Source: an uncultured Demequina sp.
GTDB lineage: Bacteria; Actinomycetota; Actinomycetes; Actinomycetales; Demequinaceae
Length of the DNA: 64,000 nt
Assembly: GCA_937925595.1 (NCBI GenBank)
Contig: CALALQ010000106.1
Span: 1-64,000 of the forward strand
Direction: 5' to 3'
Within the stretch, counting starts at the first letter, position 1. The number at the start of each line of letters is the position of its first letter. The position numbers and the translations under genes are program-made. The notes below the pieces were generated by a model, which saw only the letters and a program-made list of their open reading frames with translations, ran no database searches and was not told where the DNA came from. This document shows, one piece after another, positions 1 through 64,000 of this stretch.

Positions 1-1887
1 GGCGGCTGCTCGGTAGACTCGGGCGGTCAGCCTCTGTAGCTCAATGGAAGAGCAGCTCCGTCCTAAGGAGAGGGTTGGGGGTTCGAGTCCCTCCAGGGGC
101 ACCAGTTGTTTCTTACTCGAACACCCGGTCAGAAGAAGAACGGCCAGGGATTGCGCAACGTTTGATTCCAGGATCGCCCCCGTCTGCGGACGGGGGCTTT
201 CGCTTGTCCGGGCGACGGGCTCCTCCCCCGCACGGAATGCTGCCTCGGCGTGGTGGATCTCGCGCACGGCGGGCTGTTCCGATCCAGTCGCGGTGACCTC
301 GTAGTCGGTGTCGATGAAGAGCCGGTCGAAGAACGTCTCGATCAGTTGACGTCGCATGGTGCTGTCCGCCGCCCGGTAGTAACCGGAAGGCACTTTCAGC
401 AGTTCAACGGTCGAGCGGAGTGCCGCTGCGCCGCGAGCCGCGGTCGCGTCAGTCATCTCCAGCTGTTCCTCCAACCGTCCGCGCTCGAGGGAGATCTTGA
501 GGAGGCGGTCCTTCAAGTTCTGACTGCGGAGCCTCTCGTCGGCGGCGAGGTCGAAGAGCTGCTCCTCCTTGACGGTGAGCTTCTTGATCTCACGCTGCAG
601 ATGCTCGCGGCGTGCGCGGTCGCCCTCTTGTCCGATGTCAAGCGCGAGCCCGATCTCGTCATCCAGGACTTGGGCGAACTCGGGGTCGAGGCGTTGCGCA
701 CCGACGGCTCTCATGACGGCGTCCTCAACCTGCGACACCGCCAAGTGGGGCAGGTCGCAGCTCCCTTGCTGACGGCCTCGACAGAGGTAGTAGTCGTAGA
801 GCTCTCCGGCCTTCCCGCGCGCCCTGGTGAAGATGAGTCGGGAGCTCCGTCCAGCTTTCTCACATCGGTCGCAGTAGAGCAAACCTTTCAAGAAGTGGTG
901 GTTCACGCGTTCGCGCGAGGTGTTGTGGACTCGCTCGCGCAGGATGTCTTGGACCTTCAGGAACAAGTCCTTGCTGATGAGCGGCTCGTGACGCCCGGGA
1001 TAGAGCTCGCCCTTGTAGCGGATCACACCCACGTAGTACGGGTCGGACAGGAGCGCCGACAGGCGGCTGTGCGAGATGGGCTTCGCGGCGTAGCGCACGG
1101 TCGGTCGGGTGGTGAGTCCCTGCGTGGTGAGCTCCTCCTGCAGCGCTCGGACGGTGTACTCGCCGGTGGCGTAGAGCTCGAACGCCCGCTGGATCAGCGG
1201 CCCGCGCTCCGGGTCGATCTCGACGGTGTTCATGCGCCGACCCTCGTGGAGCTTGGGGACGTTCAGATAGCCGAGTTTCGCCATGCCGACCGTGCCGCCT
1301 TGCTCGACCTTGTGGCGCATCTTGATCTTGATGTCCTCGCCGCTCATGCGGACCTGGACCTCGTTCATGATGTCGGTGATGGCCTCCATCGCGTCGGCCA
1401 TATAGCCCTCGCCGAACTCCTCCTTCGCCGAGATGAGCCGAACGCCCTTCTCCAGAAGCGCGCGCTTGGTGATGGCGGCGTCGGTGAAGTTCCTGAACAC
1501 GCGCGAGCGCATGTAGATGATGACGTAGCGGACCTCTGGGTGCTCATCGAGGTACTCGAGCATCTGCCGGAAGATCGGGCGCTTGCTGATCGTCTGGGCC
1601 GACTGCCCAGGCTCGACGAACTCCTCGACGATCGGAGCCTTCAACTTGTTGGCCTTGCTCGTCACCCACTCGCGCTGCGTCGCGATCGAGTTGCCGTCTT
1701 CATCGACATCGGCTCCAGTGTTCATCTGCCGCGTCGTGGAGACACGGAGGTAGAGCACCGCGCATCCGTCCGCGATCGCCTCGCGTGAGACGGTGCCCCG
1801 CCCACTGCGCGAGGGACGCGGTTTCGCCAAGTGTTCAAGCCCGGCGACGTCCGTCACTCGTGGCTTGTTGATTGTTGCCTCGCTCAT
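1..1887 (-). CDS. large serine recombinase (integrase A), 3' end open
   Basis: Site-specific DNA integrase of the large serine recombinase family, expected to integrate and, with a directionality factor, excise element A. From ATG 1887 the N-terminal resolvase domain shows VLYLRVSTTRQ with catalytic Ser about residue 50. A recombinase domain (GYLNVPKLHEGRRMN), a zinc-ribbon region with CDRCEK, and a charged coiled-coil-like stretch follow. The frame has no stop from 1887 to base 1 (629 codons). The last 34 or so codons are antisense to tRNA-Arg and its upstream flank (LVPLEGLEPPTLSLGR). An in-frame ATG at 2067 also has an AAGGAGG site and would add 60 residues; I prefer 1887 because it has its own AAGGAGG and matches the ~50-residue N-terminal extension of integrase B. 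Confidence 0.88.
   Translation of the reverse strand, partial: MSEATINKPRVTDVAGLEHLAKPRPSRSGRGTVSREAIADGCAVLYLRVSTTRQMNTGADVDEDGNSIATQREWVTSKANKLKAPIVEEFVEPGQSAQTISKRPIFRQMLEYLDEHPEVRYVIIYMRSRVFRNFTDAAITKRALLEKGVRLISAKEEFGEGYMADAMEAITDIMNEVQVRMSGEDIKIKMRHKVEQGGTVGMAKLGYLNVPKLHEGRRMNTVEIDPERGPLIQRAFELYATGEYTVRALQEELTTQGLTTRPTVRYAAKPISHSRLSALLSDPYYVGVIRYKGELYPGRHEPLISKDLFLKVQDILRERVHNTSRERVNHHFLKGLLYCDRCEKAGRSSRLIFTRARGKAGELYDYYLCRGRQQGSCDLPHLAVSQVEDAVMRAVGAQRLDPEFAQVLDDEIGLALDIGQEGDRARREHLQREIKKLTVKEEQLFDLAADERLRSQNLKDRLLKISLERGRLEEQLEMTDATAARGAAALRSTVELLKVPSGYYRAADSTMRRQLIETFFDRLFIDTDYEVTATGSEQPAVREIHHAEAAFRAGEEPVARTSESPRPQTGAILESNVAQSLAVLLLTGCSSKKQLVPLEGLEPPTLSLGRSCSSIELQRLTARVYRAAA
30..104 (+). 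tRNA. tRNA-Arg (anticodon CCU)
   Basis: A 7-bp acceptor stem pairs GCCTCTG (30-36) with CAGGGGC (94-100), followed by discriminator A and an encoded CCA (102-104). The anticodon loop reads GTCCTAA, giving anticodon CCU (arginine, AGG). The T-arm is GGGGG-TTCGAGT-CCCTC. The gene is intact and is probably the attachment site of the adjoining element, because a serine integrase frame on the minus strand runs antisense through all of it. Confidence 0.93.
176..200 (+). terminator. rho-independent-like terminator after tRNA-Arg
   Basis: A 9-bp stem GCCCCCGTC / GACGGGGGC (176-184 and 189-197) encloses a TGCG loop and is followed by TTTC. It is 72 bases downstream of the tRNA on the same strand. The integrase frame on the other strand reads through it. 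Confidence 0.6.
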
Positions 1888-2084
1888 CGAGAGAGAGCCT
1901 CCTTCCTTTGCCGAAAGGGGGCCCGCGGGGTCGGGCTCCAGCCCGGCCCTCGGATGATCGCTCTGAACGGGCAGGAAGTCCAGTCCTTCCGGGCGCTCAA
2001 CGGGGGCGGCGATTTGGCCGCCGCTGTTGTAGGAAAGTCCTCGGTCGTTCGGTTGGTGGTCGGTCATTCAGCCTCCTTTCTGGT

Positions 2085-2131
2085 GCCCCGCCGCCCGACT
2101 CGAAGTGAGCCGAGTGGCGGGGCGTTTTGTT
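2085..2131 (+). terminator. inverted repeat upstream of integrase A
   Basis: GCCCCGCC (2085-2092) pairs with GGCGGGGC (2116-2123) and is followed on the plus strand by GTTTTGTT. It looks like a plus-strand terminator, although no plus-strand gene precedes it. On the minus strand it lies between the 128-aa gene and the integrase start and could act as an attenuator. Confidence 0.35.
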
Positions 2132-2516
2132 ACTCCTCGGGCTGGTCACCCTCGGGCTCAGGTACGTCGGTGCTCTGACTCCGGACACGGTCGGACCTGT
2201 TTCGGCCTGCGTAGTCCAGGTAGTAGCGCCGGCGTGCTCCGAGACAGAGTTCCCAGTCGTGGTGATCCGCTGAGGCAGGCAGCCGGTGCTCGAACCAGAC
2301 GTTCTCGGCGTCCTCGATGTGCTCGGCGACGATCACAGCGTGGTCCAGCATGGCCGTGACTGCGATCAACTGCCGTTGCACTTCGAGCACGGGCCAGATG
2401 TTGTCTGTCTCGTACTGACCGTCCTCCGGTCGATGCGGTGGACGCACGAGGTAGGCCACCGCGGGCAGCGCGTCCTTCCCTCCGTAGAACGGTTCGTAGA
2501 TTGATTTGCTGTTCAT
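2130..2516 (-). CDS. hypothetical protein, 128 aa
   Basis: I do not recognise the family. The protein is acidic and soluble-looking, with a Tyr/Trp-rich middle and a C-terminal tail of Pro and Glu. ATG 2516 has an AAGGAGG site. The gene lies between the replication-relaxation gene and integrase A in the leftward module. Its leader (2517-2597) is strongly similar to the leader of the unrelated 129-aa gene at 40427-40816 in element B. Gene placement suggests an element maintenance or host-interaction role, but that is inference only. Confidence 0.75.
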   Translation of the reverse strand: MNSKSIYEPFYGGKDALPAVAYLVRPPHRPEDGQYETDNIWPVLEVQRQLIAVTAMLDHAVIVAEHIEDAENVWFEHRLPASADHHDWELCLGARRRYYLDYAGRNRSDRVRSQSTDVPEPEGDQPEE

Positions 2517-2597
2517 GATGTGCCTCCTTCCGAGGTCCCGCTGCGGCTGAACTTCCGCAGCGCGGTGTTTAGTTGTTGCTTCCCCTTGCGGGGTCTT
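2517..2597 (-). promoter_or_regulatory. structured 5' leader shared with element B (copy A)
   Basis: In the minus direction the order is a CCCC-GCAA-GGGG mini-hairpin (2582-2593), an ACAACTAAA tract, a 7-bp stem GCTGCGG/CCGCAGC, GACCTCG, then AAGGAGG and the ATG of the 128-aa gene. The same order and several identical blocks occur at 40817-40901. The 5' part overlaps the end of the replication-relaxation gene. Confidence 0.5.
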
Positions 2598-3453
2598 GGG
2601 CCGAGACGGAAGCCTCGGCGGTCTGGGTAGTCGCCGCGATAGCGGCGACCAGTTCGTCGGTGGTGCGGACGAGAAACAGCTCCGGGTCGAGTCCGCGTTC
2701 CTTCTCGATCGCGCCTCGCAGCAGCTCGACGCGTCGCTTGGTGGGGAGCAACCAGAGCACGCGCGGGTAGACGCCGCTGCGCTGTTGCTCGATGCCGGAG
2801 CGTTGGTAGTCGGTGTACACGTGGCACTTCTTGATCAGGGTCTTGGTCGACTCGGTGCCGCGGTCGACCTCGATGAACCAGTGATCCTCGAACTCGCCCG
2901 AGGCGGTCACCACGGCGAGGTCTGGTTTCACGATTCGGACCCCGCCGACGGCTCCGGGGAAGCTGCGCCAGTTGCGTGGCTCGCCCCGGATCTCGAGCAG
3001 CTCGAACAGTCCGGCACGAGATGCCTGAACGAGCCGGACGGCGGCATCTGCGACTTCGAGGGTGTGGTCGAAGAAGGTGTGCGACGGGTCGAAGCGCGGC
3101 TTGCGTCGCTGGTCGCCGTGACCTTCGACATGGCGCAGCAGTCGTTCGCCGGCCGCGCCGAGCATCCAGACGGAAGCCAACCCGCCTCCGCCGATACCGC
3201 CTTGTCCTCGCTTCGTGGCGCTGATCAGTCGGTAAGAACTCAGGCGGTTGAGTGTTCGGTGGCAGGCCTGCTTCGACGCCACCGGGGTGCGATGCGAGGA
3301 GAAGAACAGGTCGCGCAGATGCGCTGTCGTGAGCAGCCGGTACTCGCGTAGAGCCCGCAACAGCTCCAAGTCTCTTTCAGTCACGAGAGTTTCAAGTCGC
3401 CGGACGCCAATCGTTCCTCTGCGATTGTTCGGCCGCGGGTCAAGCGAGGTCAT
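2569..3453 (-). CDS. replication-relaxation family protein (element A)
   Basis: A 294-aa protein of the replication-relaxation family, found on actinobacterial plasmids and integrative elements and presumed to act in element replication or DNA processing. The N-terminal third is a winged helix (TERDLELLRALREYRLLTTAHL...CHRTLNRLSSY). The middle carries EVDRGTES followed by a Lys/Tyr-rich helix (LIKKCHVYTDY), resembling a PD-(D/E)XK-type core. It lies directly downstream of the VirD4-like ATPase gene on the same strand. The element B paralogue at 35107-35961 keeps EVDR and the K-C-x-x-Y segment. Exact biochemical activity is unproven. Confidence 0.78.
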   Translation of the reverse strand: MTSLDPRPNNRRGTIGVRRLETLVTERDLELLRALREYRLLTTAHLRDLFFSSHRTPVASKQACHRTLNRLSSYRLISATKRGQGGIGGGGLASVWMLGAAGERLLRHVEGHGDQRRKPRFDPSHTFFDHTLEVADAAVRLVQASRAGLFELLEIRGEPRNWRSFPGAVGGVRIVKPDLAVVTASGEFEDHWFIEVDRGTESTKTLIKKCHVYTDYQRSGIEQQRSGVYPRVLWLLPTKRRVELLRGAIEKERGLDPELFLVRTTDELVAAIAATTQTAEASVSAQDPARGSNN

Positions 3454-3597
3454 GGACGGCGTCCTTCGGAACTGGACCTGTCGCTGAGGCGACGAGTCGG
3501 CTTCCGTTGCGGCGTGACTTCGCCGGGTGGACGGGCGACGTCGGGCAAGGAATAGTCGGCGGCGGTCCGGGCGGCGGGACTTCCTCTCATCAGATAC

Positions 3598-5721
3598 TTA
3601 GGAGGCACGACGCGGCCTCCTTCCAACACCGGTCGCAGGCGACGGAGTGACGTCCGGCTCACTTGGCTCGACGTCGCTCGTGGTGATCCTGGCGCCGTAG
3701 TTCTGCTGGCTGCGGCGGATGACCTCGGCCGGGTCGGAGATGGCCGGGCTCGGTGGCAGGCTCTTGCCGCTGACCCACGGAGTCGGGTGCCCGTTCGCGA
3801 GCAGCTGCGCGTAAAAGTGATACTGCGGCAGTGCCATGAAGTCCTCGGGGGCGAGGCCAGGTGCCATGGACGCGAACTCCTTGGCGTCGTGGATGCCGGT
3901 CGCAAAGACCACCTTGCTCCTAGCGTTGGCGTCGATGGCCGCGAGCACTTCCGGGTTCCACTGCCTCCTATGTTGGGCAATCAGAGTCCAGCCGACGTTC
4001 ATCGAGCGGGACCGAGCTAGCGCGTCAGGGAGGTCGTGGCCGGAGATGCGGAAGACCTCCGGCGCCTCGTCGATGTAGATCGACACCGGACGCCGCTGCG
4101 CCGCTGGCACCGCTGTGCGTCCGAGCGTCAGACCCCACAGGGCCGAGGTGATAAGCGATCCGAGCAGGCGAGCCGACTCGGAACCGATCAAGCCGGAGTT
4201 CAACGGCACCACCAGGATGCGTTGCTCCTTGAACACGTCGCTCAGGTCGAAGCGCGGCTCGGCCTGATCGAGCGGACGACGCAGCTGCGGTCGGAGAAGG
4301 AACTGGCGAAGTCGGGACAGAACTGGTCCGGCGTACTGCGCCTGCTGGTGCTCGCTCATGGCGTCATAGGACGCCCAGAACTGACGCAGATAGTCGTCGC
4401 GGACCTCCGGCATGATCCGAGCGCGGAATCCCGGCTCGGACAGCAGTCTCGGCAGCCAGGCGATCGTCGCACCGGGAATCGGCGCGATCGTGGACAGCGC
4501 CGCCAGCAACACGTCGGCGGTGCGTGGCCCGAAGTAGTTGGAGTAGAGGTCGCGGATCACGCCGACGATGTCATCGACGCGCAGATCCGACGAGCGTCCG
4601 TTGCCGGCCAGGACATTGAGTCCCGGTGGGAAGTCCATCGCTGGATCGAGCACGACGACTTTGTCCTCTGCCTCCTTCGGGATGCGGGATAGCACCAGGT
4701 CGAGGGCGAGTTCGGCCTTGGCGTCCATCACGACGACCGATCGTCCTGCTCGGATGTCGGCCTCGATGAGGTGCGACACCAGCACCGACTTACCCGAACC
4801 GTTCGGCCCGGTGATCGACAGGTGACGGGTGCTGTCTTCGATGCTGAGCCCTAGCGGGATCTCTTCGCCCGGCGCGGTCGAGACGCCGAACACCCGGGTC
4901 TGCTCCGTGAGCTTCGGCGATGGCCGCAGCTGCTTCGGATGGCGTGGCGGCATCCCCGGCATCGCGTCGCTATCTAGCGGCAACCCCAGCAATCCGACCA
5001 GCTCATCGGGGGCCAGCTCCGCTCGGTAGCGGACGAGCGGTTCCTCGAGTCGAGTCACGTCGGCCGCCGAGAAGTCCATCCGTGTGCCCGGCCCGACTGC
5101 AGTGCGGAGCGCTGCAACCAGCCCCGAGAGCAGCTTCCTGATGCGTCCTTTCGTTGTCGCGCTTGCGGCCAGTCGGATGTGAACGTCGAGCTTCGGCTCG
5201 GCGGCTTTGGTGCGCAGACGCCTCGCGACTTCGGTACTCGGAGCGCGCGACCCGAGTAACAACTGCGACAGGAAGCCTTGGGTTGGATCGAACGGCTTCT
5301 CGCTGAGCAGGCTCGGCGCACGTCCCGCGCCGACCGTTACCTGCAGCATCAGTGCCTCTTCTTCGCCGGCCTCGGAGAGCGCGGCGAGGATCGCCCGGCT
5401 GACCGTCTCGGCGCTGCGGGTGTCCAGGCCAAGGGAGGCGCCGCGGAGTTGCAGCTTCAACGCCATCCCGTACTCAGGTGTCTTGATCCGATCCGGCTCG
5501 ATGTCCACACCGCCCACGAGCGCGCGCAGCAGTCGCAGCACGCCTTCGACGGCATTCGTACTCGTGCCGATGCGGTGCCGTACCTGACCGCCTTGCCCGA
5601 TGGCTTCGAGCATCAGCGGGGCACGGTCTCGTTCAGCTGCCAACCGGCGCAGCAGCTCCACTGCCTGTGCGGCAGGGAGCGGCTGCGGCCAGTGGACCCG
5701 CTTCCAGTGCGCGGCCGTCAT
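3598..5721 (-). CDS. VirD4/FtsK-like conjugal transfer ATPase (element A)
   Basis: A 707-aa P-loop ATPase of the VirD4/TraG/FtsK-like coupling protein group, expected to pump or couple element DNA during transfer. Walker A GPNGSGKS is near residue 304 and Walker B IYIDEAPE near 549. No convincing transmembrane helices are visible. I chose ATG 5721 because it overlaps the stop of the 68-aa gene (ATGA); a longer open frame to 6006 would overlap that gene in another frame and looks spurious. The element B paralogue is at 36151-38301. Confidence 0.82.
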   Translation of the reverse strand: MTAAHWKRVHWPQPLPAAQAVELLRRLAAERDRAPLMLEAIGQGGQVRHRIGTSTNAVEGVLRLLRALVGGVDIEPDRIKTPEYGMALKLQLRGASLGLDTRSAETVSRAILAALSEAGEEEALMLQVTVGAGRAPSLLSEKPFDPTQGFLSQLLLGSRAPSTEVARRLRTKAAEPKLDVHIRLAASATTKGRIRKLLSGLVAALRTAVGPGTRMDFSAADVTRLEEPLVRYRAELAPDELVGLLGLPLDSDAMPGMPPRHPKQLRPSPKLTEQTRVFGVSTAPGEEIPLGLSIEDSTRHLSITGPNGSGKSVLVSHLIEADIRAGRSVVVMDAKAELALDLVLSRIPKEAEDKVVVLDPAMDFPPGLNVLAGNGRSSDLRVDDIVGVIRDLYSNYFGPRTADVLLAALSTIAPIPGATIAWLPRLLSEPGFRARIMPEVRDDYLRQFWASYDAMSEHQQAQYAGPVLSRLRQFLLRPQLRRPLDQAEPRFDLSDVFKEQRILVVPLNSGLIGSESARLLGSLITSALWGLTLGRTAVPAAQRRPVSIYIDEAPEVFRISGHDLPDALARSRSMNVGWTLIAQHRRQWNPEVLAAIDANARSKVVFATGIHDAKEFASMAPGLAPEDFMALPQYHFYAQLLANGHPTPWVSGKSLPPSPAISDPAEVIRRSQQNYGARITTSDVEPSEPDVTPSPATGVGRRPRRAS

Positions 5722-5924
5722 GACGGCTCCTCCGACTCGTCCGTCTTCGCGGTCGAGCCGTGGGCTTCCGACTCGGCCTCGCGGGCGAGTTGTTCCTTGG
5801 CGAGCGCGATCAGGGCGCGCGCCAGTTTGCGGGTATCTGGCACCTCGCGTTTGATTCCGCGCACGATGATGCGGCGGGTGCGGGCCGGTCGCCCGCGTCG
5901 TGCGTGACGTTTCTTTCTCGTCAT
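5718..5924 (-). CDS. small basic protein preceding VirD4-like ATPase (element A)
   Basis: A 68-aa protein with a strongly basic N terminus (MTRKKRHARRGRP) followed by an Ala/Glu-rich helix and an acidic tail. The element B counterpart (38288-38506) has the same layout and the same position directly upstream of the ATPase gene. Its end overlaps the ATPase start by four bases (ATGA), so the two are translationally coupled. Function unknown; a DNA-binding accessory of transfer is possible. Confidence 0.7.
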   Translation of the reverse strand: MTRKKRHARRGRPARTRRIIVRGIKREVPDTRKLARALIALAKEQLAREAESEAHGSTAKTDESEEPS

Positions 5925-6007
5925 GCTTGTCCTCTTTCTGCACGCAAGGACAAGCGGCCCGTCTGTTCGGCGGGCAATGACGCCCGCCTCGTTTGTGCAG
6001 GCTCAAT

Positions 6008-6046
6008 ACGAACTATCTGGCCCGATTTGTCAAGCACGAGCGGGAT
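6008..6046 (-). promoter_or_regulatory. probable promoter of element A transfer operon
   Basis: On the minus strand TTGACA lies at 6033-6028. The -10 is unclear, with weak candidates 17-19 bases on. The sequence just upstream of the -35, ATCCCGCTCGTGCTTGACA, is almost identical to that of the promoter at 43845-43886 in element B. It is about 100 bases upstream of the 68-aa gene. Confidence 0.4.
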
Positions 6047-6060
6047 GCCCGCGGCTCTCG

Positions 6061-6252
6061 TTACCAGCGATTTCGTCGCCATCTGAGCCAGGCGAGCAGC
6101 AGCCCAATCCCCGCGACGATGATCCCGGCGAGCAGCAGCCACCCCCAGATCCGGCTCAGCACCTCGCTCGCGAGCCACAGCACGACGGTGCCGAGCAGCA
6201 CGAGCCAGACGGCGGACCACAGGATCGTCATGAACGATCTCGGCTCTTGCAT
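6061..6252 (-). CDS. small two-helix membrane protein (element A)
   Basis: A 63-aa protein with two hydrophobic segments (about residues 9-29 and 34-55) and a basic C terminus RWRRNRW. The element B paralogue at 38679-38885 shares the IWGWLLL motif at the start of helix 2 and an R-R-x-R-W end. Conservation between the elements argues that it is a real part of the module, perhaps a membrane adaptor for the ATPase. ATG 6252 directly follows an in-frame TAG, so no longer start is available. Confidence 0.7.
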   Translation of the reverse strand: MQEPRSFMTILWSAVWLVLLGTVVLWLASEVLSRIWGWLLLAGIIVAGIGLLLAWLRWRRNRW

Positions 6253-6306
6253 CTACGTACCCCTTCTTGTCGGCGACGCGGTTGGACTTCCGAACCTGTC
6301 GCGCCG

Positions 6307-6774
6307 TCATCGGTCTGTCTCCTTCTCCGGCCAGACGAGGCCTGCGTCGAAGACGTGGAAGTAGTGGTCCTCCTGGACGAGCAGGTACTGCTCGCGGACC
6401 ACTGGCCATAGCGCGTCGAAGTCCCAGTCGAGCGCGGCATCCGGCAGCCCCTGGTCTTCGAGGAACCGCTGGAGCGCCACGTCGTACTCGGCGATCTCGA
6501 GTCCGGTCTGGATGACCTCGTCGCGGGTGTAGCTGCCGAAGTATTGGCCGTGGAACTGCTGCTCGATGTCCTCGGCCGCCGGGTTGACGTCTTGGAACTG
6601 CAGGAACGCCGCGACCGCCGCCCCAGACTGCTCGTAGAGGTTCAGCAGGCGCTTGGCGGCCTTGCGGGTCGGAAGGCGCGTGAGCATCTCCGCCATCACG
6701 AGATCGGCTTCGGCCTTGGTGATCGACTTCATCCGCCGCTCAGGTGGCGACGTCGCGTGCTCAGGACTGTTCAT
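6307..6774 (-). CDS. ArdA-like antirestriction protein (element A)
   Basis: A 155-aa acidic protein whose C-terminal half has an ArdA-like pattern: EDIEQQFHGQYFGSYTRDE, then an aspartate/tryptophan-rich helix, then a closing Y-x-x-V...D-H-Y-F-H-V-F segment. ArdA proteins mimic B-form DNA and inhibit type I restriction enzymes, which suits an incoming element. Its start overlaps the end of the MT-A70 gene by 14 bases. Related C-terminal modules occur in the two 267-268-aa proteins at 33171-34823. The match is by pattern only. Confidence 0.5.
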   Translation of the reverse strand: MNSPEHATSPPERRMKSITKAEADLVMAEMLTRLPTRKAAKRLLNLYEQSGAAVAAFLQFQDVNPAAEDIEQQFHGQYFGSYTRDEVIQTGLEIAEYDVALQRFLEDQGLPDAALDWDFDALWPVVREQYLLVQEDHYFHVFDAGLVWPEKETDR

Positions 6775-7405
6775 CGCCGGCCTCCTCGCTCGCGTCTGCG
6801 AACTTGGCGTCCGAGGGGACCGGGAAGCCCCACTCGGCGAGGCTGATGTCGCTGTCGACCTCGTTGCCCCAGACCGAGAACTCCTTGCCCTCGATGACCG
6901 GCGGACGGCGGCGTGCGAACAGCTCGAGGTACTCGCCCGGGCTGACGCGCGTGACGATCGAGAAGAACTCCTCGGGCTTGTGGCTGTGGTCTTGGACCGG
7001 GAAGAAGCCCCAGTTCGGCTGGCTCTTGTAGAGCACGGGCGCTTTGCCCTTCGTCGCGAAGATCAGCTGCTCGGTGGCGTTACGCAGGTAGTTGCCGAGC
7101 CCGAAGCGCGGCTTCACCCAGGTGAACAGCGACCGTGGCGTGAACCCCCACGCCCGCGCCAGCTCGTAGCTCGCCTCGAGCGCGGCGTTCGTCGACCACA
7201 GCCACAGGTGCGCGTTCTCCTGGGCGAGCTCTCCGACCGGGAGCTGCTTCAAGCGCTCCATGCTCATCAGCGGGTAGTGGTTGATCGCCCCGTGCTGACC
7301 CGTCTGCAAGACGTCGGTCGGCGGGTCCGCCACGATGCAGCCGAACTTGCCGCGAACCTCCGGACGAGGGAGTTTGTCCTTGATGTTGATATCGGTGTTG
7401 GTCAT
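6761..7405 (-). CDS. MT-A70 family adenine methyltransferase-like protein with DPPT (element A)
   Basis: A 214-aa protein of the MT-A70 family of N6-adenine methyltransferases. The catalytic D-P-P-W signature reads VADPPTDV, so Trp is replaced by Thr. Other family features are kept, including WLWSTNAAL, GLGNYLRNATEQLIFATKGK and ELFARRRPP. The element B paralogue (38889-39518) has the canonical ADPPWDI. Such enzymes on mobile elements may protect element DNA. The altered motif suggests weakened or redirected activity. It overlaps the downstream ArdA-like gene. Confidence 0.85.
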   Translation of the reverse strand: MTNTDINIKDKLPRPEVRGKFGCIVADPPTDVLQTGQHGAINHYPLMSMERLKQLPVGELAQENAHLWLWSTNAALEASYELARAWGFTPRSLFTWVKPRFGLGNYLRNATEQLIFATKGKAPVLYKSQPNWGFFPVQDHSHKPEEFFSIVTRVSPGEYLELFARRRPPVIEGKEFSVWGNEVDSDISLAEWGFPVPSDAKFADASEEAGDEQS

Positions 7406-7547
7406 AGAGAGACCTCTTTCTGCTTCCGGTGCTTAGGGGTGAGACGCCCGGCATTACGGCGCGCTCAAGGAAGCCCTCGTAGTAAGGGCTGGAGACGTAG
7501 CCCTGTCAGCCGTCACGCCGCCCGGCGTAACAGCCGCGTACAGGGCT

Positions 7548-7602
7548 CCCAGGGCCGCTACGGGCGACGCCGAAATCGCGACCGCCACGCGGCGGCCCTG
7601 GG
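7548..7602. repeat. 11-bp perfect inverted repeat in module intergenic region
   Basis: CCCAGGGCCGC (7548-7558) pairs with GCGGCCCTGGG (7592-7602) around a 33-base loop. It is in the 229-base gap between the MT-A70 gene and the membrane-anchored protein gene. The same gap has a second small hairpin, AGCCCT...AGGGCT (about 7472-7491). It could be a terminator, an attenuator or part of a transfer origin; no T-tract is visible. Confidence 0.4.
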
Positions 7603-7634
7603 GCAGGAACGGGGCGCACGCGCCCCGACCTTGG

Positions 7635-7952
7635 CTACTTGCGGGGCGGGTGGGTGCGGCTGCTCGCGCGGCGCACGCGTCCGGCGCGCTCGTAGGCCTC
7701 GCGGATCATGTCCTCGCGTGCCTGCTGGCTGTCGAGGCGCAGTTGCGATGCCATCTCATAGATCTCCTGCTGGAGTTCCTCGGCCTTGCGGTCGAGCTCG
7801 GCCTCGATCACCGCGAGCTTGCGCCGCTGGTGCTCCTTCCACCAGCGCCAGATCTCCGGCCCCTGGGTCAGGACGAGCAACAGCAGAACATTGAGCCCGA
7901 GCGTGATCGCCAGGACGACCACAGTGAGGGTCCAGGCCTCGTCGGCGGTCAC
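7635..7952 (-). CDS. membrane-anchored coiled-coil protein (element A)
   Basis: A 105-aa protein with one N-terminal transmembrane segment (about residues 9-29) followed by a long charged helix rich in Glu, Lys and Gln, likely a coiled coil, and a basic tail. GTG 7952 overlaps the stop of the upstream gene (GTGA). Element B has a membrane protein in the same place (39754-40029). Function unknown. Confidence 0.65.
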   Translation of the reverse strand: MTADEAWTLTVVVLAITLGLNVLLLLVLTQGPEIWRWWKEHQRRKLAVIEAELDRKAEELQQEIYEMASQLRLDSQQAREDMIREAYERAGRVRRASSRTHPPRK

Positions 7953-8281
7953 CAGCGCATCACCGCCTGCACCGAGCCGGTCGTGTAGGCGTTGACGATC
8001 GCCGCAACGCGCGCGCCAGCCTTCGGGCTGCTGCCGGCGATGAACTCCTCGAACGCAGTCAGCGCCGCGACCTCGTTCATCGCCTCGTTCGCGAGCACGG
8101 CGCGGCCCTGCTCGTGCATGAGAGCGAGGGCGATCTCGGCGCGCTTCTCGAACGCGGCGACAATCGCATCGCCCTTGACCCGATCCAGCTCGGCGGTGAG
8201 TGCCCGCTGTCCGCGGGCGCTCATGGAGCGGAGTGTCTTGTTGGAAAAGTCGTCCCCGGTGGGGACGAGGTTGCTGCTCAT
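7949..8281 (-). CDS. conserved element protein with N-terminal LVP motif (element A)
   Basis: A 110-aa, mostly helical protein starting MSSNLVPTGDD. The element B counterpart (40034-40348) starts MSNALVPLDGS and has the same length class and helical character. ATG 8281 has a GAGGAG site and overlaps the upstream stop. It is co-transcribed with the membrane-anchored protein. Function unknown. Confidence 0.65.
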   Translation of the reverse strand: MSSNLVPTGDDFSNKTLRSMSARGQRALTAELDRVKGDAIVAAFEKRAEIALALMHEQGRAVLANEAMNEVAALTAFEEFIAGSSPKAGARVAAIVNAYTTGSVQAVMRW

Positions 8282-8457
8282 TCGCGGCTCCTCACTTCGA
8301 TGAAGGTCGGAAGGCGGTTGCCGATGATTCGCTCGCCGGGCTGCAACTGCGCTCGGGCTTGGTCCCATGCCTCAGCGAGTGACGAGGTGAGCACAAGGAT
8401 CTCGCGAGTGAGTTCCATGCCGCTTGCGGCCATGAAGCACCAGAGTTGCTTGCTCAC
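8278..8457 (-). CDS. small hypothetical protein, 59 aa
   Basis: Begins with GTG 8457 behind GGAAGGAGG and ends overlapping the next gene. The N terminus (MSKQLWCFMAASGMEL) reads like the core of a compact beta-alpha protein and the C terminus is Arg/Glu-rich. The untranslated leader contains GGTTG...CAACC pairing just before the ribosome site. First gene of the leftward module of element A. No family recognised. Confidence 0.6.
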   Translation of the reverse strand: MSKQLWCFMAASGMELTREILVLTSSLAEAWDQARAQLQPGERIIGNRLPTFIEVRSRE

Positions 8458-8586
8458 CGACGCCTCCTTCCGGGTTGATGAATCCATGCAACCGGGGCGC
8501 ATCCGCTCGGACAGCGGAGGAACTTGTGCGGCTCGCGCAAGAATGTCACTAGCGATCAGGAGCAGAATCTGCATGGGGAGGCGGCC

Positions 8587-9513
8587 GTGAGCGAACTCCG
8601 AACGGCGCGATCCACAGTCGAGCAGGTGTCTGCCGAGTTGAGGTCTCTTCGCGGTTACGACGGATTGAAGCGTTACAAGCTGGTGTCCAAGAAGCACCTG
8701 CTGCGTCTGGACGCGGTGATCGCCGATGCAGTGAAGCGCAAGATGACCGACGACTTGCCAACGGTCGCCTACTCGTTGCTCGAATGTGTCTTGCTGAATC
8801 AGCCCGGTTTGATCCCAGAGTCGTCGCGGTTCTTTGTGGCCACCGAGCTCAATCTCACCGGGATCAGCGATGAATACGATGTACGGAAGAGCACGGTCAT
8901 CAACAGTTGGGGCCGCGAGAACCGCTACTACCGGACGGCGGAACGTTCTGCATACGACGATGTGGCCGTGGTCCTAATCCGGCTTGAAGGTTCTCCATGC
9001 AGTGTGGATCCGACAGCTGCCCGGGCCGAAGGGCGACAGAAGGCTCTTCAAGCCCTGCGCGATGATGCCTTCGCGACGATGATGACCTCGCTGTTGAAGG
9101 AGCTTGCATTGGCGGACTCGCCGGAGCAGGTCGAGGAGATTTCTCGGCGCGTCTTGGCATCTCTCGAAGGTGCTCGCAGAGCGTTGAGGCGGTTGGACTA
9201 CGAGCCCGCGAATCCGGTTACCGCAACGCGAGTGGTTGCCCACATCCTCTCCATGGTTCTGAATCGTGAGTACTCGCACTGGAAGGGCTACTTCTCTGAG
9301 GACACCCTCTACTTTGCCGAGGTCAGCATGGTGCTCGGCGTCTATGAGCACGAAGGCGCGTTGACCAGGGTTGTCGAGTTCCGTGACGATTCGAGAATGA
9401 CCGCCAGCCTGGACTTGCTCGGACGGGTAATTGCAGACATCGACAAGGCTGAGAGGTGGCCGGCGGTGCTCGCGCCGGATAGCACTCGGGAGTCGGCGCC
9501 AGTTGGCTCCTAA
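8587..9513 (+). CDS. hypothetical protein, 308 aa
   Basis: Plus-strand gene divergent from the transfer module, starting at GTG 8587 with GGGGAGG upstream. The protein is soluble and helical with no motif I recognise; the N-terminal third is basic (KRYKLVSKKHLLRL). It occupies the same position as the 41841-43127 gene of element B: first rightward gene after the module, followed by the same AAGAGCCCG/CGGGCTCTT terminator. A function cannot be assigned. Confidence 0.75.
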   Translation: MSELRTARSTVEQVSAELRSLRGYDGLKRYKLVSKKHLLRLDAVIADAVKRKMTDDLPTVAYSLLECVLLNQPGLIPESSRFFVATELNLTGISDEYDVRKSTVINSWGRENRYYRTAERSAYDDVAVVLIRLEGSPCSVDPTAARAEGRQKALQALRDDAFATMMTSLLKELALADSPEQVEEISRRVLASLEGARRALRRLDYEPANPVTATRVVAHILSMVLNREYSHWKGYFSEDTLYFAEVSMVLGVYEHEGALTRVVEFRDDSRMTASLDLLGRVIADIDKAERWPAVLAPDSTRESAPVGS

Positions 9514-9536
9514 TCATCGACATGCTGCTCCAGATG

Positions 9537-9592
9537 AAAAGAGCCCGTCACCTTCGGTGATTGGCTCTTCGGCATTTTCGTGCCGGGCTCTT
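9537..9592. terminator. bidirectional terminator with AAGAGCCCG arms
   Basis: AAAAGAGCCCG (9537-9547) and CGGGCTCTT (9584-9592) form the outer stem, with small TTCG-looped hairpins inside. It separates convergent genes at 8587-9513 and 9630-10013. The same arms recur at 43186-43246. Confidence 0.65.
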
Positions 9593-9629
9593 CTCATCCG
9601 CAGGCGCGGGCTCGGGTCTGTGCTCTGCG

Positions 9630-10013
9630 CTACTTCCTCAACTCCAGGCCGAGAAGTCGCAGCGATCTCTTGACCTCGTTGACACTCGGCTGGCTGAGTC
9701 CACGGATGCCGAGGACCTCTGCCTCCGTCAGAGCGACTAGGTCGCCGACTGTCTTGCCGACGTAGATCCTGAGCTGGTTGGTGATGCGCGCCGACGTGCA
9801 GAGTTCCTCGATCGGCATCGCCAGCTTGTCCGCAGAGGGCGTCGCTACGACTTCGACCACGAGCCGGTCGACGGCAGTTCGCTCGACGCGGTAGGTGAGG
9901 GTCTGATCCTGGAGTGACTCGATCAGGCTCGGCGGCAGCGAGACTTCGCTCCGAAGCCACGACCAGAACCGTTCCTCGGCCTCGGACGCGATTGATGCGG
10001 TGCTCTCGTTCAT
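9630..10013 (-). CDS. RNA polymerase alpha-CTD-like protein
   Basis: A 127-aa protein whose residues 68-126 closely follow the C-terminal domain of the RNA polymerase alpha subunit (helix-hairpin-helix fold): SARITNQL, TVGDLVALTEAEVL, then PSVNEVKRSLRLLGLEL. By alignment R76 and N79 match E. coli alpha R265 and N268, and S110 and E113 match S299 and E302, which contact DNA. The positions of G296 and K298 are changed. The N-terminal 65 residues are unrelated to alpha. It has its own near-consensus promoter with a palindrome in the spacer. It may act as a transcription factor or decoy that binds UP-element-like DNA. Confidence 0.75.
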   Translation of the reverse strand: MNESTASIASEAEERFWSWLRSEVSLPPSLIESLQDQTLTYRVERTAVDRLVVEVVATPSADKLAMPIEELCTSARITNQLRIYVGKTVGDLVALTEAEVLGIRGLSQPSVNEVKRSLRLLGLELRK

Positions 10014-10133
10014 GGGTTAGTCCCTCGTTCAACGCTGGTTCCGCCAGCGGATCGGGGTCACCCTGAGTGGTAGACCGACCGGCCCTCGATTGCATCCAGA
10101 GCTCGTCGGTCTACGCCTCACGAGAATGTTGAC

Positions 10134-10162
10134 ATTATCTCATAAATGAGAACTATTGTCAA
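10134..10162 (-). promoter_or_regulatory. near-consensus promoter with operator-like palindrome
   Basis: On the minus strand TTGACA (10162-10157), a 17-base spacer and GATAAT (10139-10134) form one of the best promoters in the window. The inverted repeat TCTCAT-AA-ATGAGA lies at the spacer/-10 boundary and suggests a repressor site. The roughly 115-base leader also holds TAGACCGAC/GTCGGTCTA (10071-10079 and 10105-10113), a 9-bp stem. It drives the alpha-CTD-like gene. Confidence 0.75.
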
Positions 10163-10175
10163 TAGGCGGCAGAGT

Positions 10176-10778
10176 TCACCACTCCGGCAGGCTTCTCCGC
10201 CACTCGTGCTCTGGCGGCAGGCCTACGCGAGAGTCGAGCGCCAGCTCGCGGAAGCGCTGAGGCAGAAGCACGGGCGCGTTGTGCTGGTCATCGAGGAGCA
10301 GATCCCACCGGTTCTCGTAGTCCTTGAACGTCGTCATCAGCACCCGCGACCGCTCCACCGGAGCATTGCGCTGACCAGCCGGGACGCCGGGCTGCGTCAG
10401 CCAGTCCATGTGCTCGATCCAGGCGGCCGCTGCGACATGGATGCGCGGCACGACGAAGCTCCGCGACGTAAGCGACAGGTCGTGCGGGATGGCGACCATG
10501 ACGAAGAACTCGTGAGAGCCGCGGCTCGGTCCCTGCGACTTGGTTCCGAGTGGCCAGCTGATGCCCTCGACCCTCGGACCCCGCGCCGACTTCACTTGAA
10601 TCTCGACCAGGCGACGGTGGTCTCCTTCGGCCAGCACCGCGAGGATGTCCGTGCGCTCCAAACCGTCTCGCGTCAGGGCAGGCGCCCAGCCTCGTCGCGC
10701 GAGCTCGGCGGCGACGTGATGCTCGCCGATCGTCTTGGTCTGCTTGGTGTCCACCACGAGGACGAAGCTACCGGGCAC
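10176..10778 (-). CDS. DUF4365-like PD-(D/E)XK fold protein
   Basis: A 200-aa protein with a nuclease-like N-terminal half: a helix with E (KTIGEHHVAAELARRGW), then RTDILAV, then LVEIQVKSA, which resembles the D...E/Q-x-K core of DUF4365 and related PD-(D/E)XK proteins. The remaining 100 residues are of unknown type. The start is uncertain; GTG 10778 gives the longest form, and internal GTG codons eight and nine residues in are alternatives. It is upstream of the alpha-CTD-like gene on the same strand, which has its own promoter. Confidence 0.6.
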   Translation of the reverse strand: MPGSFVLVVDTKQTKTIGEHHVAAELARRGWAPALTRDGLERTDILAVLAEGDHRRLVEIQVKSARGPRVEGISWPLGTKSQGPSRGSHEFFVMVAIPHDLSLTSRSFVVPRIHVAAAAWIEHMDWLTQPGVPAGQRNAPVERSRVLMTTFKDYENRWDLLLDDQHNAPVLLPQRFRELALDSRVGLPPEHEWRRSLPEW

Positions 10779-10959
10779 CGAAGACCTGGTCGCCGAGCAA
10801 GGAGAACGCCCCGCCGGGCGGATCAGGGTGTGCCGAGCGGGGCGCAGCTGTCATCGAAGCACGGCGAAGTCAACGAGCGCCAGTTGCTGCACTGGATCAG
10901 CGACTTGCGTCACGTTGTGCATTTCACAACGCTGACCCCCGTTGCCGCGGACTTCGCTC

Positions 10960-10988
10960 TTGACGACAAACGGCTCATGCTTCACAGT
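10960..10988 (+). promoter_or_regulatory. promoter of pilin/collar gene A, near-leaderless
   Basis: TTGACG (10960-10965), 17 bases, CACAGT (10983-10988), then ATG at 11000. Transcription would begin only about 3-6 bases before the ATG. Pilin/collar gene B has the same layout (47237-47265). An inverted repeat GTTGTG/CACAAC at 10914-10930 lies upstream. Confidence 0.6.
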
Positions 10989-10999
10989 CAGGCGCAGCA

Positions 11000-12028
11000 A
11001 TGAAGCGACGAGATTTCCGCACCATCAGAATTTCAGGTACTCCTCAGATCCAACGGGGGGGGGCGTTAGTGAGGAAGCGGGGATTCGCTCTTCCGACCGT
11101 GCTGCTCAGCGCTGTCGTGATGTTGATGATCCTTGTCACGGCCGTTTCCGTGACCTCCGCGGTTAGCAGCGGCCTTCGAGATCAGCGCTACACCGAACTC
11201 GCTTCTCAAGCTGCTGAGGCCGGTACGGTCATGGCCACGGCTTGCTTGAACCAGAACGGCGGCCAAGCGAGTTGGACGAACGCGAATCCACTTCGGCCGA
11301 ACACCGACTGCTCGGGCACGGTCATCTCAGGACTATCGGCCTACGTTCTCGAGCAGGACGACGTCCGAACCTATTTCGTCGTCCAGCAACCTCTCCTCGG
11401 CGCGGGCAATGTGCCGGTCTCTTCCGCGGTGAAGGGCTACTCCGAGGTACTACGGACCTCGTCGGGAACGGCCTGGCGAGTGTGGAGCTCGGATACGTCG
11501 GTGGCCCTGGTCACAGCCAACGATGGGCTGCCAGTAGGCAGCTACCTCGAGGGTGCTTGGACCACTGCTCCGGCCGGATACCTGCTCGCTGACGGTACGG
11601 CGGTGTCGCGCACGACCTACGCCAATCTCTTCGCTGTGATCGGGACTACCTACGGTGCAGGGAATGGGAGCACGACGTTCAACCTGCCCGACTTCCGCGG
11701 ACGGGTGACTGTGCAACAGAGCACGGACACCGAGTTCGACGTGCTCGGCGAAAAGGGCGGTGCAAAGACTCACACGCTGACGATCGCGCAGATGCCGTCG
11801 CATACGCATGCGCTTGTGGTGGGCGCTGGGACAGAGCCTCAAGGTAACGGATGGGCCGCGGGCGAGGTGTACCAGCTCTGGGGTACCGATCGAAACGTCG
11901 CTCCGGCTTGGCGAAACGTGAACAGCACCTTCCATGGCGGGTGCGGCGTTGTCAGCTGCAACGGCAGCAATCAGCCGCATAACATCCTCCAGCCCTATGC
12001 GACCGTGAGCCGGGCGATCAAGTACTGA
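11000..12028 (+). CDS. prepilin-like protein with phage tail-collar tip domain (element A)
   Basis: A type IV prepilin-like N terminus (RKRG then FALPTVLLSAVVMLMILV) is followed by a linker of about 130 residues and a phage tail-collar domain (YLEGAW...AGYLLADGTAV...TTYGAGNGSTTFNLPDFRGRV). The protein ends in the collar-type QPYATVSRAIKY. The mature protein would begin at Phe after Gly cleavage and lacks Glu5, as in GspK/PilX-like minor pilins. Either ATG 11000 (next to the promoter) or GTG 11069 (directly before RKRG) may be the start. A G9 tract at 11055-11063 lies between them. No pilus assembly ATPase is nearby, so the protein may join a host-encoded pilus. The paralogue is at 47277-48347. 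Confidence 0.8.
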   Translation: MKRRDFRTIRISGTPQIQRGGALVRKRGFALPTVLLSAVVMLMILVTAVSVTSAVSSGLRDQRYTELASQAAEAGTVMATACLNQNGGQASWTNANPLRPNTDCSGTVISGLSAYVLEQDDVRTYFVVQQPLLGAGNVPVSSAVKGYSEVLRTSSGTAWRVWSSDTSVALVTANDGLPVGSYLEGAWTTAPAGYLLADGTAVSRTTYANLFAVIGTTYGAGNGSTTFNLPDFRGRVTVQQSTDTEFDVLGEKGGAKTHTLTIAQMPSHTHALVVGAGTEPQGNGWAAGEVYQLWGTDRNVAPAWRNVNSTFHGGCGVVSCNGSNQPHNILQPYATVSRAIKY

Positions 12029-12049
12029 TACGAGGGCTGCCCGGATCAG

Positions 12050-12700
12050 CTACACCTTCTCGAGCAGCTCCCTCAGTCGCTTCGCGCCGCGATCCGAAAC
12101 GCCTTTCGCCATGACATAGCCAGCAGCATCGTCCGGTGCGAGCCGTCCACTCCTGACATGCTTCGCCAGGAACGTTCGGGCGTTGCTCTTCTCGTGCGAT
12201 CCGGTCCAACCGTTGTTCCCGCCGAAGAAGACGACGTGATCGAGATCCTTGCGAACGTCCTCAGGGATAGAGCTCTGCGAACCCTCGCCGGTGAGCAAGT
12301 TGATCGCACCAGCACCTGCGGCCCACTCGCCGATCGGAAAGCTGTATCCCTCGACGACGGCGAGTGAGTAGCCGCGAGCGAGGTCGAGCGCGAACTTCAT
12401 CGATCGCTCATCCGGGACGTAGGCGAGTACTGGCCCCGGATCGAAGCGACCCTTGCCGAGGGGTGCTGCGTGGCCACCTGCCCGGGCGATTTCGTCCAGC
12501 ACCGGCATGAAGGTGCCGCTCTTCAAAGCATTGGTGACGAGCAGCGGTGCGACGCCTTCGATGTCGCTTCGTTCCCAGATCCAATCGGCCGCCAGCTGAG
12601 CGGCGACATCCCATGGTCGCTCCGGATCGTCGTCTGGCACCCATGCAGCCGCCTGGAGGTAAGTGGTTGGGTGCAGCTCAACGCCTTCCGGCTTAGCCAT
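12050..12700 (-). CDS. hypothetical protein, 216 aa
   Basis: ATG 12700 is preceded by GAAGGAGG. The protein is soluble and Ala/Gly/Trp-rich, with a conserved-looking centre (FDPGPVLAYVPDERSMKFALDLARGYSLAVVEG) and a C-terminal Lys/Arg helix. The end has a helix-rich AKHVRSGRL...KRLRELLEKV section. No family recognised. It is the last gene of a leftward group starting at 13544. Confidence 0.7.
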   Translation of the reverse strand: MAKPEGVELHPTTYLQAAAWVPDDDPERPWDVAAQLAADWIWERSDIEGVAPLLVTNALKSGTFMPVLDEIARAGGHAAPLGKGRFDPGPVLAYVPDERSMKFALDLARGYSLAVVEGYSFPIGEWAAGAGAINLLTGEGSQSSIPEDVRKDLDHVVFFGGNNGWTGSHEKSNARTFLAKHVRSGRLAPDDAAGYVMAKGVSDRGAKRLRELLEKV

Positions 12701-12715
12701 AGGAACCTCCTTCGT

Positions 12716-12922
12716 CTACCACTCCCGCGACCGGATGCGTCGTCGACGAGTCGGATAACCCGCGGCCGCCCGGGCGCGTCCACGCGCATGCTTCAAGAAT
12801 CCGGTCTGTGCTTCGGGGACCGTCCGACTGCCGGACCCATGCCGCCCGCACGAACAGACCCACACCACGGCGAGGTAGCCCTGCCGGTTGGTGCCTTCTC
12901 GCAGGTCGATGAGTTCATGCAT
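12716..12922 (-). CDS. small basic protein, 68 aa
   Basis: ATG 12922 lies inside the last codons of the upstream gene, with GGAGGAG nine bases before it. The protein has VWVCSCGRHGSG, a possible half zinc site, and a very Arg-rich C-terminal half that could bind nucleic acid. No family recognised. Confidence 0.55.
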   Translation of the reverse strand: MHELIDLREGTNRQGYLAVVWVCSCGRHGSGSRTVPEAQTGFLKHARGRARAAAGYPTRRRRIRSREW

Positions 12923-13544
12923 GGGGTGTCTCCTCCGCTTCTTCGACTTCGACGGACGGCACGGTCAGCTCGAGAGCGACCCATCGCTCCGTCAGGGTTT
13001 CGAGAATCGCGGGCGGGAATGTGACCGCTGCTCGGCCGATCCCATCCTCGAACGGCGACATGGAGTGAAGGACGAAGCCGCCTTCATGGAGCCCGTCGTA
13101 GCCCATCAGCTCGGTGGACTTCTTCAAGAACTTCACGGCGTGATCGATGCTCGAAAAGACGATCTGCGAGGCGTAGCTGTGGCCGAAGGTGTCGTAGGGA
13201 GCGAACTTGTCGACGTGGCCCTGGCATGAGTACTGCGTGTCGAGGCCGAGCTTCCATAGAGCGAGGAGTAGGTCGGCCATGCCCTCATCCACCTCGATGC
13301 CTTCGACCTCCACCTGCGGATGCGGATCGCTTCGGTACCGCTCGGTGGCGTAGCGAAGACCCTCGCGCTCGTGCGCGCGCCCGACCTCGTACCCAGCGCG
13401 CCAGCCGCGTCGGAACTGGTCGCGGGCGGAACGCGAGATGCGATCTCGGAGGAAGTCGGCGCGCAACTTCACGAGCTGTACTTCCTCTGCCAGCCACTCC
13501 CTAATCACGCGGCTTAGTGTCCTCCTGGCCGCCGACATGGCCAT
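12915..13544 (-). CDS. hypothetical protein with YSCQGH motif, 209 aa
   Basis: The N-terminal 70 residues form basic helices. The central GMADLLLALWKLGLDTQYSCQGH motif is of a kind found in actinobacterial phage and plasmid proteins of unknown function. The C terminus is acidic. It overlaps the downstream 68-aa gene and is divergent from the excisionase-like gene, 33 bases from that gene's start. Confidence 0.65.
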   Translation of the reverse strand: MAMSAARRTLSRVIREWLAEEVQLVKLRADFLRDRISRSARDQFRRGWRAGYEVGRAHEREGLRYATERYRSDPHPQVEVEGIEVDEGMADLLLALWKLGLDTQYSCQGHVDKFAPYDTFGHSYASQIVFSSIDHAVKFLKKSTELMGYDGLHEGGFVLHSMSPFEDGIGRAAVTFPPAILETLTERWVALELTVPSVEVEEAEETPHA

Positions 13545-13577
13545 GTGTTCACTCGGCGGAGTCAGAATCTTGGGACG

Positions 13578-14378
13578 ATGTCAGTTCGCAGCTCGATTCA
13601 GCTCAACGAGCGCCAGATCGCTGTGCTCGACTGGATCAAGGCAGGTTGTCCAAACGGCGTCTACGACGACGAGGACTACTCCCATCGCATTTCCGCCCGC
13701 GCCCTCAAAAGCCGCGGGCTTGTTGAGATCCAGGGTCATGGCAAGACCTGGACGGCCACGCTCACCCCTCGCGGCGAGCTCTGGCCGGAGGCGACCGAGG
13801 AAGACGAGCAGGAGCGCCGTAGCCGTGCGTCCACGCGGGAGACCGAGTTGGAGAATGCGCCGAGCGCCGCCTCCGATGCTCCGCCCGCCGACGCTGCCGT
13901 CCGAGCTGGTCGTCGGCTGGCGCGTCAGGCGGCGAAGCCGAAACCCAAGCCACGAGTGAAGATCGTTGAGAAGCGGGAGACGTTCATGAGGTTCAAGGTT
14001 CAGGTCACGAGAGTCCAGGTCGCGGATCGCTGGGTCCGCGCCACCGACGAAGAGGACGCTGCGAAGAAGGTGCAAGAGGAGTTCGACCGCCCCTACGGCT
14101 ACTTCGGGAACTGGAAGACCACGGCCTCCGAGGTCGAGATAGTCGAAACCGAGCAGACGACGGTGATCACGCCGAACCCGCTGTCGCCCTCGGGGCCGAT
14201 GCTTCTCAGTTTGAAAGACGCCGCCAGGGCGCTCGGCATCAGTTACTCGATGGTCTACGAGCTCACCACCAAGGGCGACCTCGAGTGGACGGCCATCGGC
14301 ACTCGCAGGTACGTCTCCCGGGAGTCGCTCCTCGCCTTCATCAAGGAGAACACGCACCGCGGCTACTACGCCCGGTGA
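13578..14378 (+). CDS. winged-helix plus excisionase-type HTH protein (candidate directionality factor)
   Basis: A 266-aa protein from ATG 13578 with three parts. An N-terminal winged helix (LNERQIAVLDWIKAGCPNG...TWTATLTPRGELW) is followed by a basic, low-complexity middle. The C-terminal MerR/Xis-like helix-turn-helix reads SLKDAARALGISYSMVYELT...RRYVSRESLLAFI. The C-terminal part is typical of excisionase-family DNA-binding domains. In an element with a serine integrase this makes it a candidate directionality factor or regulator. An in-frame start at 13545 would add 11 residues. A strong hairpin follows the stop. Confidence 0.65.
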   Translation: MSVRSSIQLNERQIAVLDWIKAGCPNGVYDDEDYSHRISARALKSRGLVEIQGHGKTWTATLTPRGELWPEATEEDEQERRSRASTRETELENAPSAASDAPPADAAVRAGRRLARQAAKPKPKPRVKIVEKRETFMRFKVQVTRVQVADRWVRATDEEDAAKKVQEEFDRPYGYFGNWKTTASEVEIVETEQTTVITPNPLSPSGPMLLSLKDAARALGISYSMVYELTTKGDLEWTAIGTRRYVSRESLLAFIKENTHRGYYAR

Positions 14379-14451
14379 CGCCGCCGGACGAGACCAGCGT
14401 TCCGACCCCCGCTTTCGCAAGCCCACGTTTCATCTCGCTTGCGTTCGTCGG

Positions 14452-14482
14452 CGTCGTCGCGGGTACGACGCCCGCGACGACG
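14452..14482. terminator. strong hairpin between convergent genes
   Basis: CGTCGTCGCGGG (14452-14463) and CCCGCGACGACG (14471-14482) form a 12-bp perfect stem with a 7-base loop. It sits between the excisionase-like gene and the lipoprotein gene, which face each other. Confidence 0.65.
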
Positions 14483-14494
14483 AACCCTGGCTTC

Positions 14495-15163
14495 CTAGTC
14501 AAGAGCACCACCCCCGACTGACACGCGCTCCACCAGTGGGGAGGAGTCCAGGAATTCTTGGAACCAAACTCCGAGTGCCGCAAGCTCGGCATCCTGGTCA
14601 GTGACGATCGGCACGAAGGTGTTGGTGCGCCACCCGCCGGGCAGATCAGTTGAGCAGCTTAGAATCGCCCCGATTGCCGCAGAGCCGATCCCGCAGCTCA
14701 TATCGCGCGCTGGCTTGTTTTCTCGTAGGAACCCGACCTTGATGATGCCGGGCTGTTGCTTCACTTGGCGTAGCGGATCAACCGACAAGCAGGACTGGCT
14801 CGAATCGGTGATCTTCTCCTCGACAAACGGCCGGAGGTTTTCGATGCCTTCCTCGTTGAGGTAGTAGAACCTGTACTCCTCCCCATCGTCGTTCCCGATC
14901 AGCGTCCAGACCGGCTTGACGGTGCAGTCGTATCCCCACGCTGCGGCGGTATCCGTCGTCAGCAGGGTGTAGTCGCCAACCGTGGTCGGGATCTCGCCGT
15001 CTTGGAGTGTGACGCCCGTTGCGGGTTGCTCGGGAGCCGCGGGCTCCTTAGTAGTTCCGTCCGGCGGAGTCACGGCGGTGTCTGTTGCGGGCGGAGAGCT
15101 CGCGCACCCCGCGAGCAGGAGAGTGATGGCGAGCGCGGTCAGGCATAGCGGTTTGATTCTCAC
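14495..15163 (-). CDS. lipoprotein, 222 aa
   Basis: A signal peptide with lipobox LLAGC gives lipidation at about Cys20. A Thr/Pro-rich linker of about 35 residues follows. The globular domain has several Cys that could form disulfides (YDCTV, QSCLS, MSCGI, LSCST). No family recognised. It is 10 bases downstream of another lipoprotein gene on the same strand, so the two are probably co-expressed on the cell surface. Cell-surface cargo of element A. Confidence 0.8.
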   Translation of the reverse strand: MRIKPLCLTALAITLLLAGCASSPPATDTAVTPPDGTTKEPAAPEQPATGVTLQDGEIPTTVGDYTLLTTDTAAAWGYDCTVKPVWTLIGNDDGEEYRFYYLNEEGIENLRPFVEEKITDSSQSCLSVDPLRQVKQQPGIIKVGFLRENKPARDMSCGIGSAAIGAILSCSTDLPGGWRTNTFVPIVTDQDAELAALGVWFQEFLDSSPLVERVSVGGGALD

Positions 15164-15173
15164 GACTCGGGCC

Positions 15174-15761
15174 TCAGTTAGTGACGACCTGGACGATCAG
15201 CGGGTGCTGATCGAACTCCCTGCCGGACCAGTTGTAGTAGCTCCGGCCCATTTCGATGTTGTCGGTCGTGAGCAGGTAGAAGTTCATCACGATGAGCGTG
15301 CCGCCCGGCGTGGTGGTGGTCCATGGCCCACCATCTCCGCCGCTTTGGTTGGCCCCGATCGAGTCGGAGAGATCGTCCCAGCGACTCCAGGCTCCGGTGC
15401 CCTCATACAAGACGACGTAGGAGGCGCCGTCAGGTGCGGCGTAGACGCAACCGCCGCCAGGGATCTTCGCTTCGAAGATGCCATCCATCACATCGCTTCC
15501 GATAAGCGGGAACGATGCGTTCTGCGACCAGACCTGTCCGAGGGCCTCCGGGAACGTTCCTACCGAGGCAGCGCAGTCGGCAGCCACTGGCGCTGGAGCA
15601 GACTCGGGCGATTCGACGGCCTCCGGGCTTTGGGATTCGACTGCCGGACTGTCGGAGCCATGGTCGGACACAGTTGACGTTGGTGCCGCTGGGCTGGCGC
15701 AGGCCGCGAGGCCGATCAGGATGGCGGAGAAGGCAGGCAAGAGCAGTAGGCGACGCTTCAT
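15174..15761 (-). CDS. lipoprotein, 195 aa
   Basis: A signal peptide with lipobox LAAC places the lipidated Cys near residue 21. A Ser/Pro/Glu-rich linker to about residue 60 leads into a domain with two further Cys (AADCAAS, GGCVY) and many Tyr/Trp residues. No family recognised. It is the first gene of a two-gene lipoprotein operon. Confidence 0.8.
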   Translation of the reverse strand: MKRRLLLLPAFSAILIGLAACASPAAPTSTVSDHGSDSPAVESQSPEAVESPESAPAPVAADCAASVGTFPEALGQVWSQNASFPLIGSDVMDGIFEAKIPGGGCVYAAPDGASYVVLYEGTGAWSRWDDLSDSIGANQSGGDGGPWTTTTPGGTLIVMNFYLLTTDNIEMGRSYYNWSGREFDQHPLIVQVVTN

Positions 15762-15857
15762 GGAACACTCCCTCGGGATCTCGGTGCACGGGTGCGGGCA
15801 GGCTCGAAGCTCGGCTGGCGTGTAGTGCCCGCTAAACCGATCTCCGCCCGAAAAGCA

Positions 15858-15881
15858 CCATATACGGAGCCCCGTTTATGG
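15858..15881. promoter_or_regulatory. palindromic operator upstream of xre gene
   Basis: CCATATACGG (15858-15867), four bases, CCGTTTATGG (15872-15881): an inverted repeat with one mismatch, 22 bases before the Xre start codon. It is a likely autoregulatory site of the Xre protein. It is AT-rich against its surroundings. Confidence 0.55.
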
Positions 15882-15903
15882 CCAAGCCGCCCACCCTGGG
15901 GAC

Positions 15904-16185
15904 GTGGCGAAGCGCAGACCAACCGGAGATTGGGATGGCTTCGCCGTGGCTCTCGGGATCAACATCCAGCGCATCCGTGTCGAGCGTGGCCTCAACCAGG
16001 ATGACGTCGCTCATAGCGCCGGCATCGGCCGCACCACCTATCAGCGGCTCGAGCGCGGCGACACGACCCTCGACCGCCCGGCGAATCCGTCGCTGCGGAA
16101 TGTCATGGCCGTGGCGCAGGCGCTTGGCGTCGAGGTCGAGGACTTGCTCCCGAAGAAGCGGCCTGATCTTCGAGGCGGAAAGTGA
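15904..16185 (+). CDS. Xre-family transcriptional regulator
   Basis: A 93-aa protein starting at GTG 15904. The helix-turn-helix covers about residues 16-80 (IQRIRVERGLNQDDVAHSAGIGRTTYQRLERGD...MAVAQALGVEVEDLL). The size and position in front of a restriction-modification operon resemble controller (C) proteins, which delay restriction after entry into a new host. The palindrome just upstream is its probable operator. The hsdM promoter starts 84 bases after its stop. Confidence 0.8.
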   Translation: MAKRRPTGDWDGFAVALGINIQRIRVERGLNQDDVAHSAGIGRTTYQRLERGDTTLDRPANPSLRNVMAVAQALGVEVEDLLPKKRPDLRGGK

Positions 16186-16268
16186 ATCGAAGCTCGGCGA
16201 TCCGACCAATTTCTTCTCTCCGCATAAGCTGGCCCGCCCGTCTTCGCCGCAACTCTTAGTTGTTGCTA

Positions 16269-16297
16269 TTCACAAATCGTGCGAAAAGCCTCATAAT
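16269..16297 (+). promoter_or_regulatory. promoter of the hsd operon
   Basis: TTCACA (16269-16274), 17-base spacer, CATAAT (16292-16297); each hexamer has five of six consensus bases. It leaves an untranslated leader of about 140 bases before the leader peptide. The remainder of the 16186-16444 gap shows no other gene. Confidence 0.7.
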
Positions 16298-16444
16298 CAG
16301 GCGCAGATTGTCGCGCGGTTCGAGGTTCGCCTCCCGACGCGGACAACGCCCGACCTCGGATGCCCGCCTTGGTGTCCGCTCGCGCCGATAGGTTGGGCGC
16401 ACCAGCAACTAACGAGCACGTCGGCGTGCGGAGGAGAACGAGTT

Positions 16445-16492
16445 ATGAGTAGCGCACGAAGCACGACGCACGCGAGGGTGGTGGCGTGGTAG
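16445..16492 (+). CDS. 15-aa leader peptide coupled to hsdM
   Basis: ATG 16445 is preceded by GGAGGAG at 8 bases. It encodes MSSARSTTHARVVAW and stops at TAG 16490-16492, whose last G is the first base of the hsdM GTG (TAGTG). hsdM itself has no good ribosome site, so its translation probably depends on ribosomes finishing this peptide. Confidence 0.55.
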   Translation: MSSARSTTHARVVAW

Positions 16493-18930
16493 TGGCGCTC
16501 AAGAAGTCGGACCTGTACAGCTCACTCTGGAAGAGCGCAGATGAGCTGCGCGGCAGCATGGATGCGAGCCAGTACAAGGACTACGTCCTGACGCTCCTGT
16601 TCGTAAAGTACGTCTCGGACAAGGCGAAGAGTGATCCGGACAGCCTGATCGAAGTTCCCGACGGTGGGTCCTTCGACGACCTCATCGCGCTCAAGGGCAA
16701 GCCGAACATCGGCGAACAGATCAACATCGCGATCCGGAAGCTCGCCGAAGCCAACGATCTGCAGGGCGTCATCAACAAGGCCGACTTCGACGAGTCGCAG
16801 AAGCTTGGTGACGGCAAGGAGAAGGTTGACCGCCTCTCCAACCTCATCGGCATCTACCAGGACATCGACTTCACTGGCACTCGCGCCGAAGGAGACGACC
16901 TACTCGGCGATGCCTATGAATACTTGATGCGCCACTTCGCGACAGAGTCAGGCAAGAGCAAGGGGCAGTTCTACACGCCCGCCGAAGTCTCGCGCGTCAT
17001 GGCGCAACTGCTCCAGATCCCCGCGGACGCCCAGCGCTCGACCACCGTCTACGACCCGACCTGTGGCTCGGGCTCGCTCCTCATCAAGGTGGCGGACGCG
17101 GCGCCGCATGGGCTCACGATCTACGGTCAGGAGAAGGACGAAGCCACCTGGGCGCTTGCCCGGATGAACATGATCCTGCACGGCAACACCACCAGCGACA
17201 TTCGACTCGGCGACACTCTTGCCAACCCCAAGTTCAGGTCAGGAACCAAGCTCGACACTTTCGACTTCCTAGTCGCCAACCCACCGTTCTCAGTCAAGAC
17301 CTGGCAGACGGGCTTCGACGCGACGGTTGGTCGCTTCGACGGCTTCGCTGAACCGCCCGCCAAGAACGGCGACTACGCCTTCCTGCTGCACATGGTGAAG
17401 TCTTTGAAATCGGAGGGCCGCGGCGCGGTGATCTTGCCGCATGGTGTGCTCTTCCGCGGCAACGCGGAGGCCACGATCCGACGCGAGTTGATCGAGCGCG
17501 GCTACATCAAGGCGATCGTCGGTCTGCCGGCGAACCTCTTCTACGGCACGGGTATCCCGGCCTGCATCATCGTTCTCGACAAGAAGGACGCCGCCTCCCG
17601 AAACGGCATCTTCATGATCGATGCCAGCAAGGGCTTTGAGAAGGACGGTCCGAAGAATCGGCTTCGTCCCCGTGACATGCACAAAATCGTCGATGCCTTC
17701 CTGAAGGGTGCCGACGTTCCTAGATATGCCCGGATGGTGTCGAAAGCTGAGATCGCAGACCCGAAGAACGACTACAACCTCAATCTCCCGCGCTACATCG
17801 ACTCGTCTGAGCCGGAGGACATCCAGGATCTGCACGCGCACTTGAAGGGTGGTATTCCGAACCGAGACCTCGACGCGCTGCAGCCGTATTGGGACGCCTT
17901 CCCGTCGCTTCGTAGCGAACTATTCGAGCCACTTCGCGACGGCTACTCGCAGCTCAGGGTCGACAAGACCGAGATTCAGGCGACCATCACCGGCTCTCCC
18001 GAGTACCAGTCGTTCGCCTCCGGTACCCATGAAGCGGTTGCTCAGTGGTGGGCGTCCCACCGCGGGCTGCTCGAGGGCGTCGAGCCGACTACCCGGCCCA
18101 GCAATCTCGTCTCAGAGCTGGGCGAGTCGCTTCTCGATCTATTCCGGCCGCGCCCACTGATCGATGAGTACGGCGCTTACGAGCAGCTCATGCGGTACTG
18201 GAATGAAACCATGCACGACGACGTCGCCCTGATCATGGGCGAGGGCTGGACGGGAGCCGCCAAACCCCGGAAGGCGATCGAGGACAAGGAGCGGAAACTC
18301 TCCGAGACCGCTGACTTGGTGATCGGCTCCGGGCGCAGCGCTTCCAAATGGAAGATGGACCTGGTCCCGCCTGAGCTGATCGTCGCCCGATACTTCGCAG
18401 CTGATCGCGACCAGCTGGACGCGCTGAACGCCGCGCTCGAAAATACGAGCCAGACGATCGAGGAGTTCATCGAGGAGAACTCCGGCGAAGACGGTCTGCT
18501 GGCCGAGGCCACCGAGGACGACAAGATCACGAAGGCGCTCGCCGTGGCGCGGCTCCGCGTAGCCAAGGCCGAGGACCCCGAATCGGAAGAGGTCGAGGCC
18601 CTCGCCAAGCTCATCAAGCTTTATGACGACGAGACGACCGCGAAGCGCGCTGCCAAGGAGGCGGCAGCCAAGCTCGACGAGAAGACCTTGGCCCAGTACG
18701 GGAAGCTCACCGAGGCGGACATTAAGACGCTGGTCATCGAGGACAAGTGGGGCGCGACGGTCTCCCGCGGTATCGAGGCAGAGCTTGCCGCGCTGATCCA
18801 CAAGCTCGTCGAGCGGCTGCGGGTGCTGGCTGGCCGGTACGAGGCAACGGTGAGCGATCTCGACAGCAAGGTCAGGGAACTGAGTGCCAAGGTCGCCGCG
18901 CATCTCTCAGGTATGGGGGTGAATTCATGA
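16492..18930 (+). CDS. hsdM: type I restriction-modification methyltransferase subunit
   Basis: Type I DNA adenine methyltransferase subunit. An N-terminal HsdM helical domain (SLWKSADELRGSMDASQYKDYVLTLLFVKYVSD, split here only by position) precedes the catalytic domain. That domain has SAM motif I DPTCGSGSLL near residue 187 and catalytic NPPF near 263. At 812 aa it is longer than typical HsdM (~500); the extra C-terminal 300 residues are charged and helical. The start is GTG 16492, coupled to the leader peptide; GTG 16486 is an alternative. Its stop overlaps the hsdS start (ATGA). Confidence 0.93.
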   Translation: MALKKSDLYSSLWKSADELRGSMDASQYKDYVLTLLFVKYVSDKAKSDPDSLIEVPDGGSFDDLIALKGKPNIGEQINIAIRKLAEANDLQGVINKADFDESQKLGDGKEKVDRLSNLIGIYQDIDFTGTRAEGDDLLGDAYEYLMRHFATESGKSKGQFYTPAEVSRVMAQLLQIPADAQRSTTVYDPTCGSGSLLIKVADAAPHGLTIYGQEKDEATWALARMNMILHGNTTSDIRLGDTLANPKFRSGTKLDTFDFLVANPPFSVKTWQTGFDATVGRFDGFAEPPAKNGDYAFLLHMVKSLKSEGRGAVILPHGVLFRGNAEATIRRELIERGYIKAIVGLPANLFYGTGIPACIIVLDKKDAASRNGIFMIDASKGFEKDGPKNRLRPRDMHKIVDAFLKGADVPRYARMVSKAEIADPKNDYNLNLPRYIDSSEPEDIQDLHAHLKGGIPNRDLDALQPYWDAFPSLRSELFEPLRDGYSQLRVDKTEIQATITGSPEYQSFASGTHEAVAQWWASHRGLLEGVEPTTRPSNLVSELGESLLDLFRPRPLIDEYGAYEQLMRYWNETMHDDVALIMGEGWTGAAKPRKAIEDKERKLSETADLVIGSGRSASKWKMDLVPPELIVARYFAADRDQLDALNAALENTSQTIEEFIEENSGEDGLLAEATEDDKITKALAVARLRVAKAEDPESEEVEALAKLIKLYDDETTAKRAAKEAAAKLDEKTLAQYGKLTEADIKTLVIEDKWGATVSRGIEAELAALIHKLVERLRVLAGRYEATVSDLDSKVRELSAKVAAHLSGMGVNS

Positions 18931-20123
18931 CCGCAAGTGAATGGCTGATGATGACTGTGGGCGACGTTGCAAGAGTCAAGGGTGGTAAGCGGCTGCCCGC
19001 CGGATACTTTGTTCAGACAGAACCCACTCCCTATCCATATATCCGCGTCACCGACATGAGAGACGGCGGGATAGATGACTCGGACATCAAGTACGTTCCA
19101 GTGGCGGCTGCGCCGCCCATCCGCGCGTACCGAATCCGAAGCAACGACATCTTCATTAGCGTCGCAGGAACGCTGGGGGTTGTTGGGCGGGTTCCCGATT
19201 GGCTTGATGGAGCCAACCTGACCGAGAACGCTGACCGCATTACCGACATCAAGTGTGACGTCGACTACCTCGCTCAGTACCTTCGCAGCGCGCCGATTCA
19301 GAACGAGATCGACTCGATCCGTACGGTTGGGGCGCAGCCAAAGCTCGCGCTTGGACGCATCAAGACCTTTGAGTTGCTGATTCCGGAAGATCGATCGGAA
19401 CAGTCGCGGGTCGCTCAAGCACTCGGGGATGCCGATCGCCTGATCGATTCGCTCAGGCGGCTCATCGCTAAGAAGGTGGCGATCAAACAGGGCATGATGC
19501 AAGAGCTGCTCACGGGCACGACCCGACTTCCAGGGTTCACAGGCGCTTGGCGATCCGCGTTGTTCGCAGAAGTGGCAAACCCGGTACGAGAGCGCGCCGT
19601 TCCTCAAAGCGTTAGCGGACGAGTCGTGGAGCTCGAGCATATAGAAGGAGGCACCGGTGCGCTGATCGGTGATGCGGATGTGTCTGAGTCAATCTCGATG
19701 AAGACCGTGTTCGCACCGGGGGACGTACTTTTCGGTAAGTTGCGCGCCTACTTGCGCAAGTTCTGGCTGGCGGACCGTTCTGGCTACTGCTCGACCGAGA
19801 TCTGGGCGCTTCGCGCCCGACCAGGAATCGCTCGGGGCGAGTTTGTTCGTTACATCGTGGAAAGCGACTCCTTCATCGAAGCAGCGAGTACGGCTTACGG
19901 GACACATATGCCTAGGTCCGACTGGAGTGTCGTGTCCAAGTTCGAAGTCGCGCTTCCGCCCCTCGACGAGCAGGCGGCTATTGCAGAGGTACTCGCGAAT
20001 GCCGATGCCGAAATCACCACGCTCAAACGTCGCCTTGAATCCGCCAAAGCCATCAAGCAGGGCATGATGCAGGAATTGCTCACCGGACGGACCCGCCTGG
20101 TAGCGGAGGGGGTTGCAGCATGA
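18927..20123 (+). CDS. hsdS: type I restriction-modification specificity subunit
   Basis: A 398-aa specificity subunit with two target-recognition domains. Each is followed by a conserved helical repeat ending QGMMQELLTGxTRL (about residues 185-200 and 375-392). The two half-sites of the recognition sequence are read by these domains. ATG 18927 overlaps the hsdM stop and the gene's stop overlaps the hsdR start. The perfect repeat of the QGMMQELLTG block would allow domain swapping by recombination. Confidence 0.93.
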   Translation: MTASEWLMMTVGDVARVKGGKRLPAGYFVQTEPTPYPYIRVTDMRDGGIDDSDIKYVPVAAAPPIRAYRIRSNDIFISVAGTLGVVGRVPDWLDGANLTENADRITDIKCDVDYLAQYLRSAPIQNEIDSIRTVGAQPKLALGRIKTFELLIPEDRSEQSRVAQALGDADRLIDSLRRLIAKKVAIKQGMMQELLTGTTRLPGFTGAWRSALFAEVANPVRERAVPQSVSGRVVELEHIEGGTGALIGDADVSESISMKTVFAPGDVLFGKLRAYLRKFWLADRSGYCSTEIWALRARPGIARGEFVRYIVESDSFIEAASTAYGTHMPRSDWSVVSKFEVALPPLDEQAAIAEVLANADAEITTLKRRLESAKAIKQGMMQELLTGRTRLVAEGVAA

Positions 20124-23100
20124 GCGTCGGGCAGATCGAGCGCAAGGCGCAGAACCGGATCGTGAAGTTCTTCCAGCACCAACTCGGCTACGAGTACGGC
20201 GGGAACCGGGAAGACCTCGACAACGCGAACATCGACGAAGCTTTCTTGCGACAGAACCTCACTGCCCGGGGCTACGACGATGAGGTCATCAGCAAGGCTG
20301 TTCAGCAGTTACTGACCACCACGTCGCTCGCAGCTGGACAGTCTCTCTATGACACCAGCCGCAAGGTCTATGAACTGCTTCGCTATGGCGTCAAGGTCAA
20401 GCGTGGCGTCGCCGCTGCGACCGAGACGGTCTGGCTCCTCGACTGGGACAACCCCGAGGCCAACCACTTCGTCATCGCGGAGGAGGTGTCGATCAAGGGC
20501 GAGCACAACAAGCGCCCCGACATCGTCCTCTATGTCAACGGCATCGCGCTCGCGGTGATCGAGCTGAAGCGCTCGTTTGTGAGCGTCAGCGAGGGTATTC
20601 GCCAGAACATCGGCAATCAGAAGCAGCATTTCGTCCGACCCTTCTTCACGACCGTCCAGCTGCTCTTCGCAGGCAACGACACGGAGGGTCTCCGCTACGG
20701 CGTGATTGAGACGCCGGAGAAGTACTGGCTCGAGTGGAAAGAGCCGGAGGGAAGCTCTGTCGGCGCTGGTATAGAAAACCGACTGGACCGCGCACTGGCG
20801 CAGATGGCGAACAAGGATCGCCTTCTCGAGCTGGTCCACGACTTCATCGTCTTCGACGCCGGAATCAAGAAGACCGCACGGCACAACCAGTACTTCGGGG
20901 TCAGGGCGGCCCAGGACCGAGCCAAGGCTCGGGAGGGTGGCATCATCTGGCACACCCAGGGCTCCGGCAAGTCGCTCACAATGGTGTGGCTCGCGAAGTG
21001 GATCCGAGAGCACCAGGAAGACGCGCGCGTTCTGATCATCACCGACCGCACCGAGCTCGACGAACAGATCGAAAAGGTGTTCGGAGGTGTCAACGAGCAG
21101 ATCTACCGCACGACGTCCGGCGCAGATCTCATCAATCAGATCAATAAGAACCAGCCTTGGCTCATCTGCTCGCTTGTTCACAAGTTCCGAGGCGATGGCA
21201 AGGACGACGAGGACGACGTTGAGGCCGGCGACGAGTTCATCAAAGAACTCAACTCACGCCTCCCCGAGGGCTTCTCGCCCAAGGGCAATCTGTTCGTGTT
21301 CGTCGATGAGGCTCATCGCACCCAGAGCGGCAAGCTCCACAAGGCGATGAAAGCGCTGCTGCCGAACGCCGTGTTCATCGGCTTCACCGGCACCCCGCTC
21401 CTGAAGGCCGACAAGGCGACCAGCATCGAGACGTTCGGTTCCTTCATCCATACCTACAAGTTCGACGAAGCTGTTCGTGACGGCGTCGTCCTTGATCTTC
21501 GCTACGAGGCCCGCAACATCGACCAGGAGCTTTCGAGCGCCGACAAAGTAGACAAGTGGTTCGAGGCCAAGACCAAGGGCATGACCGACCTCACCAAGGC
21601 CGAGCTGAAGAAGCGGTGGGGCACGATGCAGAAGGTCGTCTCGGCCGAGCCGCGGGCTAAGCAGATCGTGCAGGACATCCTGCTCGACATGGAGACACAG
21701 CCTCGGCTGGTCGACGGGCGCGGCAACGCGATGCTCGTCAGTGAGAGCGTCTACCAGGCGTGCAAGTTCTACGAGATGTTCGTGCAAGCCGGGTACAAGG
21801 GCAAGGTCGCGATCGTCACCAGCTACGTCCCAAACCCGACCGCCATCTCGAAAGAGGACGCGGGCGACGGCGATAACGAAGAGATCCGGAAATACGAGAT
21901 CTATCGCCAGATGCTCGCCGACCACTTCGGCGTCAGTCCCGATGATGCGGTCGGGCGGATCGAGGAGTTCGAGAAGGAGGTCAAGCGCAAGTTCATCGAG
22001 GAGCCGGGCCAGATGCGCCTGCTCATCGTGGTGGACAAGCTCCTGACCGGCTTCGACGCGCCAAGCGCGACCTATCTCTACATCGACAAGAAGATGCGCG
22101 ATCACGGACTCTTCCAGGCGATCTGTCGGGTGAATCGGCTCGACGGCGATGACAAGACCTACGGCTACGTCATCGACTACCGAGACCTGTTCAAGTCGAT
22201 GGAGACGGCGATCAACGACTACACCTCGGGCGCCCTCGACGGTTATGCCAAGGAGGACATCGAAGGTCTGCTTAAGGACCGTATCGAGGAAGCCCGCATC
22301 GACCTCGACGACGCTCTCGAGCTGGTCCGGGCTCTTTGCGAGCCAGTAGCACCACCAAAGGAAACCGAGCAGTACCTGCACTACTTCGCGACCAGCGAGC
22401 CGGGCGACATGACGCAGATAAAGGCCAACGAGGGCAAGCGCGTCGATCTCTACAAGAGCGTCTCATCGCTTGTTCGCGCCTATGCCGCAGTTGCCAATGA
22501 CATGGACGCCGCTGGGTACTCGGCTGCTGATGCTGCAGCAATCAAGAAGGAAGTGGCGTACTTCGTCGCTGTTCGGGACGAGGTGAAGCAGGGCGCCGGG
22601 GAAAACGTCGACCTCAAGCAGTTCGAGGCCGGCATGCGCCGACTGCTCGACACCTACATCCAGGCGGATCCGTCTGAGACTGTGGCGGAGTTTGAAAAGG
22701 GCCTGGTCGAGCTCATCGTTGAGCGCGGCGCCGACGCGATCGATTCGCTGCCGGAGGGAATTCGCAAGAACCAGGAAGCGGTCGCCGAGACGATCATCAA
22801 CAACGTGCGTCGCACGATCATCGACGAGCACGCGATGAACCCGAAGTACTACGACAAGATGTCTAGTCTCCTGGATGCGCTCATCGAGCAGCGTCGCAAG
22901 GAGGCCCTCGACTACGCGAAGTACCTTGAGCTGCTGCTCGAATTCGCGGCCAAGGTTGGGACCGGCGCTTCAGAGACGAAGTATCCCGACTGGGCCTCGT
23001 CGCCGGCAAAGCGAGCGCTCGTTGATTTCGACTGGCCCGACGGCGTCGATCCGCAGTTCATCTACGAGACCATTCAGGCCAGCAAGGAGCATGGCTGGAC

Positions 23101-23224
23101 GGGGAACCTCTTGAAGCAACGCGCCCTCGCGAAGGCTCTGCGGCGGGCGCTTCCCGAAGGTTTCGAGAAGGAGCGGCTGGACGCGCTCATCGCTCTCGTG
23201 AAGGGACACGATGAGTACCAGTAG
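20120..23224 (+). CDS. hsdR: type I restriction-modification endonuclease/translocase subunit
   Basis: A 1034-aa HsdR. The N-terminal nuclease domain has RPDIVLYVNG...VIELKRS (PD-ExK, about residues 132-152). The SF2 translocase has Walker A TQGSGKS near 280 and DEAH near 396. A helical C-terminal region would bind HsdM/HsdS. Length is normal for the family. It shares 14 bases with the next gene, so the metallopeptidase belongs to the same operon. Confidence 0.94.
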   Translation: MSVGQIERKAQNRIVKFFQHQLGYEYGGNREDLDNANIDEAFLRQNLTARGYDDEVISKAVQQLLTTTSLAAGQSLYDTSRKVYELLRYGVKVKRGVAAATETVWLLDWDNPEANHFVIAEEVSIKGEHNKRPDIVLYVNGIALAVIELKRSFVSVSEGIRQNIGNQKQHFVRPFFTTVQLLFAGNDTEGLRYGVIETPEKYWLEWKEPEGSSVGAGIENRLDRALAQMANKDRLLELVHDFIVFDAGIKKTARHNQYFGVRAAQDRAKAREGGIIWHTQGSGKSLTMVWLAKWIREHQEDARVLIITDRTELDEQIEKVFGGVNEQIYRTTSGADLINQINKNQPWLICSLVHKFRGDGKDDEDDVEAGDEFIKELNSRLPEGFSPKGNLFVFVDEAHRTQSGKLHKAMKALLPNAVFIGFTGTPLLKADKATSIETFGSFIHTYKFDEAVRDGVVLDLRYEARNIDQELSSADKVDKWFEAKTKGMTDLTKAELKKRWGTMQKVVSAEPRAKQIVQDILLDMETQPRLVDGRGNAMLVSESVYQACKFYEMFVQAGYKGKVAIVTSYVPNPTAISKEDAGDGDNEEIRKYEIYRQMLADHFGVSPDDAVGRIEEFEKEVKRKFIEEPGQMRLLIVVDKLLTGFDAPSATYLYIDKKMRDHGLFQAICRVNRLDGDDKTYGYVIDYRDLFKSMETAINDYTSGALDGYAKEDIEGLLKDRIEEARIDLDDALELVRALCEPVAPPKETEQYLHYFATSEPGDMTQIKANEGKRVDLYKSVSSLVRAYAAVANDMDAAGYSAADAAAIKKEVAYFVAVRDEVKQGAGENVDLKQFEAGMRRLLDTYIQADPSETVAEFEKGLVELIVERGADAIDSLPEGIRKNQEAVAETIINNVRRTIIDEHAMNPKYYDKMSSLLDALIEQRRKEALDYAKYLELLLEFAAKVGTGASETKYPDWASSPAKRALVDFDWPDGVDPQFIYETIQASKEHGWTGNLLKQRALAKALRRALPEGFEKERLDALIALVKGHDEYQ

Positions 23225-23936
23225 CGCCTACCTCACCATCGCCGGGCTCAATGTCGATGTCATCTACAAGGACATCAAGAACCTACACATTTCGGTCTAT
23301 CCACCGGTCGGACGAGTTCGAGTCGCGGCTCCCGAGCGGATGGACGACGACACTGTGCGTCGCGCCGTGGTTCAGCGTCTCCCGTGGATCCGACGCCAGC
23401 GCGACCAGCTCCGGGCCGCTGAGCGGCAGGACAAGCGCCAGATGCTTTCTGGAGAGACCCATTACGTCTGGGGCGAGCGGTATCGCCTGGATGTCTCTCG
23501 AACGAGCGGTCATCACAGAGTCGAGCGATCCGGAACGACCCTCTGGGTGGTGGCTTCGGAAGGTGCCGACGCCGAGGAACGATTCGCGGTTCTGGATCGT
23601 TGGTACCGGCGCGAACTCAAGGCGGCTATACCTCCGTTGCTTGAGAAGTGGGAGCAGCGAATTGGCGTGAAGTCATCGCGCTTCGTGGTGAGGCGCATGA
23701 AGACCAAGTGGGGCACGTGTGCCCGCGATTCACGTGCGATCTGGTTCAATCCCGAGCTCGCCAAGAAGAATCCGCGCTGCCTCGAGTACATCGTCGTTCA
23801 CGAGTTGACTCACTTGATCGAGCGGGCGCATGGCGACCGCTTTGTGGAATTGATGGATCGCCACCTGCCGGATTGGCGTGCCCGGCGAGACGAACTGAAC
23901 GGCGCACCGCTTGCCGATGAGGAGTGGTCGGAATGA
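23211..23936 (+). CDS. YgjP/SprT-type metallopeptidase (DUF45)
   Basis: A 241-aa protein of the YgjP-like M48-related zinc metallopeptidase family. It has a conserved KTKWGTCA motif, then VVHELTHLIERAHGDRF, with His-Glu-x-x-His and a downstream His as zinc ligands. Members commonly sit next to hsdR, and their role in type I systems is not settled. It overlaps hsdR by 14 bases and the OLD-family gene by four (ATGA). Confidence 0.88.
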   Translation: MSTSSAYLTIAGLNVDVIYKDIKNLHISVYPPVGRVRVAAPERMDDDTVRRAVVQRLPWIRRQRDQLRAAERQDKRQMLSGETHYVWGERYRLDVSRTSGHHRVERSGTTLWVVASEGADAEERFAVLDRWYRRELKAAIPPLLEKWEQRIGVKSSRFVVRRMKTKWGTCARDSRAIWFNPELAKKNPRCLEYIVVHELTHLIERAHGDRFVELMDRHLPDWRARRDELNGAPLADEEWSE

Positions 23937-25888
23937 GGCTCATCAAGGCTGAGTTCAAGGGCTTCGGTCGGTTGGCCGACGCCAAGGTCAACCTCGACAA
24001 CAAGGTCATTGCCATCGTTGGACCGAACGAGGCGGGCAAGACCACGCTCCTCAAAGCGCTCGCGTACATCGACAATGGCCGTTCGCTGTCGGTGTCGGAA
24101 CGATCTCGGGGCACCGATGTCGTGGCCGACGGGCAGATCGTCGTGCGTGTTCAGCATTTGCTCGATGACGCTGACCGGGAGCTTGTCCGTGACCTCGATC
24201 TTGAGGAACTCCCCAAGTCTCTGTGGCTTTCGCGAACGGCAGCAGGGGGCGATGTCATCAAGGAAGTAGTGCCTACTCCTCGTAAGGCCGTCGCACCGTT
24301 GAGATCGGCGCTGGCAGCCCTTAAGAAGTCCGCGACCAAGTCCAACTTTGACGCCCTTGCGCCGGTCGTCCCGGACGAGGAAGCAGATACGGAAGTCGAT
24401 TCCGACGAGGCAAGACTTTCATTCGCGACACGGCTCGCCGATGCCATCAACGCGGTCGACCCTGATGTCGAGGCGGCGACGTTGCCTGGTGTGGGCGCCG
24501 GGTTGAACCCCGCAGCTTGGCTTGCCGAGTTCGACGCCTTCGACCTCGCAGGGCCGATTCGTGACGCCTTGGAGCCGGTACGCGACTGGGTAGAGCGTCC
24601 GGATCCAGCGGCCGAAGTTGAACAGCGTCTCTTCGACGAGTCGGCTGACCTCCTGCTCTTCGGCGACGAGGATCGGACACTGAATTCGACCTACGCCCTG
24701 AGCGACGAGGTCGTGGCAAATCCGCCTGCGGCGCTCCGCAACCTGGCAACGATGGCTGACCTTCCGCTTGATCAGCTCTGGATGACCATCAACAACGGCG
24801 ACGAGGGTGCGCGCGAGACTCACATCGAGAAAGCGAATCAGGCGCTGAGCGCGAAGTTCAAGACGGCCTGGAAGCAGTCGACCCTCACGGTCCAACTCAA
24901 GATCGAGGGCAGCACTCTCGCGATTCGGATCAAGCAGGACGGCAACACGATCACTCAGTTCCACGAGCGCAGTGCTGGCCTTCAGATGTTCGTCGCCCTA
25001 GTCGCCTTCTTGACGGTGAAGGGTCAAACCGTGCCGCCCGTGCTGCTTATCGACGAGGCCGAGACCCATCTTCATATCGACGCTCAGGCTGACCTCGTCA
25101 ACACGTTCATGACGCAGCAGCAGGCAGCCAAGATCATCTACACCACGCATTCGCCGGCCTGCCTTCCTCCTGACCTTGGTTCCAACATCCGCGCGGTTCT
25201 GCCTGACAAGAAGAACGGTCAACGGAGCGTCATCGAAGGCAGTTTCTGGCATGGAGCCGCTGGCTTCTCGCCGCTAATGCTCGCGATGGGCGCGGGTGCG
25301 GCAGCCTTCTCCGCGGCCCGGCGCGTAGTGCTCGCCGAGGGCGCTTCGGAGATGTTGTTGATGCCCTCGTTGGTGAAGGCGGCGATCGCGGTTGCAGACC
25401 TGGACTACCAGGTAGCCCCCGGCCTCTCCGAAGTGCCGGCCACCATGTATCCCGAACTAGACCTCGAAGGTGCTCGCGTGGCCTTCCTGGTCGATGGAGA
25501 CCATGGGGGCCTGGCTATCAAAGACGCGCTCGTGAAGTCCGGCGTGTCCGAGAAGCGGATCGTCACCCTCGGCACCTTGACGCTCGAGAACTTGCTCGAT
25601 CCCGTGGCCTACCGAACCGTGATTGCGAATCTGATCAACGATGCCAACCCGTCGATCTCGATTCAGATCGACGACGTCCCTGAGCTTCCAGATCCGTCGA
25701 GTAACCTCTGGCCAGACTTCGTCGAGAACTGGGCGAAGGACAAGGGCTACCTGCTTCCGGGGAAACGAGCCGTCGCCAGCAAGCTGGTCGAAGAAGGATT
25801 GGCGACTCCGAGCGACTACGGCCGACCGATTCTTGTCGAGGCACACAAGCAACTGACGGCGCTCCTCGCGGGCAAGAAGCAGTCATGA
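23933..25888 (+). CDS. OLD-family ATPase with TOPRIM nuclease domain
   Basis: A 651-aa protein. The N-terminal ABC-type ATPase has Walker A GPNEAGKTT near residue 30 and the D-E catalytic pair in LLIDEAETHLHI near 371. The C-terminal TOPRIM domain has VLAEGASEMLL near 466 and FLVDGDHGG near 518. This architecture is that of overcoming-lysogenization-defect nucleases such as GajA. It is paired with a helicase gene downstream, a pairing known from Gabija and class 2 OLD loci. ATG 23933 overlaps the upstream stop; the gene's stop overlaps the helicase start. Confidence 0.85.
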   Translation: MRLIKAEFKGFGRLADAKVNLDNKVIAIVGPNEAGKTTLLKALAYIDNGRSLSVSERSRGTDVVADGQIVVRVQHLLDDADRELVRDLDLEELPKSLWLSRTAAGGDVIKEVVPTPRKAVAPLRSALAALKKSATKSNFDALAPVVPDEEADTEVDSDEARLSFATRLADAINAVDPDVEAATLPGVGAGLNPAAWLAEFDAFDLAGPIRDALEPVRDWVERPDPAAEVEQRLFDESADLLLFGDEDRTLNSTYALSDEVVANPPAALRNLATMADLPLDQLWMTINNGDEGARETHIEKANQALSAKFKTAWKQSTLTVQLKIEGSTLAIRIKQDGNTITQFHERSAGLQMFVALVAFLTVKGQTVPPVLLIDEAETHLHIDAQADLVNTFMTQQQAAKIIYTTHSPACLPPDLGSNIRAVLPDKKNGQRSVIEGSFWHGAAGFSPLMLAMGAGAAAFSAARRVVLAEGASEMLLMPSLVKAAIAVADLDYQVAPGLSEVPATMYPELDLEGARVAFLVDGDHGGLAIKDALVKSGVSEKRIVTLGTLTLENLLDPVAYRTVIANLINDANPSISIQIDDVPELPDPSSNLWPDFVENWAKDKGYLLPGKRAVASKLVEEGLATPSDYGRPILVEAHKQLTALLAGKKQS

Positions 25889-28569
25889 GTTCGGTAGACG
25901 CGCAGATTCTGAGCGTCTGCGAGAACATCTCGGGCAACATCGACTCGCTGAGCCACGATCGCGCTCTCTTGGCGCAGAACCTGCTGTCTCAGCTTCGGAA
26001 CCTCGTCGAAGCCGTGGCCGTTCGACTGCAGTTCAAGGACGGCGCTCGCGAGTTTCACTACGACGACACTGGCGGCGCAATCGGCTGGATTGGTTCGGCC
26101 AACAAGCAGATCAACTTCATCTATCGCTTTCACAAACTGCTCCAGATGAGCGCGTCGCACTACACCCTCGCGGGCGACCCCTCGGAGCGCCTGATGCTCA
26201 AGTACTACGAGTACCTGGTGCGGACCCGCGCGGTCTTGCGCGACCTCTGCGGACTCGATGTGCTCGCCAACCTAGAAGACTTCCCGGTCGACCTTGACCC
26301 TTCACTCCGCGAGTACCACCAGAAGATCGCGGCTCGTGTTGACGCCATCAGTCTGCTAGCCCCGGATCAGGGTCAACGAGATCACTTCTACGTCAACCGG
26401 GTTCGCCCCTTCTTCACCGGTGGCCAGATCTACTACGAGGTGACGTTCTCGAACATCAGCGACCGGCTGAGCAAGTTCGATCGCATCATCGCCTTCACCG
26501 ATATCGACATGACCGACAAGTACGCCGCCTACCTGACGCTGGTCCCAGACGCGATCGAGGTCTTCGGCGCGACGATGCCGATCACAATCATCAGGGACTG
26601 GGAAGTCTCGATTCGGCCGTGCGAGCTCAACAACTTCGCGAAGATCCTGGGTAGGACAACCGACGATTCTCGGACCGCCGAGTACCGGAATCTGATGCGC
26701 TACCTCACCGACACCTCGGCAAGTCTCCTGAACCTGATGGACATGTCGGACTCGCAGTACGAGCACATCAAGGGCCTCGTCACGCAGCGGATCCAGAAGC
26801 CGCAGATCTTTCCCATGCTCGACGCTGCGCGCCAGCTGATCCGCGCCAATCGGGCAGGGAGCAACGTGCTCCGCTACCTGATGCTTGAGATGAACAACCG
26901 GGTGATCAAGCTGCAGCACTACAACGAGCCGTGCGGCTTGCTGTCGAACCTCCTGCTCTCGTCGAGTTGCAAGCCGTTCGATGACATGCCGTTCTGCACC
27001 TCGCCACGGAGGCACAACCCGCGCTTCGCGGACCTGGCTCTCAGCATCGACCCGACCGGGCGCGACCATGAGCTGCTTGCACGTCGCATCAAGACCAATG
27101 TCGAACGACGCGGCATGCTCTACACGCCGGTCGAAGAACTCGAGGCTTTCGGAGCCGTCGACGAACTCATCGAGCAGTACAACGACAAGGTCTACTACAA
27201 GCATCAGGGTCGCAAGCTCATCCGCGACATGGATCACGTCTTCATGCGCGAGTACGAGGACGGCACCGTTGCCATCATCCGGAAGCTCCAGGAGTACGCG
27301 GACACTGGCGTGGCTGGCTACGAGGACGCCGTCGACCGCTGGCTCGGCGAGACTCAGCTCAACATCGACGATGACATCAAGCGGTCGGCGCTGCGGTCGC
27401 TGTTTGTGAAGTCACGAGTCGCCCTGGTGTACGGCGCCGCTGGAACCGGTAAGTCCACGATGGTCAACTACATCGCCAACTACTTCGGCGACAAGAGCAA
27501 GTTGTTCCTGGCACACACCAATCCAGCGAAAGCGAACCTGGAGCGCAAAGTCTCAGCCTCGAACACGGAGTTCCGCACCATCAGCAGTCAAATCTCGCGT
27601 ACCGGAGCTCAGCGTGAGTACGACGTCCTGGTGATCGATGAGTGCAGCACTGTTGGCAACGCCGATCTGCTCAAGGTGCTCGAGGCTACGAAGTTCAGGC
27701 TGCTGGTCCTGGTCGGGGACGTGTACCAGATCGAGTCGATCCAGTTCGGCAACTGGTTCGGGATCATGCCTGACTTCCTGCCGAAGGAGTCGGTCTTTGA
27801 GCTCACCAAGCCGTTTCGAACGGACAGCGAGGCACTCCTCGACTTCTGGTCGAAAGTGCGCCACCTCGAAGACGGCATGGAGGAGTCGATCGCCCAGCAC
27901 GGCTACTCAGCGGTTCTCGATGACTCGCTCTTCGCCGGCCAGACGGACGACAAGATCATCCTCTGTCTGAACTATGACGGCCTCTACGGCATCAACAACG
28001 TCAACCGGTTCTTGCAGAGCGGCAACCGGGGGAAGGCCGTGACCTGGGGAGCGTCTACCTACAAGGTGGGCGACCCGGTTCTCTTCGGAGAATCGGAGCG
28101 GTTCAGCTACGTGCTCTACAACAACTTGAAGGGCAAGATCGTCGCCATCGAGCGCTTCGCCGATCGCATCCAGTTCGACGTGTGGATCGACCGGCCCGTG
28201 ACGCAGTTCGACGTTGACGGTTTCGACTTGCAATACGCCGGTGACTCGACGGTGCGATTCGATGTCTATCCGCGCCGGAACACTGACGCTGACGAAGACG
28301 ACCTGAACACGGTTGTACCATTCCAGGTCGCCTACGCTGTCTCGATCCATAAGTCCCAGGGTCTCGAGTACGACTCGGTCAAGATCGTGATCACCGACGC
28401 CAACGAGGACGACATCTCACACGGCATCTTCTACACGGCGATCACTCGGGCCCGCGAATCATTGAAGATCTACTGGACGCCAGAGACGCAGCATTCGGTT
28501 CTGAGCAAGCTCGAGCGAGTGGTCAACAAGAAGGATGTCGCTCTCCTGAAAGCGCGGTCCGGCATCTAG
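25885..28569 (+). CDS. SF1 helicase with large uncharacterised N-terminal region
   Basis: An 894-aa protein. The C-terminal part (from about residue 505) is an SF1 helicase, with Walker A YGAAGTGKST, Walker B VIDECST near 582, a VGDVYQIES motif III, and late SIHKSQGLEYDSV and YTAITRARE motifs, most like RecD/UvrD-type enzymes. The N-terminal 500 residues match no domain I know and are much longer than in the Gabija helicase GajB. It is the last gene of the overlapping operon, followed by a terminator hairpin. Likely the DNA-processing partner of the OLD nuclease. Confidence 0.8.
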   Translation: MSSVDAQILSVCENISGNIDSLSHDRALLAQNLLSQLRNLVEAVAVRLQFKDGAREFHYDDTGGAIGWIGSANKQINFIYRFHKLLQMSASHYTLAGDPSERLMLKYYEYLVRTRAVLRDLCGLDVLANLEDFPVDLDPSLREYHQKIAARVDAISLLAPDQGQRDHFYVNRVRPFFTGGQIYYEVTFSNISDRLSKFDRIIAFTDIDMTDKYAAYLTLVPDAIEVFGATMPITIIRDWEVSIRPCELNNFAKILGRTTDDSRTAEYRNLMRYLTDTSASLLNLMDMSDSQYEHIKGLVTQRIQKPQIFPMLDAARQLIRANRAGSNVLRYLMLEMNNRVIKLQHYNEPCGLLSNLLLSSSCKPFDDMPFCTSPRRHNPRFADLALSIDPTGRDHELLARRIKTNVERRGMLYTPVEELEAFGAVDELIEQYNDKVYYKHQGRKLIRDMDHVFMREYEDGTVAIIRKLQEYADTGVAGYEDAVDRWLGETQLNIDDDIKRSALRSLFVKSRVALVYGAAGTGKSTMVNYIANYFGDKSKLFLAHTNPAKANLERKVSASNTEFRTISSQISRTGAQREYDVLVIDECSTVGNADLLKVLEATKFRLLVLVGDVYQIESIQFGNWFGIMPDFLPKESVFELTKPFRTDSEALLDFWSKVRHLEDGMEESIAQHGYSAVLDDSLFAGQTDDKIILCLNYDGLYGINNVNRFLQSGNRGKAVTWGASTYKVGDPVLFGESERFSYVLYNNLKGKIVAIERFADRIQFDVWIDRPVTQFDVDGFDLQYAGDSTVRFDVYPRRNTDADEDDLNTVVPFQVAYAVSIHKSQGLEYDSVKIVITDANEDDISHGIFYTAITRARESLKIYWTPETQHSVLSKLERVVNKKDVALLKARSGI

Positions 28570-28580
28570 GAGATGGAATT

Positions 28581-28604
28581 GCCCCCGCGGTTTCCCGCGG
28601 GGGC
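28581..28604 (+). terminator. terminator hairpin of the hsd operon
   Basis: GCCCCCGCGG (28581-28590) pairs with CCGCGGGGGC (28595-28604) around a 4-base loop, 12 bases after the helicase stop. It lacks a T-run and may serve both convergent transcripts. Confidence 0.6.
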
Positions 28605-28611
28605 TAGTTCG

Positions 28612-29103
28612 TCACCAGAGCAGAACCTCGTCTGCCCGACTGATGTGGATGCTTTCCACCTGCCCGCCCGAGTTCCGGTGCAGATCCATCGCCTCTTCGA
28701 TCGCGTCGAAGTAGTCGAACTGGACGTGGCTCTGGCTGAACCAGGTCGCCTCGCCTTCAAGCCCGAGGTGAATCCGGAACGGGCCACCGAGTCCGAGCAA
28801 CCTCCGGCGAAGTGGCTCGGGCACCTTCTCGCCCCGGAGGTAGTCGGAGACCAGAATCGCGTCTCCGTAGATCGGTGTCACGACGCCCCCGCCTAGGAAC
28901 CAGATCAGTCGGGTCGCCCTGATGTTCGGCCAGCGCTTCCGACCGGCAACCCATCCCTCGGCGAGCATCGACAGGTTTAGCTGCCCGATCGGAGTCGGTA
29001 AAGGTTCGCCGAGAAGTAGATCCCGCACTGCTTCCGCATCCGCTAGGTCGACTTCGCGCACTGGCTCCCACGGGTCTCGCGGGATGAATATCCCGTACTG
29101 CAC
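28612..29103 (-). CDS. DUF3846-like protein (element A)
   Basis: A 163-aa protein from GTG 29103 behind AAGGAGG. The start YGIFIPRDPWEPV resembles the opening strand of DUF3846 proteins, phage/plasmid proteins of unknown role. A later segment (LIWFLGGGVVTPIYGDAILV) parallels SFLWWYHVPAARQAMLVGNAVIVG of the element B paralogue at 51046-51657. It is co-directional with, and 69 bases downstream of, the ribbon-helix-helix gene; the same pair occurs in B. Confidence 0.6.
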   Translation of the reverse strand: MQYGIFIPRDPWEPVREVDLADAEAVRDLLLGEPLPTPIGQLNLSMLAEGWVAGRKRWPNIRATRLIWFLGGGVVTPIYGDAILVSDYLRGEKVPEPLRRRLLGLGGPFRIHLGLEGEATWFSQSHVQFDYFDAIEEAMDLHRNSGGQVESIHISRADEVLLW

Positions 29104-29172
29104 TACCGCCTCCTTCCGTGACGGCGTGGCCGACCCCGGCGCTATCTCTCGCACCGAGGCCGACCAGGTCCG

Positions 29173-29505
29173 TCACTTGGCGGTGGGCTCGCTCGGCGTC
29201 TTGGGCACCGCGGGCTTCGTGGTTGCCTTCGCTGGGCCGAGGATGGACGAGAGCACCTCGCGCTTGGCCTTGGCCTCGCGCTCGACCTCGTCCATGACCT
29301 GCTGCACGCGGTCCTGAACGCGCTTGTCCGACTTCGCCGCGATGACGTGGTTCTCCAGCGCTACGCGGTACTCGTCGGTCTTGCTGCGCCCGTTGATGTC
29401 GCTGAGCAGCTCGAGGAAGCGGGCAAGCTCCTCGGGTACCCGCACGGCGAGCGGGACCGGCTGGCCGGTGAAGACCGGCCGGTTGGTGGTGATGGAGTCA
29501 CTCAT
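29173..29505 (-). CDS. ribbon-helix-helix-like protein (element A)
   Basis: A 110-aa protein. The segment PLAVRVPEELARFLELLSDINGRSKTDEYRVALENHV fits a ribbon-helix-helix DNA-binding fold, followed by a charged helix and a Lys/Pro tail. It is clearly paralogous to the element B protein at 50572-50901, sharing E-x-E-A-x-x-K-R-x-x-x-x-S-I-x-G near the end. An inverted repeat motif present three times in the window (here 29530-29553) precedes it and may be its operator. Confidence 0.7.
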   Translation of the reverse strand: MSDSITTNRPVFTGQPVPLAVRVPEELARFLELLSDINGRSKTDEYRVALENHVIAAKSDKRVQDRVQQVMDEVEREAKAKREVLSSILGPAKATTKPAVPKTPSEPTAK

Positions 29506-29529
29506 GGTGACGACCTCCTCGATTCAATT

Positions 29530-29553
29530 GCGGCCGGCGAACCGGATGGTTCT
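29530..29553 (-). promoter_or_regulatory. leader/operator repeat, copy 1
   Basis: The minus strand reads AGAACCATCCGG then TTCGCCGGCCGC. GAACC pairs with GGTTC. It matches copies at 50522-50546 and 51002-51026 at most positions, each lying just upstream of a ribbon-helix-helix or DUF3846-like gene. Confidence 0.55.
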
Positions 29554-29676
29554 CCTTGCGAAGCCGCAGGGAACCGAGGAGGAGCCGGAGCAAGAAGAGC
29601 TCTACGGCCGAGATCAGTGTCGGGTCACGACTCAGCTCGGGCAAGCATCACGCCGCCCGAGGACAGACCGGACTTC

Positions 29677-30300
29677 TTAGTCCCAGTCCTCGTCCTCCGG
29701 CTGAGGCCCGGCTGCGTACAGCTCGGTCACGTAGTCACGGAAGCCGCCGAGGAGCCGAAACTCATCGTCGAGAAGCCGAACGAGATCTGGGAAGTCCAGC
29801 CGATCTTCGGTGTCCGGAAGCCCACCGGTATAGCGGAACGCGGTACCACTCGCGTCAGCGTCATGAAGTAACAACAGCAGCTTCTCGGTCGACTTTGGAA
29901 ACGATCCATCGATCTCCAGAGCGACGTAGTGCTTCTGCAGTTCGGTCAGCAGGCCATGCAGGTTGTGTCCGATCTTGTGCCGCAGCCTGTCTTCAATCGT
30001 CTTGGACGCGACATCGGCGGTGTTGCCCGCATGGAACCGACGCCGCAGGGAGGCGAACTCGCGGATCGTCTCCTTCATCTGCAATTCGAACGCCTGGCGA
30101 TACAGCGACAGGAAGGGAAGCAGGAGACGGTCGTCGATCGGGTCGCCCTTGTAGGTACTTGCCAGTCGGGTTGCCGCCTCGTGATACGAGAAGGCCAGTT
30201 GAGTGTCATCCTCATAGCGGTGCCGCATGATCAGACGGTCGTATGCGGTACTCGGTACCTTGGCGAACAGCTTCGCGGTGGGAATCTCCTGTTCTCCCAC
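29677..30300 (-). CDS. hypothetical helical protein, 207 aa
   Basis: An almost entirely helical protein with many Leu/Arg/Glu residues. The central RLRHKIGHNLHGLL contains an R-x4-H spacing as in HEPN nucleases, but nothing else confirms that fold. It lies just inside the right end of element A. ATG or GTG at 30300 without an obvious ribosome site. Function unknown; HEPN assignment is only a suggestion. Confidence 0.65.
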   Translation of the reverse strand: MGEQEIPTAKLFAKVPSTAYDRLIMRHRYEDDTQLAFSYHEAATRLASTYKGDPIDDRLLLPFLSLYRQAFELQMKETIREFASLRRRFHAGNTADVASKTIEDRLRHKIGHNLHGLLTELQKHYVALEIDGSFPKSTEKLLLLLHDADASGTAFRYTGGLPDTEDRLDFPDLVRLLDDEFRLLGGFRDYVTELYAAGPQPEDEDWD

Positions 30301-30356
30301 GACACCCCCTCCTGTTCGCGAGTCGACTTGCGAGCCTCATTCTCCCGCGTGATCGA

Positions 30357-32906
30357 TCACTGTTCCGAGCCGATCGAGATGGAGCGTCGTCCCTTCGGCC
30401 TGAGCTGAATCCCGGCTTCCTTCATGGCTCGAAGCATCGTTGTCTTCTTGAAGCCCAGCTCCACCGCAATCTGTTCGACGCTGAGGCCACCGCCGTAGCG
30501 TTCCTCCGCGATGGCCAAGATCGCAGGATCTGGCCATGTGCCATGCACTCGGACGCCCGCCTCGCGAACCAGATTCATGACGGTCATGGTGCTCACTCCG
30601 AACTCAGCGCTGACCGTGTGCGAGCTGGCGCCTCCGGCGTAGCGAGCTACGGCTTCCGTCTTCTGCTCCTCGGTGAGCTTCGGGCGGCGATACGCACCGC
30701 GAAGGGTGACCCCGCGCCGCTTGAGCAGGGCTTCCACCGCCGACACCGAGACACCGTGCTTCTTGGCTAATTCACGACAGGTCGACCCGTTGCGGTAGTC
30801 CTCGTCGACTTGCTCGATGACCTCTGGAGGTAGGCGCCGCTCCAGTGCCCACCCTTTCGACGCCTCAGCCCGCGGAACTGCATCCGCAAGGGGAGCGGGC
30901 AGACGGCAGACTAGGTGCTCGAGCTCTTCTGGCGTGCGACCGAGGAATCTCCAATCGGCGAAACGCCCGAAGACGCCCATCCAGCCAACAACATCGACTC
31001 CAACAGGGGTGGCCGATTTCTTCGAGTCCGCTCCGCTAAGGCGCACCAGAGACGGCTTACTAGAATCTCCAACCCCTTGCGGGCTGGGGATCCTGAAGAG
31101 GCCGAATCCAATATCGAACGCAGCAAGCAGAGCATCTTCCGAGATGCTCTGCTTGCCTTCATTTACGCCCGCGTGTCGATCGAGTTCCCGGTGAGCGGCA
31201 TCGAGCGACTCGTGGAATGACGCTCCGCCCTCCGCGCTGGTCCACCCGCGCTGGGTCGCCAAGAGCTCGCGCAGCGGGCTACGGATCTCGTCCCCAACGA
31301 CCTCGTCATTCGCGATGTAGATGTGCTCGAAGATCGCCTGATTCAGCATTCGCCGGGTCTGGTCTGTGGCGAATTGGTAGAGCTCGAATGGATGCTCCAG
31401 CAGCTTCAGGTGGCTGTCGATATACCGAAGACCGGGCTCCAGGTCGTCGACGGCATCCGCGAGCTGTGTCTCCATCTCGCGCTTCTCTCTGCTTATCTCG
31501 CGCAGGCGGGCCCGCACTTTCGCCGTGTCTAGCTCTCCATCCGAGGCGAGTTCGAGCAGGTTGTCTTCTTTGGTTGCGAGCCGGGCAAGTTGTGCACGGG
31601 CCTGCTCGCGGAGTAGGTGCTGCGCCTGAGTCTGATCGCGAAGCGCTGCCTCGAGCTGCTTGCGGATCGCCGCGACGAACTCAGGTCGAAAGGTCAGGGT
31701 CTTGTAGTGGTTGGCGATCGCGTCCTCGACTCGATCGACGGCCGAGTAGGGGGAGTCGCACGTTCCGTCCTGGGTGCCCCTACAGAAGAAGTAGGTGTAC
31801 TGGCGGCCATTCGATTGCTTGATGTTCGCCAGGATGAGGCGTCGGTTGGCCTGATCCTCCAGCCGACAGCGTCCGCACCAGATCGACCCCTTGAGGTAGT
31901 GATCGTGCTTTCTCCGTCGCTCGTGTGCGTTGCCACGGCTGTCGAGCAACAGCTGGACCTTCTCGAACAGCGTCTTCTCGATGATCGGCTCGTGCCGACC
32001 GTCGTAGTGCTCACCCTTGTAGTGAACTTCACCCAGGTAGTAACGATCGCTGAGCAGGCGGTGCACCTTCGAGTCGGTGATGGGCCCGGCTGGCCAGCGG
32101 GCAGTCGCGCGAGTCAGTAGGCCGCGGTCGGTCAACTCGTCGGCGATGTCTTGAAAGGTGTACTTGTTCGTCGCGTACAGCTCAAAGGCGAGCTTCACGA
32201 ACGGGGCCCGTTCGGGATCGACGGCGATCGAGCGGACGTCTCGTCCGTCCACGCGTTCGATGGTGTTGACGTAGCCAATCGGGGCCTTGCCCAGCGTGCC
32301 GCCGTTTTTCGCCTTCTGACCCATCTTGTAGGCGATGTCCGCGCCGTCCTCGCGGGAGCGGTACTCGTTGAACGCCGCGAGGATGCCGTGCATGAGCTGC
32401 CCGACTGGGGTTGCGTCGATCTGCTCGGTGGCGGACACGAGCGTGACCCCTCTCTTCTGAAGGTCAGCCATGACGATGGCGTCGTCGGTGCGGTTGCGAG
32501 CGAACCGGGAGAGCTTGTAGACGATGACGTAGTCGACATCTCGATCACGGCGGATGCGTTCGAGCATCCGCTGGAACTCGACTCGCTTGGTCATCTCGGT
32601 GGCGGACTGTCCTGCCTCGACGTACTCGGCGACGATGCTGAGCCCGAGTTGCTCCGCCTTCCGCTGGCACGAGATTCTCTGGGCGGGGATGGAGATTCCT
32701 TCCGGGTCGTAGTCAGTGTTGACCTGCCCCTTGGACGAGACGCGGAGGTAGACAACGGCCCGGCTTCCCTTGGGAGCCATCGCGTTGGCGATGAGGTCGC
32801 CGTCGCTGACCTCGACTGCCGCAGCCGGTTCCGCGGTTCGGGGCGTCTGCAACGGTGGCGGTGCTCCGACGAACGCGGATGGTCGGGCGTCTTCGGGCAG
32901 GCTCAT
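30357..32906 (-). CDS. large serine recombinase (integrase B) fused to three HTH repeats
   Basis: An 849-aa protein. The resolvase domain has VVYLRVSSKGQ, catalytic Ser about residue 57. The recombinase domain (GKAPIGYVNTIERV), zinc-ribbon (WCGRCR...FFCRGTQDGTC) and coiled coil follow to about 600. At about 615-628 the frame passes antisense through a tRNA-3'-like sequence, the position where integrase A meets tRNA-Arg (GDSSKPSLVRL versus GCSSKKQLVPL). The last ~200 residues hold three homeodomain-like HTH repeats (STCRELAKKHGVSVSAVEAL, SHTVSAEFGVSTMTVMNL, SVEQIAVELGFKKTTML). These probably come from the right end of element A. ATG 32906 has GGGAGGG. An internal ATG at 30980 could start the HTH part separately. 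Confidence 0.88.
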   Translation of the reverse strand: MSLPEDARPSAFVGAPPPLQTPRTAEPAAAVEVSDGDLIANAMAPKGSRAVVYLRVSSKGQVNTDYDPEGISIPAQRISCQRKAEQLGLSIVAEYVEAGQSATEMTKRVEFQRMLERIRRDRDVDYVIVYKLSRFARNRTDDAIVMADLQKRGVTLVSATEQIDATPVGQLMHGILAAFNEYRSREDGADIAYKMGQKAKNGGTLGKAPIGYVNTIERVDGRDVRSIAVDPERAPFVKLAFELYATNKYTFQDIADELTDRGLLTRATARWPAGPITDSKVHRLLSDRYYLGEVHYKGEHYDGRHEPIIEKTLFEKVQLLLDSRGNAHERRRKHDHYLKGSIWCGRCRLEDQANRRLILANIKQSNGRQYTYFFCRGTQDGTCDSPYSAVDRVEDAIANHYKTLTFRPEFVAAIRKQLEAALRDQTQAQHLLREQARAQLARLATKEDNLLELASDGELDTAKVRARLREISREKREMETQLADAVDDLEPGLRYIDSHLKLLEHPFELYQFATDQTRRMLNQAIFEHIYIANDEVVGDEIRSPLRELLATQRGWTSAEGGASFHESLDAAHRELDRHAGVNEGKQSISEDALLAAFDIGFGLFRIPSPQGVGDSSKPSLVRLSGADSKKSATPVGVDVVGWMGVFGRFADWRFLGRTPEELEHLVCRLPAPLADAVPRAEASKGWALERRLPPEVIEQVDEDYRNGSTCRELAKKHGVSVSAVEALLKRRGVTLRGAYRRPKLTEEQKTEAVARYAGGASSHTVSAEFGVSTMTVMNLVREAGVRVHGTWPDPAILAIAEERYGGGLSVEQIAVELGFKKTTMLRAMKEAGIQLRPKGRRSISIGSEQ
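31021..31061. other. tRNA-3'-end-like attachment site between elements A and B
   Basis: Plus strand TTCGAGTCCG (31021-31030) leads to GGCGCACCAG (31040-31049), six bases, then CTTACT (31056-31061). tRNA-Arg has the same order: TTCGAGTCC, GGGGCACCAG (96-105), six bases, CTTACT (112-117), then further matches (CGAACACCC here AGAATCTCC). Removing one copy of a CCGCT duplication leaves a well-formed tRNA 3' end. It lies within integrase B codons ~615-628, as tRNA-Arg does in integrase A. Confidence 0.6.
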
Positions 32907-33113
32907 GGCTGCCCTCCCTTCTGGATCAGGACGGCAGCCTCGAGGTCGCGGAACATCGCGTTTCGAGAGAGAGGTGGTGGAGTGTGCGTCCCGAGATTTC
33001 TCGGGCCGGGACGCCTGCCCGATGGGTGATGTCTCATCGGTGGGTTTCTCCGCTTACCTCCTAATTTTACCTGGTCAGGGGCATATTCGAGCCGACGATG
33101 TGTATTCCGCATC

Positions 33114-33137
33114 GTTCGCCGTCTGCCGTCGGCGAAC
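33114..33137. terminator. hairpin between ArdA-like gene and integrase B
   Basis: GTTCGCCG (33114-33121) and CGGCGAAC (33130-33137) form an 8-bp stem with an 8-base loop, 34 bases beyond the stop of the 268-aa gene. The rest of the 264-base gap contains no gene I can support. Confidence 0.5.
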
Positions 33138-33170
33138 TGCCGAATGTGGCGACGCTGGCGTCGGAGAGTT

Positions 33171-33977
33171 CTAGCGAAAGACATAGAGCCTCCCCTCGTA
33201 CTCGATCACGGCGTACTCGTGGCGGATCCACTGCTCCAGCGCGTGGTGGTCGAGCCGGACAGCTTCGGGCGGCAGATGGCGTGCTTCGGTCCATTCACGG
33301 AGTTCACGCCGCCAGTGTCGATAGTCGCTGACGTTGACCACCATGTCCTGGCGGTTGTCGTAGGCGCCGACGAACCGTGAGTAGAAAACCTGCTCGAGCG
33401 ACAGCAGCGCCCCGTGAATGTGCGGTAGTCGCAAGAAGGCCCGGAAGGCCGGCCACGCGACGAGGTCGAGCGTGTCGAAGTGTTCGTTGAGTCGCTGGAG
33501 CGCCGCACCGTCAAGGTCGCCAGGAACGCGCAAGTGGATGGGTGGATGGTGCGTCAGAGGGAACTCCATCGGCACGAGCAGACGGTCCAGGCGAGGGAAT
33601 CGCTTCAGACTGTGGATCGCTTCGTCGCGTCGGTCGCCGAGTTCGCTGCGCACGAGGTAGGTGCCGAACCAGTCGATCCAGCGCTTCACTTCGGGAGGTG
33701 TCTCGGGGTCGTTGTAAATCTGCAAGTACTCGTCGCGCATCGGCTCGTATTGGTTGCTGCGTCCCGGCTGGAACAGCTCCAGGGCGCTCCCGGGGCCAGC
33801 GGCTTCCGCCAGGAACTCGGCGATGGAGCTGGCGGTCGCTTCGTCGATCTCGACCTGTTCCTGCTCGGCTCGGCTGACCCCGTTCTCGATCTGCAAGAAG
33901 GCACGGTCCCAGCGGCTCAGGCCGGTCGGGATGTCGTGCTCAGGGCGGGACGCATCAGGTGGGAGATGCTCACTCAT
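33171..33977 (-). CDS. ArdA-like protein with repeated N-terminal domain, copy 2
   Basis: A 268-aa acidic protein. The N-terminal domain (IAEFLAEAAGPGSALELFQ...EYLQIYNDPETPPEVKRWIDWFGTYL) is shared with the 34020-34823 protein and forms nearly all of the 96-aa protein at 34820-35110. The C-terminal domain (QVFYSRFVGAYDNRQD...LREWTEARHL...YAVIEYEGRLYVFR) follows the ArdA pattern of alternating acidic helices and a closing aromatic strand. ArdA proteins block type I restriction by DNA mimicry. Last gene of the leftward module before integrase B. Confidence 0.5.
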   Translation of the reverse strand: MSEHLPPDASRPEHDIPTGLSRWDRAFLQIENGVSRAEQEQVEIDEATASSIAEFLAEAAGPGSALELFQPGRSNQYEPMRDEYLQIYNDPETPPEVKRWIDWFGTYLVRSELGDRRDEAIHSLKRFPRLDRLLVPMEFPLTHHPPIHLRVPGDLDGAALQRLNEHFDTLDLVAWPAFRAFLRLPHIHGALLSLEQVFYSRFVGAYDNRQDMVVNVSDYRHWRRELREWTEARHLPPEAVRLDHHALEQWIRHEYAVIEYEGRLYVFR

Positions 33978-34019
33978 GGACGTGCTCCAGCGGCCACAAG
34001 CGCCTGCGGTTGGTGTGGG

Positions 34020-34823
34020 CTATTGGTAGAACGCATAGACGCGTCCTTTCCACTCGACGAGGTCGTATCCATCGCGGGCTCGCTCGACGAACGCTTCGTA
34101 ATCCGGAGTCACCGCCTCGATGAAGAGGTGCCGCTCGGCCGCGAACTCCTGCACCTCCTTCTCGAGCTCGTCGACCTCAAGTAGTTCATGCGCCGCGTCT
34201 TCGATCGACTCGAACGTGGCGACGTAGCTCTCGTGGAAGCTCTCCATGATGTCGCCGCTCATGGCACTGACGTCTGGGAGCGACAAGAACGCTTGCAGGG
34301 CTTCGTCCTGGTGGAGATGAAGCTCTTCGAGAGTCTCGCGGAGGTCGTCGATCGCTGCTTGGCCGTGGCTGGCGGGGACATGGACGGTGAAATCCTCACC
34401 GCCGATCTCCAAGCGTGTGGGAACGAGCAGGCGGTCCAGGGTCGGGGGCAGGTGCTCGTTAGAGAACCGGCGCAGCGTCCCGTGATGCTTCTTCTGCAGC
34501 ACGTGGCTGCCGAACCAGTCGATCCAGGTCCGCACCTCGGGGGGCGTGGACGCATCTCCGTAGAGGGCGAGGTACTCCTCGCGGAGCAACTCGTACTGAC
34601 CCTGTCCCAGACGTCCGTACTCGGCGAGGGCGGAGTCGGGGCTGGTGGCGCGTCCGAGGGCGTGGGCGATGTGCAGCGCGGTCGGGAAATCGATCTCGCG
34701 GTGCTCCGCCTGGGCGGCGGTCACCCCTTCTTCGATCTCTTGCTGTAGCCGTTCCGCGGCCTGGGCTGCACGCGGGCGTTCGCTCGCGGCCTCGGCGTTG
34801 GAGAAGAAGAGCCGCTCGCTCAT
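34020..34823 (-). CDS. ArdA-like protein with repeated N-terminal domain, copy 1
   Basis: A 267-aa protein with the same two-part layout as its downstream neighbour. The N-terminal domain has ALHIAHALGRATSPDSALAEY...EEYLALYGDASTPPEVRTWIDWFGS. The C-terminal ArdA-like part has FHESYVATFESIEDAAHELLE, LEKEVQEFAAERHL and YDLVEWKGRVYAFYQ. ATG 34823 overlaps the stop of the 96-aa gene (ATGA). Tandem duplication with strong divergence suggests selection against different restriction targets. Confidence 0.5.
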   Translation of the reverse strand: MSERLFFSNAEAASERPRAAQAAERLQQEIEEGVTAAQAEHREIDFPTALHIAHALGRATSPDSALAEYGRLGQGQYELLREEYLALYGDASTPPEVRTWIDWFGSHVLQKKHHGTLRRFSNEHLPPTLDRLLVPTRLEIGGEDFTVHVPASHGQAAIDDLRETLEELHLHQDEALQAFLSLPDVSAMSGDIMESFHESYVATFESIEDAAHELLEVDELEKEVQEFAAERHLFIEAVTPDYEAFVERARDGYDLVEWKGRVYAFYQ

Positions 34824-35110
34824 CGGCGTCCTCCGCCCGAGATAATGAAGCGGCCCAACATGTCGAGCCAGATCTCGCGCTCCAAGGGAACACGCACTTC
34901 GTTGATCTCTTCCAGTGCTGCTTGGGCGTCGAGGTGACCGCTGGCCGCGAAGCGCTCCAGTGCTGTGCCGGGGCCGGCATGGACACTCGCGGCAATCAGC
35001 CGAGCGAGATTCTCGTTCTGAGCCTCTGGGTCAAGGTCGAGCCAGCAACTGATGAGATCGCGAGCACGCCCGTTTTGATCCGGTCCAGTGGTGATGATGG
35101 TTGGTGTCAT
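34820..35110 (-). CDS. free-standing copy of the ArdA-associated N-terminal domain
   Basis: A 96-aa protein (LARLIAASVHAGPGTALERFAASGHLDAQAALEEINEV...REIWLDMLGRFI) that aligns with the N-terminal 90 residues of the two ArdA-like proteins downstream. ATG 35110 overlaps the end of the replication-relaxation gene (ATGA) and an AAAGGAGG lies inside that gene. The domain has no known name to me. It may be a dimerisation or targeting module. Confidence 0.6.
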   Translation of the reverse strand: MTPTIITTGPDQNGRARDLISCWLDLDPEAQNENLARLIAASVHAGPGTALERFAASGHLDAQAALEEINEVRVPLEREIWLDMLGRFIISGGGRR

Positions 35111-35961
35111 GATGAACCTCCTTTCAAGGTCTCGGTTTCAGGGGGCGAGGGAGGCGCCAGCTGTTGAAGCGCCTCCCGGGCAGTGATGACAAAGAACAGG
35201 TCGCCTCGGAGCGTGCGCTCCTGAGCGATGGCGTGGCGCAACTTGTCCGCTCGCAGTTCGGTGGGGACGATCCATACGACCGCCGGGTAGAGCCCGCGCG
35301 TCGCTTCTTCGTGGCCGTCCTCCCAGTGGCGCTGGTAGGTCTGGCACTTTCGGATCACGGCGGGCAGGTGTTCGGTAGCACGGTCGACCTCGACGAACGA
35401 ATGCGTCTCGGTCGACTCGTCCGCCGTCACGACCAACAGGTCAGGGCGGAGGGTGACCGTCGTGCCGCCTCGTCCGCCGAAGCTGCGCCAGCAGGTCGGC
35501 TCGGCTTCAAGCTCGAGAAGGTCGAATTCTCCAATGCGGGATCGTTCGAGCAGGGTCGTGGCCAGCTCAGCTACCTCGAGCGTGTGTGCCAAGAAGGCGT
35601 GGCCCGGTTCGATGTAGCGGCGGCGCTGCGACTCGCCGCGCCGGGCTCGTAGCAGCCGATCTCCCGCCGCACCGAGCTGCCACACGATCACGGCAGAGCC
35701 GTGTTTCGCTCCACCAATCCGTCGTGCCAGCCGAGTGACCAGTCCGTGGGCTTCCAAGCGATGCAGGATGCGGACGGCGCTGCGTGTAGCTCCAACCTGG
35801 GAGCGGTGCGGACCAAGGTGCTCGGCGGGCAGATGCTGCCGCTGAACCTGCCGCGTTGTGAGGAAGCGGAAGCGTTCCAGGCTCTCAAGGATGGCGATGT
35901 CCCGATCAGAGAGCAGCTGCTCGAGCTCGTCGGTTCGTAGTGGACGCGGGAGGTTAGACAT
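35107..35961 (-). CDS. replication-relaxation family protein (element B)
   Basis: A 284-aa paralogue of the protein at 2569-3453. The N-terminal winged helix reads LSDRDIAILESLERFRFLTTRQVQRQHL, and the core has SFVEVDRATEHLPAVIRKCQTYQRHW. It lies between the VirD4-like ATPase gene (189 bases upstream) and the ArdA-like cluster, with a four-base overlap to the latter. Likely initiates replication or processing of element B DNA. Confidence 0.78.
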   Translation of the reverse strand: MSNLPRPLRTDELEQLLSDRDIAILESLERFRFLTTRQVQRQHLPAEHLGPHRSQVGATRSAVRILHRLEAHGLVTRLARRIGGAKHGSAVIVWQLGAAGDRLLRARRGESQRRRYIEPGHAFLAHTLEVAELATTLLERSRIGEFDLLELEAEPTCWRSFGGRGGTTVTLRPDLLVVTADESTETHSFVEVDRATEHLPAVIRKCQTYQRHWEDGHEEATRGLYPAVVWIVPTELRADKLRHAIAQERTLRGDLFFVITAREALQQLAPPSPPETETLKGGSS

Positions 35962-36083
35962 GGCGACCTCCGGATCTGGGGGAGCGGCCGACGGACACTG
36001 CTTGAGCAGGGACAGTCCCAGCCCGCGCTGGCCCGTCAGGGGCGGACAGGGGCCGAATGGGGCGGCTTGTCCTCGTCATGAAC

Positions 36084-36104
36084 GGACGCCCGAACGGAGC
36101 ACCG
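36084..36104. repeat. intergenic 21-base repeat, copy 1
   Basis: GGACGCCCGAACGG-AGCACCG lies in the 189-base gap upstream of the replication-relaxation gene. A near-identical copy, one base longer, is at 39633-39654 upstream of the MT-A70 gene in the same element. It could be a binding site for an element regulator or initiator. Confidence 0.45.
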
Positions 36105-36150
36105 ACCGGACAAGCGCGCTCCGTGGTGGGTGGGTATATCGTCGCCCTAC

Positions 36151-38301
36151 TCATGAGCGCCTCGGCTTCTGATGCTTCGTGCGCGGCGCATCGTCGGTGC
36201 CAGGCTGAGCCGTCGGAGACGACACGACGACTTCTCCGGGGTCGCCACCGAACAGCTGACGGCTGGCACGGCGAATCAGCTCACCGTGCCCTGTCCGCTT
36301 CGTTGGTGCGATCGTCCGTGCGGAGAACCACCTGGACGGTCCCGCGGAGGTCATCAGGGCGGCGTAGACCTCATATGGCGGGAGTTGCTGGAAGTCTTCG
36401 GCACCGAGCTCGGGCGCCAGCTTGGCCATGTCTCGGGCGTCGTCGGCACCGAGGGCGAAGCAGACTTTGGAGCGGGCGTTGACGTCGAATGCCGTCTTGA
36501 GGTTCGGGCCGAGCTGTCCACGGAACTGATGTGCCACGTGCCAACCGACGCCGTAGGAGCGGCTCGTGGCGAGTGCATCTGCGATCGACGTCGGCAGATG
36601 CAGATAGTTCTGGACCTCGTCGATAAACACGTACCCGGGTCGCCAGGCCGGTTCCATCTCCTGAGCACGTTCCTTCGTTGCGAGCCACAGTTCAGCGACG
36701 ATGAGACTGCCGAGGAGTTTCGCAGCGCCGCTGCCGATAAGGGCATCGTTGAGCGGTACGAGGACGGCCTTGTCGCCGTCCCGGAAAAGGTCACGCAACC
36801 GGAACCGTGGCCGAGGCTGCCCCAGCACCGCGACAAGGTGCTTTCGGAGCACAAGCTTGCGGAGCTTGTTGAGCGGAGGTGCTGTCCATGCCGCGTGTTG
36901 CCCGGGGCTGAGGGCTTCGTACTCGCTCCAGAACGCATCGAGTGTCGGCTCGACGTCCAGGTGCTCGATGACCTCGCGTCTAAACGATTGGTCTGTGAGC
37001 AGTCGGGGAAGGTCGACGAGCGTATACGGCTCACCGCGCCGCACTCCGGCGCGTGCCAGCGACAGCAGCCCGCCCTGGATGAGGTATTCGGTACGAGGGC
37101 CCCAGCCGTCCTCGAAGACGGCCTGCAGCGACGCCAGAATGCCATCCACGACCACGTCGGGATCTCGGTCTCCGACGTCGAGCGGATTGAACCCGACTGG
37201 GCGAGCGTCAGCTGCGTCAATGACGACGATCCGTCCGGCGGCCTCTTTGGGTGCGTGATCGATGACGTAGTCGACGAGCTGCCGCTTCGGCTCGATCAAG
37301 ACCACCGGACGCCTTGCAGTGATGTCGCTCAGGATGAGCGGTGCGAACACGCCGATGGACTTGCCGCTGCCGGTCGGGCCGGTGACGACAAGGTGGGACA
37401 AGCGAGAGGTCGGGTCGATGCCGACGTCACGGATCTTGCCTGGTGCGGTGGTCTGCGCGAACACGGCCGCCCGATCTTCTAGTGAGGCCGGGCCAGCCAG
37501 GCGTCGGGGATGAAGCGGAGGAAGCCCGGGCAGATCCATCTCGCCAACAGGCCACCCGAGAAAGGGCAGGAGCTCGCTCGGGGTGAGCGCGCCAAGGTGG
37601 GACCGGGGCGACGCGGAGTCGAGATGCTCGGGCTTGTCCCGAACCAGAAGCATTCGCACACCTGGTGCTTCCATCGTTTGCAGCGCACCGAACAGTGCCT
37701 GAGCCAGTGCTTGACGACGCTCGGCCGTTGCGGCCTCGACACCGATTCGTGCGGTGACGATTAGCCGGGGCTGCGCGTCCCGTTCGGCGACGCGACGGCG
37801 CACGTCGGCGCTCGCGTGTTGCGTGCCCCGGACCAGCACGTCATAGAGCGACGAGCGGTTCGGGTCTGGAAGGTCGAGTGGTACGAGGCTCGGACGGCGG
37901 CGTTGTCCCACGATGAGCTGCATCACGACGAGTTCGTCTTCTCGGCGGCGGGCCAAGGCGCTGTGGAGCGCGAAGAGCATCCGATCTGACTCGCCGGTGC
38001 GGAGCGGCAGACTGTCCGGCCGGGCCGTGAGGTGTCCGGTTGCCGCAACGGCTCGTCGCGCAGGTGCGATGTCGAACAAGACGCCGGGGACATAGTCGGC
38101 AAGGACCTGCTTCAGCCACGTCGTGTGCTCTGACTGGTGACCTACGAGGTACACGATCTCTCCGCCAATGGCGCGCAGCTCGAACACCAGGGGACGGGGC
38201 GTATCCGAAGAGGTCAGGCGCGCCAGTAGCTGCTCCACGCCGCTGGCCTCAAGCGGACGCGGCAAGTGAAGTCGTGTGAATACGTACTTAGGCGGTGCCA
38301 T
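36151..38301 (-). CDS. VirD4/FtsK-like conjugal transfer ATPase (element B)
   Basis: A 716-aa paralogue of the element A ATPase. Walker A GPTGSGKS is near residue 312 and Walker B VFIDEVQN near 557. The intervening sequence includes SLARAGVRRGEPYTLVDLPRLL, typical of TraG/VirD4 nucleotide-binding domains. ATG 38301 (MAPPKYVFTRL) overlaps the 72-aa gene by 14 bases; a longer frame to 38394 would overlap that gene. No transmembrane helices are obvious, so membrane anchoring may need the small membrane protein of the module. Confidence 0.82.
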   Translation of the reverse strand: MAPPKYVFTRLHLPRPLEASGVEQLLARLTSSDTPRPLVFELRAIGGEIVYLVGHQSEHTTWLKQVLADYVPGVLFDIAPARRAVAATGHLTARPDSLPLRTGESDRMLFALHSALARRREDELVVMQLIVGQRRRPSLVPLDLPDPNRSSLYDVLVRGTQHASADVRRRVAERDAQPRLIVTARIGVEAATAERRQALAQALFGALQTMEAPGVRMLLVRDKPEHLDSASPRSHLGALTPSELLPFLGWPVGEMDLPGLPPLHPRRLAGPASLEDRAAVFAQTTAPGKIRDVGIDPTSRLSHLVVTGPTGSGKSIGVFAPLILSDITARRPVVLIEPKRQLVDYVIDHAPKEAAGRIVVIDAADARPVGFNPLDVGDRDPDVVVDGILASLQAVFEDGWGPRTEYLIQGGLLSLARAGVRRGEPYTLVDLPRLLTDQSFRREVIEHLDVEPTLDAFWSEYEALSPGQHAAWTAPPLNKLRKLVLRKHLVAVLGQPRPRFRLRDLFRDGDKAVLVPLNDALIGSGAAKLLGSLIVAELWLATKERAQEMEPAWRPGYVFIDEVQNYLHLPTSIADALATSRSYGVGWHVAHQFRGQLGPNLKTAFDVNARSKVCFALGADDARDMAKLAPELGAEDFQQLPPYEVYAALMTSAGPSRWFSARTIAPTKRTGHGELIRRASRQLFGGDPGEVVVSSPTAQPGTDDAPRTKHQKPRRS

Positions 38302-38506
38302 CCGGTTCCTCCTCGGAAGTCCTGGACGGCTGCTGTTCTGATTCCGTGAGCGCGCGGCGGGCAGCTTCCTCGCGAGCTCGTTCGAGCCCAGCAATCACGA
38401 TGATCTTTGCCATCTGCTCCGGTGTCAGGTCGTGGTTGAGTTCGGAGAACACCCAAACCCGGCGGTCCTGAGACTTCCGGTAGCGGCGGCGAGAGACGTG
38501 ACTCAT
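38288..38506 (-). CDS. small basic protein preceding VirD4-like ATPase (element B)
   Basis: A 72-aa protein with a basic N terminus (MSHVSRRRYRKSQDRR), then WVFSELNHDLTPEQMAKIIVIAGLERAREEAA and an acidic tail. It corresponds in layout and position to the 68-aa protein of element A. ATG 38506 has AAAGGAGGTG. It is the first gene after the promoter at 38597-38625. Confidence 0.7.
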   Translation of the reverse strand: MSHVSRRRYRKSQDRRVWVFSELNHDLTPEQMAKIIVIAGLERAREEAARRALTESEQQPSRTSEEEPDGTA

Positions 38507-38596
38507 ACACGCACCTCCTTTCGGGCGAGTGCCCGGCTTACATTGCAAGCGGTCGCGAAAGGTCGTGCGGCGAGCCCCGTCATGGGGGGACGGGCA

Positions 38597-38625
38597 ACTA
38601 TGAGCGAGTCAATTCGTTCTGTCAA
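38597..38625 (-). promoter_or_regulatory. promoter of element B transfer operon
   Basis: On the minus strand TTGACA (38625-38620), 17 bases, CATAGT (38602-38597). The spacer ends CTCGCT. It shares the CATAGT -10 and nearby CTCAT with pilin/collar promoter B. The roughly 85-base leader contains a short CCCC/GGGG hairpin. Confidence 0.7.
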
Positions 38626-38678
38626 GGGGAGTTGTCTATTCCACAACGACCGGACAGAGGTGAACGTGCTCATGGTCG

Positions 38679-38885
38679 CTACCAGCGGTCTCGTCGCGAG
38701 CGAATGAACCACAGTGCGGCGATCGTTGCTGCGACGAGCATGGCTCCGAGCAGCAGCCAGCCCCAGATCTGTGCCAGGACACTGAGCGCAAGCTGCAGCG
38801 CGATCACACCGCCGAGCAGCAGCAGGCAGCCGACAAAGAAGCGGTGCACCAGCGACCGTGGCGATTCTGGCTCCTTGGATGCCAC
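38679..38885 (-). CDS. small two-helix membrane protein (element B)
   Basis: A 68-aa protein with two hydrophobic helices (about residues 17-35 and 40-60). It shares EPxSxRS near the start, IWGWLLL at the second helix and a basic R-R-D-R-W end with the element A protein at 6061-6252. It is downstream of, and nearly contiguous with, the MT-A70 gene. Probable membrane component of the transfer module. Confidence 0.7.
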   Translation of the reverse strand: MASKEPESPRSLVHRFFVGCLLLLGGVIALQLALSVLAQIWGWLLLGAMLVAATIAALWFIRSRRDRW

Positions 38886-38888
38886 GCC

Positions 38889-39518
38889 TCATCCCTCCGT
38901 GTCTCCGGCAGTGGATGACGCTCGAGTGAAGTCAGACGGGACCGGGTATCCGGGGATCGTGATGTCGGATTCGATCTCGTTGCCCCACACCGACCAGTCC
39001 GCGTGGCTGTTAGGACGACTTCGGGCGAAGATTTCGAGGAAGGGGCCGTCGAGGATGCGCTCGATGAGCGGAATCATCTCCTCGGGCTTGCGGGAGTGAT
39101 CCTGACGCGGGAACAGCAACGTCGAGCGCTGACCGTGGAACTTCCACGGCGCGGGCTTCCCGCGGGTGCCGTGCAGTAGCAGCTCATGCGAGCCGCGGAA
39201 GTAGTTGCCGAGTCCCATGTAGTACTTGTCCCAGGCTGCGTTCGTCTTGTACTCGAAGCCCCACGCCTTCATGACTTCGAGGCCGGCGGGTAGTGCTGCG
39301 TTGGTTACCCAGAGCAGCAGCGTGGCGTCGTCGGCCGCCAGGTCCGCGATCGGCATCTGCTTGATGCGCTCCAGGCTCATCACGTCGTAGTGGCGTGAGG
39401 CTCCACGTGCACCGAGCTGGGCGATGTCCCAGGGCGGGTCGGCGTAGATGACCGAGAAGCGGCGGGACGCATCGCGTTCCGGCGCCGAGGGCTCTTCTGA
39501 GGGGGTGATGTTGGGCAT
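38889..39518 (-). CDS. MT-A70 family adenine methyltransferase (element B)
   Basis: A 209-aa protein from ATG 39518 (AAAGGA upstream). It has the canonical YADPPWDI catalytic motif, LLLWVTNAALPAG, GLGNYFRGSHELLLHGTRGK and FLEIFARSRPN. It is expected to transfer a methyl group to N6 of adenine, most likely in element or host DNA. The element A paralogue has DPPT in place of DPPW. Only three bases separate it from the downstream membrane-protein gene. Confidence 0.88.
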   Translation of the reverse strand: MPNITPSEEPSAPERDASRRFSVIYADPPWDIAQLGARGASRHYDVMSLERIKQMPIADLAADDATLLLWVTNAALPAGLEVMKAWGFEYKTNAAWDKYYMGLGNYFRGSHELLLHGTRGKPAPWKFHGQRSTLLFPRQDHSRKPEEMIPLIERILDGPFLEIFARSRPNSHADWSVWGNEIESDITIPGYPVPSDFTRASSTAGDTEG

Positions 39519-39632
39519 GAATGAAGTCCTTTCTCCGCGACCCATGCGCTGGTGGCTGAGGGGCGGATAGATGGATATGCGGCATCGCGGCGGGCATGTC
39601 AACGGCACTGAACCCGACCGCCGGAGCCGATC

Positions 39633-39654
39633 GGAACGCCCGAACGGAACACCG
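39633..39654. repeat. intergenic 21-base repeat, copy 2
   Basis: GGAACGCCCGAACGG-AACACCG lies about 115 bases upstream of the MT-A70 start. Relative to the copy at 36084-36104 it has one substitution and one inserted base. The rest of the 39519-39753 gap shows no gene. Confidence 0.45.
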
Positions 39655-39753
39655 CCTCAAGTGGTCGTGACTCGGCTCGGAGAGCGGGCGGTGGTCGGTG
39701 TTTCCGCACGTTGTGGAATGAACAACGGACCGCTGCGACTGCTGGTTCGGTTC

Positions 39754-40029
39754 CTAGCTGCTTTGTCGCTGGCGCATCGCGGACTCACGGAGCATGTTGC
39801 GATGTGCTTCGATAGCCGCCTCGTCCAGCACTGCGCCGAGAAGGTTGGCATCCGCTTGGCGCCTGGCAAGGTGCAGTGCGGCCTCGTACTGTTTCCGGTG
39901 CCACCCCGGTCCACCCGGGGAGTCCCACATGAGCAACGCCATCGCGACGGCGATGATCATTCCGACCGCGACGGCGAGCAGGGCGATCGACAGCACTGAG
40001 CTGAGTTCCATCGTGACCATCTCGTCCAC
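39754..40029 (-). CDS. membrane-anchored protein (element B)
   Basis: A 91-aa protein with one transmembrane segment (about residues 12-34) and a charged, His/Arg-rich C-terminal helix. It is the positional counterpart of 7635-7952 in element A. GTG 40029 or ATG 40011 (MELSSVLS) may be the start. Function unknown. Confidence 0.6.
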   Translation of the reverse strand: MDEMVTMELSSVLSIALLAVAVGMIIAVAMALLMWDSPGGPGWHRKQYEAALHLARRQADANLLGAVLDEAAIEAHRNMLRESAMRQRQSS

Positions 40030-40033
40030 GGCG

Positions 40034-40348
40034 CTACCGTCCGAACCGCTGCACGGCGGTGGCGGCGGCGAGGGCGTAGGCGTCGACGATCGCCTTGATG
40101 CGCTGCTCGCTGAGCGGAGCGGCAGTCACATAGTGCCCCTCGATGGCGGACAGCATGGCGACGTTCTCCATCGCCCGGAGTGCCAGACGGTGTCGAAGGT
40201 CGTCGGTGAGTGCCTCGATGGCACCACCGAGCTGGACCGCCTCGATCGCCGAGGTCACCCGGCGCGGCTGCCGGAGGGTGAGAGCGGCGGCGGTCGAACT
40301 GATTGGGGAGACGGTCGAGCCGTCGAGCGGCACGAGAGCGTTGGACAT
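40034..40348 (-). CDS. conserved element protein with N-terminal LVP motif (element B)
   Basis: A 104-aa helical protein from ATG 40348 (GGAG upstream), starting MSNALVPLDGS. It matches the layout of the element A protein at 7949-8281 (MSSNLVPTGDD) and again precedes the membrane-anchored protein gene. Function unknown. Confidence 0.65.
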   Translation of the reverse strand: MSNALVPLDGSTVSPISSTAAALTLRQPRRVTSAIEAVQLGGAIEALTDDLRHRLALRAMENVAMLSAIEGHYVTAAPLSEQRIKAIVDAYALAAATAVQRFGR

Positions 40349-40426
40349 AGGAGAGTTCCCTTCAGCGGATTGATGGATGAGCCGCCCGTCGCCCCGAGCC
40401 ATGCTGGCCGGGGCGACGGGCGGGTG

Positions 40427-40816
40427 TTACTCCTCGCGAACGAATCGCAGTTCGAGTCCGATGCGGGTGAACGCATCTCGCAGGCCGCCGAACCATTGCT
40501 CGTCCGGGGTGACTGCATCCGGGCAGATGGCGTAGAGCAGGCGGTATTGCTGCGATCCCATCAGCTCAATCGCTCGGGTCAGTCCGGGGCGCTGACGCGG
40601 ATCCGTGGTCGCTTCGGACTCGTCCACCCAGAAGCCGATGACGACGCCGTCCTTCTCAGTGCGGAGGCGGAGCATCTCTTCCTGTGTGGCTCGGTCCTCG
40701 AGTTCACGTCCGTTCGACGCCCGGTCTGACGGGAGCGTCGTGCAGATGTAGGCGGCCGCAAACGGCTGCACCTCCTTCATCTCAACGATGGTCACTTCTT
40801 GATCGGTTCCGTTCAT
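40427..40816 (-). CDS. hypothetical protein, 129 aa
   Basis: ATG 40816 has AAAGGAGG. The protein is acidic with a compact alpha/beta look (YRLLYAICPDAVTPDEQWFGGLRDAFTRIGLELRFV). It has no clear similarity to the 128-aa protein at 2130-2516, yet the two genes share a long structured leader. Family not recognised. Confidence 0.7.
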   Translation of the reverse strand: MNGTDQEVTIVEMKEVQPFAAAYICTTLPSDRASNGRELEDRATQEEMLRLRTEKDGVVIGFWVDESEATTDPRQRPGLTRAIELMGSQQYRLLYAICPDAVTPDEQWFGGLRDAFTRIGLELRFVREE

Positions 40817-40901
40817 GGATCGCCTCCTTTCACGAGGTCTTGCCTGCAGCCACTGGCTACTGGCAGCGATATTTAGTTGTGTGTTCCCCTTGCGGGGTCT
40901 A
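40817..40901 (-). promoter_or_regulatory. structured 5' leader shared with element A (copy B)
   Basis: In the minus direction: CCCC-GCAA-GGGG (40897-40886), ACACACAACTAAAT, a TGCC/GGCA-stemmed hairpin, GACCTCG, AAAGGAGG, then ATG. It begins at the stop codon of the SprT-like gene. The copy A equivalent is at 2517-2597. Confidence 0.5.
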
Positions 40902-41648
40902 AGGCCGAGCGTGACTGTGCACGGCGGCGGTCTGAATCAGGGGCGACCCCTGCAGGAGATAGGACGTGATCGCCGTCTGCAGACGGGCGTCCGCGGCGGC
41001 GACCGCGGCAGCGAGCCGAGGGTCCACGAGCGTGGACGCCGCCACGGGCTGCGGCCTTCGAACCGACGCGAGCGGCGCGGCCGAGGCGCTGCGGATGGAC
41101 GGTCGAGCAGCGATGCGCTCCGCCGAACGGAGGCCTTCGTAGATGCGGAACGCGCGATCGATGTCGGGGATGAGATCGCTGAACAGGGTCTGACCCGAGG
41201 GGCTCAGCGTCGGGGTGGCGTAGCCGCTGTGGGAGCTTTCAACGACCTCGCAGCCGGCCAGCCGAGCGATTCGTGCGAACTCTTGGTTGTGGTGCCTGGT
41301 GGTGGGTTCGGTGTCGGACACGCCTGTCGCTGCTGCGTAAAGGTGGGCGAGCTCGTGAGCGAGCGTGACGACCGCGTCCTCGCCGGGTCGCTGTCCACCG
41401 AAATGACCTTGCGAGCGATCCGCATTGAGTCGGATCTCGTGGAGACCGTCCTCGCCACCGAGGAATGCGAACTGCCCGAGTGCCTCACCGGGTGCGAAAC
41501 GCACCAGGAGTGTCGTGCCAGCGACCGCATCGACGATGCCTGGAAGCGACGGCTCGAGGCGCGCGGCCATCTTTTTTAGTGCGGCCTCGCAGCTGCTGCG
41601 CAGGCGGCGATCCGCCTCCGCGAGAGTCGCGACATCGGTTTGCTGCAT
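40899..41648 (-). CDS. SprT-like zinc metalloprotein
   Basis: A 249-aa protein from ATG 41648 (GGGAGGA). The zinc motif VTLAHELAHLY is followed by RHHNQEFARIARLAGC, the usual third-ligand region of SprT-like proteins carried by phages and plasmids. The C-terminal 80 residues are Ala/Arg-rich and look disordered or helical. First gene of the element B leftward module. A protease role in processing element or host proteins is possible but unproven. Confidence 0.75.
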   Translation of the reverse strand: MQQTDVATLAEADRRLRSSCEAALKKMAARLEPSLPGIVDAVAGTTLLVRFAPGEALGQFAFLGGEDGLHEIRLNADRSQGHFGGQRPGEDAVVTLAHELAHLYAAATGVSDTEPTTRHHNQEFARIARLAGCEVVESSHSGYATPTLSPSGQTLFSDLIPDIDRAFRIYEGLRSAERIAARPSIRSASAAPLASVRRPQPVAASTLVDPRLAAAVAAADARLQTAITSYLLQGSPLIQTAAVHSHARP

Positions 41649-41840
41649 AACGTCCTCCCTGCTCGGGCCCAAGTGGTCGAGCGACCACCACCCTCGCAAT
41701 CGGCTATCGCCGGGTCGTGTCGCAGGGTGTGTCATCTCACGTGTCAAACGACGTGCCAAAGTGGAATCGACCAGTAACGAAAAGGGGGCAAGGCGTGTCG
41801 TATTTGCAGCTCACGTTTTCGTTCCTCCTCCCCGCCGCGG

Positions 41841-43127
41841 GTGCGAGTGGTGAGTGAACTCGAAGGGGTTCTCGACCCTCGGATTCGCTTTGTACGGGCT
41901 GCTTACGGCGGTGACCTCTCTCTCGCGGACGCCCTTCGCGACCGCCAACTTGCCGCCGTCGTTGCCGCACATGTTGGGCAGCGGCCCGGCGAAGACCTAG
42001 AGGAGGACGGCATCGCGCTCCTCTGGGCGTTTCGCGACGAACTTGAGGAGCTCCTGGAGTCGAAGCAGCAAGGAGCCGCTTGGAAGCGCGGAAAGAAGGC
42101 GCTCGAGTCGGCTGAGTACGCCCTCGTCGTGGCGCGGCTCCTGCTCGATCCGAAGGTGGGCGACGATGTCGACGAAGCGCCGCTCACCCAGCGTGCGCGC
42201 CGCGAGCAGGCCGTTGCGGGACTCGGCTTGTCAGGAGAGGGCTACAAACGCCCGTATCGCCAGTCCCCGGAGTTCTACCGTCATTTCATCGACCAGCTGC
42301 GGGCGTTTCTCGCCACCGCGCCGATCGTTCTGGTCAAGACCAGTTCTCGTTCAACTCACCCGCGACGCTCACCCTTTGGAGTCCCTGATGAAGTCGCACG
42401 GCTTGCACCGATGCTCACGACCTTGCTGTCGGACGCGGCAGTCGTGCTGTACGGGTTCGATGAAGCCGCGGAGCGACTTCACTCCAGTCCCCAGCTGCAA
42501 GCGGCGGACAGACAGCGCTTCAATCGAGAGCTCAGTGCAGATGGTCAGTGGCTTGTCGTGCAGCTGGCACGGGCAGATTCGCAACTCCTCGCGCTCGGCA
42601 AGGCTCCCGGCGGCCACGCGTTCTTGGCCGCAAACGGTATCGCGTGGGCCGGGTCCGGCTTGCTGCCGTGGGGCACCTTGTTCGATGGGGCGAGGCAACT
42701 GCTGGAGCGAGACCCCTACACGAGCGATGATGGCGTTGCTCTCGCTCTGACCAGTACCGACTGGCGCGAGCTCTTGCTCTCAGAGGATCTGTTCTGGGAT
42801 TCGTCCGAAGCAAGTCGAACGGCCGACACGAGGCGTGAGCTGCTTGACGCAGTCCGGCGAATTCTTCCGGTCCTTCGGGCGGTAGTCCCCGGATGGTCTC
42901 GCGACTACATGGTCGACTTCGAGTACAGCGTCTGCTACGGCTACTGGCTACTGGGGATCGAGCCGGAGATCGATGGAGGCGAAGATGACCCGATCGGTGC
43001 GCCGTGGACCTTCCCGGCGAATCTACGGGCGCGACTCGACTTTGTGCGAGACGTCTATGAGCTCGCCTGTCCACTCAGCGCGCTCAACGGCGTACCGCGC
43101 GTCGCTCGCCGCATCGACCCGGTTTAG
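41841..43127 (+). CDS. hypothetical protein, 428 aa
   Basis: Plus-strand gene divergent from the SprT-like gene. It may start at GTG 41841 or at the GTG three codons later. The N-terminal half is helical and charged; the C-terminal half is Trp/Tyr-rich (WSRDYMVDFEYSVCYGYWLLGIEPEI). No family recognised. It is in the same position as 8587-9513 in element A and ends in the same kind of terminator. Confidence 0.72.
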   Translation: MRVVSELEGVLDPRIRFVRAAYGGDLSLADALRDRQLAAVVAAHVGQRPGEDLEEDGIALLWAFRDELEELLESKQQGAAWKRGKKALESAEYALVVARLLLDPKVGDDVDEAPLTQRARREQAVAGLGLSGEGYKRPYRQSPEFYRHFIDQLRAFLATAPIVLVKTSSRSTHPRRSPFGVPDEVARLAPMLTTLLSDAAVVLYGFDEAAERLHSSPQLQAADRQRFNRELSADGQWLVVQLARADSQLLALGKAPGGHAFLAANGIAWAGSGLLPWGTLFDGARQLLERDPYTSDDGVALALTSTDWRELLLSEDLFWDSSEASRTADTRRELLDAVRRILPVLRAVVPGWSRDYMVDFEYSVCYGYWLLGIEPEIDGGEDDPIGAPWTFPANLRARLDFVRDVYELACPLSALNGVPRVARRIDPV

Positions 43128-43185
43128 AGCGGTCCCCGTGAATCGCCGAAACCCTTCGGGCCATTCAGGTCGGCACAGGCAAAGA

Positions 43186-43246
43186 AAAGAGCCCGCCTCC
43201 GCGTCGAAACAGATGAGCGTCTCGACTACCAGGAGTCGGGCTCTTT
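43186..43246. terminator. bidirectional terminator with AAAGAGCCCG arms
   Basis: AAAGAGCCCG (43186-43195) pairs with CGGGCTCTTT (43237-43246) between convergent genes. Sequence and position match the terminator at 9537-9592. Confidence 0.65.
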
Positions 43247-43283
43247 CCGTTCGAGCGGGTGCGGACTAGCAGGCTGGCCGGCG

Positions 43284-43700
43284 TTAGTGGATGACAAACC
43301 GGCCATGGAGGGTCTGGTCGATGATTCGGCCCTTGCCTTCCACGGTGATCGGGCCGCGCAGGTAGCTGGCGCCGCCGACGTAGCACTCCTCGCGGAGTTG
43401 AACGCCGCCGACAACGATGGCGCGTCCGCCGATGCGCGCCTCGTTGCGAAGAGTGACCATCGATCCGACGAACGCTTGGCCTTCCACAACGGCGTTGTCG
43501 AAGAGGCGAGCGTTGGAGGCCAGGACGGCGAGATCCTTCACTCGGGCGCCTCGTGCTACGTAAGCGTGCGGCGAAACTCGCGCAGTGACCGCGACGAGGC
43601 CGCCGCCGTTTGGAAAGCGGCGAAAGATCTCGTCGTCTATGACGACAAGGTCATCGTGGAGTGGAGTGATGCGATGTGTCATGCAGTCGGGTGCCAGCAT
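43284..43700 (-). CDS. left-handed beta-helix (hexapeptide repeat) protein
   Basis: A 138-aa protein from ATG 43700 (AAAGGAA). After a 30-residue N-terminal part it consists of hexapeptide-like turns (VSPHAYVARGARV, NARLFDNAVVEGQAFV, NEARIGGRAIVV, EECYVGGASYL), as in trimeric beta-helix proteins such as YdcK. No acetyltransferase active-site His is evident. Role in the element is unknown. It has a TTGACA-N17-CACAGT promoter and a GGG-rich leader hairpin (AACCGGG/CCCGGTT, 43816-43835). Confidence 0.72.
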   Translation of the reverse strand: MLAPDCMTHRITPLHDDLVVIDDEIFRRFPNGGGLVAVTARVSPHAYVARGARVKDLAVLASNARLFDNAVVEGQAFVGSMVTLRNEARIGGRAIVVGGVQLREECYVGGASYLRGPITVEGKGRIIDQTLHGRFVIH

Positions 43701-43844
43701 GATCAGTTCCTTTCGGTTGGCGGAATCCCTGCAGGCGCAGGGCGTCGACCGATCACCTGGTGGTGGTCGGGCCGCGCCCACGTCCGGAGAGGAACTCTTC
43801 TTCCGAAAGCAAACCAACCGGGATCCCTCCCGGTTGTGGCGCTT

Positions 43845-43873
43845 ACTGTGCGCTGATCCGACGATCTTGTCAA
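43845..43873 (-). promoter_or_regulatory. promoter of beta-helix gene
   Basis: On the minus strand TTGACA (43873-43868), 17 bases, CACAGT (43850-43845). The 15 bases upstream of the -35 (ATCCCGCTCACGCTT) match the element A transfer-operon promoter at 6032-6046 with two differences. Confidence 0.68.
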
Positions 43874-43957
43874 GCGTGAGCGGGATAGGGCGGCGGAAGC
43901 GTCATCGCTTGCAGGAGCGGGTGCCGGTATAACGGCGGTGCTCGCTAGCCTCATGAT

Positions 43958-44743
43958 GTGCCCGCGTCGATTCAGATCCCCAGCGAGGTCGCCGCGATCC
44001 TCCGCTACTACGTCTACGCGCTCAGGGACCCGCGCGACGGTCGCGTCTTCTATGTCGGCAAGGGCATCGGCGATCGGATCAACTCCCATCTCCGCGAGGC
44101 AGGCAAGGATCCCGAGTCCGAAAGAGCGAAGCTGCGAACCATCAACGACGTCGAAGCGGCCGGCCTTGAGGTGGATCTTCTGTTTATTCGCACTGGCATC
44201 GAGGACGAGGCGACGGCGTTCGTGGTCGAGCAGGCCGTCATCGATGCCTTCGCCGCCGACGGTCACGCCCTGACCAACCTCGTCCGCGGTCATCACTCCG
44301 GCACCGAGGGGCTCGCCTCGCTGAACGCCACGGTGGCACGTCACCGCGCACTGCCGTGTCCACCGATCGCAGAGCCGCTCATCATGGTCAAGATCCAGGC
44401 TGGCTGGCGTTCGGATTCTACTGAGCGACAGATATACGACCAGACACGGGGGCACTGGCGGATCGCGCCGTGGGTCCGGGACCGCGCGAAGTACTGCCTC
44501 GGCGTCGCCTATGGCGTCGTGCGTGGCGCCTATCGGATTGACGATTGGTTCCCCTCCGAGCAGCCGTGGGATCAGGGCAAGGATCGTTGGGGTTTCAACG
44601 GAGCATCTGCGCCAGAGCTCGTGCACGTCATCGGCACACACGTCCGCGACGCCTTCGGGGGGAGGGTGATGTATCGCCGCTACCTCGACGGCTATCCCGG
44701 CGCGGAGCAGGATTTGTCCTCTCAAGAGCCAGACCTCGCCTGA
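43958..44743 (+). CDS. GIY-YIG nuclease (LEM-3-like) with C-terminal EVE/PUA-like domain
   Basis: A 261-aa protein. The N-terminal YYVYALRDPRDGRVFYVGKGIGDRINSHLREA is a LEM-3-like GIY-YIG nuclease core, with the catalytic Arg in GIGDRI; a conserved Glu follows in VVEQAVIDAF. The C-terminal half (IMVKIQAGW...IYDQTRGHWRIAPWVRDRAKYCLGVAYGVVRGAYRIDDWF) has the look of an EVE/PUA-like modified-nucleotide-binding fold. A nuclease reading modified DNA would be a plausible defence protein. GTG 43958 has no strong ribosome site. Confidence 0.72.
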   Translation: MPASIQIPSEVAAILRYYVYALRDPRDGRVFYVGKGIGDRINSHLREAGKDPESERAKLRTINDVEAAGLEVDLLFIRTGIEDEATAFVVEQAVIDAFAADGHALTNLVRGHHSGTEGLASLNATVARHRALPCPPIAEPLIMVKIQAGWRSDSTERQIYDQTRGHWRIAPWVRDRAKYCLGVAYGVVRGAYRIDDWFPSEQPWDQGKDRWGFNGASAPELVHVIGTHVRDAFGGRVMYRRYLDGYPGAEQDLSSQEPDLA

Positions 44744-44958
44744 AGGTCGATCAGTATCGGCCGCTGTCGATGTCGGTGGTGCCTGTCGTACTTGTCGCGC
44801 TGGGAGTGGGCCGAGAGATGGTGAAGTGCCCGCTAGTTGGAGATGCTCTTCCGTCATTATGCGGGATTGGCGCGACACGCCACATTAAGGTTGACCGTTT
44901 TCAGATGTTTGCTAAAGGAGCGTGCTACTCTCTCATCTAGAACCCGATCGGAGACAGC

Positions 44959-45714
44959 ATGAACGACGCCGAACCGCTGGACTGGCGCTCCGAGTTCACG
45001 GACGATGAGCTCGCAACCCTCCGCGCGTCGATCCCGTCGGCAATCCACCTGAGCCAGGACCGCTCGGCGCGGGCGCACACCGAGTACCAGGACCCGGACG
45101 GCGACCAGGACGTGTACGGCGTCGGGATGGCTCGGGGTGCGCAGAAGGAACTGCAGGCGCTCGTCAAGGGCATGGACCGCTACCGTGAGCAGCGCGTGTC
45201 GGGGAGCCGTCGCATTCTGCCCTACATCGGCGACACCCTGCTCTTCCTGCAGCGGGTCGGCAAGCAGATGCCCCGCAACCACCGCCGCTACCGCCTGAGC
45301 TACCTGCCGGAGCAGCGCCGTGAGGTCTTCCTCCAGACGAGCAACATCAAGTACACCGAGCCCGGTGGGCTGTTCGAGCTCCCACGCGAGGACACCCAGG
45401 ACGGTGAGGAGTTCGCCCGGCTCTCCGACGTGCTCGAGATCGTCGGCGATGCATCGAACCGCGTCACCCTCATCGTGCCGTACTACAGCAGTACGCCGTT
45501 CAGCGTCGGCACGATCTACTGGGCGCCGGCCCGACTCAACGGTCGCTACCTCGAGTTCACGGACCCGGAGCGGCTGATCTATCAGAAGCAGGCCACCTCG
45601 CCGCAGGAGAAGAAGCAGAAGCCGCGCGCGACGGGCGGCTTCGCCGATGGCGAGCGACCCCGCACCTCGACTCGGCTCCGACCGCGGCCCGAAGGGGAGA
45701 AGGGCAGCAACTGA
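44959..45714 (+). CDS. hypothetical protein paired with Xre/ImmA gene, 251 aa
   Basis: ATG 44959 with a weak purine-rich site. The protein has an acidic N terminus, a helical middle and a C-terminal Lys/Arg/Pro-rich tail. A central beta-rich region includes NRVTLIVPYYSSTPFSVGTIYWAPARL. The stop overlaps the next start (TGATG), so the two are translated together, as in toxin-antitoxin or regulator pairs. The 215-base region upstream contains TTGACC near 44891 but no convincing -10. Confidence 0.7.
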   Translation: MNDAEPLDWRSEFTDDELATLRASIPSAIHLSQDRSARAHTEYQDPDGDQDVYGVGMARGAQKELQALVKGMDRYREQRVSGSRRILPYIGDTLLFLQRVGKQMPRNHRRYRLSYLPEQRREVFLQTSNIKYTEPGGLFELPREDTQDGEEFARLSDVLEIVGDASNRVTLIVPYYSSTPFSVGTIYWAPARLNGRYLEFTDPERLIYQKQATSPQEKKQKPRATGGFADGERPRTSTRLRPRPEGEKGSN

Positions 45715-47108
45715 TGGCCGAGCAGCCAACCCTCATGGACGTTGCCCGGCTCTTCGACCCCGCCCGCCTCGCCCAGGCACGCCGCATCTGCAAGCTCACT
45801 AAGTCGGAGCTACATCAGATGGTCGGGGTGTCTGCCGCTGCGATCGGGCAGTACGAACGAGGCGAGGTCAAGCCGCGGGCGGAAACCATCGCGGCGCTCG
45901 CTGATGCGCTCAACGTGCCGCCCGGGTTCTTCGCTCACGGACGGCCTCGCGCCCAGGTCGAGATCGCCGAGGCCTCGTTCCGCAGGCTCCGCGCCACCAC
46001 GGTGGGGCAGCAGCAGCAAGCCACCGCATATGTCGAACAGGCGTGGGAGCTCAGCTGCTACCTCGAGGAGAGCGTCGAGTTCCCCGAGGTAGATCTTCCG
46101 GCATGGGCTATGCCCGACTCGCTGGACGTGCCCGACCCGATCACGGCGGCTCGCAGCATGCGGTCCCACTGGCAGCTCGGGTTTGAGCCAATCAAGCACC
46201 TCGTCTACCAGCTCGAGCAGCACGGCATCCTCACCGTGTTTTTCTCGATGAAGGAGGACCCTTCTCTCGATGAGAAGAGCCGCATCGACGCCTTCTCTAC
46301 AACCGCGCTGCCGCGTCCGATGATTGTGCTCACGCCGGACAAGGCCGACGACGTCATGCGTCATCGGTTCTCGGCCGCCCACGAGTTGGGTCACATCGTG
46401 CTGCACCACGGCCGGCAAGGTACCGACAGTCAGATGGAGCGCCAAGCTAACGAGTTTGCCGCCGAGTTCCTCACCCCGCGCGACGTCATCCGGGAGCAAC
46501 TACCGACTCGGATGAATTTCAACCGCCTGGAGGAGCTCGGCCGGTGGTGGGGCGTCTCCGTCCACTCGCTGCTCTATCGGCTGCGCGAACTCGACATGGT
46601 TTCCGAGTCGACGGCGCGCCGGGCCTACATCACGCTTAATAGCCTGCCGCGTCGACCGCTCTCAATCCGAGAGTTCGAGGGCGAGCAGCCGGAGCTTCTC
46701 AAGAACGCCATTGAACTTCTCGACGGGGTCGGCGTCAGCCTTGTCGACATCGCGAACGACCTACAGATGACGCCCAAGCGCATCCGGCAGCTTGCCAGCA
46801 TCGAAGACCCCCAGCCGAAGCTCTCGCTGGTCAAGACCTCAGACGACCGCCGAACCACGGCGGCGCCCTTTGACAACGTTGAGGGGAACTCCGAAGAGGA
46901 AGGAGCCGACATGGCTCACCGTTCCGCAATCACAGGCCGCTACATCTCAAATGCCGCGGCCGCTCGTCACCCGAAGACGAGCGTCACCGAGTCCGGAGGG
47001 AACAAGTCGAGCGGCACGCACCACCGCTCGGCCATCTCCGGCCGGTACATCTCGGGGGCTGCCGCTGCCCGTCACCCGAACACAAGCGTGACGGAGAACG
47101 GCAAGTAG
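45714..47108 (+). CDS. Xre HTH plus ImmA/IrrE (M78) metallopeptidase with C-terminal repeats
   Basis: A 464-aa protein. The Xre helix-turn-helix (LAQARRICKLTKSELHQMVGVSAAAIGQYERGE) covers about residues 18-72. The M78 zinc peptidase motif HELGH is at about 223-227 with the third ligand in RQANEFAAEFL. ImmA proteins cleave phage or element repressors on DNA damage. The last 65 residues are two copies of HRSAI-(T/S)-GRYIS-(N/G)-AAAARHP-(K/N)-TSVTE. An internal ATG at 46912 behind GGAAGGAG could yield this tail alone. Confidence 0.85.
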   Translation: MAEQPTLMDVARLFDPARLAQARRICKLTKSELHQMVGVSAAAIGQYERGEVKPRAETIAALADALNVPPGFFAHGRPRAQVEIAEASFRRLRATTVGQQQQATAYVEQAWELSCYLEESVEFPEVDLPAWAMPDSLDVPDPITAARSMRSHWQLGFEPIKHLVYQLEQHGILTVFFSMKEDPSLDEKSRIDAFSTTALPRPMIVLTPDKADDVMRHRFSAAHELGHIVLHHGRQGTDSQMERQANEFAAEFLTPRDVIREQLPTRMNFNRLEELGRWWGVSVHSLLYRLRELDMVSESTARRAYITLNSLPRRPLSIREFEGEQPELLKNAIELLDGVGVSLVDIANDLQMTPKRIRQLASIEDPQPKLSLVKTSDDRRTTAAPFDNVEGNSEEEGADMAHRSAITGRYISNAAAARHPKTSVTESGGNKSSGTHHRSAISGRYISGAAAARHPNTSVTENGK

Positions 47109-47121
47109 CACCGAAACGGGA

Positions 47122-47163
47122 GCGGGCGTTTCGATCTCAGGTCTGGTGAGATCGAACGCCCGC
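47122..47163 (+). terminator. long terminator hairpin after Xre/ImmA gene
   Basis: GCGGGCGTTTCGATCTCA (47122-47139) pairs with TGAGATCGAACGCCCGC (47147-47163), one bulged base, followed by TTCTCGTG. It is 13 bases after the stop. Confidence 0.7.
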
Positions 47164-47236
47164 TTCTCGTGTCACTGTAGCGGGGACGAAGCGGCTCATC
47201 ACGCCAGATGTTGCAAAAACTACAACGTGAAATGTC

Positions 47237-47265
47237 TTGAACGAATCCCGCTCATGGCTCATAGT
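47237..47265 (+). promoter_or_regulatory. promoter of pilin/collar gene B, near-leaderless
   Basis: TTGAAC (47237-47242), 17 bases, CATAGT (47260-47265), ATG at 47277. The spacer includes ATCCCGCTCATG (47245-47256), a sequence shared with other element promoters. From CTCATG to the ATG the sequence closely resembles the region before pilin/collar gene A. Confidence 0.6.
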
Positions 47266-47276
47266 CAGCGGAAGCA

Positions 47277-48347
47277 ATGAAGCAATTTGAAGTCCCATCC
47301 GTAGTCTCTCGCGCACACCGCCAGGTAAGTGCGGACTTCTCTCTTCGCGGTGCCACGCGCGGAGGCTCGCTCGTGAGTCGACGAACCGGAGGCTTCGCTC
47401 TCCCGACCGTCCTGATCGTGTCGGTAATCTTGTTGATGCTGCTTGTAACGGGTATGTCGGCAACTGTCGCCGTCCAAAACGGTCTTCGCGACCAGCACTA
47501 CACACGGCTCGCGGAGCTTGCGTCGGACGCCGGCAATGCCTTCGCGACAGCCTGCTTCACGCAGAACGGGAATCAGATCACCTGGTCGGATGCCAATCCG
47601 CTTCGGCCAAATACAGACTGTTCCGGCAACATCGATTCGGATTTATCGGCATACGTCCTCGACCAAGACAACATTCGCACCTATTTTGTCGTGGACTCAT
47701 CTATGCAGGCGAAGGGCTACGCCGAGGGTGTTCGATCCTCGACGAATCTCGCATGGAGGGTCTGGACATCTGGGTCTGCGAGTGCAGTGGCAGTGCCGAC
47801 TGGGGCCAACGACCCGGTCGGCACTTATATCGAGGGCGCCTGGACATCCGCACCGAACGGGTACCTACTCGCAGACGGATCAGCCGTCTCGCGTACCACC
47901 TACAGTGCGCTCTTCGCCGTTATCGGCACAACCTACGGTGCTGGGAACGGCAGCACGACGTTCAACTTGCCAGACACCCGCGGTCGTGTGACCGTGCAGC
48001 AGAGCGCTGACGTTGAATTCAACTCAATGGGCGAGCTAGGCGGTGAGAAAACTCACATCCTGAGCATCGCTGAAATGCCTAGCCATACGCATATTCAGAA
48101 TCCTCACAACCATTCGCAGAACCCCCATAGCCATGGCGTGACGATCAATAGGGAGACCAATACCGAAACGGGAGGCAACTCAAGTCGTCTTACGGGAACG
48201 TCTTCAGGATCCGGGCAAGGACTCGCGACTGCAACTACCACGGCAACAAATAATGCGACAACTGCGACCAACCAAAATGCTGGAGGCGGTAGTGCTCATA
48301 ACAACCTTCAACCATATATAGTCGTGACTCGGGCCATTAAGTACTGA
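47277..48347 (+). CDS. prepilin-like protein with phage tail-collar tip domain (element B)
   Basis: Paralogue of 11000-12028. A prepilin site SRRTGG then FALPTVLIVSVILLMLLV is followed by a linker and a collar domain (GTYIEGAW...NGYLLADGSAV...TTYGAGNGSTTFNLPDTRGRV). A His/Asn/Ser/Thr-rich tail contains HIQNPHNHSQNPHSHG, and the protein ends QPYIVVTRAIKY. The collar core is nearly identical to A, whereas the tails differ, as expected for a receptor-binding tip. GTG 47373 with GGAGG gives a short leader; ATG 47277 next to the promoter gives a 39-residue leader. Glu5 is absent. Confidence 0.8.
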   Translation: MKQFEVPSVVSRAHRQVSADFSLRGATRGGSLVSRRTGGFALPTVLIVSVILLMLLVTGMSATVAVQNGLRDQHYTRLAELASDAGNAFATACFTQNGNQITWSDANPLRPNTDCSGNIDSDLSAYVLDQDNIRTYFVVDSSMQAKGYAEGVRSSTNLAWRVWTSGSASAVAVPTGANDPVGTYIEGAWTSAPNGYLLADGSAVSRTTYSALFAVIGTTYGAGNGSTTFNLPDTRGRVTVQQSADVEFNSMGELGGEKTHILSIAEMPSHTHIQNPHNHSQNPHSHGVTINRETNTETGGNSSRLTGTSSGSGQGLATATTTATNNATTATNQNAGGGSAHNNLQPYIVVTRAIKY

Positions 48348-48352
48348 CCAGA

Positions 48353-48607
48353 GTGTCAGCCGACTTCCTTACGATTCGATTCATGGAAGCGATGCTTCGC
48401 CGAGACATCGAAGCGGTGGCCACGCACCTCGAGTCCCTCGACCGTTCTCTGAAGTACGACGAGTTCGTCACCGAGATCGCCGCGTCTGCACCCACCGAGA
48501 GTGACATTCATTGGATGGCTGACAACCAGCTCGTCAACCTCTTCTTCTCGCTACGGACAGCACGTCCCGAACTCCTCACAACCCGGCTCCGTGAGTGGCT
48601 GGCGTGA
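48353..48607 (+). CDS. small helical hypothetical protein, 84 aa
   Basis: GTG 48353 lies five bases after the pilin/collar stop. The protein is helical, with a Glu/Asp-rich middle and no signal peptide. Its stop overlaps the next gene (GTGA), so it is part of the same operon. No family recognised. Confidence 0.6.
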   Translation: MSADFLTIRFMEAMLRRDIEAVATHLESLDRSLKYDEFVTEIAASAPTESDIHWMADNQLVNLFFSLRTARPELLTTRLREWLA

Positions 48608-49140
48608 CCCGGCTCCCGCGCGAGTGGTCGCACGCCGGCTTAGAAGCTGTTGGCTTCGAAGGTTTCGTCCCGCTCGCAGCTCTTGGTCGCAGTGAAGCAC
48701 CGAAGAATCCCGGCATCTACATCGTGCTCCGCGAGGGACAAGCGCAGGCGGAATTCCTCCCTCGCAGCATCGCGGGCCACTTCAAGGGCGTCGACTCCAC
48801 TGTGGAGCGCGCCGTCCTTGAAGCGGCCTGGATACCGGACACGTCGGTGCTCTACATCGGCAAGGCACGTTGGGGGATCAAGCGGGACGGATTGCGTCGC
48901 CGTCTGAGCCAGTACCGGCGTCACGGTGCGGGACGAGCCGTTGGACACCGGGGCGGTGAGTACATCTGGCAAGTCGCCGGATCGGAAGCGTTCCTTGTGT
49001 GCTGGAAGGTCGTTGACGACGAAGCCGTCGACCAGTTCGAGGCAGATCTCATCGACGCCTTCGAGTTCGAGCACGGTCGCTGGCCGTTCGCCAACCGGAA
49101 GCACGAGCGCCGAAGAGGCACTACTCCTCCGGTCGCGTGA
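48604..49140 (+). CDS. GIY-YIG-like nuclease
   Basis: A 178-aa protein with NPGIYIVLREG, then VLYIGKARWGIKRDGLRRRLSQYRRHGAG, and a Glu-containing VDQFEADLIDAFEFEHGRWPFANR. The two strands, the Arg helix and the late Glu match a GIY-YIG nuclease. GTG 48604 overlaps the upstream stop. It is co-transcribed with the pilin/collar gene and the 84-aa gene, and may be element maintenance or defence cargo. Confidence 0.68.
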   Translation: MTRLPREWSHAGLEAVGFEGFVPLAALGRSEAPKNPGIYIVLREGQAQAEFLPRSIAGHFKGVDSTVERAVLEAAWIPDTSVLYIGKARWGIKRDGLRRRLSQYRRHGAGRAVGHRGGEYIWQVAGSEAFLVCWKVVDDEAVDQFEADLIDAFEFEHGRWPFANRKHERRRGTTPPVA

Positions 49141-49154
49141 GCCCGCGGCGTGCT

Positions 49155-50372
49155 CTACGCGCTGGGCTTGGAACCGTTCTTCGCGACGACAGCAGCGATC
49201 GAGACAGCAATACCTCCGACAGCGGCTGCTCCGATGAGGGCCTTCTGGCCTGCCTCCTTGCCCGCCGTCCGACGCTGAGTCGGATCCTTGAGTGCCTCGC
49301 GCCACGGAATAGCGCCGAGGGGAGCACGTCCCGATTCGATACCGAGCGGACTATGGAAGTCATCGACGACCGCAGCAGTGGAGTTGAGGGAGTCGATTAC
49401 CGAACGTGCGGCTCGTGCGTGAAGCAGGATGTTCTCGTTCGCGACGCCGCCTGCGGAGTCCATCTGTTCCATCAATCGGGTGGTGGTTTCGAGCACTTTG
49501 GACCGACGCGAGGCACGTGCATCCGCTACGCCCAGCCGGTGACCGTCCAGGCTGTCGGGAGCAGTCGCCAGAACGAAGTCGAGCTCGAGCACCCGGAACT
49601 CATCCTGAAGCTCGAAGCAACGCGCGAGCACCGCGAGCTGCACCGCGACGTCCCGCTCAATCTGCCGCGTCGCCTTTTTCAGTTCTCCAGCCTTGGTCTT
49701 GTTTTCAACCTTCTCGGCAAGTGCTCGAAGTGCGAGTAGGGCCTCGTCCTGGACAGTGAAAAGTGTCTCGGAGACGCCGTTCACCTTGTCCCACCAGGTT
49801 CTCGCATCGCCGCCGTGATCGCGGATAGTCGTTGCCTCGGCGATCGCTGCAGCAGCGCCATTCATCCTGGCGAGCACCGCATCCCGTTGAGCGCGGCGCA
49901 CGTCATCGAGCTTCTCGTCGATGCGCACGAGAAGTTCCTTGAGCTCCTGTGCCTCCGCCTGCTGAGCGAACTGGCTGAGAAGGCCACCCACACCCGAAAG
50001 CACGGCGGGATTGCTCAGCAGAGACGCCGGACCGTCCTCGGCTTGGAGCCACTTGAGCGAGGTCTTGCCTGTTTCGCCGAGCATTAAGTGCGAGATGCCC
50101 TTGGTCTTGGTGGGCATCAGTCCGCCTGCGTCCTTCAGGCGCTTCGCCGACTCTGGCGTCAGCTTCAAGTACAACGCGGACTGCTCGATGACTCCGGAGA
50201 CCGTGTCTGCGATACCCGCGCCTGCATTCGCAGCTGCACCGAGCTTCTCGATGTCGAACGGCTTCGCGTGCGCTAAGAGGTCAAGACGAGAGAGGAACCG
50301 CTCGACGGATCCCCGCTCGCCCACAACGATGACGCCGTCGTTGTCTCCGACTAGCTCGATCTCGTCTGCCAT
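49155..50372 (-). CDS. hypothetical protein with C-terminal membrane segment, 405 aa
   Basis: A long helical protein (coiled-coil-like about residues 135-175 and 210-270). It ends in a Gly/Ala-rich hydrophobic segment (ALIGAAAVGGIAVSIAAVVA) that could be a single membrane anchor. The N terminus is acidic with a GDNDGVIVVGERGSV strand. I do not recognise the family. The only leftward gene in its neighbourhood, convergent with the GIY-YIG gene. A membrane-acting effector is possible but unsupported. Confidence 0.7.
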   Translation of the reverse strand: MADEIELVGDNDGVIVVGERGSVERFLSRLDLLAHAKPFDIEKLGAAANAGAGIADTVSGVIEQSALYLKLTPESAKRLKDAGGLMPTKTKGISHLMLGETGKTSLKWLQAEDGPASLLSNPAVLSGVGGLLSQFAQQAEAQELKELLVRIDEKLDDVRRAQRDAVLARMNGAAAAIAEATTIRDHGGDARTWWDKVNGVSETLFTVQDEALLALRALAEKVENKTKAGELKKATRQIERDVAVQLAVLARCFELQDEFRVLELDFVLATAPDSLDGHRLGVADARASRRSKVLETTTRLMEQMDSAGGVANENILLHARAARSVIDSLNSTAAVVDDFHSPLGIESGRAPLGAIPWREALKDPTQRRTAGKEAGQKALIGAAAVGGIAVSIAAVVAKNGSKPSA

Positions 50373-50521
50373 TGTTCGGCTGCCTCCTGGCGCAAGGTTA
50401 GCGGTAGCCCCCGACGGCGTCCTCTGAATGTGAAATGCACAACGTCCCGAACGGCGTATTGACTCTCGTCTCGCTCAATTCATAATGGGCACTCCCTCCT
50501 CGTCCGAGAGCGGCTTCAAGA

Positions 50522-50546
50522 GGAACCATCCGGGTTCGTCGGTCGC
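50522..50546 (+). promoter_or_regulatory. leader/operator repeat, copy 2
   Basis: GGAACCATCCGGG then TTCGTCGGTCGC, 25 bases before the ribbon-helix-helix start. GAACC pairs with GGTTC. See copies at 29530 and 51002. Confidence 0.55.
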
Positions 50547-50571
50547 TCAAGGAAGAGGAGGTGTGGTGCTC

Positions 50572-50901
50572 ATGACTGACGCCACGCATGCTGGGTACAT
50601 CCCGGCGCCCCAGATGCGAACGCTCGCCGTACGCATCACCGACGATCTGCGGGCACAGCTGGACGTCATCGCCCAACTCAATGACCGCAGCGTCACCGAA
50701 GAGATCCGGATCGCCCTGGAGGGCTGGGTCGAGACCAGCAAGTCCGACCCGAAGGTGCTCCAGCGTGCAGAGACGGTGCGTGCCGACATCGAGCGCGAGG
50801 CCGAGACCAAGCGCAACGCGATCTCGTCCATCTTCGGTACCTCGGCCCCGAGCCCCAGCGGCTCGCGTGGGCGGAGCAAGCAGGCGTCCGACGACGCCTG
50901 A
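50572..50901 (+). CDS. ribbon-helix-helix-like protein (element B)
   Basis: A 109-aa protein. RTLAVRITDDLRAQLDVIAQLNDRSVTEEIRIALEGWV fits the ribbon-helix-helix fold (beta strand plus two helices). A charged helix and a Ser/Gly/Lys tail follow. The paralogue in element A is 29173-29505. GAGGAGG lies upstream; two GTG codons just before ATG 50572 are alternative starts. Likely autoregulator of this small operon and perhaps of segregation. Confidence 0.72.
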   Translation: MTDATHAGYIPAPQMRTLAVRITDDLRAQLDVIAQLNDRSVTEEIRIALEGWVETSKSDPKVLQRAETVRADIEREAETKRNAISSIFGTSAPSPSGSRGRSKQASDDA

Positions 50902-50907
50902 ACACGG

Positions 50908-50957
50908 GCGACCGCTTCCGGGATCGAGAACCACGTGTTCTCTCCCGGAGCGGTTGC
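50908..50957 (+). repeat. long inverted repeat between RHH and DUF3846-like genes
   Basis: The arm at 50908-50931 (GCGACCGCTTCCGGG...GAGAAC) pairs with 50937-50957 (GTTCTCTCCCGGAGCGG...) with few mismatches and a CACGT loop. It could attenuate transcription between the two genes. Confidence 0.5.
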
Positions 50958-51001
50958 CGCCCTCACTCCAGTGCTCGTTGCTGTGCCGCGGCTTACGCAG
51001 G

Positions 51002-51026
51002 GGAACCGTCCTGGTTCGCCGGCCGC
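51002..51026 (+). promoter_or_regulatory. leader/operator repeat, copy 3
   Basis: GGAACCGTCCTGG then TTCGCCGGCCGC, 19 bases before the DUF3846-like start. It has the same arms as copies 1 and 2, with covariation-free changes in the loop. Confidence 0.55.
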
Positions 51027-51045
51027 TTGCAGCAAGGAGAAGGAA

Positions 51046-51657
51046 ATGGTCAGAGGGCTCTATGTTCCCGTCGATGCCAGCCAGCCGATCGAGGTCCGCG
51101 ACTTCGCGGGCCTCGAGGATTACCAGGCGGCGGTCGAGGGCTGGATCGAACCGGTCGACGTGCCGGACCTCGGCATCACCATCTATGTCAACGAGGAAGG
51201 GCTGCTCCGGCGACTGCCGTTCAACGCCCGTGCTTCCTTCCTGTGGTGGTATCACGTCCCAGCCGCTCGCCAGGCGATGCTGGTCGGCAACGCCGTCATC
51301 GTCGGGATGCCGGACCAAGAGGGCGACAGCACTGATGCGCCTGCCGAGGTGCGTGAGCTGTTTACGACGAGCGAAGAGTTCGCGGTGTTGGTGAAGGTCG
51401 GCGGGGACCCCGCCTGGTACACCGACCCTGTGAACAAGGTGTCGTCGGTCGTGCTCCCGCTCACGGGCGGCGACCCGAACTGGTTCGCAAGCTCCGCCCG
51501 CTACGAGGATTACTCCTCGGCCGCGGTCTGGGCGATGGTGCTGCTCGAGCGGTGGAACGATGCCGTCGACAGCAAGGTCGTGAGGGTCTCCGAGTTGCCG
51601 GACCAGCTCCGCAGCGCCCTCGCTGAGAGCGTCCGCGGCAAGCAGGTGGGAGCCTGA
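51046..51657 (+). CDS. DUF3846-like protein (element B)
   Basis: A 203-aa protein from ATG 51046 (AAGGAGAAGG). The N-terminal VRGLYVPVDASQPIEVRDF and the WWYHVPAARQAMLVGNAVIVG segment are typical of DUF3846 proteins found on actinophages and plasmids. An additional C-terminal 90 residues are predicted alpha/beta. It follows the RHH gene as in element A. Function unknown. Confidence 0.65.
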   Translation: MVRGLYVPVDASQPIEVRDFAGLEDYQAAVEGWIEPVDVPDLGITIYVNEEGLLRRLPFNARASFLWWYHVPAARQAMLVGNAVIVGMPDQEGDSTDAPAEVRELFTTSEEFAVLVKVGGDPAWYTDPVNKVSSVVLPLTGGDPNWFASSARYEDYSSAAVWAMVLLERWNDAVDSKVVRVSELPDQLRSALAESVRGKQVGA

Positions 51658-51663
51658 ACCCAC

Positions 51664-51728
51664 GCGGCAGTGACCCTTCGGGATTGAGCGCTTCGACGCT
51701 CTCCTGGGGGTCGCTGCCGCTCTTTCTA
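51664..51728 (+). terminator. terminator after DUF3846-like gene
   Basis: GCGGCAGTGACCC (51664-51676) pairs with GGGGTCGCTGCCGC (51707-51720), with an internal GAGCG/CGCTC hairpin, followed by TCTTTCTATTTC. Confidence 0.75.
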
Positions 51729-51780
51729 TTTCTGCGTCGGCAGCGCTTGGGAGAATGGACGGAGAGAAGGGCAGGGACCG

Positions 51781-52965
51781 ATGGCGACTCGCGAAGAACT
51801 CATGCGGGACGATCTCTACGCCCGCTTCAAGGAGATGACCTTCAGCCCCGGTATCGCTCGCCTCTACGACGTTACGAATCCGGTTGGCCAGGCGATGGCC
51901 TCCTTCCATACGCAGCTCAACGGACTGTTCGACTTCATGAACACCAAGTGGAAGGTGAATGGCCACTACAACGCGAACGAGAGCCGGGAGCTTCTTGATC
52001 TCATCGCGCAGATCGCCTCGACCCAGGCGGGGCTGAAGAAGATCGGCGTGACGCTGGAGGTCCGAGACGACTACCAGCGGGTCTTTGATGAGGTGAAGGG
52101 GTTTCTCGGCCGCTCGGGTGGCAGCCCCATCCCGGATGACTTCGCGGGCATCACCGTGATCGAATACGAGCCTGTCTTCAGCAGCTCGGAGACGGAGATG
52201 CAGCTGGCGGACTCACGTCAGCGGGTGCAACCCAAGATGATCGGCGAAGGAGCGTTCGCCCTCGTGTACAGCTACGTCGATCCTGAGTACGACAAGAAGT
52301 TCGCCATCAAGCGGGCGAAGACCGGGATCGACGACAAGGAGCTCGCGCGGTTCCGCCAGGAGTTTGACATCTTGCGCGGACTGAACTTCCCCTACGTGCT
52401 TGAGGTGTACCGCTACAACGAGTCGCGCAACGACTACACGATGGAGTTCTGCGACAGCACCCTGGAGGCGTTCATTGCCGCCCGCAACGCGACGCTGCCG
52501 TTCAGCTCTCGACGTCGCATCGCGTTGCAGTTTCTCTACGGTCTCAACTACTTGCACAGCAAGCGGATTCTGCACCGCGACATCAGCCTCCGAAACGTAC
52601 TGGTGAAGATTCACGATTCAGGTGCTGCGACCGTGAAACTCTCCGACTTCGGTCTCGCCAAGGATCCGGACTCTGGCCTCACCAAGACGGACTCTGAGAC
52701 CAAGGGATCGATCATCGACCCGGCGCTGACGTCCTTCAAGGACTATGCCGTGATCAACGAGATTTACCCGATCGGCGTTGTGCTGTCTTTCATCTTCTCC
52801 GGTCGGCGCGATCTCAATGCAACATCGGGTGCCGTGCGCGCGATCGTTGACAAGTGTGTGACGCACGGCCTGACGGCTCGCTACCAGGACGTCCGTGCGG
52901 TCATCGAGGACGTGGAGAAGCTCGCTCCAGAAGCAGCAGACGCGGAGCAGCGCCCGCCCGCTTAG
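51781..52965 (+). CDS. serine/threonine protein kinase-like protein
   Basis: A 394-aa protein. The N-terminal 150 residues are helical and unrecognised. The kinase domain has a glycine loop IGEGAFALVYSY, the VAIK-type Lys in FAIKRAK, the catalytic loop ILHRDISLRNVL and the metal-binding DFG in LSDFGLAKD. No transmembrane helix is present, unlike PknB. It is convergent with, and six bases from, the type III restriction gene. Kinases in such settings often belong to phage-defence loci, which is an inference here. Confidence 0.82.
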   Translation: MATREELMRDDLYARFKEMTFSPGIARLYDVTNPVGQAMASFHTQLNGLFDFMNTKWKVNGHYNANESRELLDLIAQIASTQAGLKKIGVTLEVRDDYQRVFDEVKGFLGRSGGSPIPDDFAGITVIEYEPVFSSSETEMQLADSRQRVQPKMIGEGAFALVYSYVDPEYDKKFAIKRAKTGIDDKELARFRQEFDILRGLNFPYVLEVYRYNESRNDYTMEFCDSTLEAFIAARNATLPFSSRRRIALQFLYGLNYLHSKRILHRDISLRNVLVKIHDSGAATVKLSDFGLAKDPDSGLTKTDSETKGSIIDPALTSFKDYAVINEIYPIGVVLSFIFSGRRDLNATSGAVRAIVDKCVTHGLTARYQDVRAVIEDVEKLAPEAADAEQRPPA

Positions 52966-52970
52966 CGTGT

Positions 52971-55502
52971 CTACTCGCCGAAGACGGTCACGACGTCGGA
53001 GAGATCCGACGGCTCCAACTTGTCGAACTCAAGCTGCGGAATCTTGACGTAGGTCCAGGTCACGTCACCGAGGAGTGTCGCGTTCTCGCACCATGCCCGA
53101 GCCGCTCGGTCCTTGAACGCAACATCGACGTCTTCGCGCCCCTTGGTCTCGAGCAAGTAGTGGACGCCGTTCTCGTCCTTCGCGACGAAGTCCGGCTCGT
53201 AGTAGCGCAGATTGGTGGCACTGTCCGTGTACTCGATCACGAATCCGAATCGCTGCGGCAGCTTTGCGAACGCCACCACATCTTTTGCGTCGTTGAGGAA
53301 CTTGGCGAAGCGACGCTCGAAGTCGTTGTCGGCCGCGACGAGGTTGAAGACGGTCTTCTCCGCTTCAAACGTGGGACGCGAGAATGGGAACGGTTCGGTG
53401 GTCGAGAGCGCGCGACCCGGATCTTCCAAGGTCGGCGTCAGCTCATCGACCACCAGCGCGCGGAGAACCTCGGCGAAAGCGCGGACGGTCACGAACTGGC
53501 TCACGGGATGGGCGATAGCCCCCACGATCGCCTTGTCGGTCAGATCGACGGTTTCGCCGAATGCGTGGTGCTCAAGGAAGGCGCGAACCTTGGGGGCGAT
53601 CGCCGCGAACTGAGAGGGTAGCTTCACGTCATTGGCGATTCGCTTCGCGTAGTACGAAATGACTTCTTCCGCCGTCTGCGGCACAGGAATCGTGTACTCG
53701 CGCTCGACGAGCTTCTCCAGCGTGACGATGTCTGTGCCTTCGTAGGAGAACTTCTGCGCTGCCGCGTCATTCTCTTTCTTCGGCAGGATTGGTGCCTTCA
53801 GTGTCGCGACGTCGATGGCTTCGATCTCCTCGGCCAGGGACTTCTTCCTCGCAAGAATCGGGCTCAGTTGGGGGATGAGGAGATCCTTGTCGGCCTTGTC
53901 CGGGTCCGGAGCGACTGTCGTAATGACGAGCGGGTTCTTCGGATCGAAAGTCTCGAGGGTGAGATCCTCGTCCTTCTCGAGCTGTTCGAGGAACTGCAGG
54001 AAGCCAGGGTTCCCGAGAATGTCGACACGCTCGACATAGTCGGTCGAACCGTCGCCAAACATGCGACGTAGGCCACGGCCGATTGCCTGCTCGGGCAGGA
54101 TGTTGGCCTTCGCGGAGAACGGGCGCAGGCCGACGATGACGGTCACATTCTGAACGTCCCAGCCCTCACGGAGCATCAAGACAGAGACGATCGCGTTGAC
54201 AGCGTTCTGGTTCTCGTCGACGCGACGAGCCACATCACGTGCGGCGTCAAGGTCCTTCTTCGAGACGTCGCCACTGCGGTCGGTGTGGATGACCAGCAGC
54301 TGCGCTTCGCCATTCTTGTTCGCTCCGAACTCAGCGGGGTACTTGGCCTGCAGGTAGGAGCCGACGTCGTCCGCCTCCGCCGTGCTGTTGAGCATGACGA
54401 AGAGGATCGGCTTCTTCTGGAGCGGCGAGAGCTGGTCGCGGTACTCCCGCCAGCGCTCGACACCGGCAGTGAGATACGACTGGTAGCGAACGCTCGCGAC
54501 GTCCGAGGGCTGGTCCTTGAGGCCGGCCGTGATGCCCTTCATGGGCTGCTTCACGATCTTGTCGATGATCGCTTGTTTGAGCGGATAGTCAGCGACGGTC
54601 CAGGTGAAGAGGCCGCCTTTTTGGTAGCGAGGCGTCGCGGAGAAGTCGAGTTGACCGATGAGAGGGGCCGCGCCTCCGAGCTCGCGGATGATCTTGTTCC
54701 ACTCGTTCTCTTCGTCGTGAACGTGGTGAGCTTCGTCGTTGACGACCAGAAGGCCGCCGCCCCGCGCAGCGAGTCGTTCGGCAAGGGTCGGGCTCGTCGA
54801 AACTGACGCTCCAGGTGCTTTGCCGAGCACGTCGAGAATCTCGGACGCTTCGGTGCTCTCGATCTTTGTGCTGGGCTTGTAAAGCTGCTGGATGTTCGTG
54901 AGGTACAGCGCGCCCTGCGAGGCGGGCTTCTCGGGCTCACCCGGCATGTAACAGTCCAACTCCCAAAAGATCTTGAGCTCGGGAGGGATGATCGGATCGA
55001 TCTTGAAGATGCGCCCGTTTGAGAAGTCGGCGCGCAGGCGATCAAGGACGATCAGGTTGGGTGCGAGCAGCAGGAAAGTCCGCGCGTAGTCGGCGCGCGC
55101 TTCGGCCACCGCATTGAAGTACTGCCATGCCATCGCCAGTGACATCACCTTGGTCTTGCCCGATCCAGTAGCCATCTTGATCGCATAGCGCGCAAAGAAG
55201 TCGTACTGGAGGATGTGCAGCCCTGCGACCGAGGTGAAGCGCTCGAGCAGGTCCTGATGGCGGCGAACGCCCTCGACCTCGTAGAGCCAGATCAGGGTTT
55301 CGATCGACGTCCGCTGGGCGGGGTAGTAGGCGAACGGTCGTCCCGACGGAAGCCGGTGCTCACGCTCGAACCAATGTGAGAGCAGCGTCTTGGTGGTCTC
55401 GCTGACACCGGGGTAGCTGGCGGTGCGCCATGCATCGACACCCTTCCGGATCTCCGCGACGAGCGGTGCTCCCGCGGCGGGGCTCGGCTTCTTCGGAGGC
55501 AT
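52971..55502 (-). CDS. type III restriction endonuclease subunit
   Basis: An 843-aa Res subunit. SF2 helicase motifs include MATGSGKT near residue 110, NDEAHHVH near 259 and QAIGRGLRRMF near 465. The C-terminal nuclease core is YEPDFVAKDENGVHYLLETKG (PD-ExK). It cuts DNA at a distance from unmodified sites together with Mod. ATG 55502 is two bases after the mod stop, giving one operon. Confidence 0.9.
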   Translation of the reverse strand: MPPKKPSPAAGAPLVAEIRKGVDAWRTASYPGVSETTKTLLSHWFEREHRLPSGRPFAYYPAQRTSIETLIWLYEVEGVRRHQDLLERFTSVAGLHILQYDFFARYAIKMATGSGKTKVMSLAMAWQYFNAVAEARADYARTFLLLAPNLIVLDRLRADFSNGRIFKIDPIIPPELKIFWELDCYMPGEPEKPASQGALYLTNIQQLYKPSTKIESTEASEILDVLGKAPGASVSTSPTLAERLAARGGGLLVVNDEAHHVHDEENEWNKIIRELGGAAPLIGQLDFSATPRYQKGGLFTWTVADYPLKQAIIDKIVKQPMKGITAGLKDQPSDVASVRYQSYLTAGVERWREYRDQLSPLQKKPILFVMLNSTAEADDVGSYLQAKYPAEFGANKNGEAQLLVIHTDRSGDVSKKDLDAARDVARRVDENQNAVNAIVSVLMLREGWDVQNVTVIVGLRPFSAKANILPEQAIGRGLRRMFGDGSTDYVERVDILGNPGFLQFLEQLEKDEDLTLETFDPKNPLVITTVAPDPDKADKDLLIPQLSPILARKKSLAEEIEAIDVATLKAPILPKKENDAAAQKFSYEGTDIVTLEKLVEREYTIPVPQTAEEVISYYAKRIANDVKLPSQFAAIAPKVRAFLEHHAFGETVDLTDKAIVGAIAHPVSQFVTVRAFAEVLRALVVDELTPTLEDPGRALSTTEPFPFSRPTFEAEKTVFNLVAADNDFERRFAKFLNDAKDVVAFAKLPQRFGFVIEYTDSATNLRYYEPDFVAKDENGVHYLLETKGREDVDVAFKDRAARAWCENATLLGDVTWTYVKIPQLEFDKLEPSDLSDVVTVFGE

Positions 55503-55504
55503 GA

Positions 55505-57319
55505 CTAGCCAACCTTGATCGTGAACTGCTTAGTCGTGTCGTTGCCCAGGATGTCGATCACCTTCACGACGATGTTGTATTCGCCCGGTTCCGGGTACTC
55601 GTGCTTCGCTTCGAGTTCGACCTTCTTGGACTTCCGAGTCCGGTAAGCCTGCCAGACGTTGTGGAAGGCGTCTCCCTTGTTATCCCAGTCGATCGCCCAG
55701 TAGTCGATCCACTGCGACCAATGACTAACGGCGCTCTGGATCTCCGCGGGCACGTCGTCGAGGGGGATGATGAAGTTCTCGAGCGTGAGCTTCACGGTCG
55801 ACTTGCTGACTTCGCTCTTGATGTTGAGCGCCGCGAGTTCGAAGAACTTGATGTCGCCCTGCTCGACAGCTCGCTTCTCCAGCACCTCGCGAGGGATCCG
55901 CACCAGCTTCAATTCGATGCCGGCCTTCAGCGCGTCCTGCCTCGCAACCTCGTTGAGCTCGAAGGCGAAGTCCCACCCGAGGACATCGACGCTCTGCACG
56001 GACGGCGCCTGATCTCCGGTCCCGACTACCCGTCGGAACTCGGCGACAATCTGCTTGATGTCACTCGCGGTAACGGGCGAATCGACCGTTCCGACGTGAA
56101 CCATTCGGCCGCTCTTCAGCCCGTGTAGCCACGCGTGGCCAGCGACCGCCTCGCCGCCATAGAGGTCGAGGATGAAGTTGCGGTAGGCGGTGATCCTGGC
56201 TGCGGCCGACTCTCCAAACTCGGCCTCTTGCCAGAGCTGACGTTCGTACTTGCCGAGGTTCTGAACGACGAACGGACGAACGTGCTCGATGTCGAGGAGG
56301 CGCTTCCGGGTGGTGTGGATCGCGAAACGTCCCAGATCTGAAGTGATCCAGCGACGCTCCAGCTTTTCCGCAACTACCGCTGTCGTGCCGCTTCCAGCAA
56401 AGCAGTCCAATACAAGGTCACCGGGGTTGGACGCTGCGGTCAGGATGCGCGTCAGTAGTGCCTCGGGCTTCTGAGTCGGGTAGTCGACATTCTCCGTTCG
56501 GTCGGCGGGCATCAGGTAGGGGAGCCGCCAGACGTCATCGATCGTGCGTTCGGTCTCCGTGTAATAGATGAGCTTGCCGTCGGCATCCCGAGCTTGCTTG
56601 AGCGATTTGGTGGCCGGGTCCCACACCCGCTTTTGCTGCTGCTTCGGAACGTCCCGCTGTTCGCGAAGTCGCTGAAATGTGTACTTGTCTGACTTGGAGT
56701 ACCAAAAGACGATGTCGTGGTTCGATGCGAATCGATTGATGTTGCCCTGGAGCTTGTTGTAGTAGTGCCAGACGATTTCGTTCCGGAAGTTCTCGCGTCC
56801 GAACACCTCGTCGAGCACCAACTTGGCCAGGTGCCCGACGTGCCAATCGAGATGCACGAAGATGCTCCCAGTCGGGGAGAGCAGATCGTAGAGCTGGACC
56901 AGCGTGGAGTTCAGCCATGACAGGTAGCCGTCGACGCCACTGCCCCAGGTGTCGCGGTAGGCCTTCTGTTCAATGAGCGTCGGTTCTTTGGTGAACGACT
57001 CGTCATCGACGGAGATGTTGAACGAGAAGTCATCTCCCGTGAAGAACGGCGGGTCGATGTAGATCAAGTCAACTGCGCCGGTGAACTCGTCGAGCAGGGC
57101 AGGGAGCACGTACTTCTTGTCGCCCCAAATGAGGCGGTTCCGCCAGTTGGCCGGCTGATCGTCCGAGAAGAAATCGAACGCCTGCTGACGCTCGAGCTGC
57201 GTTTCGTTGACCGTCTCGATTGTCTGGAACGGGAGGGACACCCGAAGCGGCGGGACGCGGCGACCCTTGTCGTCATACTTGCCGTCCCAGACCAGCTCAA
57301 CCATGTCGGCCCCGTTCAT
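55505..57319 (-). CDS. type III DNA methyltransferase (Mod) subunit
   Basis: A 604-aa N6-adenine methyltransferase of the beta class. The catalytic motif YIDPPFFTGDDF comes first (DPPF at 89-92) and the SAM-binding DCFAGSGTTAVV comes after, near residue 305. A TRD region lies between. The last 90 residues (KHEYPEPGEYNIVVKVIDILGND) look like an added beta-sandwich. First gene of the operon with res. ATG 57319 (MNGADMVEL), or ATG 57304 five codons on. Confidence 0.9.
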   Translation of the reverse strand: MNGADMVELVWDGKYDDKGRRVPPLRVSLPFQTIETVNETQLERQQAFDFFSDDQPANWRNRLIWGDKKYVLPALLDEFTGAVDLIYIDPPFFTGDDFSFNISVDDESFTKEPTLIEQKAYRDTWGSGVDGYLSWLNSTLVQLYDLLSPTGSIFVHLDWHVGHLAKLVLDEVFGRENFRNEIVWHYYNKLQGNINRFASNHDIVFWYSKSDKYTFQRLREQRDVPKQQQKRVWDPATKSLKQARDADGKLIYYTETERTIDDVWRLPYLMPADRTENVDYPTQKPEALLTRILTAASNPGDLVLDCFAGSGTTAVVAEKLERRWITSDLGRFAIHTTRKRLLDIEHVRPFVVQNLGKYERQLWQEAEFGESAAARITAYRNFILDLYGGEAVAGHAWLHGLKSGRMVHVGTVDSPVTASDIKQIVAEFRRVVGTGDQAPSVQSVDVLGWDFAFELNEVARQDALKAGIELKLVRIPREVLEKRAVEQGDIKFFELAALNIKSEVSKSTVKLTLENFIIPLDDVPAEIQSAVSHWSQWIDYWAIDWDNKGDAFHNVWQAYRTRKSKKVELEAKHEYPEPGEYNIVVKVIDILGNDTTKQFTIKVG

Positions 57320-57493
57320 CCCTGATTCGTGCCCGGTGGGCCCTGACTGCTCCGTGGCCCGCGCGAACGAGGGCAGGTCAACTCTATGAGGTGGGACCGA
57401 CCAGCAGGAGTGCCTGAGTTCGCGAAGGTCCTCCCGCCCGATGTCGGTTGTGCTTGCAAGAATTGTGAAGGAGGCGCATAACTAAGGACGCAT

Positions 57494-58486
57494 ATGACGG
57501 CGAATCAGGACCCGATGAAAGAGCCGCGCCGCGTGCTCACTATCGACGGAGGGGGAATCAAAGGCGTCTTTCCCGCCGCCTTTCTTGCTGATCTCGAGAA
57601 AGAACTCGACCAGCCGCTCGCGTCGTACTTCGACTTGATCGTCGGAACTTCGACTGGTGGGATCATCGCCCTTGCGATCGGTCTTGGGATTCCGGCCGCA
57701 GACGTCCTCAAGTTCTACGAGGACGAAGGTCCGAAGATCTTCAAGGGCAGTCGCCGTCTGGGGTTCTTCCGGCAGCTCGTGAGCGCCAAGTACGATCCGG
57801 CGCCACTTCGCGCAGCACTGGAGAAGGTCCTTGGCGACCGGCTGTTGGGTGAGGCGAAGACCCGCCTGGTCATTCCGTCACTCAACCTGTCGACCGGCAC
57901 CGTGCACGTCTTCAAGACTGCGCACAATGAGCGCTTCGAGCGGGACTACAAGGAGCGGGCGCTCGACGTCGCGATGGCGACGGCCGCCGCACCGACGTAC
58001 TTCCCGACGCACCGACTCGATAGTGGCGTGCCGCTTGTGGACGGCGGCATGTGGGCCAATAACCCGATGGGGACTGGCGCGGTGGAGGCCATCGGCGTAC
58101 TCGAGTGGTCGAAGGGTGATGTCGATCTCCTTGGCGTCGGATGCACCGATGCAGCTGCGAACTTCACTGCGAGCCGTACTCGCTTCCTGGGTCTGTTCAA
58201 CTACTGGGCGAAGCGAATCGTGAACGTCTTCATGGCCGGTCAGTCGTCGGGGTCGTTGGGGACCGCGATGCTCCTGCTCGGTCGTGAGCACGTGGTGCGT
58301 GTCTCGCCTGTCGTCGATGCGCGGAAGTACGACCTCGATGGCGTTGCGGGTATTCCGGAGCTTCGTGCCCTCGGGGCGGAGTACGCACGTGACCAGTTGC
58401 CCCTGCTGCGGAAGCAGTTCTTCAGCCGTCCCGCCCAGCCGTTCGCACCCATCCGCTCACTGGCCGATCCGGAGGCGAAGCAGTGA
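57494..58486 (+). CDS. patatin-like phospholipase, CBASS effector (CapV-like)
   Basis: A 330-aa patatin. The oxyanion hole is DGGGIKG (18-24), the nucleophile is Ser53 in GTSTGG, and the catalytic Asp183 is in [10 protein letters not shown]. No signal peptide is present, so it acts on the inner membrane from the cytoplasm. The stop overlaps the CD-NTase start (GTGA). This pairing is a type I CBASS, where a cyclic nucleotide activates phospholipid breakdown and abortive infection. A good ribosome site (AAGGA) lies just before ATG 57494. Confidence 0.9.
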
Positions 58487-59832
58487 AACTAGCCAAGCAC
58501 TTCGATGCCTTCCTGAAGAACAAAGTCAATCTGAGCGACGGGCGCATCAAGCAGCTAGACGACCGCACCGAGGCGATCACCAACTTCCTCAAGGCTGGCG
58601 ACGATGCTTTCGCGGAGAGCTTCATCGCGGTACTGCCGCAGGGGAGTTACGCCCACCGCACGATCATCAATCCGGTGCGGGCCAACGACGAGTTCGATGC
58701 CGATCTGCTGCTCGAGATGAACGAGATCGACGGGTGGGACGCGAAGGACTACGTCCAAGAGCTCTACACGGTGTTTCGCGGCAGTACGACGTACCGCGAC
58801 ATGGTCAGCCGTCACAGCCGGTGCGTCCGGATTGACTATGCGAACGAGTTCCACATTGACGTCGTGCCGTACATGGAGCGGACGAGCGGCAGGCACTACA
58901 TCACGAATCGCAACGAGGACCTCTTCGAGTTGACCAACCCCGAAGGTTACAACGAGTGGCTCGACGAGCGGAACAAGCTCGCCGGCGGGAAGCTCGTCAA
59001 GGTCATCCGACTCGTGAAGTACCTCCGCGACTACAAGGACACCTTCGACTGCAAGTCGGTCATCCTCTCGATCCTGCTTGGCAACGCGGTCGACGACGCG
59101 GCTGCGTGGAGTGACGACGACCTGTATCCGGATGTGCCGACCGCGCTCCGCAAGATCATCGGCGACCTCGACGATTACATGCAGGACAACGAGACGATGC
59201 CGAGCATCGACGACCCGAGCGAGCCGAGCGAGAACTTCAACCACCGCTGGGATCAAGATCGCTACGCGAACTTCCGCGTCAAGATCCATCAGTACCGCGG
59301 CTGGATCGACGATGCCTATCTCGAGGAGGACGCCGAGCAGTCCAAGGTTAAGTGGCGTCGGCTCTTCGGCGACAAGTTCGGTACCTACGACACGACGGCC
59401 AAGAGCGCACTCGAAGCGCATGTCGGGCGTGCCGGTGTCAATGACACGGAGCAGACGTTGCTCGGCAAGTGGGGGATTCCGACCCGGCTCGATCCCGGCT
59501 ACAAGGCGACGCTCGTCGCGAAGCTCGGCAAGCGAGACGGGTTCCGCGAGTACATCCTTCGTCGCTATGGGAACCGGGCACCGAAGAAGAGCTCGATCAA
59601 CTTCACGCTGACGCATAACGTGCCCGGCCAGGTCGAGGTGTACTGGAAGGTGCGCAACACCGGCGAAGAGGCGATGGCCGCAAACCAGATTCGCGGGGAG
59701 GTCGTTCGTGACGGCGGCAACCAGCGTCGCAGCGAGTCAACGTCCTACCGCGGCCATCACTACGTGGAGGTGTATGTAGTCAAGGACGGCGTGTGCGTGG
59801 CGATGGACCACCACGTCGTGATCGTCACCTAG
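58483..59832 (+). CDS. CBASS CD-NTase with C-terminal sensor-like domain
   Basis: A 449-aa cGAS/DncV-like nucleotidyltransferase. It has GSYAHRT (G54-S55), the metal-binding pair D72 and D74 in DEFDADLL, and a third Asp near 126 in FHIDVVPY. The C-terminal 110 residues ([23 protein letters not shown]...[17 protein letters not shown]) match the adenylyl/guanylyl-SMODS C-terminal sensor type. No Cap2/Cap3 genes are present, so a minimal type I system. Product specificity cannot be told from the sequence. Confidence 0.9.
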
Positions 59833-59833
59833 C

Positions 59834-60256
59834 TCAGCTGGTCTTTGCCTCATCGATGAGCTTCTTGACTGTGCGCGGGTCGCGCCCCAAGCGCGTTGCG
59901 ATCTCTCGAATAGGTATTCCGTCCCCATGGAGGGCGCGCGCTTCCGCAGCGATCGCTACTGGAGTTCGGCCACCGTGCTTTTCGGCTCCAAGTCGCTTCA
60001 GCCGGTGGTGGACTGTCCATTCTGAAGTGCCGACCTCGCGGGCGATGTCGACGGGACGCACGCCATCCCGGTAAAGGTTGACGATTCGTTCGTTTTGCTT
60101 CATAGTGAGGCGGCCTGGTCCGCGCTTGCTTGTTGCAGGCGGACGGACGACTCGTTCTGATCCGGCTCGCTTGACTAGAGAATTCAAGTACGCCGCGTCC
60201 TCAGCTCGATTCAAGTACCGTCCCAAGAGCCGCACCGACGCGTGAGAATGCCACAC
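59834..60256 (-). CDS. two-HTH protein at the right end of element B, possible integrase C-terminal part
   Basis: A 140-aa frame (GTG 60256) with two homeodomain-like HTH units (RPVDIAREVGTSEWTVHHRL and PIREIATRLGRDPRTVKKLI). Similar repeats form the end of integrase B, and here they stand alone one base from the CBASS stop on the other strand. The frame passes NSLVK (60190-60173), DNA similar to the att-like GATTCTAGTAAG of integrase B. It may be the element's own integrase C-terminal segment left at the right end. It could also be a stand-alone regulator, or a remnant of another recombinase. The start is uncertain. Confidence 0.55.
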   Translation of the reverse strand: MWHSHASVRLLGRYLNRAEDAAYLNSLVKRAGSERVVRPPATSKRGPGRLTMKQNERIVNLYRDGVRPVDIAREVGTSEWTVHHRLKRLGAEKHGGRTPVAIAAEARALHGDGIPIREIATRLGRDPRTVKKLIDEAKTS

Positions 60257-60287
60257 ACGTTCGCGCTGCTCCGCGAATCCCTCCCCC

Positions 60288-60803
60288 TCAGACCTCGCGT
60301 GCGCGTTCCGCGTTCTCGGTGATCCTCCGCAGGAGCCGGACCAGCGTGTCGCGCTCGGCGTCGTTGAGTCCGTCGAGGAGGAGCTGGTCGTGGTCGAGCA
60401 GTCGGGGGAGTTCTGACTCCACGAGGTGGCGACCCGCCGGCGTGAGGGAGAGCATGACGACGCGTCCGTCGCGTTCGAGGCGTCCACGCCGGATCAAGCC
60501 GGCGGATTCCAAGCGCGCGGCGAGCTTGGTGGTCGCCGCGCCACTCAGCATCGTCTGAGCGGTGACCTCGCTCGCGCGCAGCGGGTGCGGACTGCGCGCC
60601 AGCGCGCACAGGACGTCGAACTCGGAACGGGACACGCCCGCGGGGGCGAGCAGTCGGTCGAGTTGCTGGGTGGAGAAGGCGCTGATCCTGCCGATGCGGC
60701 CCATCGTCTCGATCGTCGAGGTGTCGACGCCCGGGAGGGTCTGCGCCCACGCGCGGCGGAGTCGCGCGACGAAGTCGTCGGGAGCGGTCGGGCTGGCGTC
60801 CAC
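60288..60803 (-). CDS. MarR-family transcriptional regulator
   Basis: A 171-aa winged-helix regulator. SRSEFDVLCALARSPHPLRASEVTAQTMLSGAATTKLAARLESAGLIRRG is the MarR core, followed by a D-G-R wing. Divergent from the MFS transporter; a palindrome in the shared promoter is its likely operator. GTG 60803 is the start. Together with the transporter it looks chromosomal rather than part of the element. Confidence 0.88.
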   Translation of the reverse strand: MDASPTAPDDFVARLRRAWAQTLPGVDTSTIETMGRIGRISAFSTQQLDRLLAPAGVSRSEFDVLCALARSPHPLRASEVTAQTMLSGAATTKLAARLESAGLIRRGRLERDGRVVMLSLTPAGRHLVESELPRLLDHDQLLLDGLNDAERDTLVRLLRRITENAERAREV

Positions 60804-60840
60804 GCGAGCAGTCTAGGTCACGGATGATGCACCGGTATTT

Positions 60841-60853
60841 TACTAGTGTAGTA
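60841..60853. promoter_or_regulatory. MarR-type operator
   Basis: TACTA-GTG-TAGTA, a perfect inverted repeat in the gap between the divergent marR and MFS genes. The neighbouring TAGTAT could be a -10 for the transporter. Confidence 0.55.
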
Positions 60854-60877
60854 TTACGGCGACAGAGGGGATGCTGA

Positions 60878-62125
60878 ATGACCGACCGACTGCCCGGAAC
60901 TCCGCCTGCCGCGAGCGAGGGTGGTGGACTCTTCCACCAGCCACCCGCGGTGTGGGCCGTGGCGTTCGCGTCGATGGCCGCTTTCATGGGGATCGGCCTG
61001 GTCGGCCCGATCCTGCCGAGCATCGCGGTCGCGATGGACGCGTCGCCGGTCGAGACGTCGCTGCTGTTCACGAGTTACCTCGCGGTGACCGCCGCCGCGA
61101 TGTTCTTCACGAGCTGGCTGTCGTCGCGCATCGGCACCCGCACGACGATGCAGCTCGGGCTCCTGGTGATCGTCGTCGCCGCCGTCGGCTGCATGCTCTC
61201 GACCGACATCCTGGGCATCATCCTGTTCCGCGCGCTGTGGGGGCTCGGCAACGCCCTATTCCTGTCGACGGCGCTCGCGTCGATCATCACCGCGAGTGGC
61301 GGGCGGTCGCAGCACGCCATCGTGCTCTACGAGGCGGCCCTCGGTCTGGGCCTGGCGGTCGGACCGCTCGTCGGCGGTCTGCTCGGAGAGGTCTCCTGGT
61401 CGGCGTCGTTCCTCGGAACCGCCTCGCTCATGGCGGTCGGGCTCGTCGCGATCATCGTGGTCGTCCGCGGCGCCGGGAAGCCCGCCGAGCGCAGCAGCGC
61501 GACCGCCCCGTTCCGCGCGCTCGGCATCCGCTCGATCCTGATCCTCAGCATCGTCGCCTTCTTCTACAACTCATCCTTCTTCGTCACCCTCGCCTACGTG
61601 CCCTACCCGCTAGACATGCCCCCGGTCGGCATCGGCCTCGTGATGACCGGCTTCGGACTCGGACTCGCTGTCGCCAGCGTCGTCATCGCCCCGCGGCTCA
61701 CGCGCCGGATCTCGGCGCTCTGGGTGCTCGTCGGCTCACTCGTCGTCTTCGCGGCGACCCACCTCGCGGCCGCGGCCCTCGTCGACCACCTGCCGTGGCT
61801 CATCGCGTGCGTCGTGCTGCTCGGATTCGAGATCGGAGCGATCAACACCGTGCTGACCGAAGTGGTCATGGAAGCGACCGATCTGCCCCGACCCGTCGCC
61901 TCCTCGGCTTACTCGGGCGTGCGGTTCGTAGGCGGCGCCATCGGAGCGCCTGTCGGCACCGGCCTCGCCGCGTCCGGTGCCGGGATGCCCTTCGCCTTCG
62001 CCGCCGCGACCGCGATCGTCGGCGCCGCCCTCATCCTCGTGTCCTGGCGTGCACTGCGCCGGGCCGACCACGCGGTGCGCGAGGATGCGGTCGTCGAAGC
62101 CGAGGCGATCACCGGCGGCGAATAG
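60878..62125 (+). CDS. MFS transporter
   Basis: A 415-aa major facilitator with about 12 hydrophobic segments. The first reads VWAVAFASMAAFMGIGLVGPILPSI; a loop SSRIGTRTTMQLG follows helix 2. The regulator pairing suggests drug or metabolite export controlled by MarR. Preceded by GGGG at 7 bases. Substrate cannot be predicted. Confidence 0.9.
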   Translation: MTDRLPGTPPAASEGGGLFHQPPAVWAVAFASMAAFMGIGLVGPILPSIAVAMDASPVETSLLFTSYLAVTAAAMFFTSWLSSRIGTRTTMQLGLLVIVVAAVGCMLSTDILGIILFRALWGLGNALFLSTALASIITASGGRSQHAIVLYEAALGLGLAVGPLVGGLLGEVSWSASFLGTASLMAVGLVAIIVVVRGAGKPAERSSATAPFRALGIRSILILSIVAFFYNSSFFVTLAYVPYPLDMPPVGIGLVMTGFGLGLAVASVVIAPRLTRRISALWVLVGSLVVFAATHLAAAALVDHLPWLIACVVLLGFEIGAINTVLTEVVMEATDLPRPVASSAYSGVRFVGGAIGAPVGTGLAASGAGMPFAFAAATAIVGAALILVSWRALRRADHAVREDAVVEAEAITGGE

Positions 62126-62176
62126 CCCTGGGGCGTGCGCTCTCGAACGGGATGTCCTGAGATCGCCCGTTGCGTG

Positions 62177-62209
62177 TGGCACTGTCGCGCGTCCCTCCAG
62201 GGGGCACGG
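62177..62209 (+). repeat. dispersed intergenic repeat, copy 1
   Basis: TGGCACTGTCGC then GTCCCTCCAGGGGGCACGG. It shares about 28 of 33 bases with 63508-63540. GTCCCTCCAGGGG also occurs in the 3' part of tRNA-Arg (87-99). It is located between convergent genes, with CCCT/AGGG self-pairing. Confidence 0.55.
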
Positions 62210-62302
62210 GTGTGCCGATCGCTCCCGACCATCGTGGCTTACTCGAGGTAACGGAGCGACGGAGCTTTCGTTGGACGCGCAGAACAAGCATCCGGCCGAC
62301 CG

Positions 62303-62911
62303 CTATGGGGCGCGCGTGCCGTCACCGCTGAGGGCACAGAGTCCTCCGACCAGTGTTCGAGCCGCCGCGCTAGCTGCAGCCAGGATCTCTTCGTCGCTGG
62401 TTTCGCTTCCTGCCGCCGCTTCGACGGCGAAGTTGATGCTGAGCAGCGCCATCCGAATGAGAAGCGCGTCAGACGGCGAGGGCGCGTCGAGCAACGCAGT
62501 GAGCTTCGACGCCACCTGATCGAGACCCTGGCCGATCCGTTTACCCTCCGCGCCACCGAGATCACCCGAAAGTCGCGGGTTCGCCGCGAGAAAGCGAATC
62601 CCGTGCAGCTTGTCGGCGGAGAAGCTCTCAACCCATCTGAGAACGGCGCGCTCCAGTAGGTCGGGTGAGGTGGGCTGATCCTCGATCCACGAGAGAAGCG
62701 CTTCGGCTTCGTCGCCGCGCTGGGTGAACAGGCTGTGGAGGATGCTCTCCTTGCCCGGGAAGTAGTAGTACAGCGACGCCTTGTTGATACCGAGCTGATC
62801 AGCAATCTCGCGAAGCGACGTCGCCTCGTAGCCGTGTCGGGTGAACAGCTCGAGGGCGACTCTCTGGATCTCGGCACGAGTCTCTTCGCCCGATCGTTTC
62901 GCTGGTGCCAT
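62303..62911 (-). CDS. TetR-family transcriptional regulator
   Basis: A 202-aa protein. The N-terminal HTH (ALELFTRHGYEATSLREIADQLGINKASLYYYFPGKESIL) is typical TetR. The C-terminal ligand domain is helical. Divergent from the SRPBCC gene, with a 9-bp-arm palindrome between them that is probably its operator. Confidence 0.9.
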   Translation of the reverse strand: MAPAKRSGEETRAEIQRVALELFTRHGYEATSLREIADQLGINKASLYYYFPGKESILHSLFTQRGDEAEALLSWIEDQPTSPDLLERAVLRWVESFSADKLHGIRFLAANPRLSGDLGGAEGKRIGQGLDQVASKLTALLDAPSPSDALLIRMALLSINFAVEAAAGSETSDEEILAAASAAARTLVGGLCALSGDGTRAP

Positions 62912-62938
62912 GTCCCTATCGTAAATCGATCTTGCCGT

Positions 62939-62960
62939 ATCTACCTAACGGTAGGTAGAT
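62939..62960. promoter_or_regulatory. TetR-type operator
   Basis: ATCTACCTA-ACGG-TAGGTAGAT, perfect 9-bp arms, overlapping a TTGCCG-N17-GTAGAT promoter for the SRPBCC gene. Confidence 0.7.
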
Positions 62961-62979
62961 TGGGCGCAGGAGGGATGGT

Positions 62980-63441
62980 ATGAGTGATTACAGGGTCATC
63001 CGCGAATACGAGTACCCGATCGATGAGGTCTGGGAGGTCATGACCGCACCCGAGTGGGTCGCCAAGTGGACCACGACCGGGCAGGGAGGGCGCCCGGAGG
63101 ATTTCGAGGCCGTCGTTGGCAGGAAGTTCCGCTTCGTCGGGAAGCCGACGTTGGGTTGGGCTGGCGTCGTCTACTGCGAAGTCAAGGAAGTCGATGCGCC
63201 GCGCATGCTCCACTACACGTGGAAGGGCGACCAGGAGTCGGACGAGGTGACGGACGTCCGCTACCTTCTTGAGTCGACCGAAACAGGCACCCGATTCACC
63301 TGGGACCACACCGGTTTCGAGGGTATCGGGGGCTTCGCGATGTCTCGCCTGCTGTCGAACGTGCGGCACAAGATGATGACGGACGGAGTACCGCCCGTTC
63401 TCGCAGAACTCCACGCACGTCGCGCCGATCGCTCGGCCTAG
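62980..63441 (+). CDS. SRPBCC (AHSA1-like) domain protein
   Basis: A 153-aa START/Bet v1-type lipid-binding fold. It has the opening IDEVWEVMTAPEWVAKW, a central strand series, and the C-terminal long helix (GGFAMSRLLSNVRHKMM). Divergently arranged with, and probably repressed by, the TetR protein. Ligand unknown. Confidence 0.85.
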   Translation: MSDYRVIREYEYPIDEVWEVMTAPEWVAKWTTTGQGGRPEDFEAVVGRKFRFVGKPTLGWAGVVYCEVKEVDAPRMLHYTWKGDQESDEVTDVRYLLESTETGTRFTWDHTGFEGIGGFAMSRLLSNVRHKMMTDGVPPVLAELHARRADRSA

Positions 63442-63507
63442 GGCTTGGTCGTCTCACCCTCGCGTCCGGGGGCGGTCGGCCTGGCACGTGGTGCCGCCGA
63501 CCCCTGT

Positions 63508-63540
63508 GGGGCACTGTCGCATGTCCCTCCAGGGGTACGG
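63508..63540 (+). repeat. dispersed intergenic repeat, copy 2
   Basis: GGGGCACTGTCGC then ATGTCCCTCCAGGGGTACGG. Same as copy 1 except a few bases; again between convergent genes. Flanking CCCCT (63501) and AGGGG (63531) can pair, giving a nested hairpin. Confidence 0.55.
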
Positions 63541-63683
63541 CGAGCACGTGAGAGTGCGCAACTCAGGAAATCCGGCTCCCCGCGCGGACGTTTCGCCCCT
63601 TGGACCGGCATCTCCTGAATCGTGCGCGCCGCACCCTTGCGGCCGAGACCGCCCTCGACGTCCGACGCCGGTCGGCGACGGGG

Positions 63684-64000
63684 TCACTCCGTCGCGAGGT
63701 TGCCCGGCGCGAACTCCGAGTCGGGCGACCAGACGGGCCGGTCGTCGGCGTCGGCGACGTCGCGGCCGATGCGGGCGAGCATCCGCACGTCGTCGACCAT
63801 GCCGGCGAGGTCCCAGTCGTCTTCGATGGCGTCGCCGGGCTTGTGGTACAGCTCGCTCACGTAGCGGGCGCGCACGGCGGTGCCGTAGTCGGCGGGGCGG
63901 TCGACGTAGACGGAGCCCGGGTGCAGGAAGAACAGCGCCGGCACGCCCTTGCGCAGGAACTCGAGGTGGTCGGAGCGGTAGAAGTACCCCTTGTCGGGCT
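63684..64000 (-). CDS. M28-family peptidase, C-terminal part
   Basis: The last 105 codons of a zinc aminopeptidase-type M28 protein; the start is beyond the window. The fragment reads YFYRSDHLEFLRKGVPALFF, then YHKPGDAIEDDWDLAGMVDDV. The final metal-binding His of M28 enzymes is in SELYHKPGD. Chromosomal context. Confidence 0.85.
   Translation of the reverse strand, partial: PDKGYFYRSDHLEFLRKGVPALFFLHPGSVYVDRPADYGTAVRARYVSELYHKPGDAIEDDWDLAGMVDDVRMLARIGRDVADADDRPVWSPDSEFAPGNLATE

Follow-up and report, generated by a model that had tools for sequence, protein, structure and literature searches.

We found that two genes in the 64,000-nucleotide stretch of DNA analysed here (the window), referred to as copies A and B, each encode a pilin-like N-terminal module fused to a phage-type collar end, and that the two genes lie on two related integrative elements. 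The account we favour is that these proteins are tip pilins of a Saccharibacteria type, captured as cargo by defence-laden elements and acting in cell contact as tip adhesins; for identity, origin and role taken jointly, we put its chances at about even. The fusion was evident in both genes, and the pilin-like nature of the module was read from sequence.

Architecture of the two fusion proteins

The open reading frame (ORF) of copy A occupies 11000-12028 on the forward strand. A GTG at 11069 is its likely start, judging from relatives such as P0001, whose sequences open with VRKPGFALP, and the putative gene therefore spans approximately 11069-12028. Sequence reading placed a short, basic leader peptide (VRKRG, 11069..11083; same start in relatives) in front of the predicted prepilin cleavage site, at which a Gly codon at 11081 is followed by FALPTVLLSAVVMLMILVTAV, with its Phe at 11084. 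The leader leads into a hydrophobic helix, FALPTVLLSAVVMLMILVTAVSV, with Thr and not Glu at +5 (11084..11152), and then into a pilin-like module with an A/S-EAG motif (11153..11515), assigned from alignments and a weak match to PilX-position genes. The module is about 145 residues long in both copies, and its Cys58, Cys80, Gly122 and Trp135 were invariant across the alignments. The C-terminal half matched Pfam Collar (PF07484, E 1.3e-20) and Gp10_C (PF21939, E 1.7e-6). It begins with a collar core (11531..11815) made up of a Collar stretch (11555-11707) and the start of Gp10_C, and the family profile matched the long tail fiber chain 8kec at E 1.3e-16. A hypervariable distal segment follows (11816..11962), which is the putative receptor-binding part, and a conserved motif closes the protein (QPHN..LQPYATVSRAIKY, 11963..12025); all of these features are on the forward strand.

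Copy B (47373..48347, forward strand) had the same architecture by Pfam and sequence comparison, with Collar PF07484 at 47838..47990 on the same strand (E 6.8e-21) and a Gp10_C match just below the cut-off (26.3 versus 27 bits). Both copies were intact, with more than 300 codons each. When the composition of 56 window genes was compared (mean GC3 0.78, s.d. 0.067), copy B had the lowest GC (0.564) and GC3 (0.62) of all, and copy A was unexceptional, its GC3 of 0.74 lying near the window mean.

An earlier note on this DNA had described a prepilin site, G/FALPTVL, joined to a phage tail-collar tip in two copies, and these parts of the description were borne out, since the prepilin-like leader and helix joined to the Collar/Gp10_C end were present in A and B alike. 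The distal tails had indeed diverged (14% identity between A and B), and that of copy B was rich in His, Asn and Thr, as reported. The same note had called the collar core nearly identical and the gene duplicated in both elements, and these two statements did not stand. The cores of A and B were 79% identical in protein, 72% in DNA and 48% at third positions, and 41 of their 75 identical residues had the same codon; identity was 60% in leader plus helix, 58% in the module and 62% in the terminal motif. In the module tree (67 rows, 66 of them different), A fell within a 16-row clade (100/98) and B within a 6-row clade (99/99; B is counted twice there, as B and P0033), both inside one 25-row group (92/85). 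The two copies are in separate supported subclades and therefore do not stem from a recent duplication; together with the third-position identity, the tree ruled out recent duplication of one gene. By sequence, the collar core of A and B is conserved and not recently copied. A further module, from a Gulosibacter element described below, paired with P0073 outside the 25-row group, both being long branches of unsure placement.

Variation of the tip within the family

A full-length homologue search, of which the best 120 of 4979 matches were listed, returned the fusion of a FALP-type helix start with a collar in 61 of the 120 listed homologues, among them P0033, which is copy B. Because it is common to so many of them, the fusion seen in A and B is beyond chance. 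Nine of the other 59 listed homologues still matched the module by BLAST. When the module alone served as query, 37 proteins were found, and 35 of these had a collar; the remaining two ended differently, P0123 (E 3.1e-10) in a tip rich in Gly and P0122 in one that is FGE-like (Pfam E 0.0045, below the cut-off), indicating that the tip is swappable. Furthermore, mean entropy over 63 aligned rows was 3.0 bits in the distal part, 0.96 bits in the core and 0.99 bits at the C-terminal end. Proteins P0002-P0006 were 84-100% identical to A in leader-helix plus module and 81-88% in the core, and 12-35% identical in the distal part. A stable module and core with a varying distal part is the pattern of an exchangeable, putatively receptor-binding tip, and the earlier proposal of a pilin-like subunit with an end of the phage receptor-binding type gains support from this contrast between conserved core and hypervariable distal part.

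The profile of the module matched one of 396 Micrococcales genomes, namely that of Gulosibacter macacae (G001), the centre of the sample itself, and two of 396 Actinomycetota genomes, which were G001, again as sample centre, and one weak PilX match. Seven genomes that had been reached through other loci gave no module match, a result that is uninformative.

Relation of the module to type IV pilins

As in modular pilins, the residue at -1 was Gly (56 rows) or Ala (7 rows) in all 63 rows and was followed by a hydrophobic helix, and the extra C-terminal domain of A and B (Collar, Gp10_C) is not specific to pili. The residue at +5 was Thr in 61 rows, Ser in two and never Glu, where the 63 rows (copy B counted twice, as B and P0033) had been chosen by a helix motif that fixes Thr or Ser at +5, and separate alignments agreed. 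Loss of Glu5 is known in tip subunits such as GspK. The cleavage site is non-canonical, yet leader and helix would fit a class III signal.

Neither the A nor the B module matched Pfam N_methyl (PF07963) at a limit of E 10, within which the HMMER filters drop most matches above E 0.1. The NCBIfam prepilin model NF007660 matched copy A weakly (E 0.002; 18.6 bits against a cut-off of 86) and did not match copy B. Among solved structures in the PDB none matched the module, the best (E 0.052) not being a pilin, and comparison of the module with Saccharibacterial pilins by hhalign aligned 38 columns at a probability of 0.8%. Weak matches to the module were obtained in two further Actinomycetota genomes, G114 (E 9.3e-4 with a single sequence; 3.3e-4 when the profile was run on 4869 ORFs from the fetched loci) and G591 (E 5.9e-4 with the profile). 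Both were the PilX-position gene of a type IVa pilus (T4aP) operon, the operons being read by eye, and the PilM of G114 was confirmed by Pfam. The module thus weakly resembles PilX-type minor pilins, and copies A and B are candidate modular, PilX-like minor type IV prepilins. G114 is a Microbacteriaceae genome bin with two T4aP operons on separate contigs (L125 and L127), beside apparent rpsL/rpsG/fusA genes; these may be two loci, or the bin may be mixed.

The two elements in the window

The window contains two related integrative elements whose Replic_Relax, coupling-protein and MT-A70 genes are 36-45% identical between A and B. In element A, the core of Replic_Relax, HerA/T4SS-coupling-type ATPase and MT-A70 genes was assigned by Pfam to 2569..7405 on the reverse strand, and its cargo on the forward strand (16486..28569) comprises type I restriction-modification (RM), a YgjP-like metallopeptidase, an AAA ATPase and a PDC-S53-type helicase; no recombinase of element A was recognised within the window. 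A large serine recombinase with C-terminal HTH repeats (30357..32906, reverse strand) was attributed to element B because the gene order is the same in Gulosibacter, where contig 14 of G001 has the series recombinase, small genes, Replic_Relax, coupling protein and MT-A70. The Replic_Relax, T4SS coupling protein and MT-A70 genes of element B lie at 35107..39608 (reverse strand), and the stretch 50485..51657 (forward strand) holds a small protein and a DUF3846 gene, each of which has relatives in the element of Gulosibacter. Its cargo at 52971..59832 consists of type III RM and CBASS with a patatin-type effector and an SMODS cyclase.

Several further features of the window were recorded. Between the recombinase and Replic_Relax of element B, 33171-34823 holds two adjacent paralogues (33% identical) to which annotation gives no function, and relatives of these occupy the equivalent place in G437 and G001. 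A 44-nt direct repeat (2562-2605 and 40866-40909; 84% identical, 38.3 kb apart) is possibly an element boundary or a shared terminator. A tRNA-Arg(CCT) gene (30-104) borders the element array on its left, and exact repeats of 14-20 nt from positions 31-139, covering most of this tRNA and the bases that follow, were absent from the rest of the window. When the MFS protein at 60878-62125 was compared with 100 genomes of Microbacteriaceae, the sole family sampled, roughly half of them had a counterpart at 50-56% identity, and a host within Micrococcales is therefore likely.

The absence of assembly machinery nearby, also remarked on before, was confirmed in that no pilus assembly family was found by Pfam (E 0.001) in 57 window ORFs, which were picked by length and codon-position GC and are not every mechanical ORF. 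The same 57 ORFs gave no phage structural family besides an HTH match to a terminase model; the protein concerned (59834-60487) had the terminase-ATPase HTH model among its ten HTH model matches. In addition, no PADLOC model matched copy A or B at E 0.001.

Pilins on related elements

Type IV prepilins were also found in related elements of three other genomes: G001, G524 (apparently Paenarthrobacter sp. JL.01a) and G437. The element of G. macacae is 70-73% identical to those of the window in MT-A70 and 46-48% in the coupling protein, and has DUF3846 and its neighbour in common with them. It carries its own prepilin of the A/B module family, which has a different C-terminus and is truncated at the start of a transposase gene that we take to be IS110-like, and additionally three FTIVELL prepilins; two of these four pilins have the same GC as their locus. 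The transfer-type core is present in each of the three elements that carry a pilin of the A/B module family, namely window A, window B and the Gulosibacter element. In G437, a bimodular prepilin with a Fib_succ_major (PF09603) tip lies inside a related element (L230, 9775-10917). In G524, a genome without detected PilM, a Micrococcales element holds five tandem type IV prepilins (L234, 15398-18117), flanked by HTH genes at 14633-15082 and 18622-19056 whose proteins are 74% identical. The five pilin ORFs have a GC of 0.48-0.53, where the host side of the element has 0.64, and the restriction genes beside them are equally low (0.52-0.54), so that by GC the cargo as a whole looks foreign, not just the pilins. 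As evidence on the origin of the pilins, GC is ambiguous.

When 347 Micrococcales genomes were searched with the coupling protein of element B (E 1e-30), 16 of them gave a total of 21 places. Eleven of the 12 closer places had recombinase and Replic_Relax genes, and the one in G302 had Replic_Relax before the contig ended. For 11 coupling-protein places the flanks were examined as far as 20 kb in either direction, or to the end of the contig where that was nearer; G001 was examined in L004 and L314, and nine more distant places by one stretch of at most 20 kb each. These nine gave no prepilin, recombinase or MT-A70 match; they were taken as another element type and excluded from the 11. The two-domain architecture that the earlier note had proposed to look for in other integrative elements was thus followed up in part: prepilins were present in two of the 11 sister elements (G437 and G524; G001, first found through its pilin, is excluded), and in the other nine the motif scan and the module profile detected none over about 20 kb on each side. 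The scan recovers canonical pilins in T4aP loci L125, L127 and L251 and misses ordinary PilX genes (those of L125, L280 and L281), and the negative result in nine elements is therefore not proof of absence. The same scan found no prepilin in 40 control segments, each of 20 kb and together 800 kb, which came from nine of these genomes. Fisher's test gave p 0.12 by segment (2/22 versus 0/40) and p 0.04 by element (2/11 versus 0/40), or p 0.01 (3/12) when the biased G001 was added. Because the cases are few, the scan has these limits and its pattern was fixed after a looser scan had already revealed element pilins, the association of pilins with elements is suggestive and not established. In a few cases, then, pilins of such types have been captured more than once by Micrococcales integrative elements without machinery.

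Relatives in Saccharibacteria

The fusion protein has one organism-named full-length relative among the 120 listed, P0028, from Candidatus Saccharibacteria. For the G524 pilin, of which the best 120 of 7969 matches were listed, four of the five organism-named rows were Saccharibacteria and the fifth was its own genome; the best Saccharibacterial relative among the matches listed was 72% identical over 99%, and nine rows without an organism name ranked among the named ones, at up to 77%. The fusion family looks at home in Saccharibacteria, where the named relatives are few and appear to point one way, and we infer that transfer of the window genes ran from Saccharibacteria to the element.

Saccharibacteria are very small bacteria that live as parasitic episymbionts on actinobacterial hosts. 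In TM7x, deletion of PilX2, a minor pilin with an extra domain, cut the proportion of bound host cells from 10.6% to 4.6% (PMC12206443). Of nine Saccharibacteria phages co-targeted by other bacteria, seven are reported to be hit by actinobacterial spacers (PMC10746230), which argues that mobile DNA meets both partners.

Pilus machinery in host genomes

PilM was detected in just two of 11 genomes tested, G437 and G114. It was absent from G001 and G524, that is, from two of the three other pilin-bearing genomes, suggesting that at least two hosts of element-borne pilins lack an assembling T4aP. G001 had one borderline prepilin-peptidase match, and two of its three T2SSF matches were in an apparent Tad locus. 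G437 combined a strong two-domain T2SSF/PilC match and PilM with the element bearing a modular pilin. In sampled Microbacteriaceae, PilM was present in 97 of 199 genomes.

Discussion

The S74 peptidase domain is familiar from phage tail spikes. Modular type IV pilins have been described from Streptococcus sanguinis PilB and PilC, and that report counts 264 architectures, one of them with an S74 peptidase domain (Raynaud 2021, PMC8179133). They are described there as having a small N-terminal pilin part and a bulky grafted C-terminal binding domain, with a presumed position at the pilus tip, a plan that A and B resemble; its main text makes no mention of a collar (PMC8179133). Unlike them, A and B lack Glu5 and an N_methyl match, and their genes lie on integrative elements with no machinery found nearby. 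A second likeness is with PilX1 and PilX2 of TM7x, which are presented as minor pilins that carry an additional C-terminal domain and for which no PilD signal peptide is predicted; PilX2 takes part in binding of the actinobacterial host (PMC12206443). Compared by description, the extra domains of PilX1 and PilX2 are a jelly roll and a beta-propeller and not a collar, and the organism has two pilus machineries, whereas none was found by A and B in the window (PMC12206443). The elements themselves resemble Micrococcales serine-recombinase elements with a TcpA/HerA-type coupling protein, which have a recombinase, Replic_Relax and mostly MT-A70, with the order of element B in Gulosibacter; the type name (Replic_Relax plus TcpA/HerA-type coupling) was coined in this analysis. 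Unlike the window elements, most sampled Micrococcales sister copies show no pilin.

Modular pilins and Saccharibacterial PilX proteins with extra domains are thus already described (PMC8179133, PMC12206443). A literature search of titles and abstract openings of open-access articles found no description of collar-tipped pilins or of pilins as cargo of actinobacterial elements. Within the literature searched, three things are new: a collar as the tip, different tips exchanged on the same module, and pilins that recur on actinobacterial integrative elements without visible machinery.

Several other explanations were weighed against the capture of Saccharibacteria-type tip pilins as contact-acting cargo. 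An element might supply an adhesive tip for the T4aP of its own host, for host attachment and with no special link to Saccharibacteria. The frequency of PilM in Microbacteriaceae, the machinery that accompanies the modular pilin in G437 and the weak kinship of the module with PilX-position genes speak for this, but PilM was not found in G001 or G524, the module profile was confined in Micrococcales to the sample centre, and the organism-named relatives of the G524 pilin among the matches listed are Saccharibacterial; we regard it as unlikely. The genes could also be passive passengers, Saccharibacterial DNA that was picked up accidentally, has no function in the actinobacterium and is decaying, as the low GC of copy B, the truncated Gulosibacter copy and the two hosts without PilM would suggest. 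The intact reading frames of A and B, the conserved module and core across the 16 rows of the A clade and the near-average GC3 of copy A make this unlikely. In a third proposal the protein is a defence, an episymbiont-type tip that occupies, as decoy or mask, the receptors used by Saccharibacteria. Defence systems are present on both elements (type I and type III RM, CBASS), pilins resembling those of the episymbiont recur on elements, and a membrane-anchored version would need no machinery; against it, neither protein matched a PADLOC model, and the wall of a monoderm may cover a tip that is anchored in its membrane, so that we judge it distinctly improbable. A broader form, an arms race in which elements repeatedly steal host-binding tip pilins from parasitic Saccharibacteria and display them as decoys or attachment modifiers, is to our mind rather improbable.

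We judge these host-tip, passenger and decoy explanations to be live rivals, and recognition of mating pairs to be weaker. The earlier note had favoured a mating-pair recognition fibre of the element, and it is true that window A, window B and Gulosibacter each pair a module-family pilin with Replic_Relax and coupling-protein genes. That reading is nevertheless poorly supported and quite doubtful, given that nine of the 11 elements found by coupling protein had no visible prepilin, that the type and position of the pilin vary between elements and that assembly genes were absent among the scanned window ORFs. A prophage remnant was likewise considered, in which the gene would encode a phage tail protein behind a plain signal anchor. 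The collar half does resemble minor tail proteins of Microbacterium phages (in one case at 53% identity over 49% of the query): those of YellowPanda, Brahms and Noelani share the collar core and the C-terminal motif at 44-53% identity over the matched part, but in TinyTimothy (P0108), checked by residue, good alignment to A starts at the collar and there is no pilin module. Phage structural families were lacking in the 57 scanned ORFs, a single-sequence module scan of viral contigs gave five pattern matches of which none was a relative, and of the 19 pattern matches from an alignment scan one was a relative. A prophage origin was disfavoured and is extremely improbable. The single relative from these scans is on IMG/VR contig L279 (9035-9883), where a FALPTVL module, with an FGE-like tail fragment recognised by eye in a separate small ORF, adjoins an apparent type III RM locus and other type IV prepilins. 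This contig (39% GC) is filed as viral; it is probably not a virus, and no tail gene was visible by eye.

For captured tip pilins acting in contact, the following course of events is proposed. Prepilin peptidase would cut the leader of A and B, and the helix would then join the tip of a type IV filament, by analogy with GspK and the modular pilins. A position at the tip is favoured because the bulky end and the absence of Glu5 suit a cap. The collar core would support variable distal loops that bind a receptor on a bacterial surface, as phage fibres suggest. Display may take place on the type IV pilus of the host where there is one, and otherwise as a membrane-anchored domain. The genes would be retained because the displayed tip alters cell-to-cell contact. 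We judge a predicted contact role, most likely between actinobacterium and episymbiont, to be the best single account.

How Saccharibacteria choose their actinobacterial hosts is an open question, for which tip pilins are strong candidates, and sequenced strains can be named for its study, apparently Paenarthrobacter sp. JL.01a and Gulosibacter macacae. The findings hint that genes for the grappling hooks of a parasite are traded with its actinobacterial hosts. If this is true, pilins of this type with swappable phage-like tips and hypervariable ends, recurring as cargo on actinobacterial mobile elements, would tie gene exchange to defence islands and to episymbiosis.
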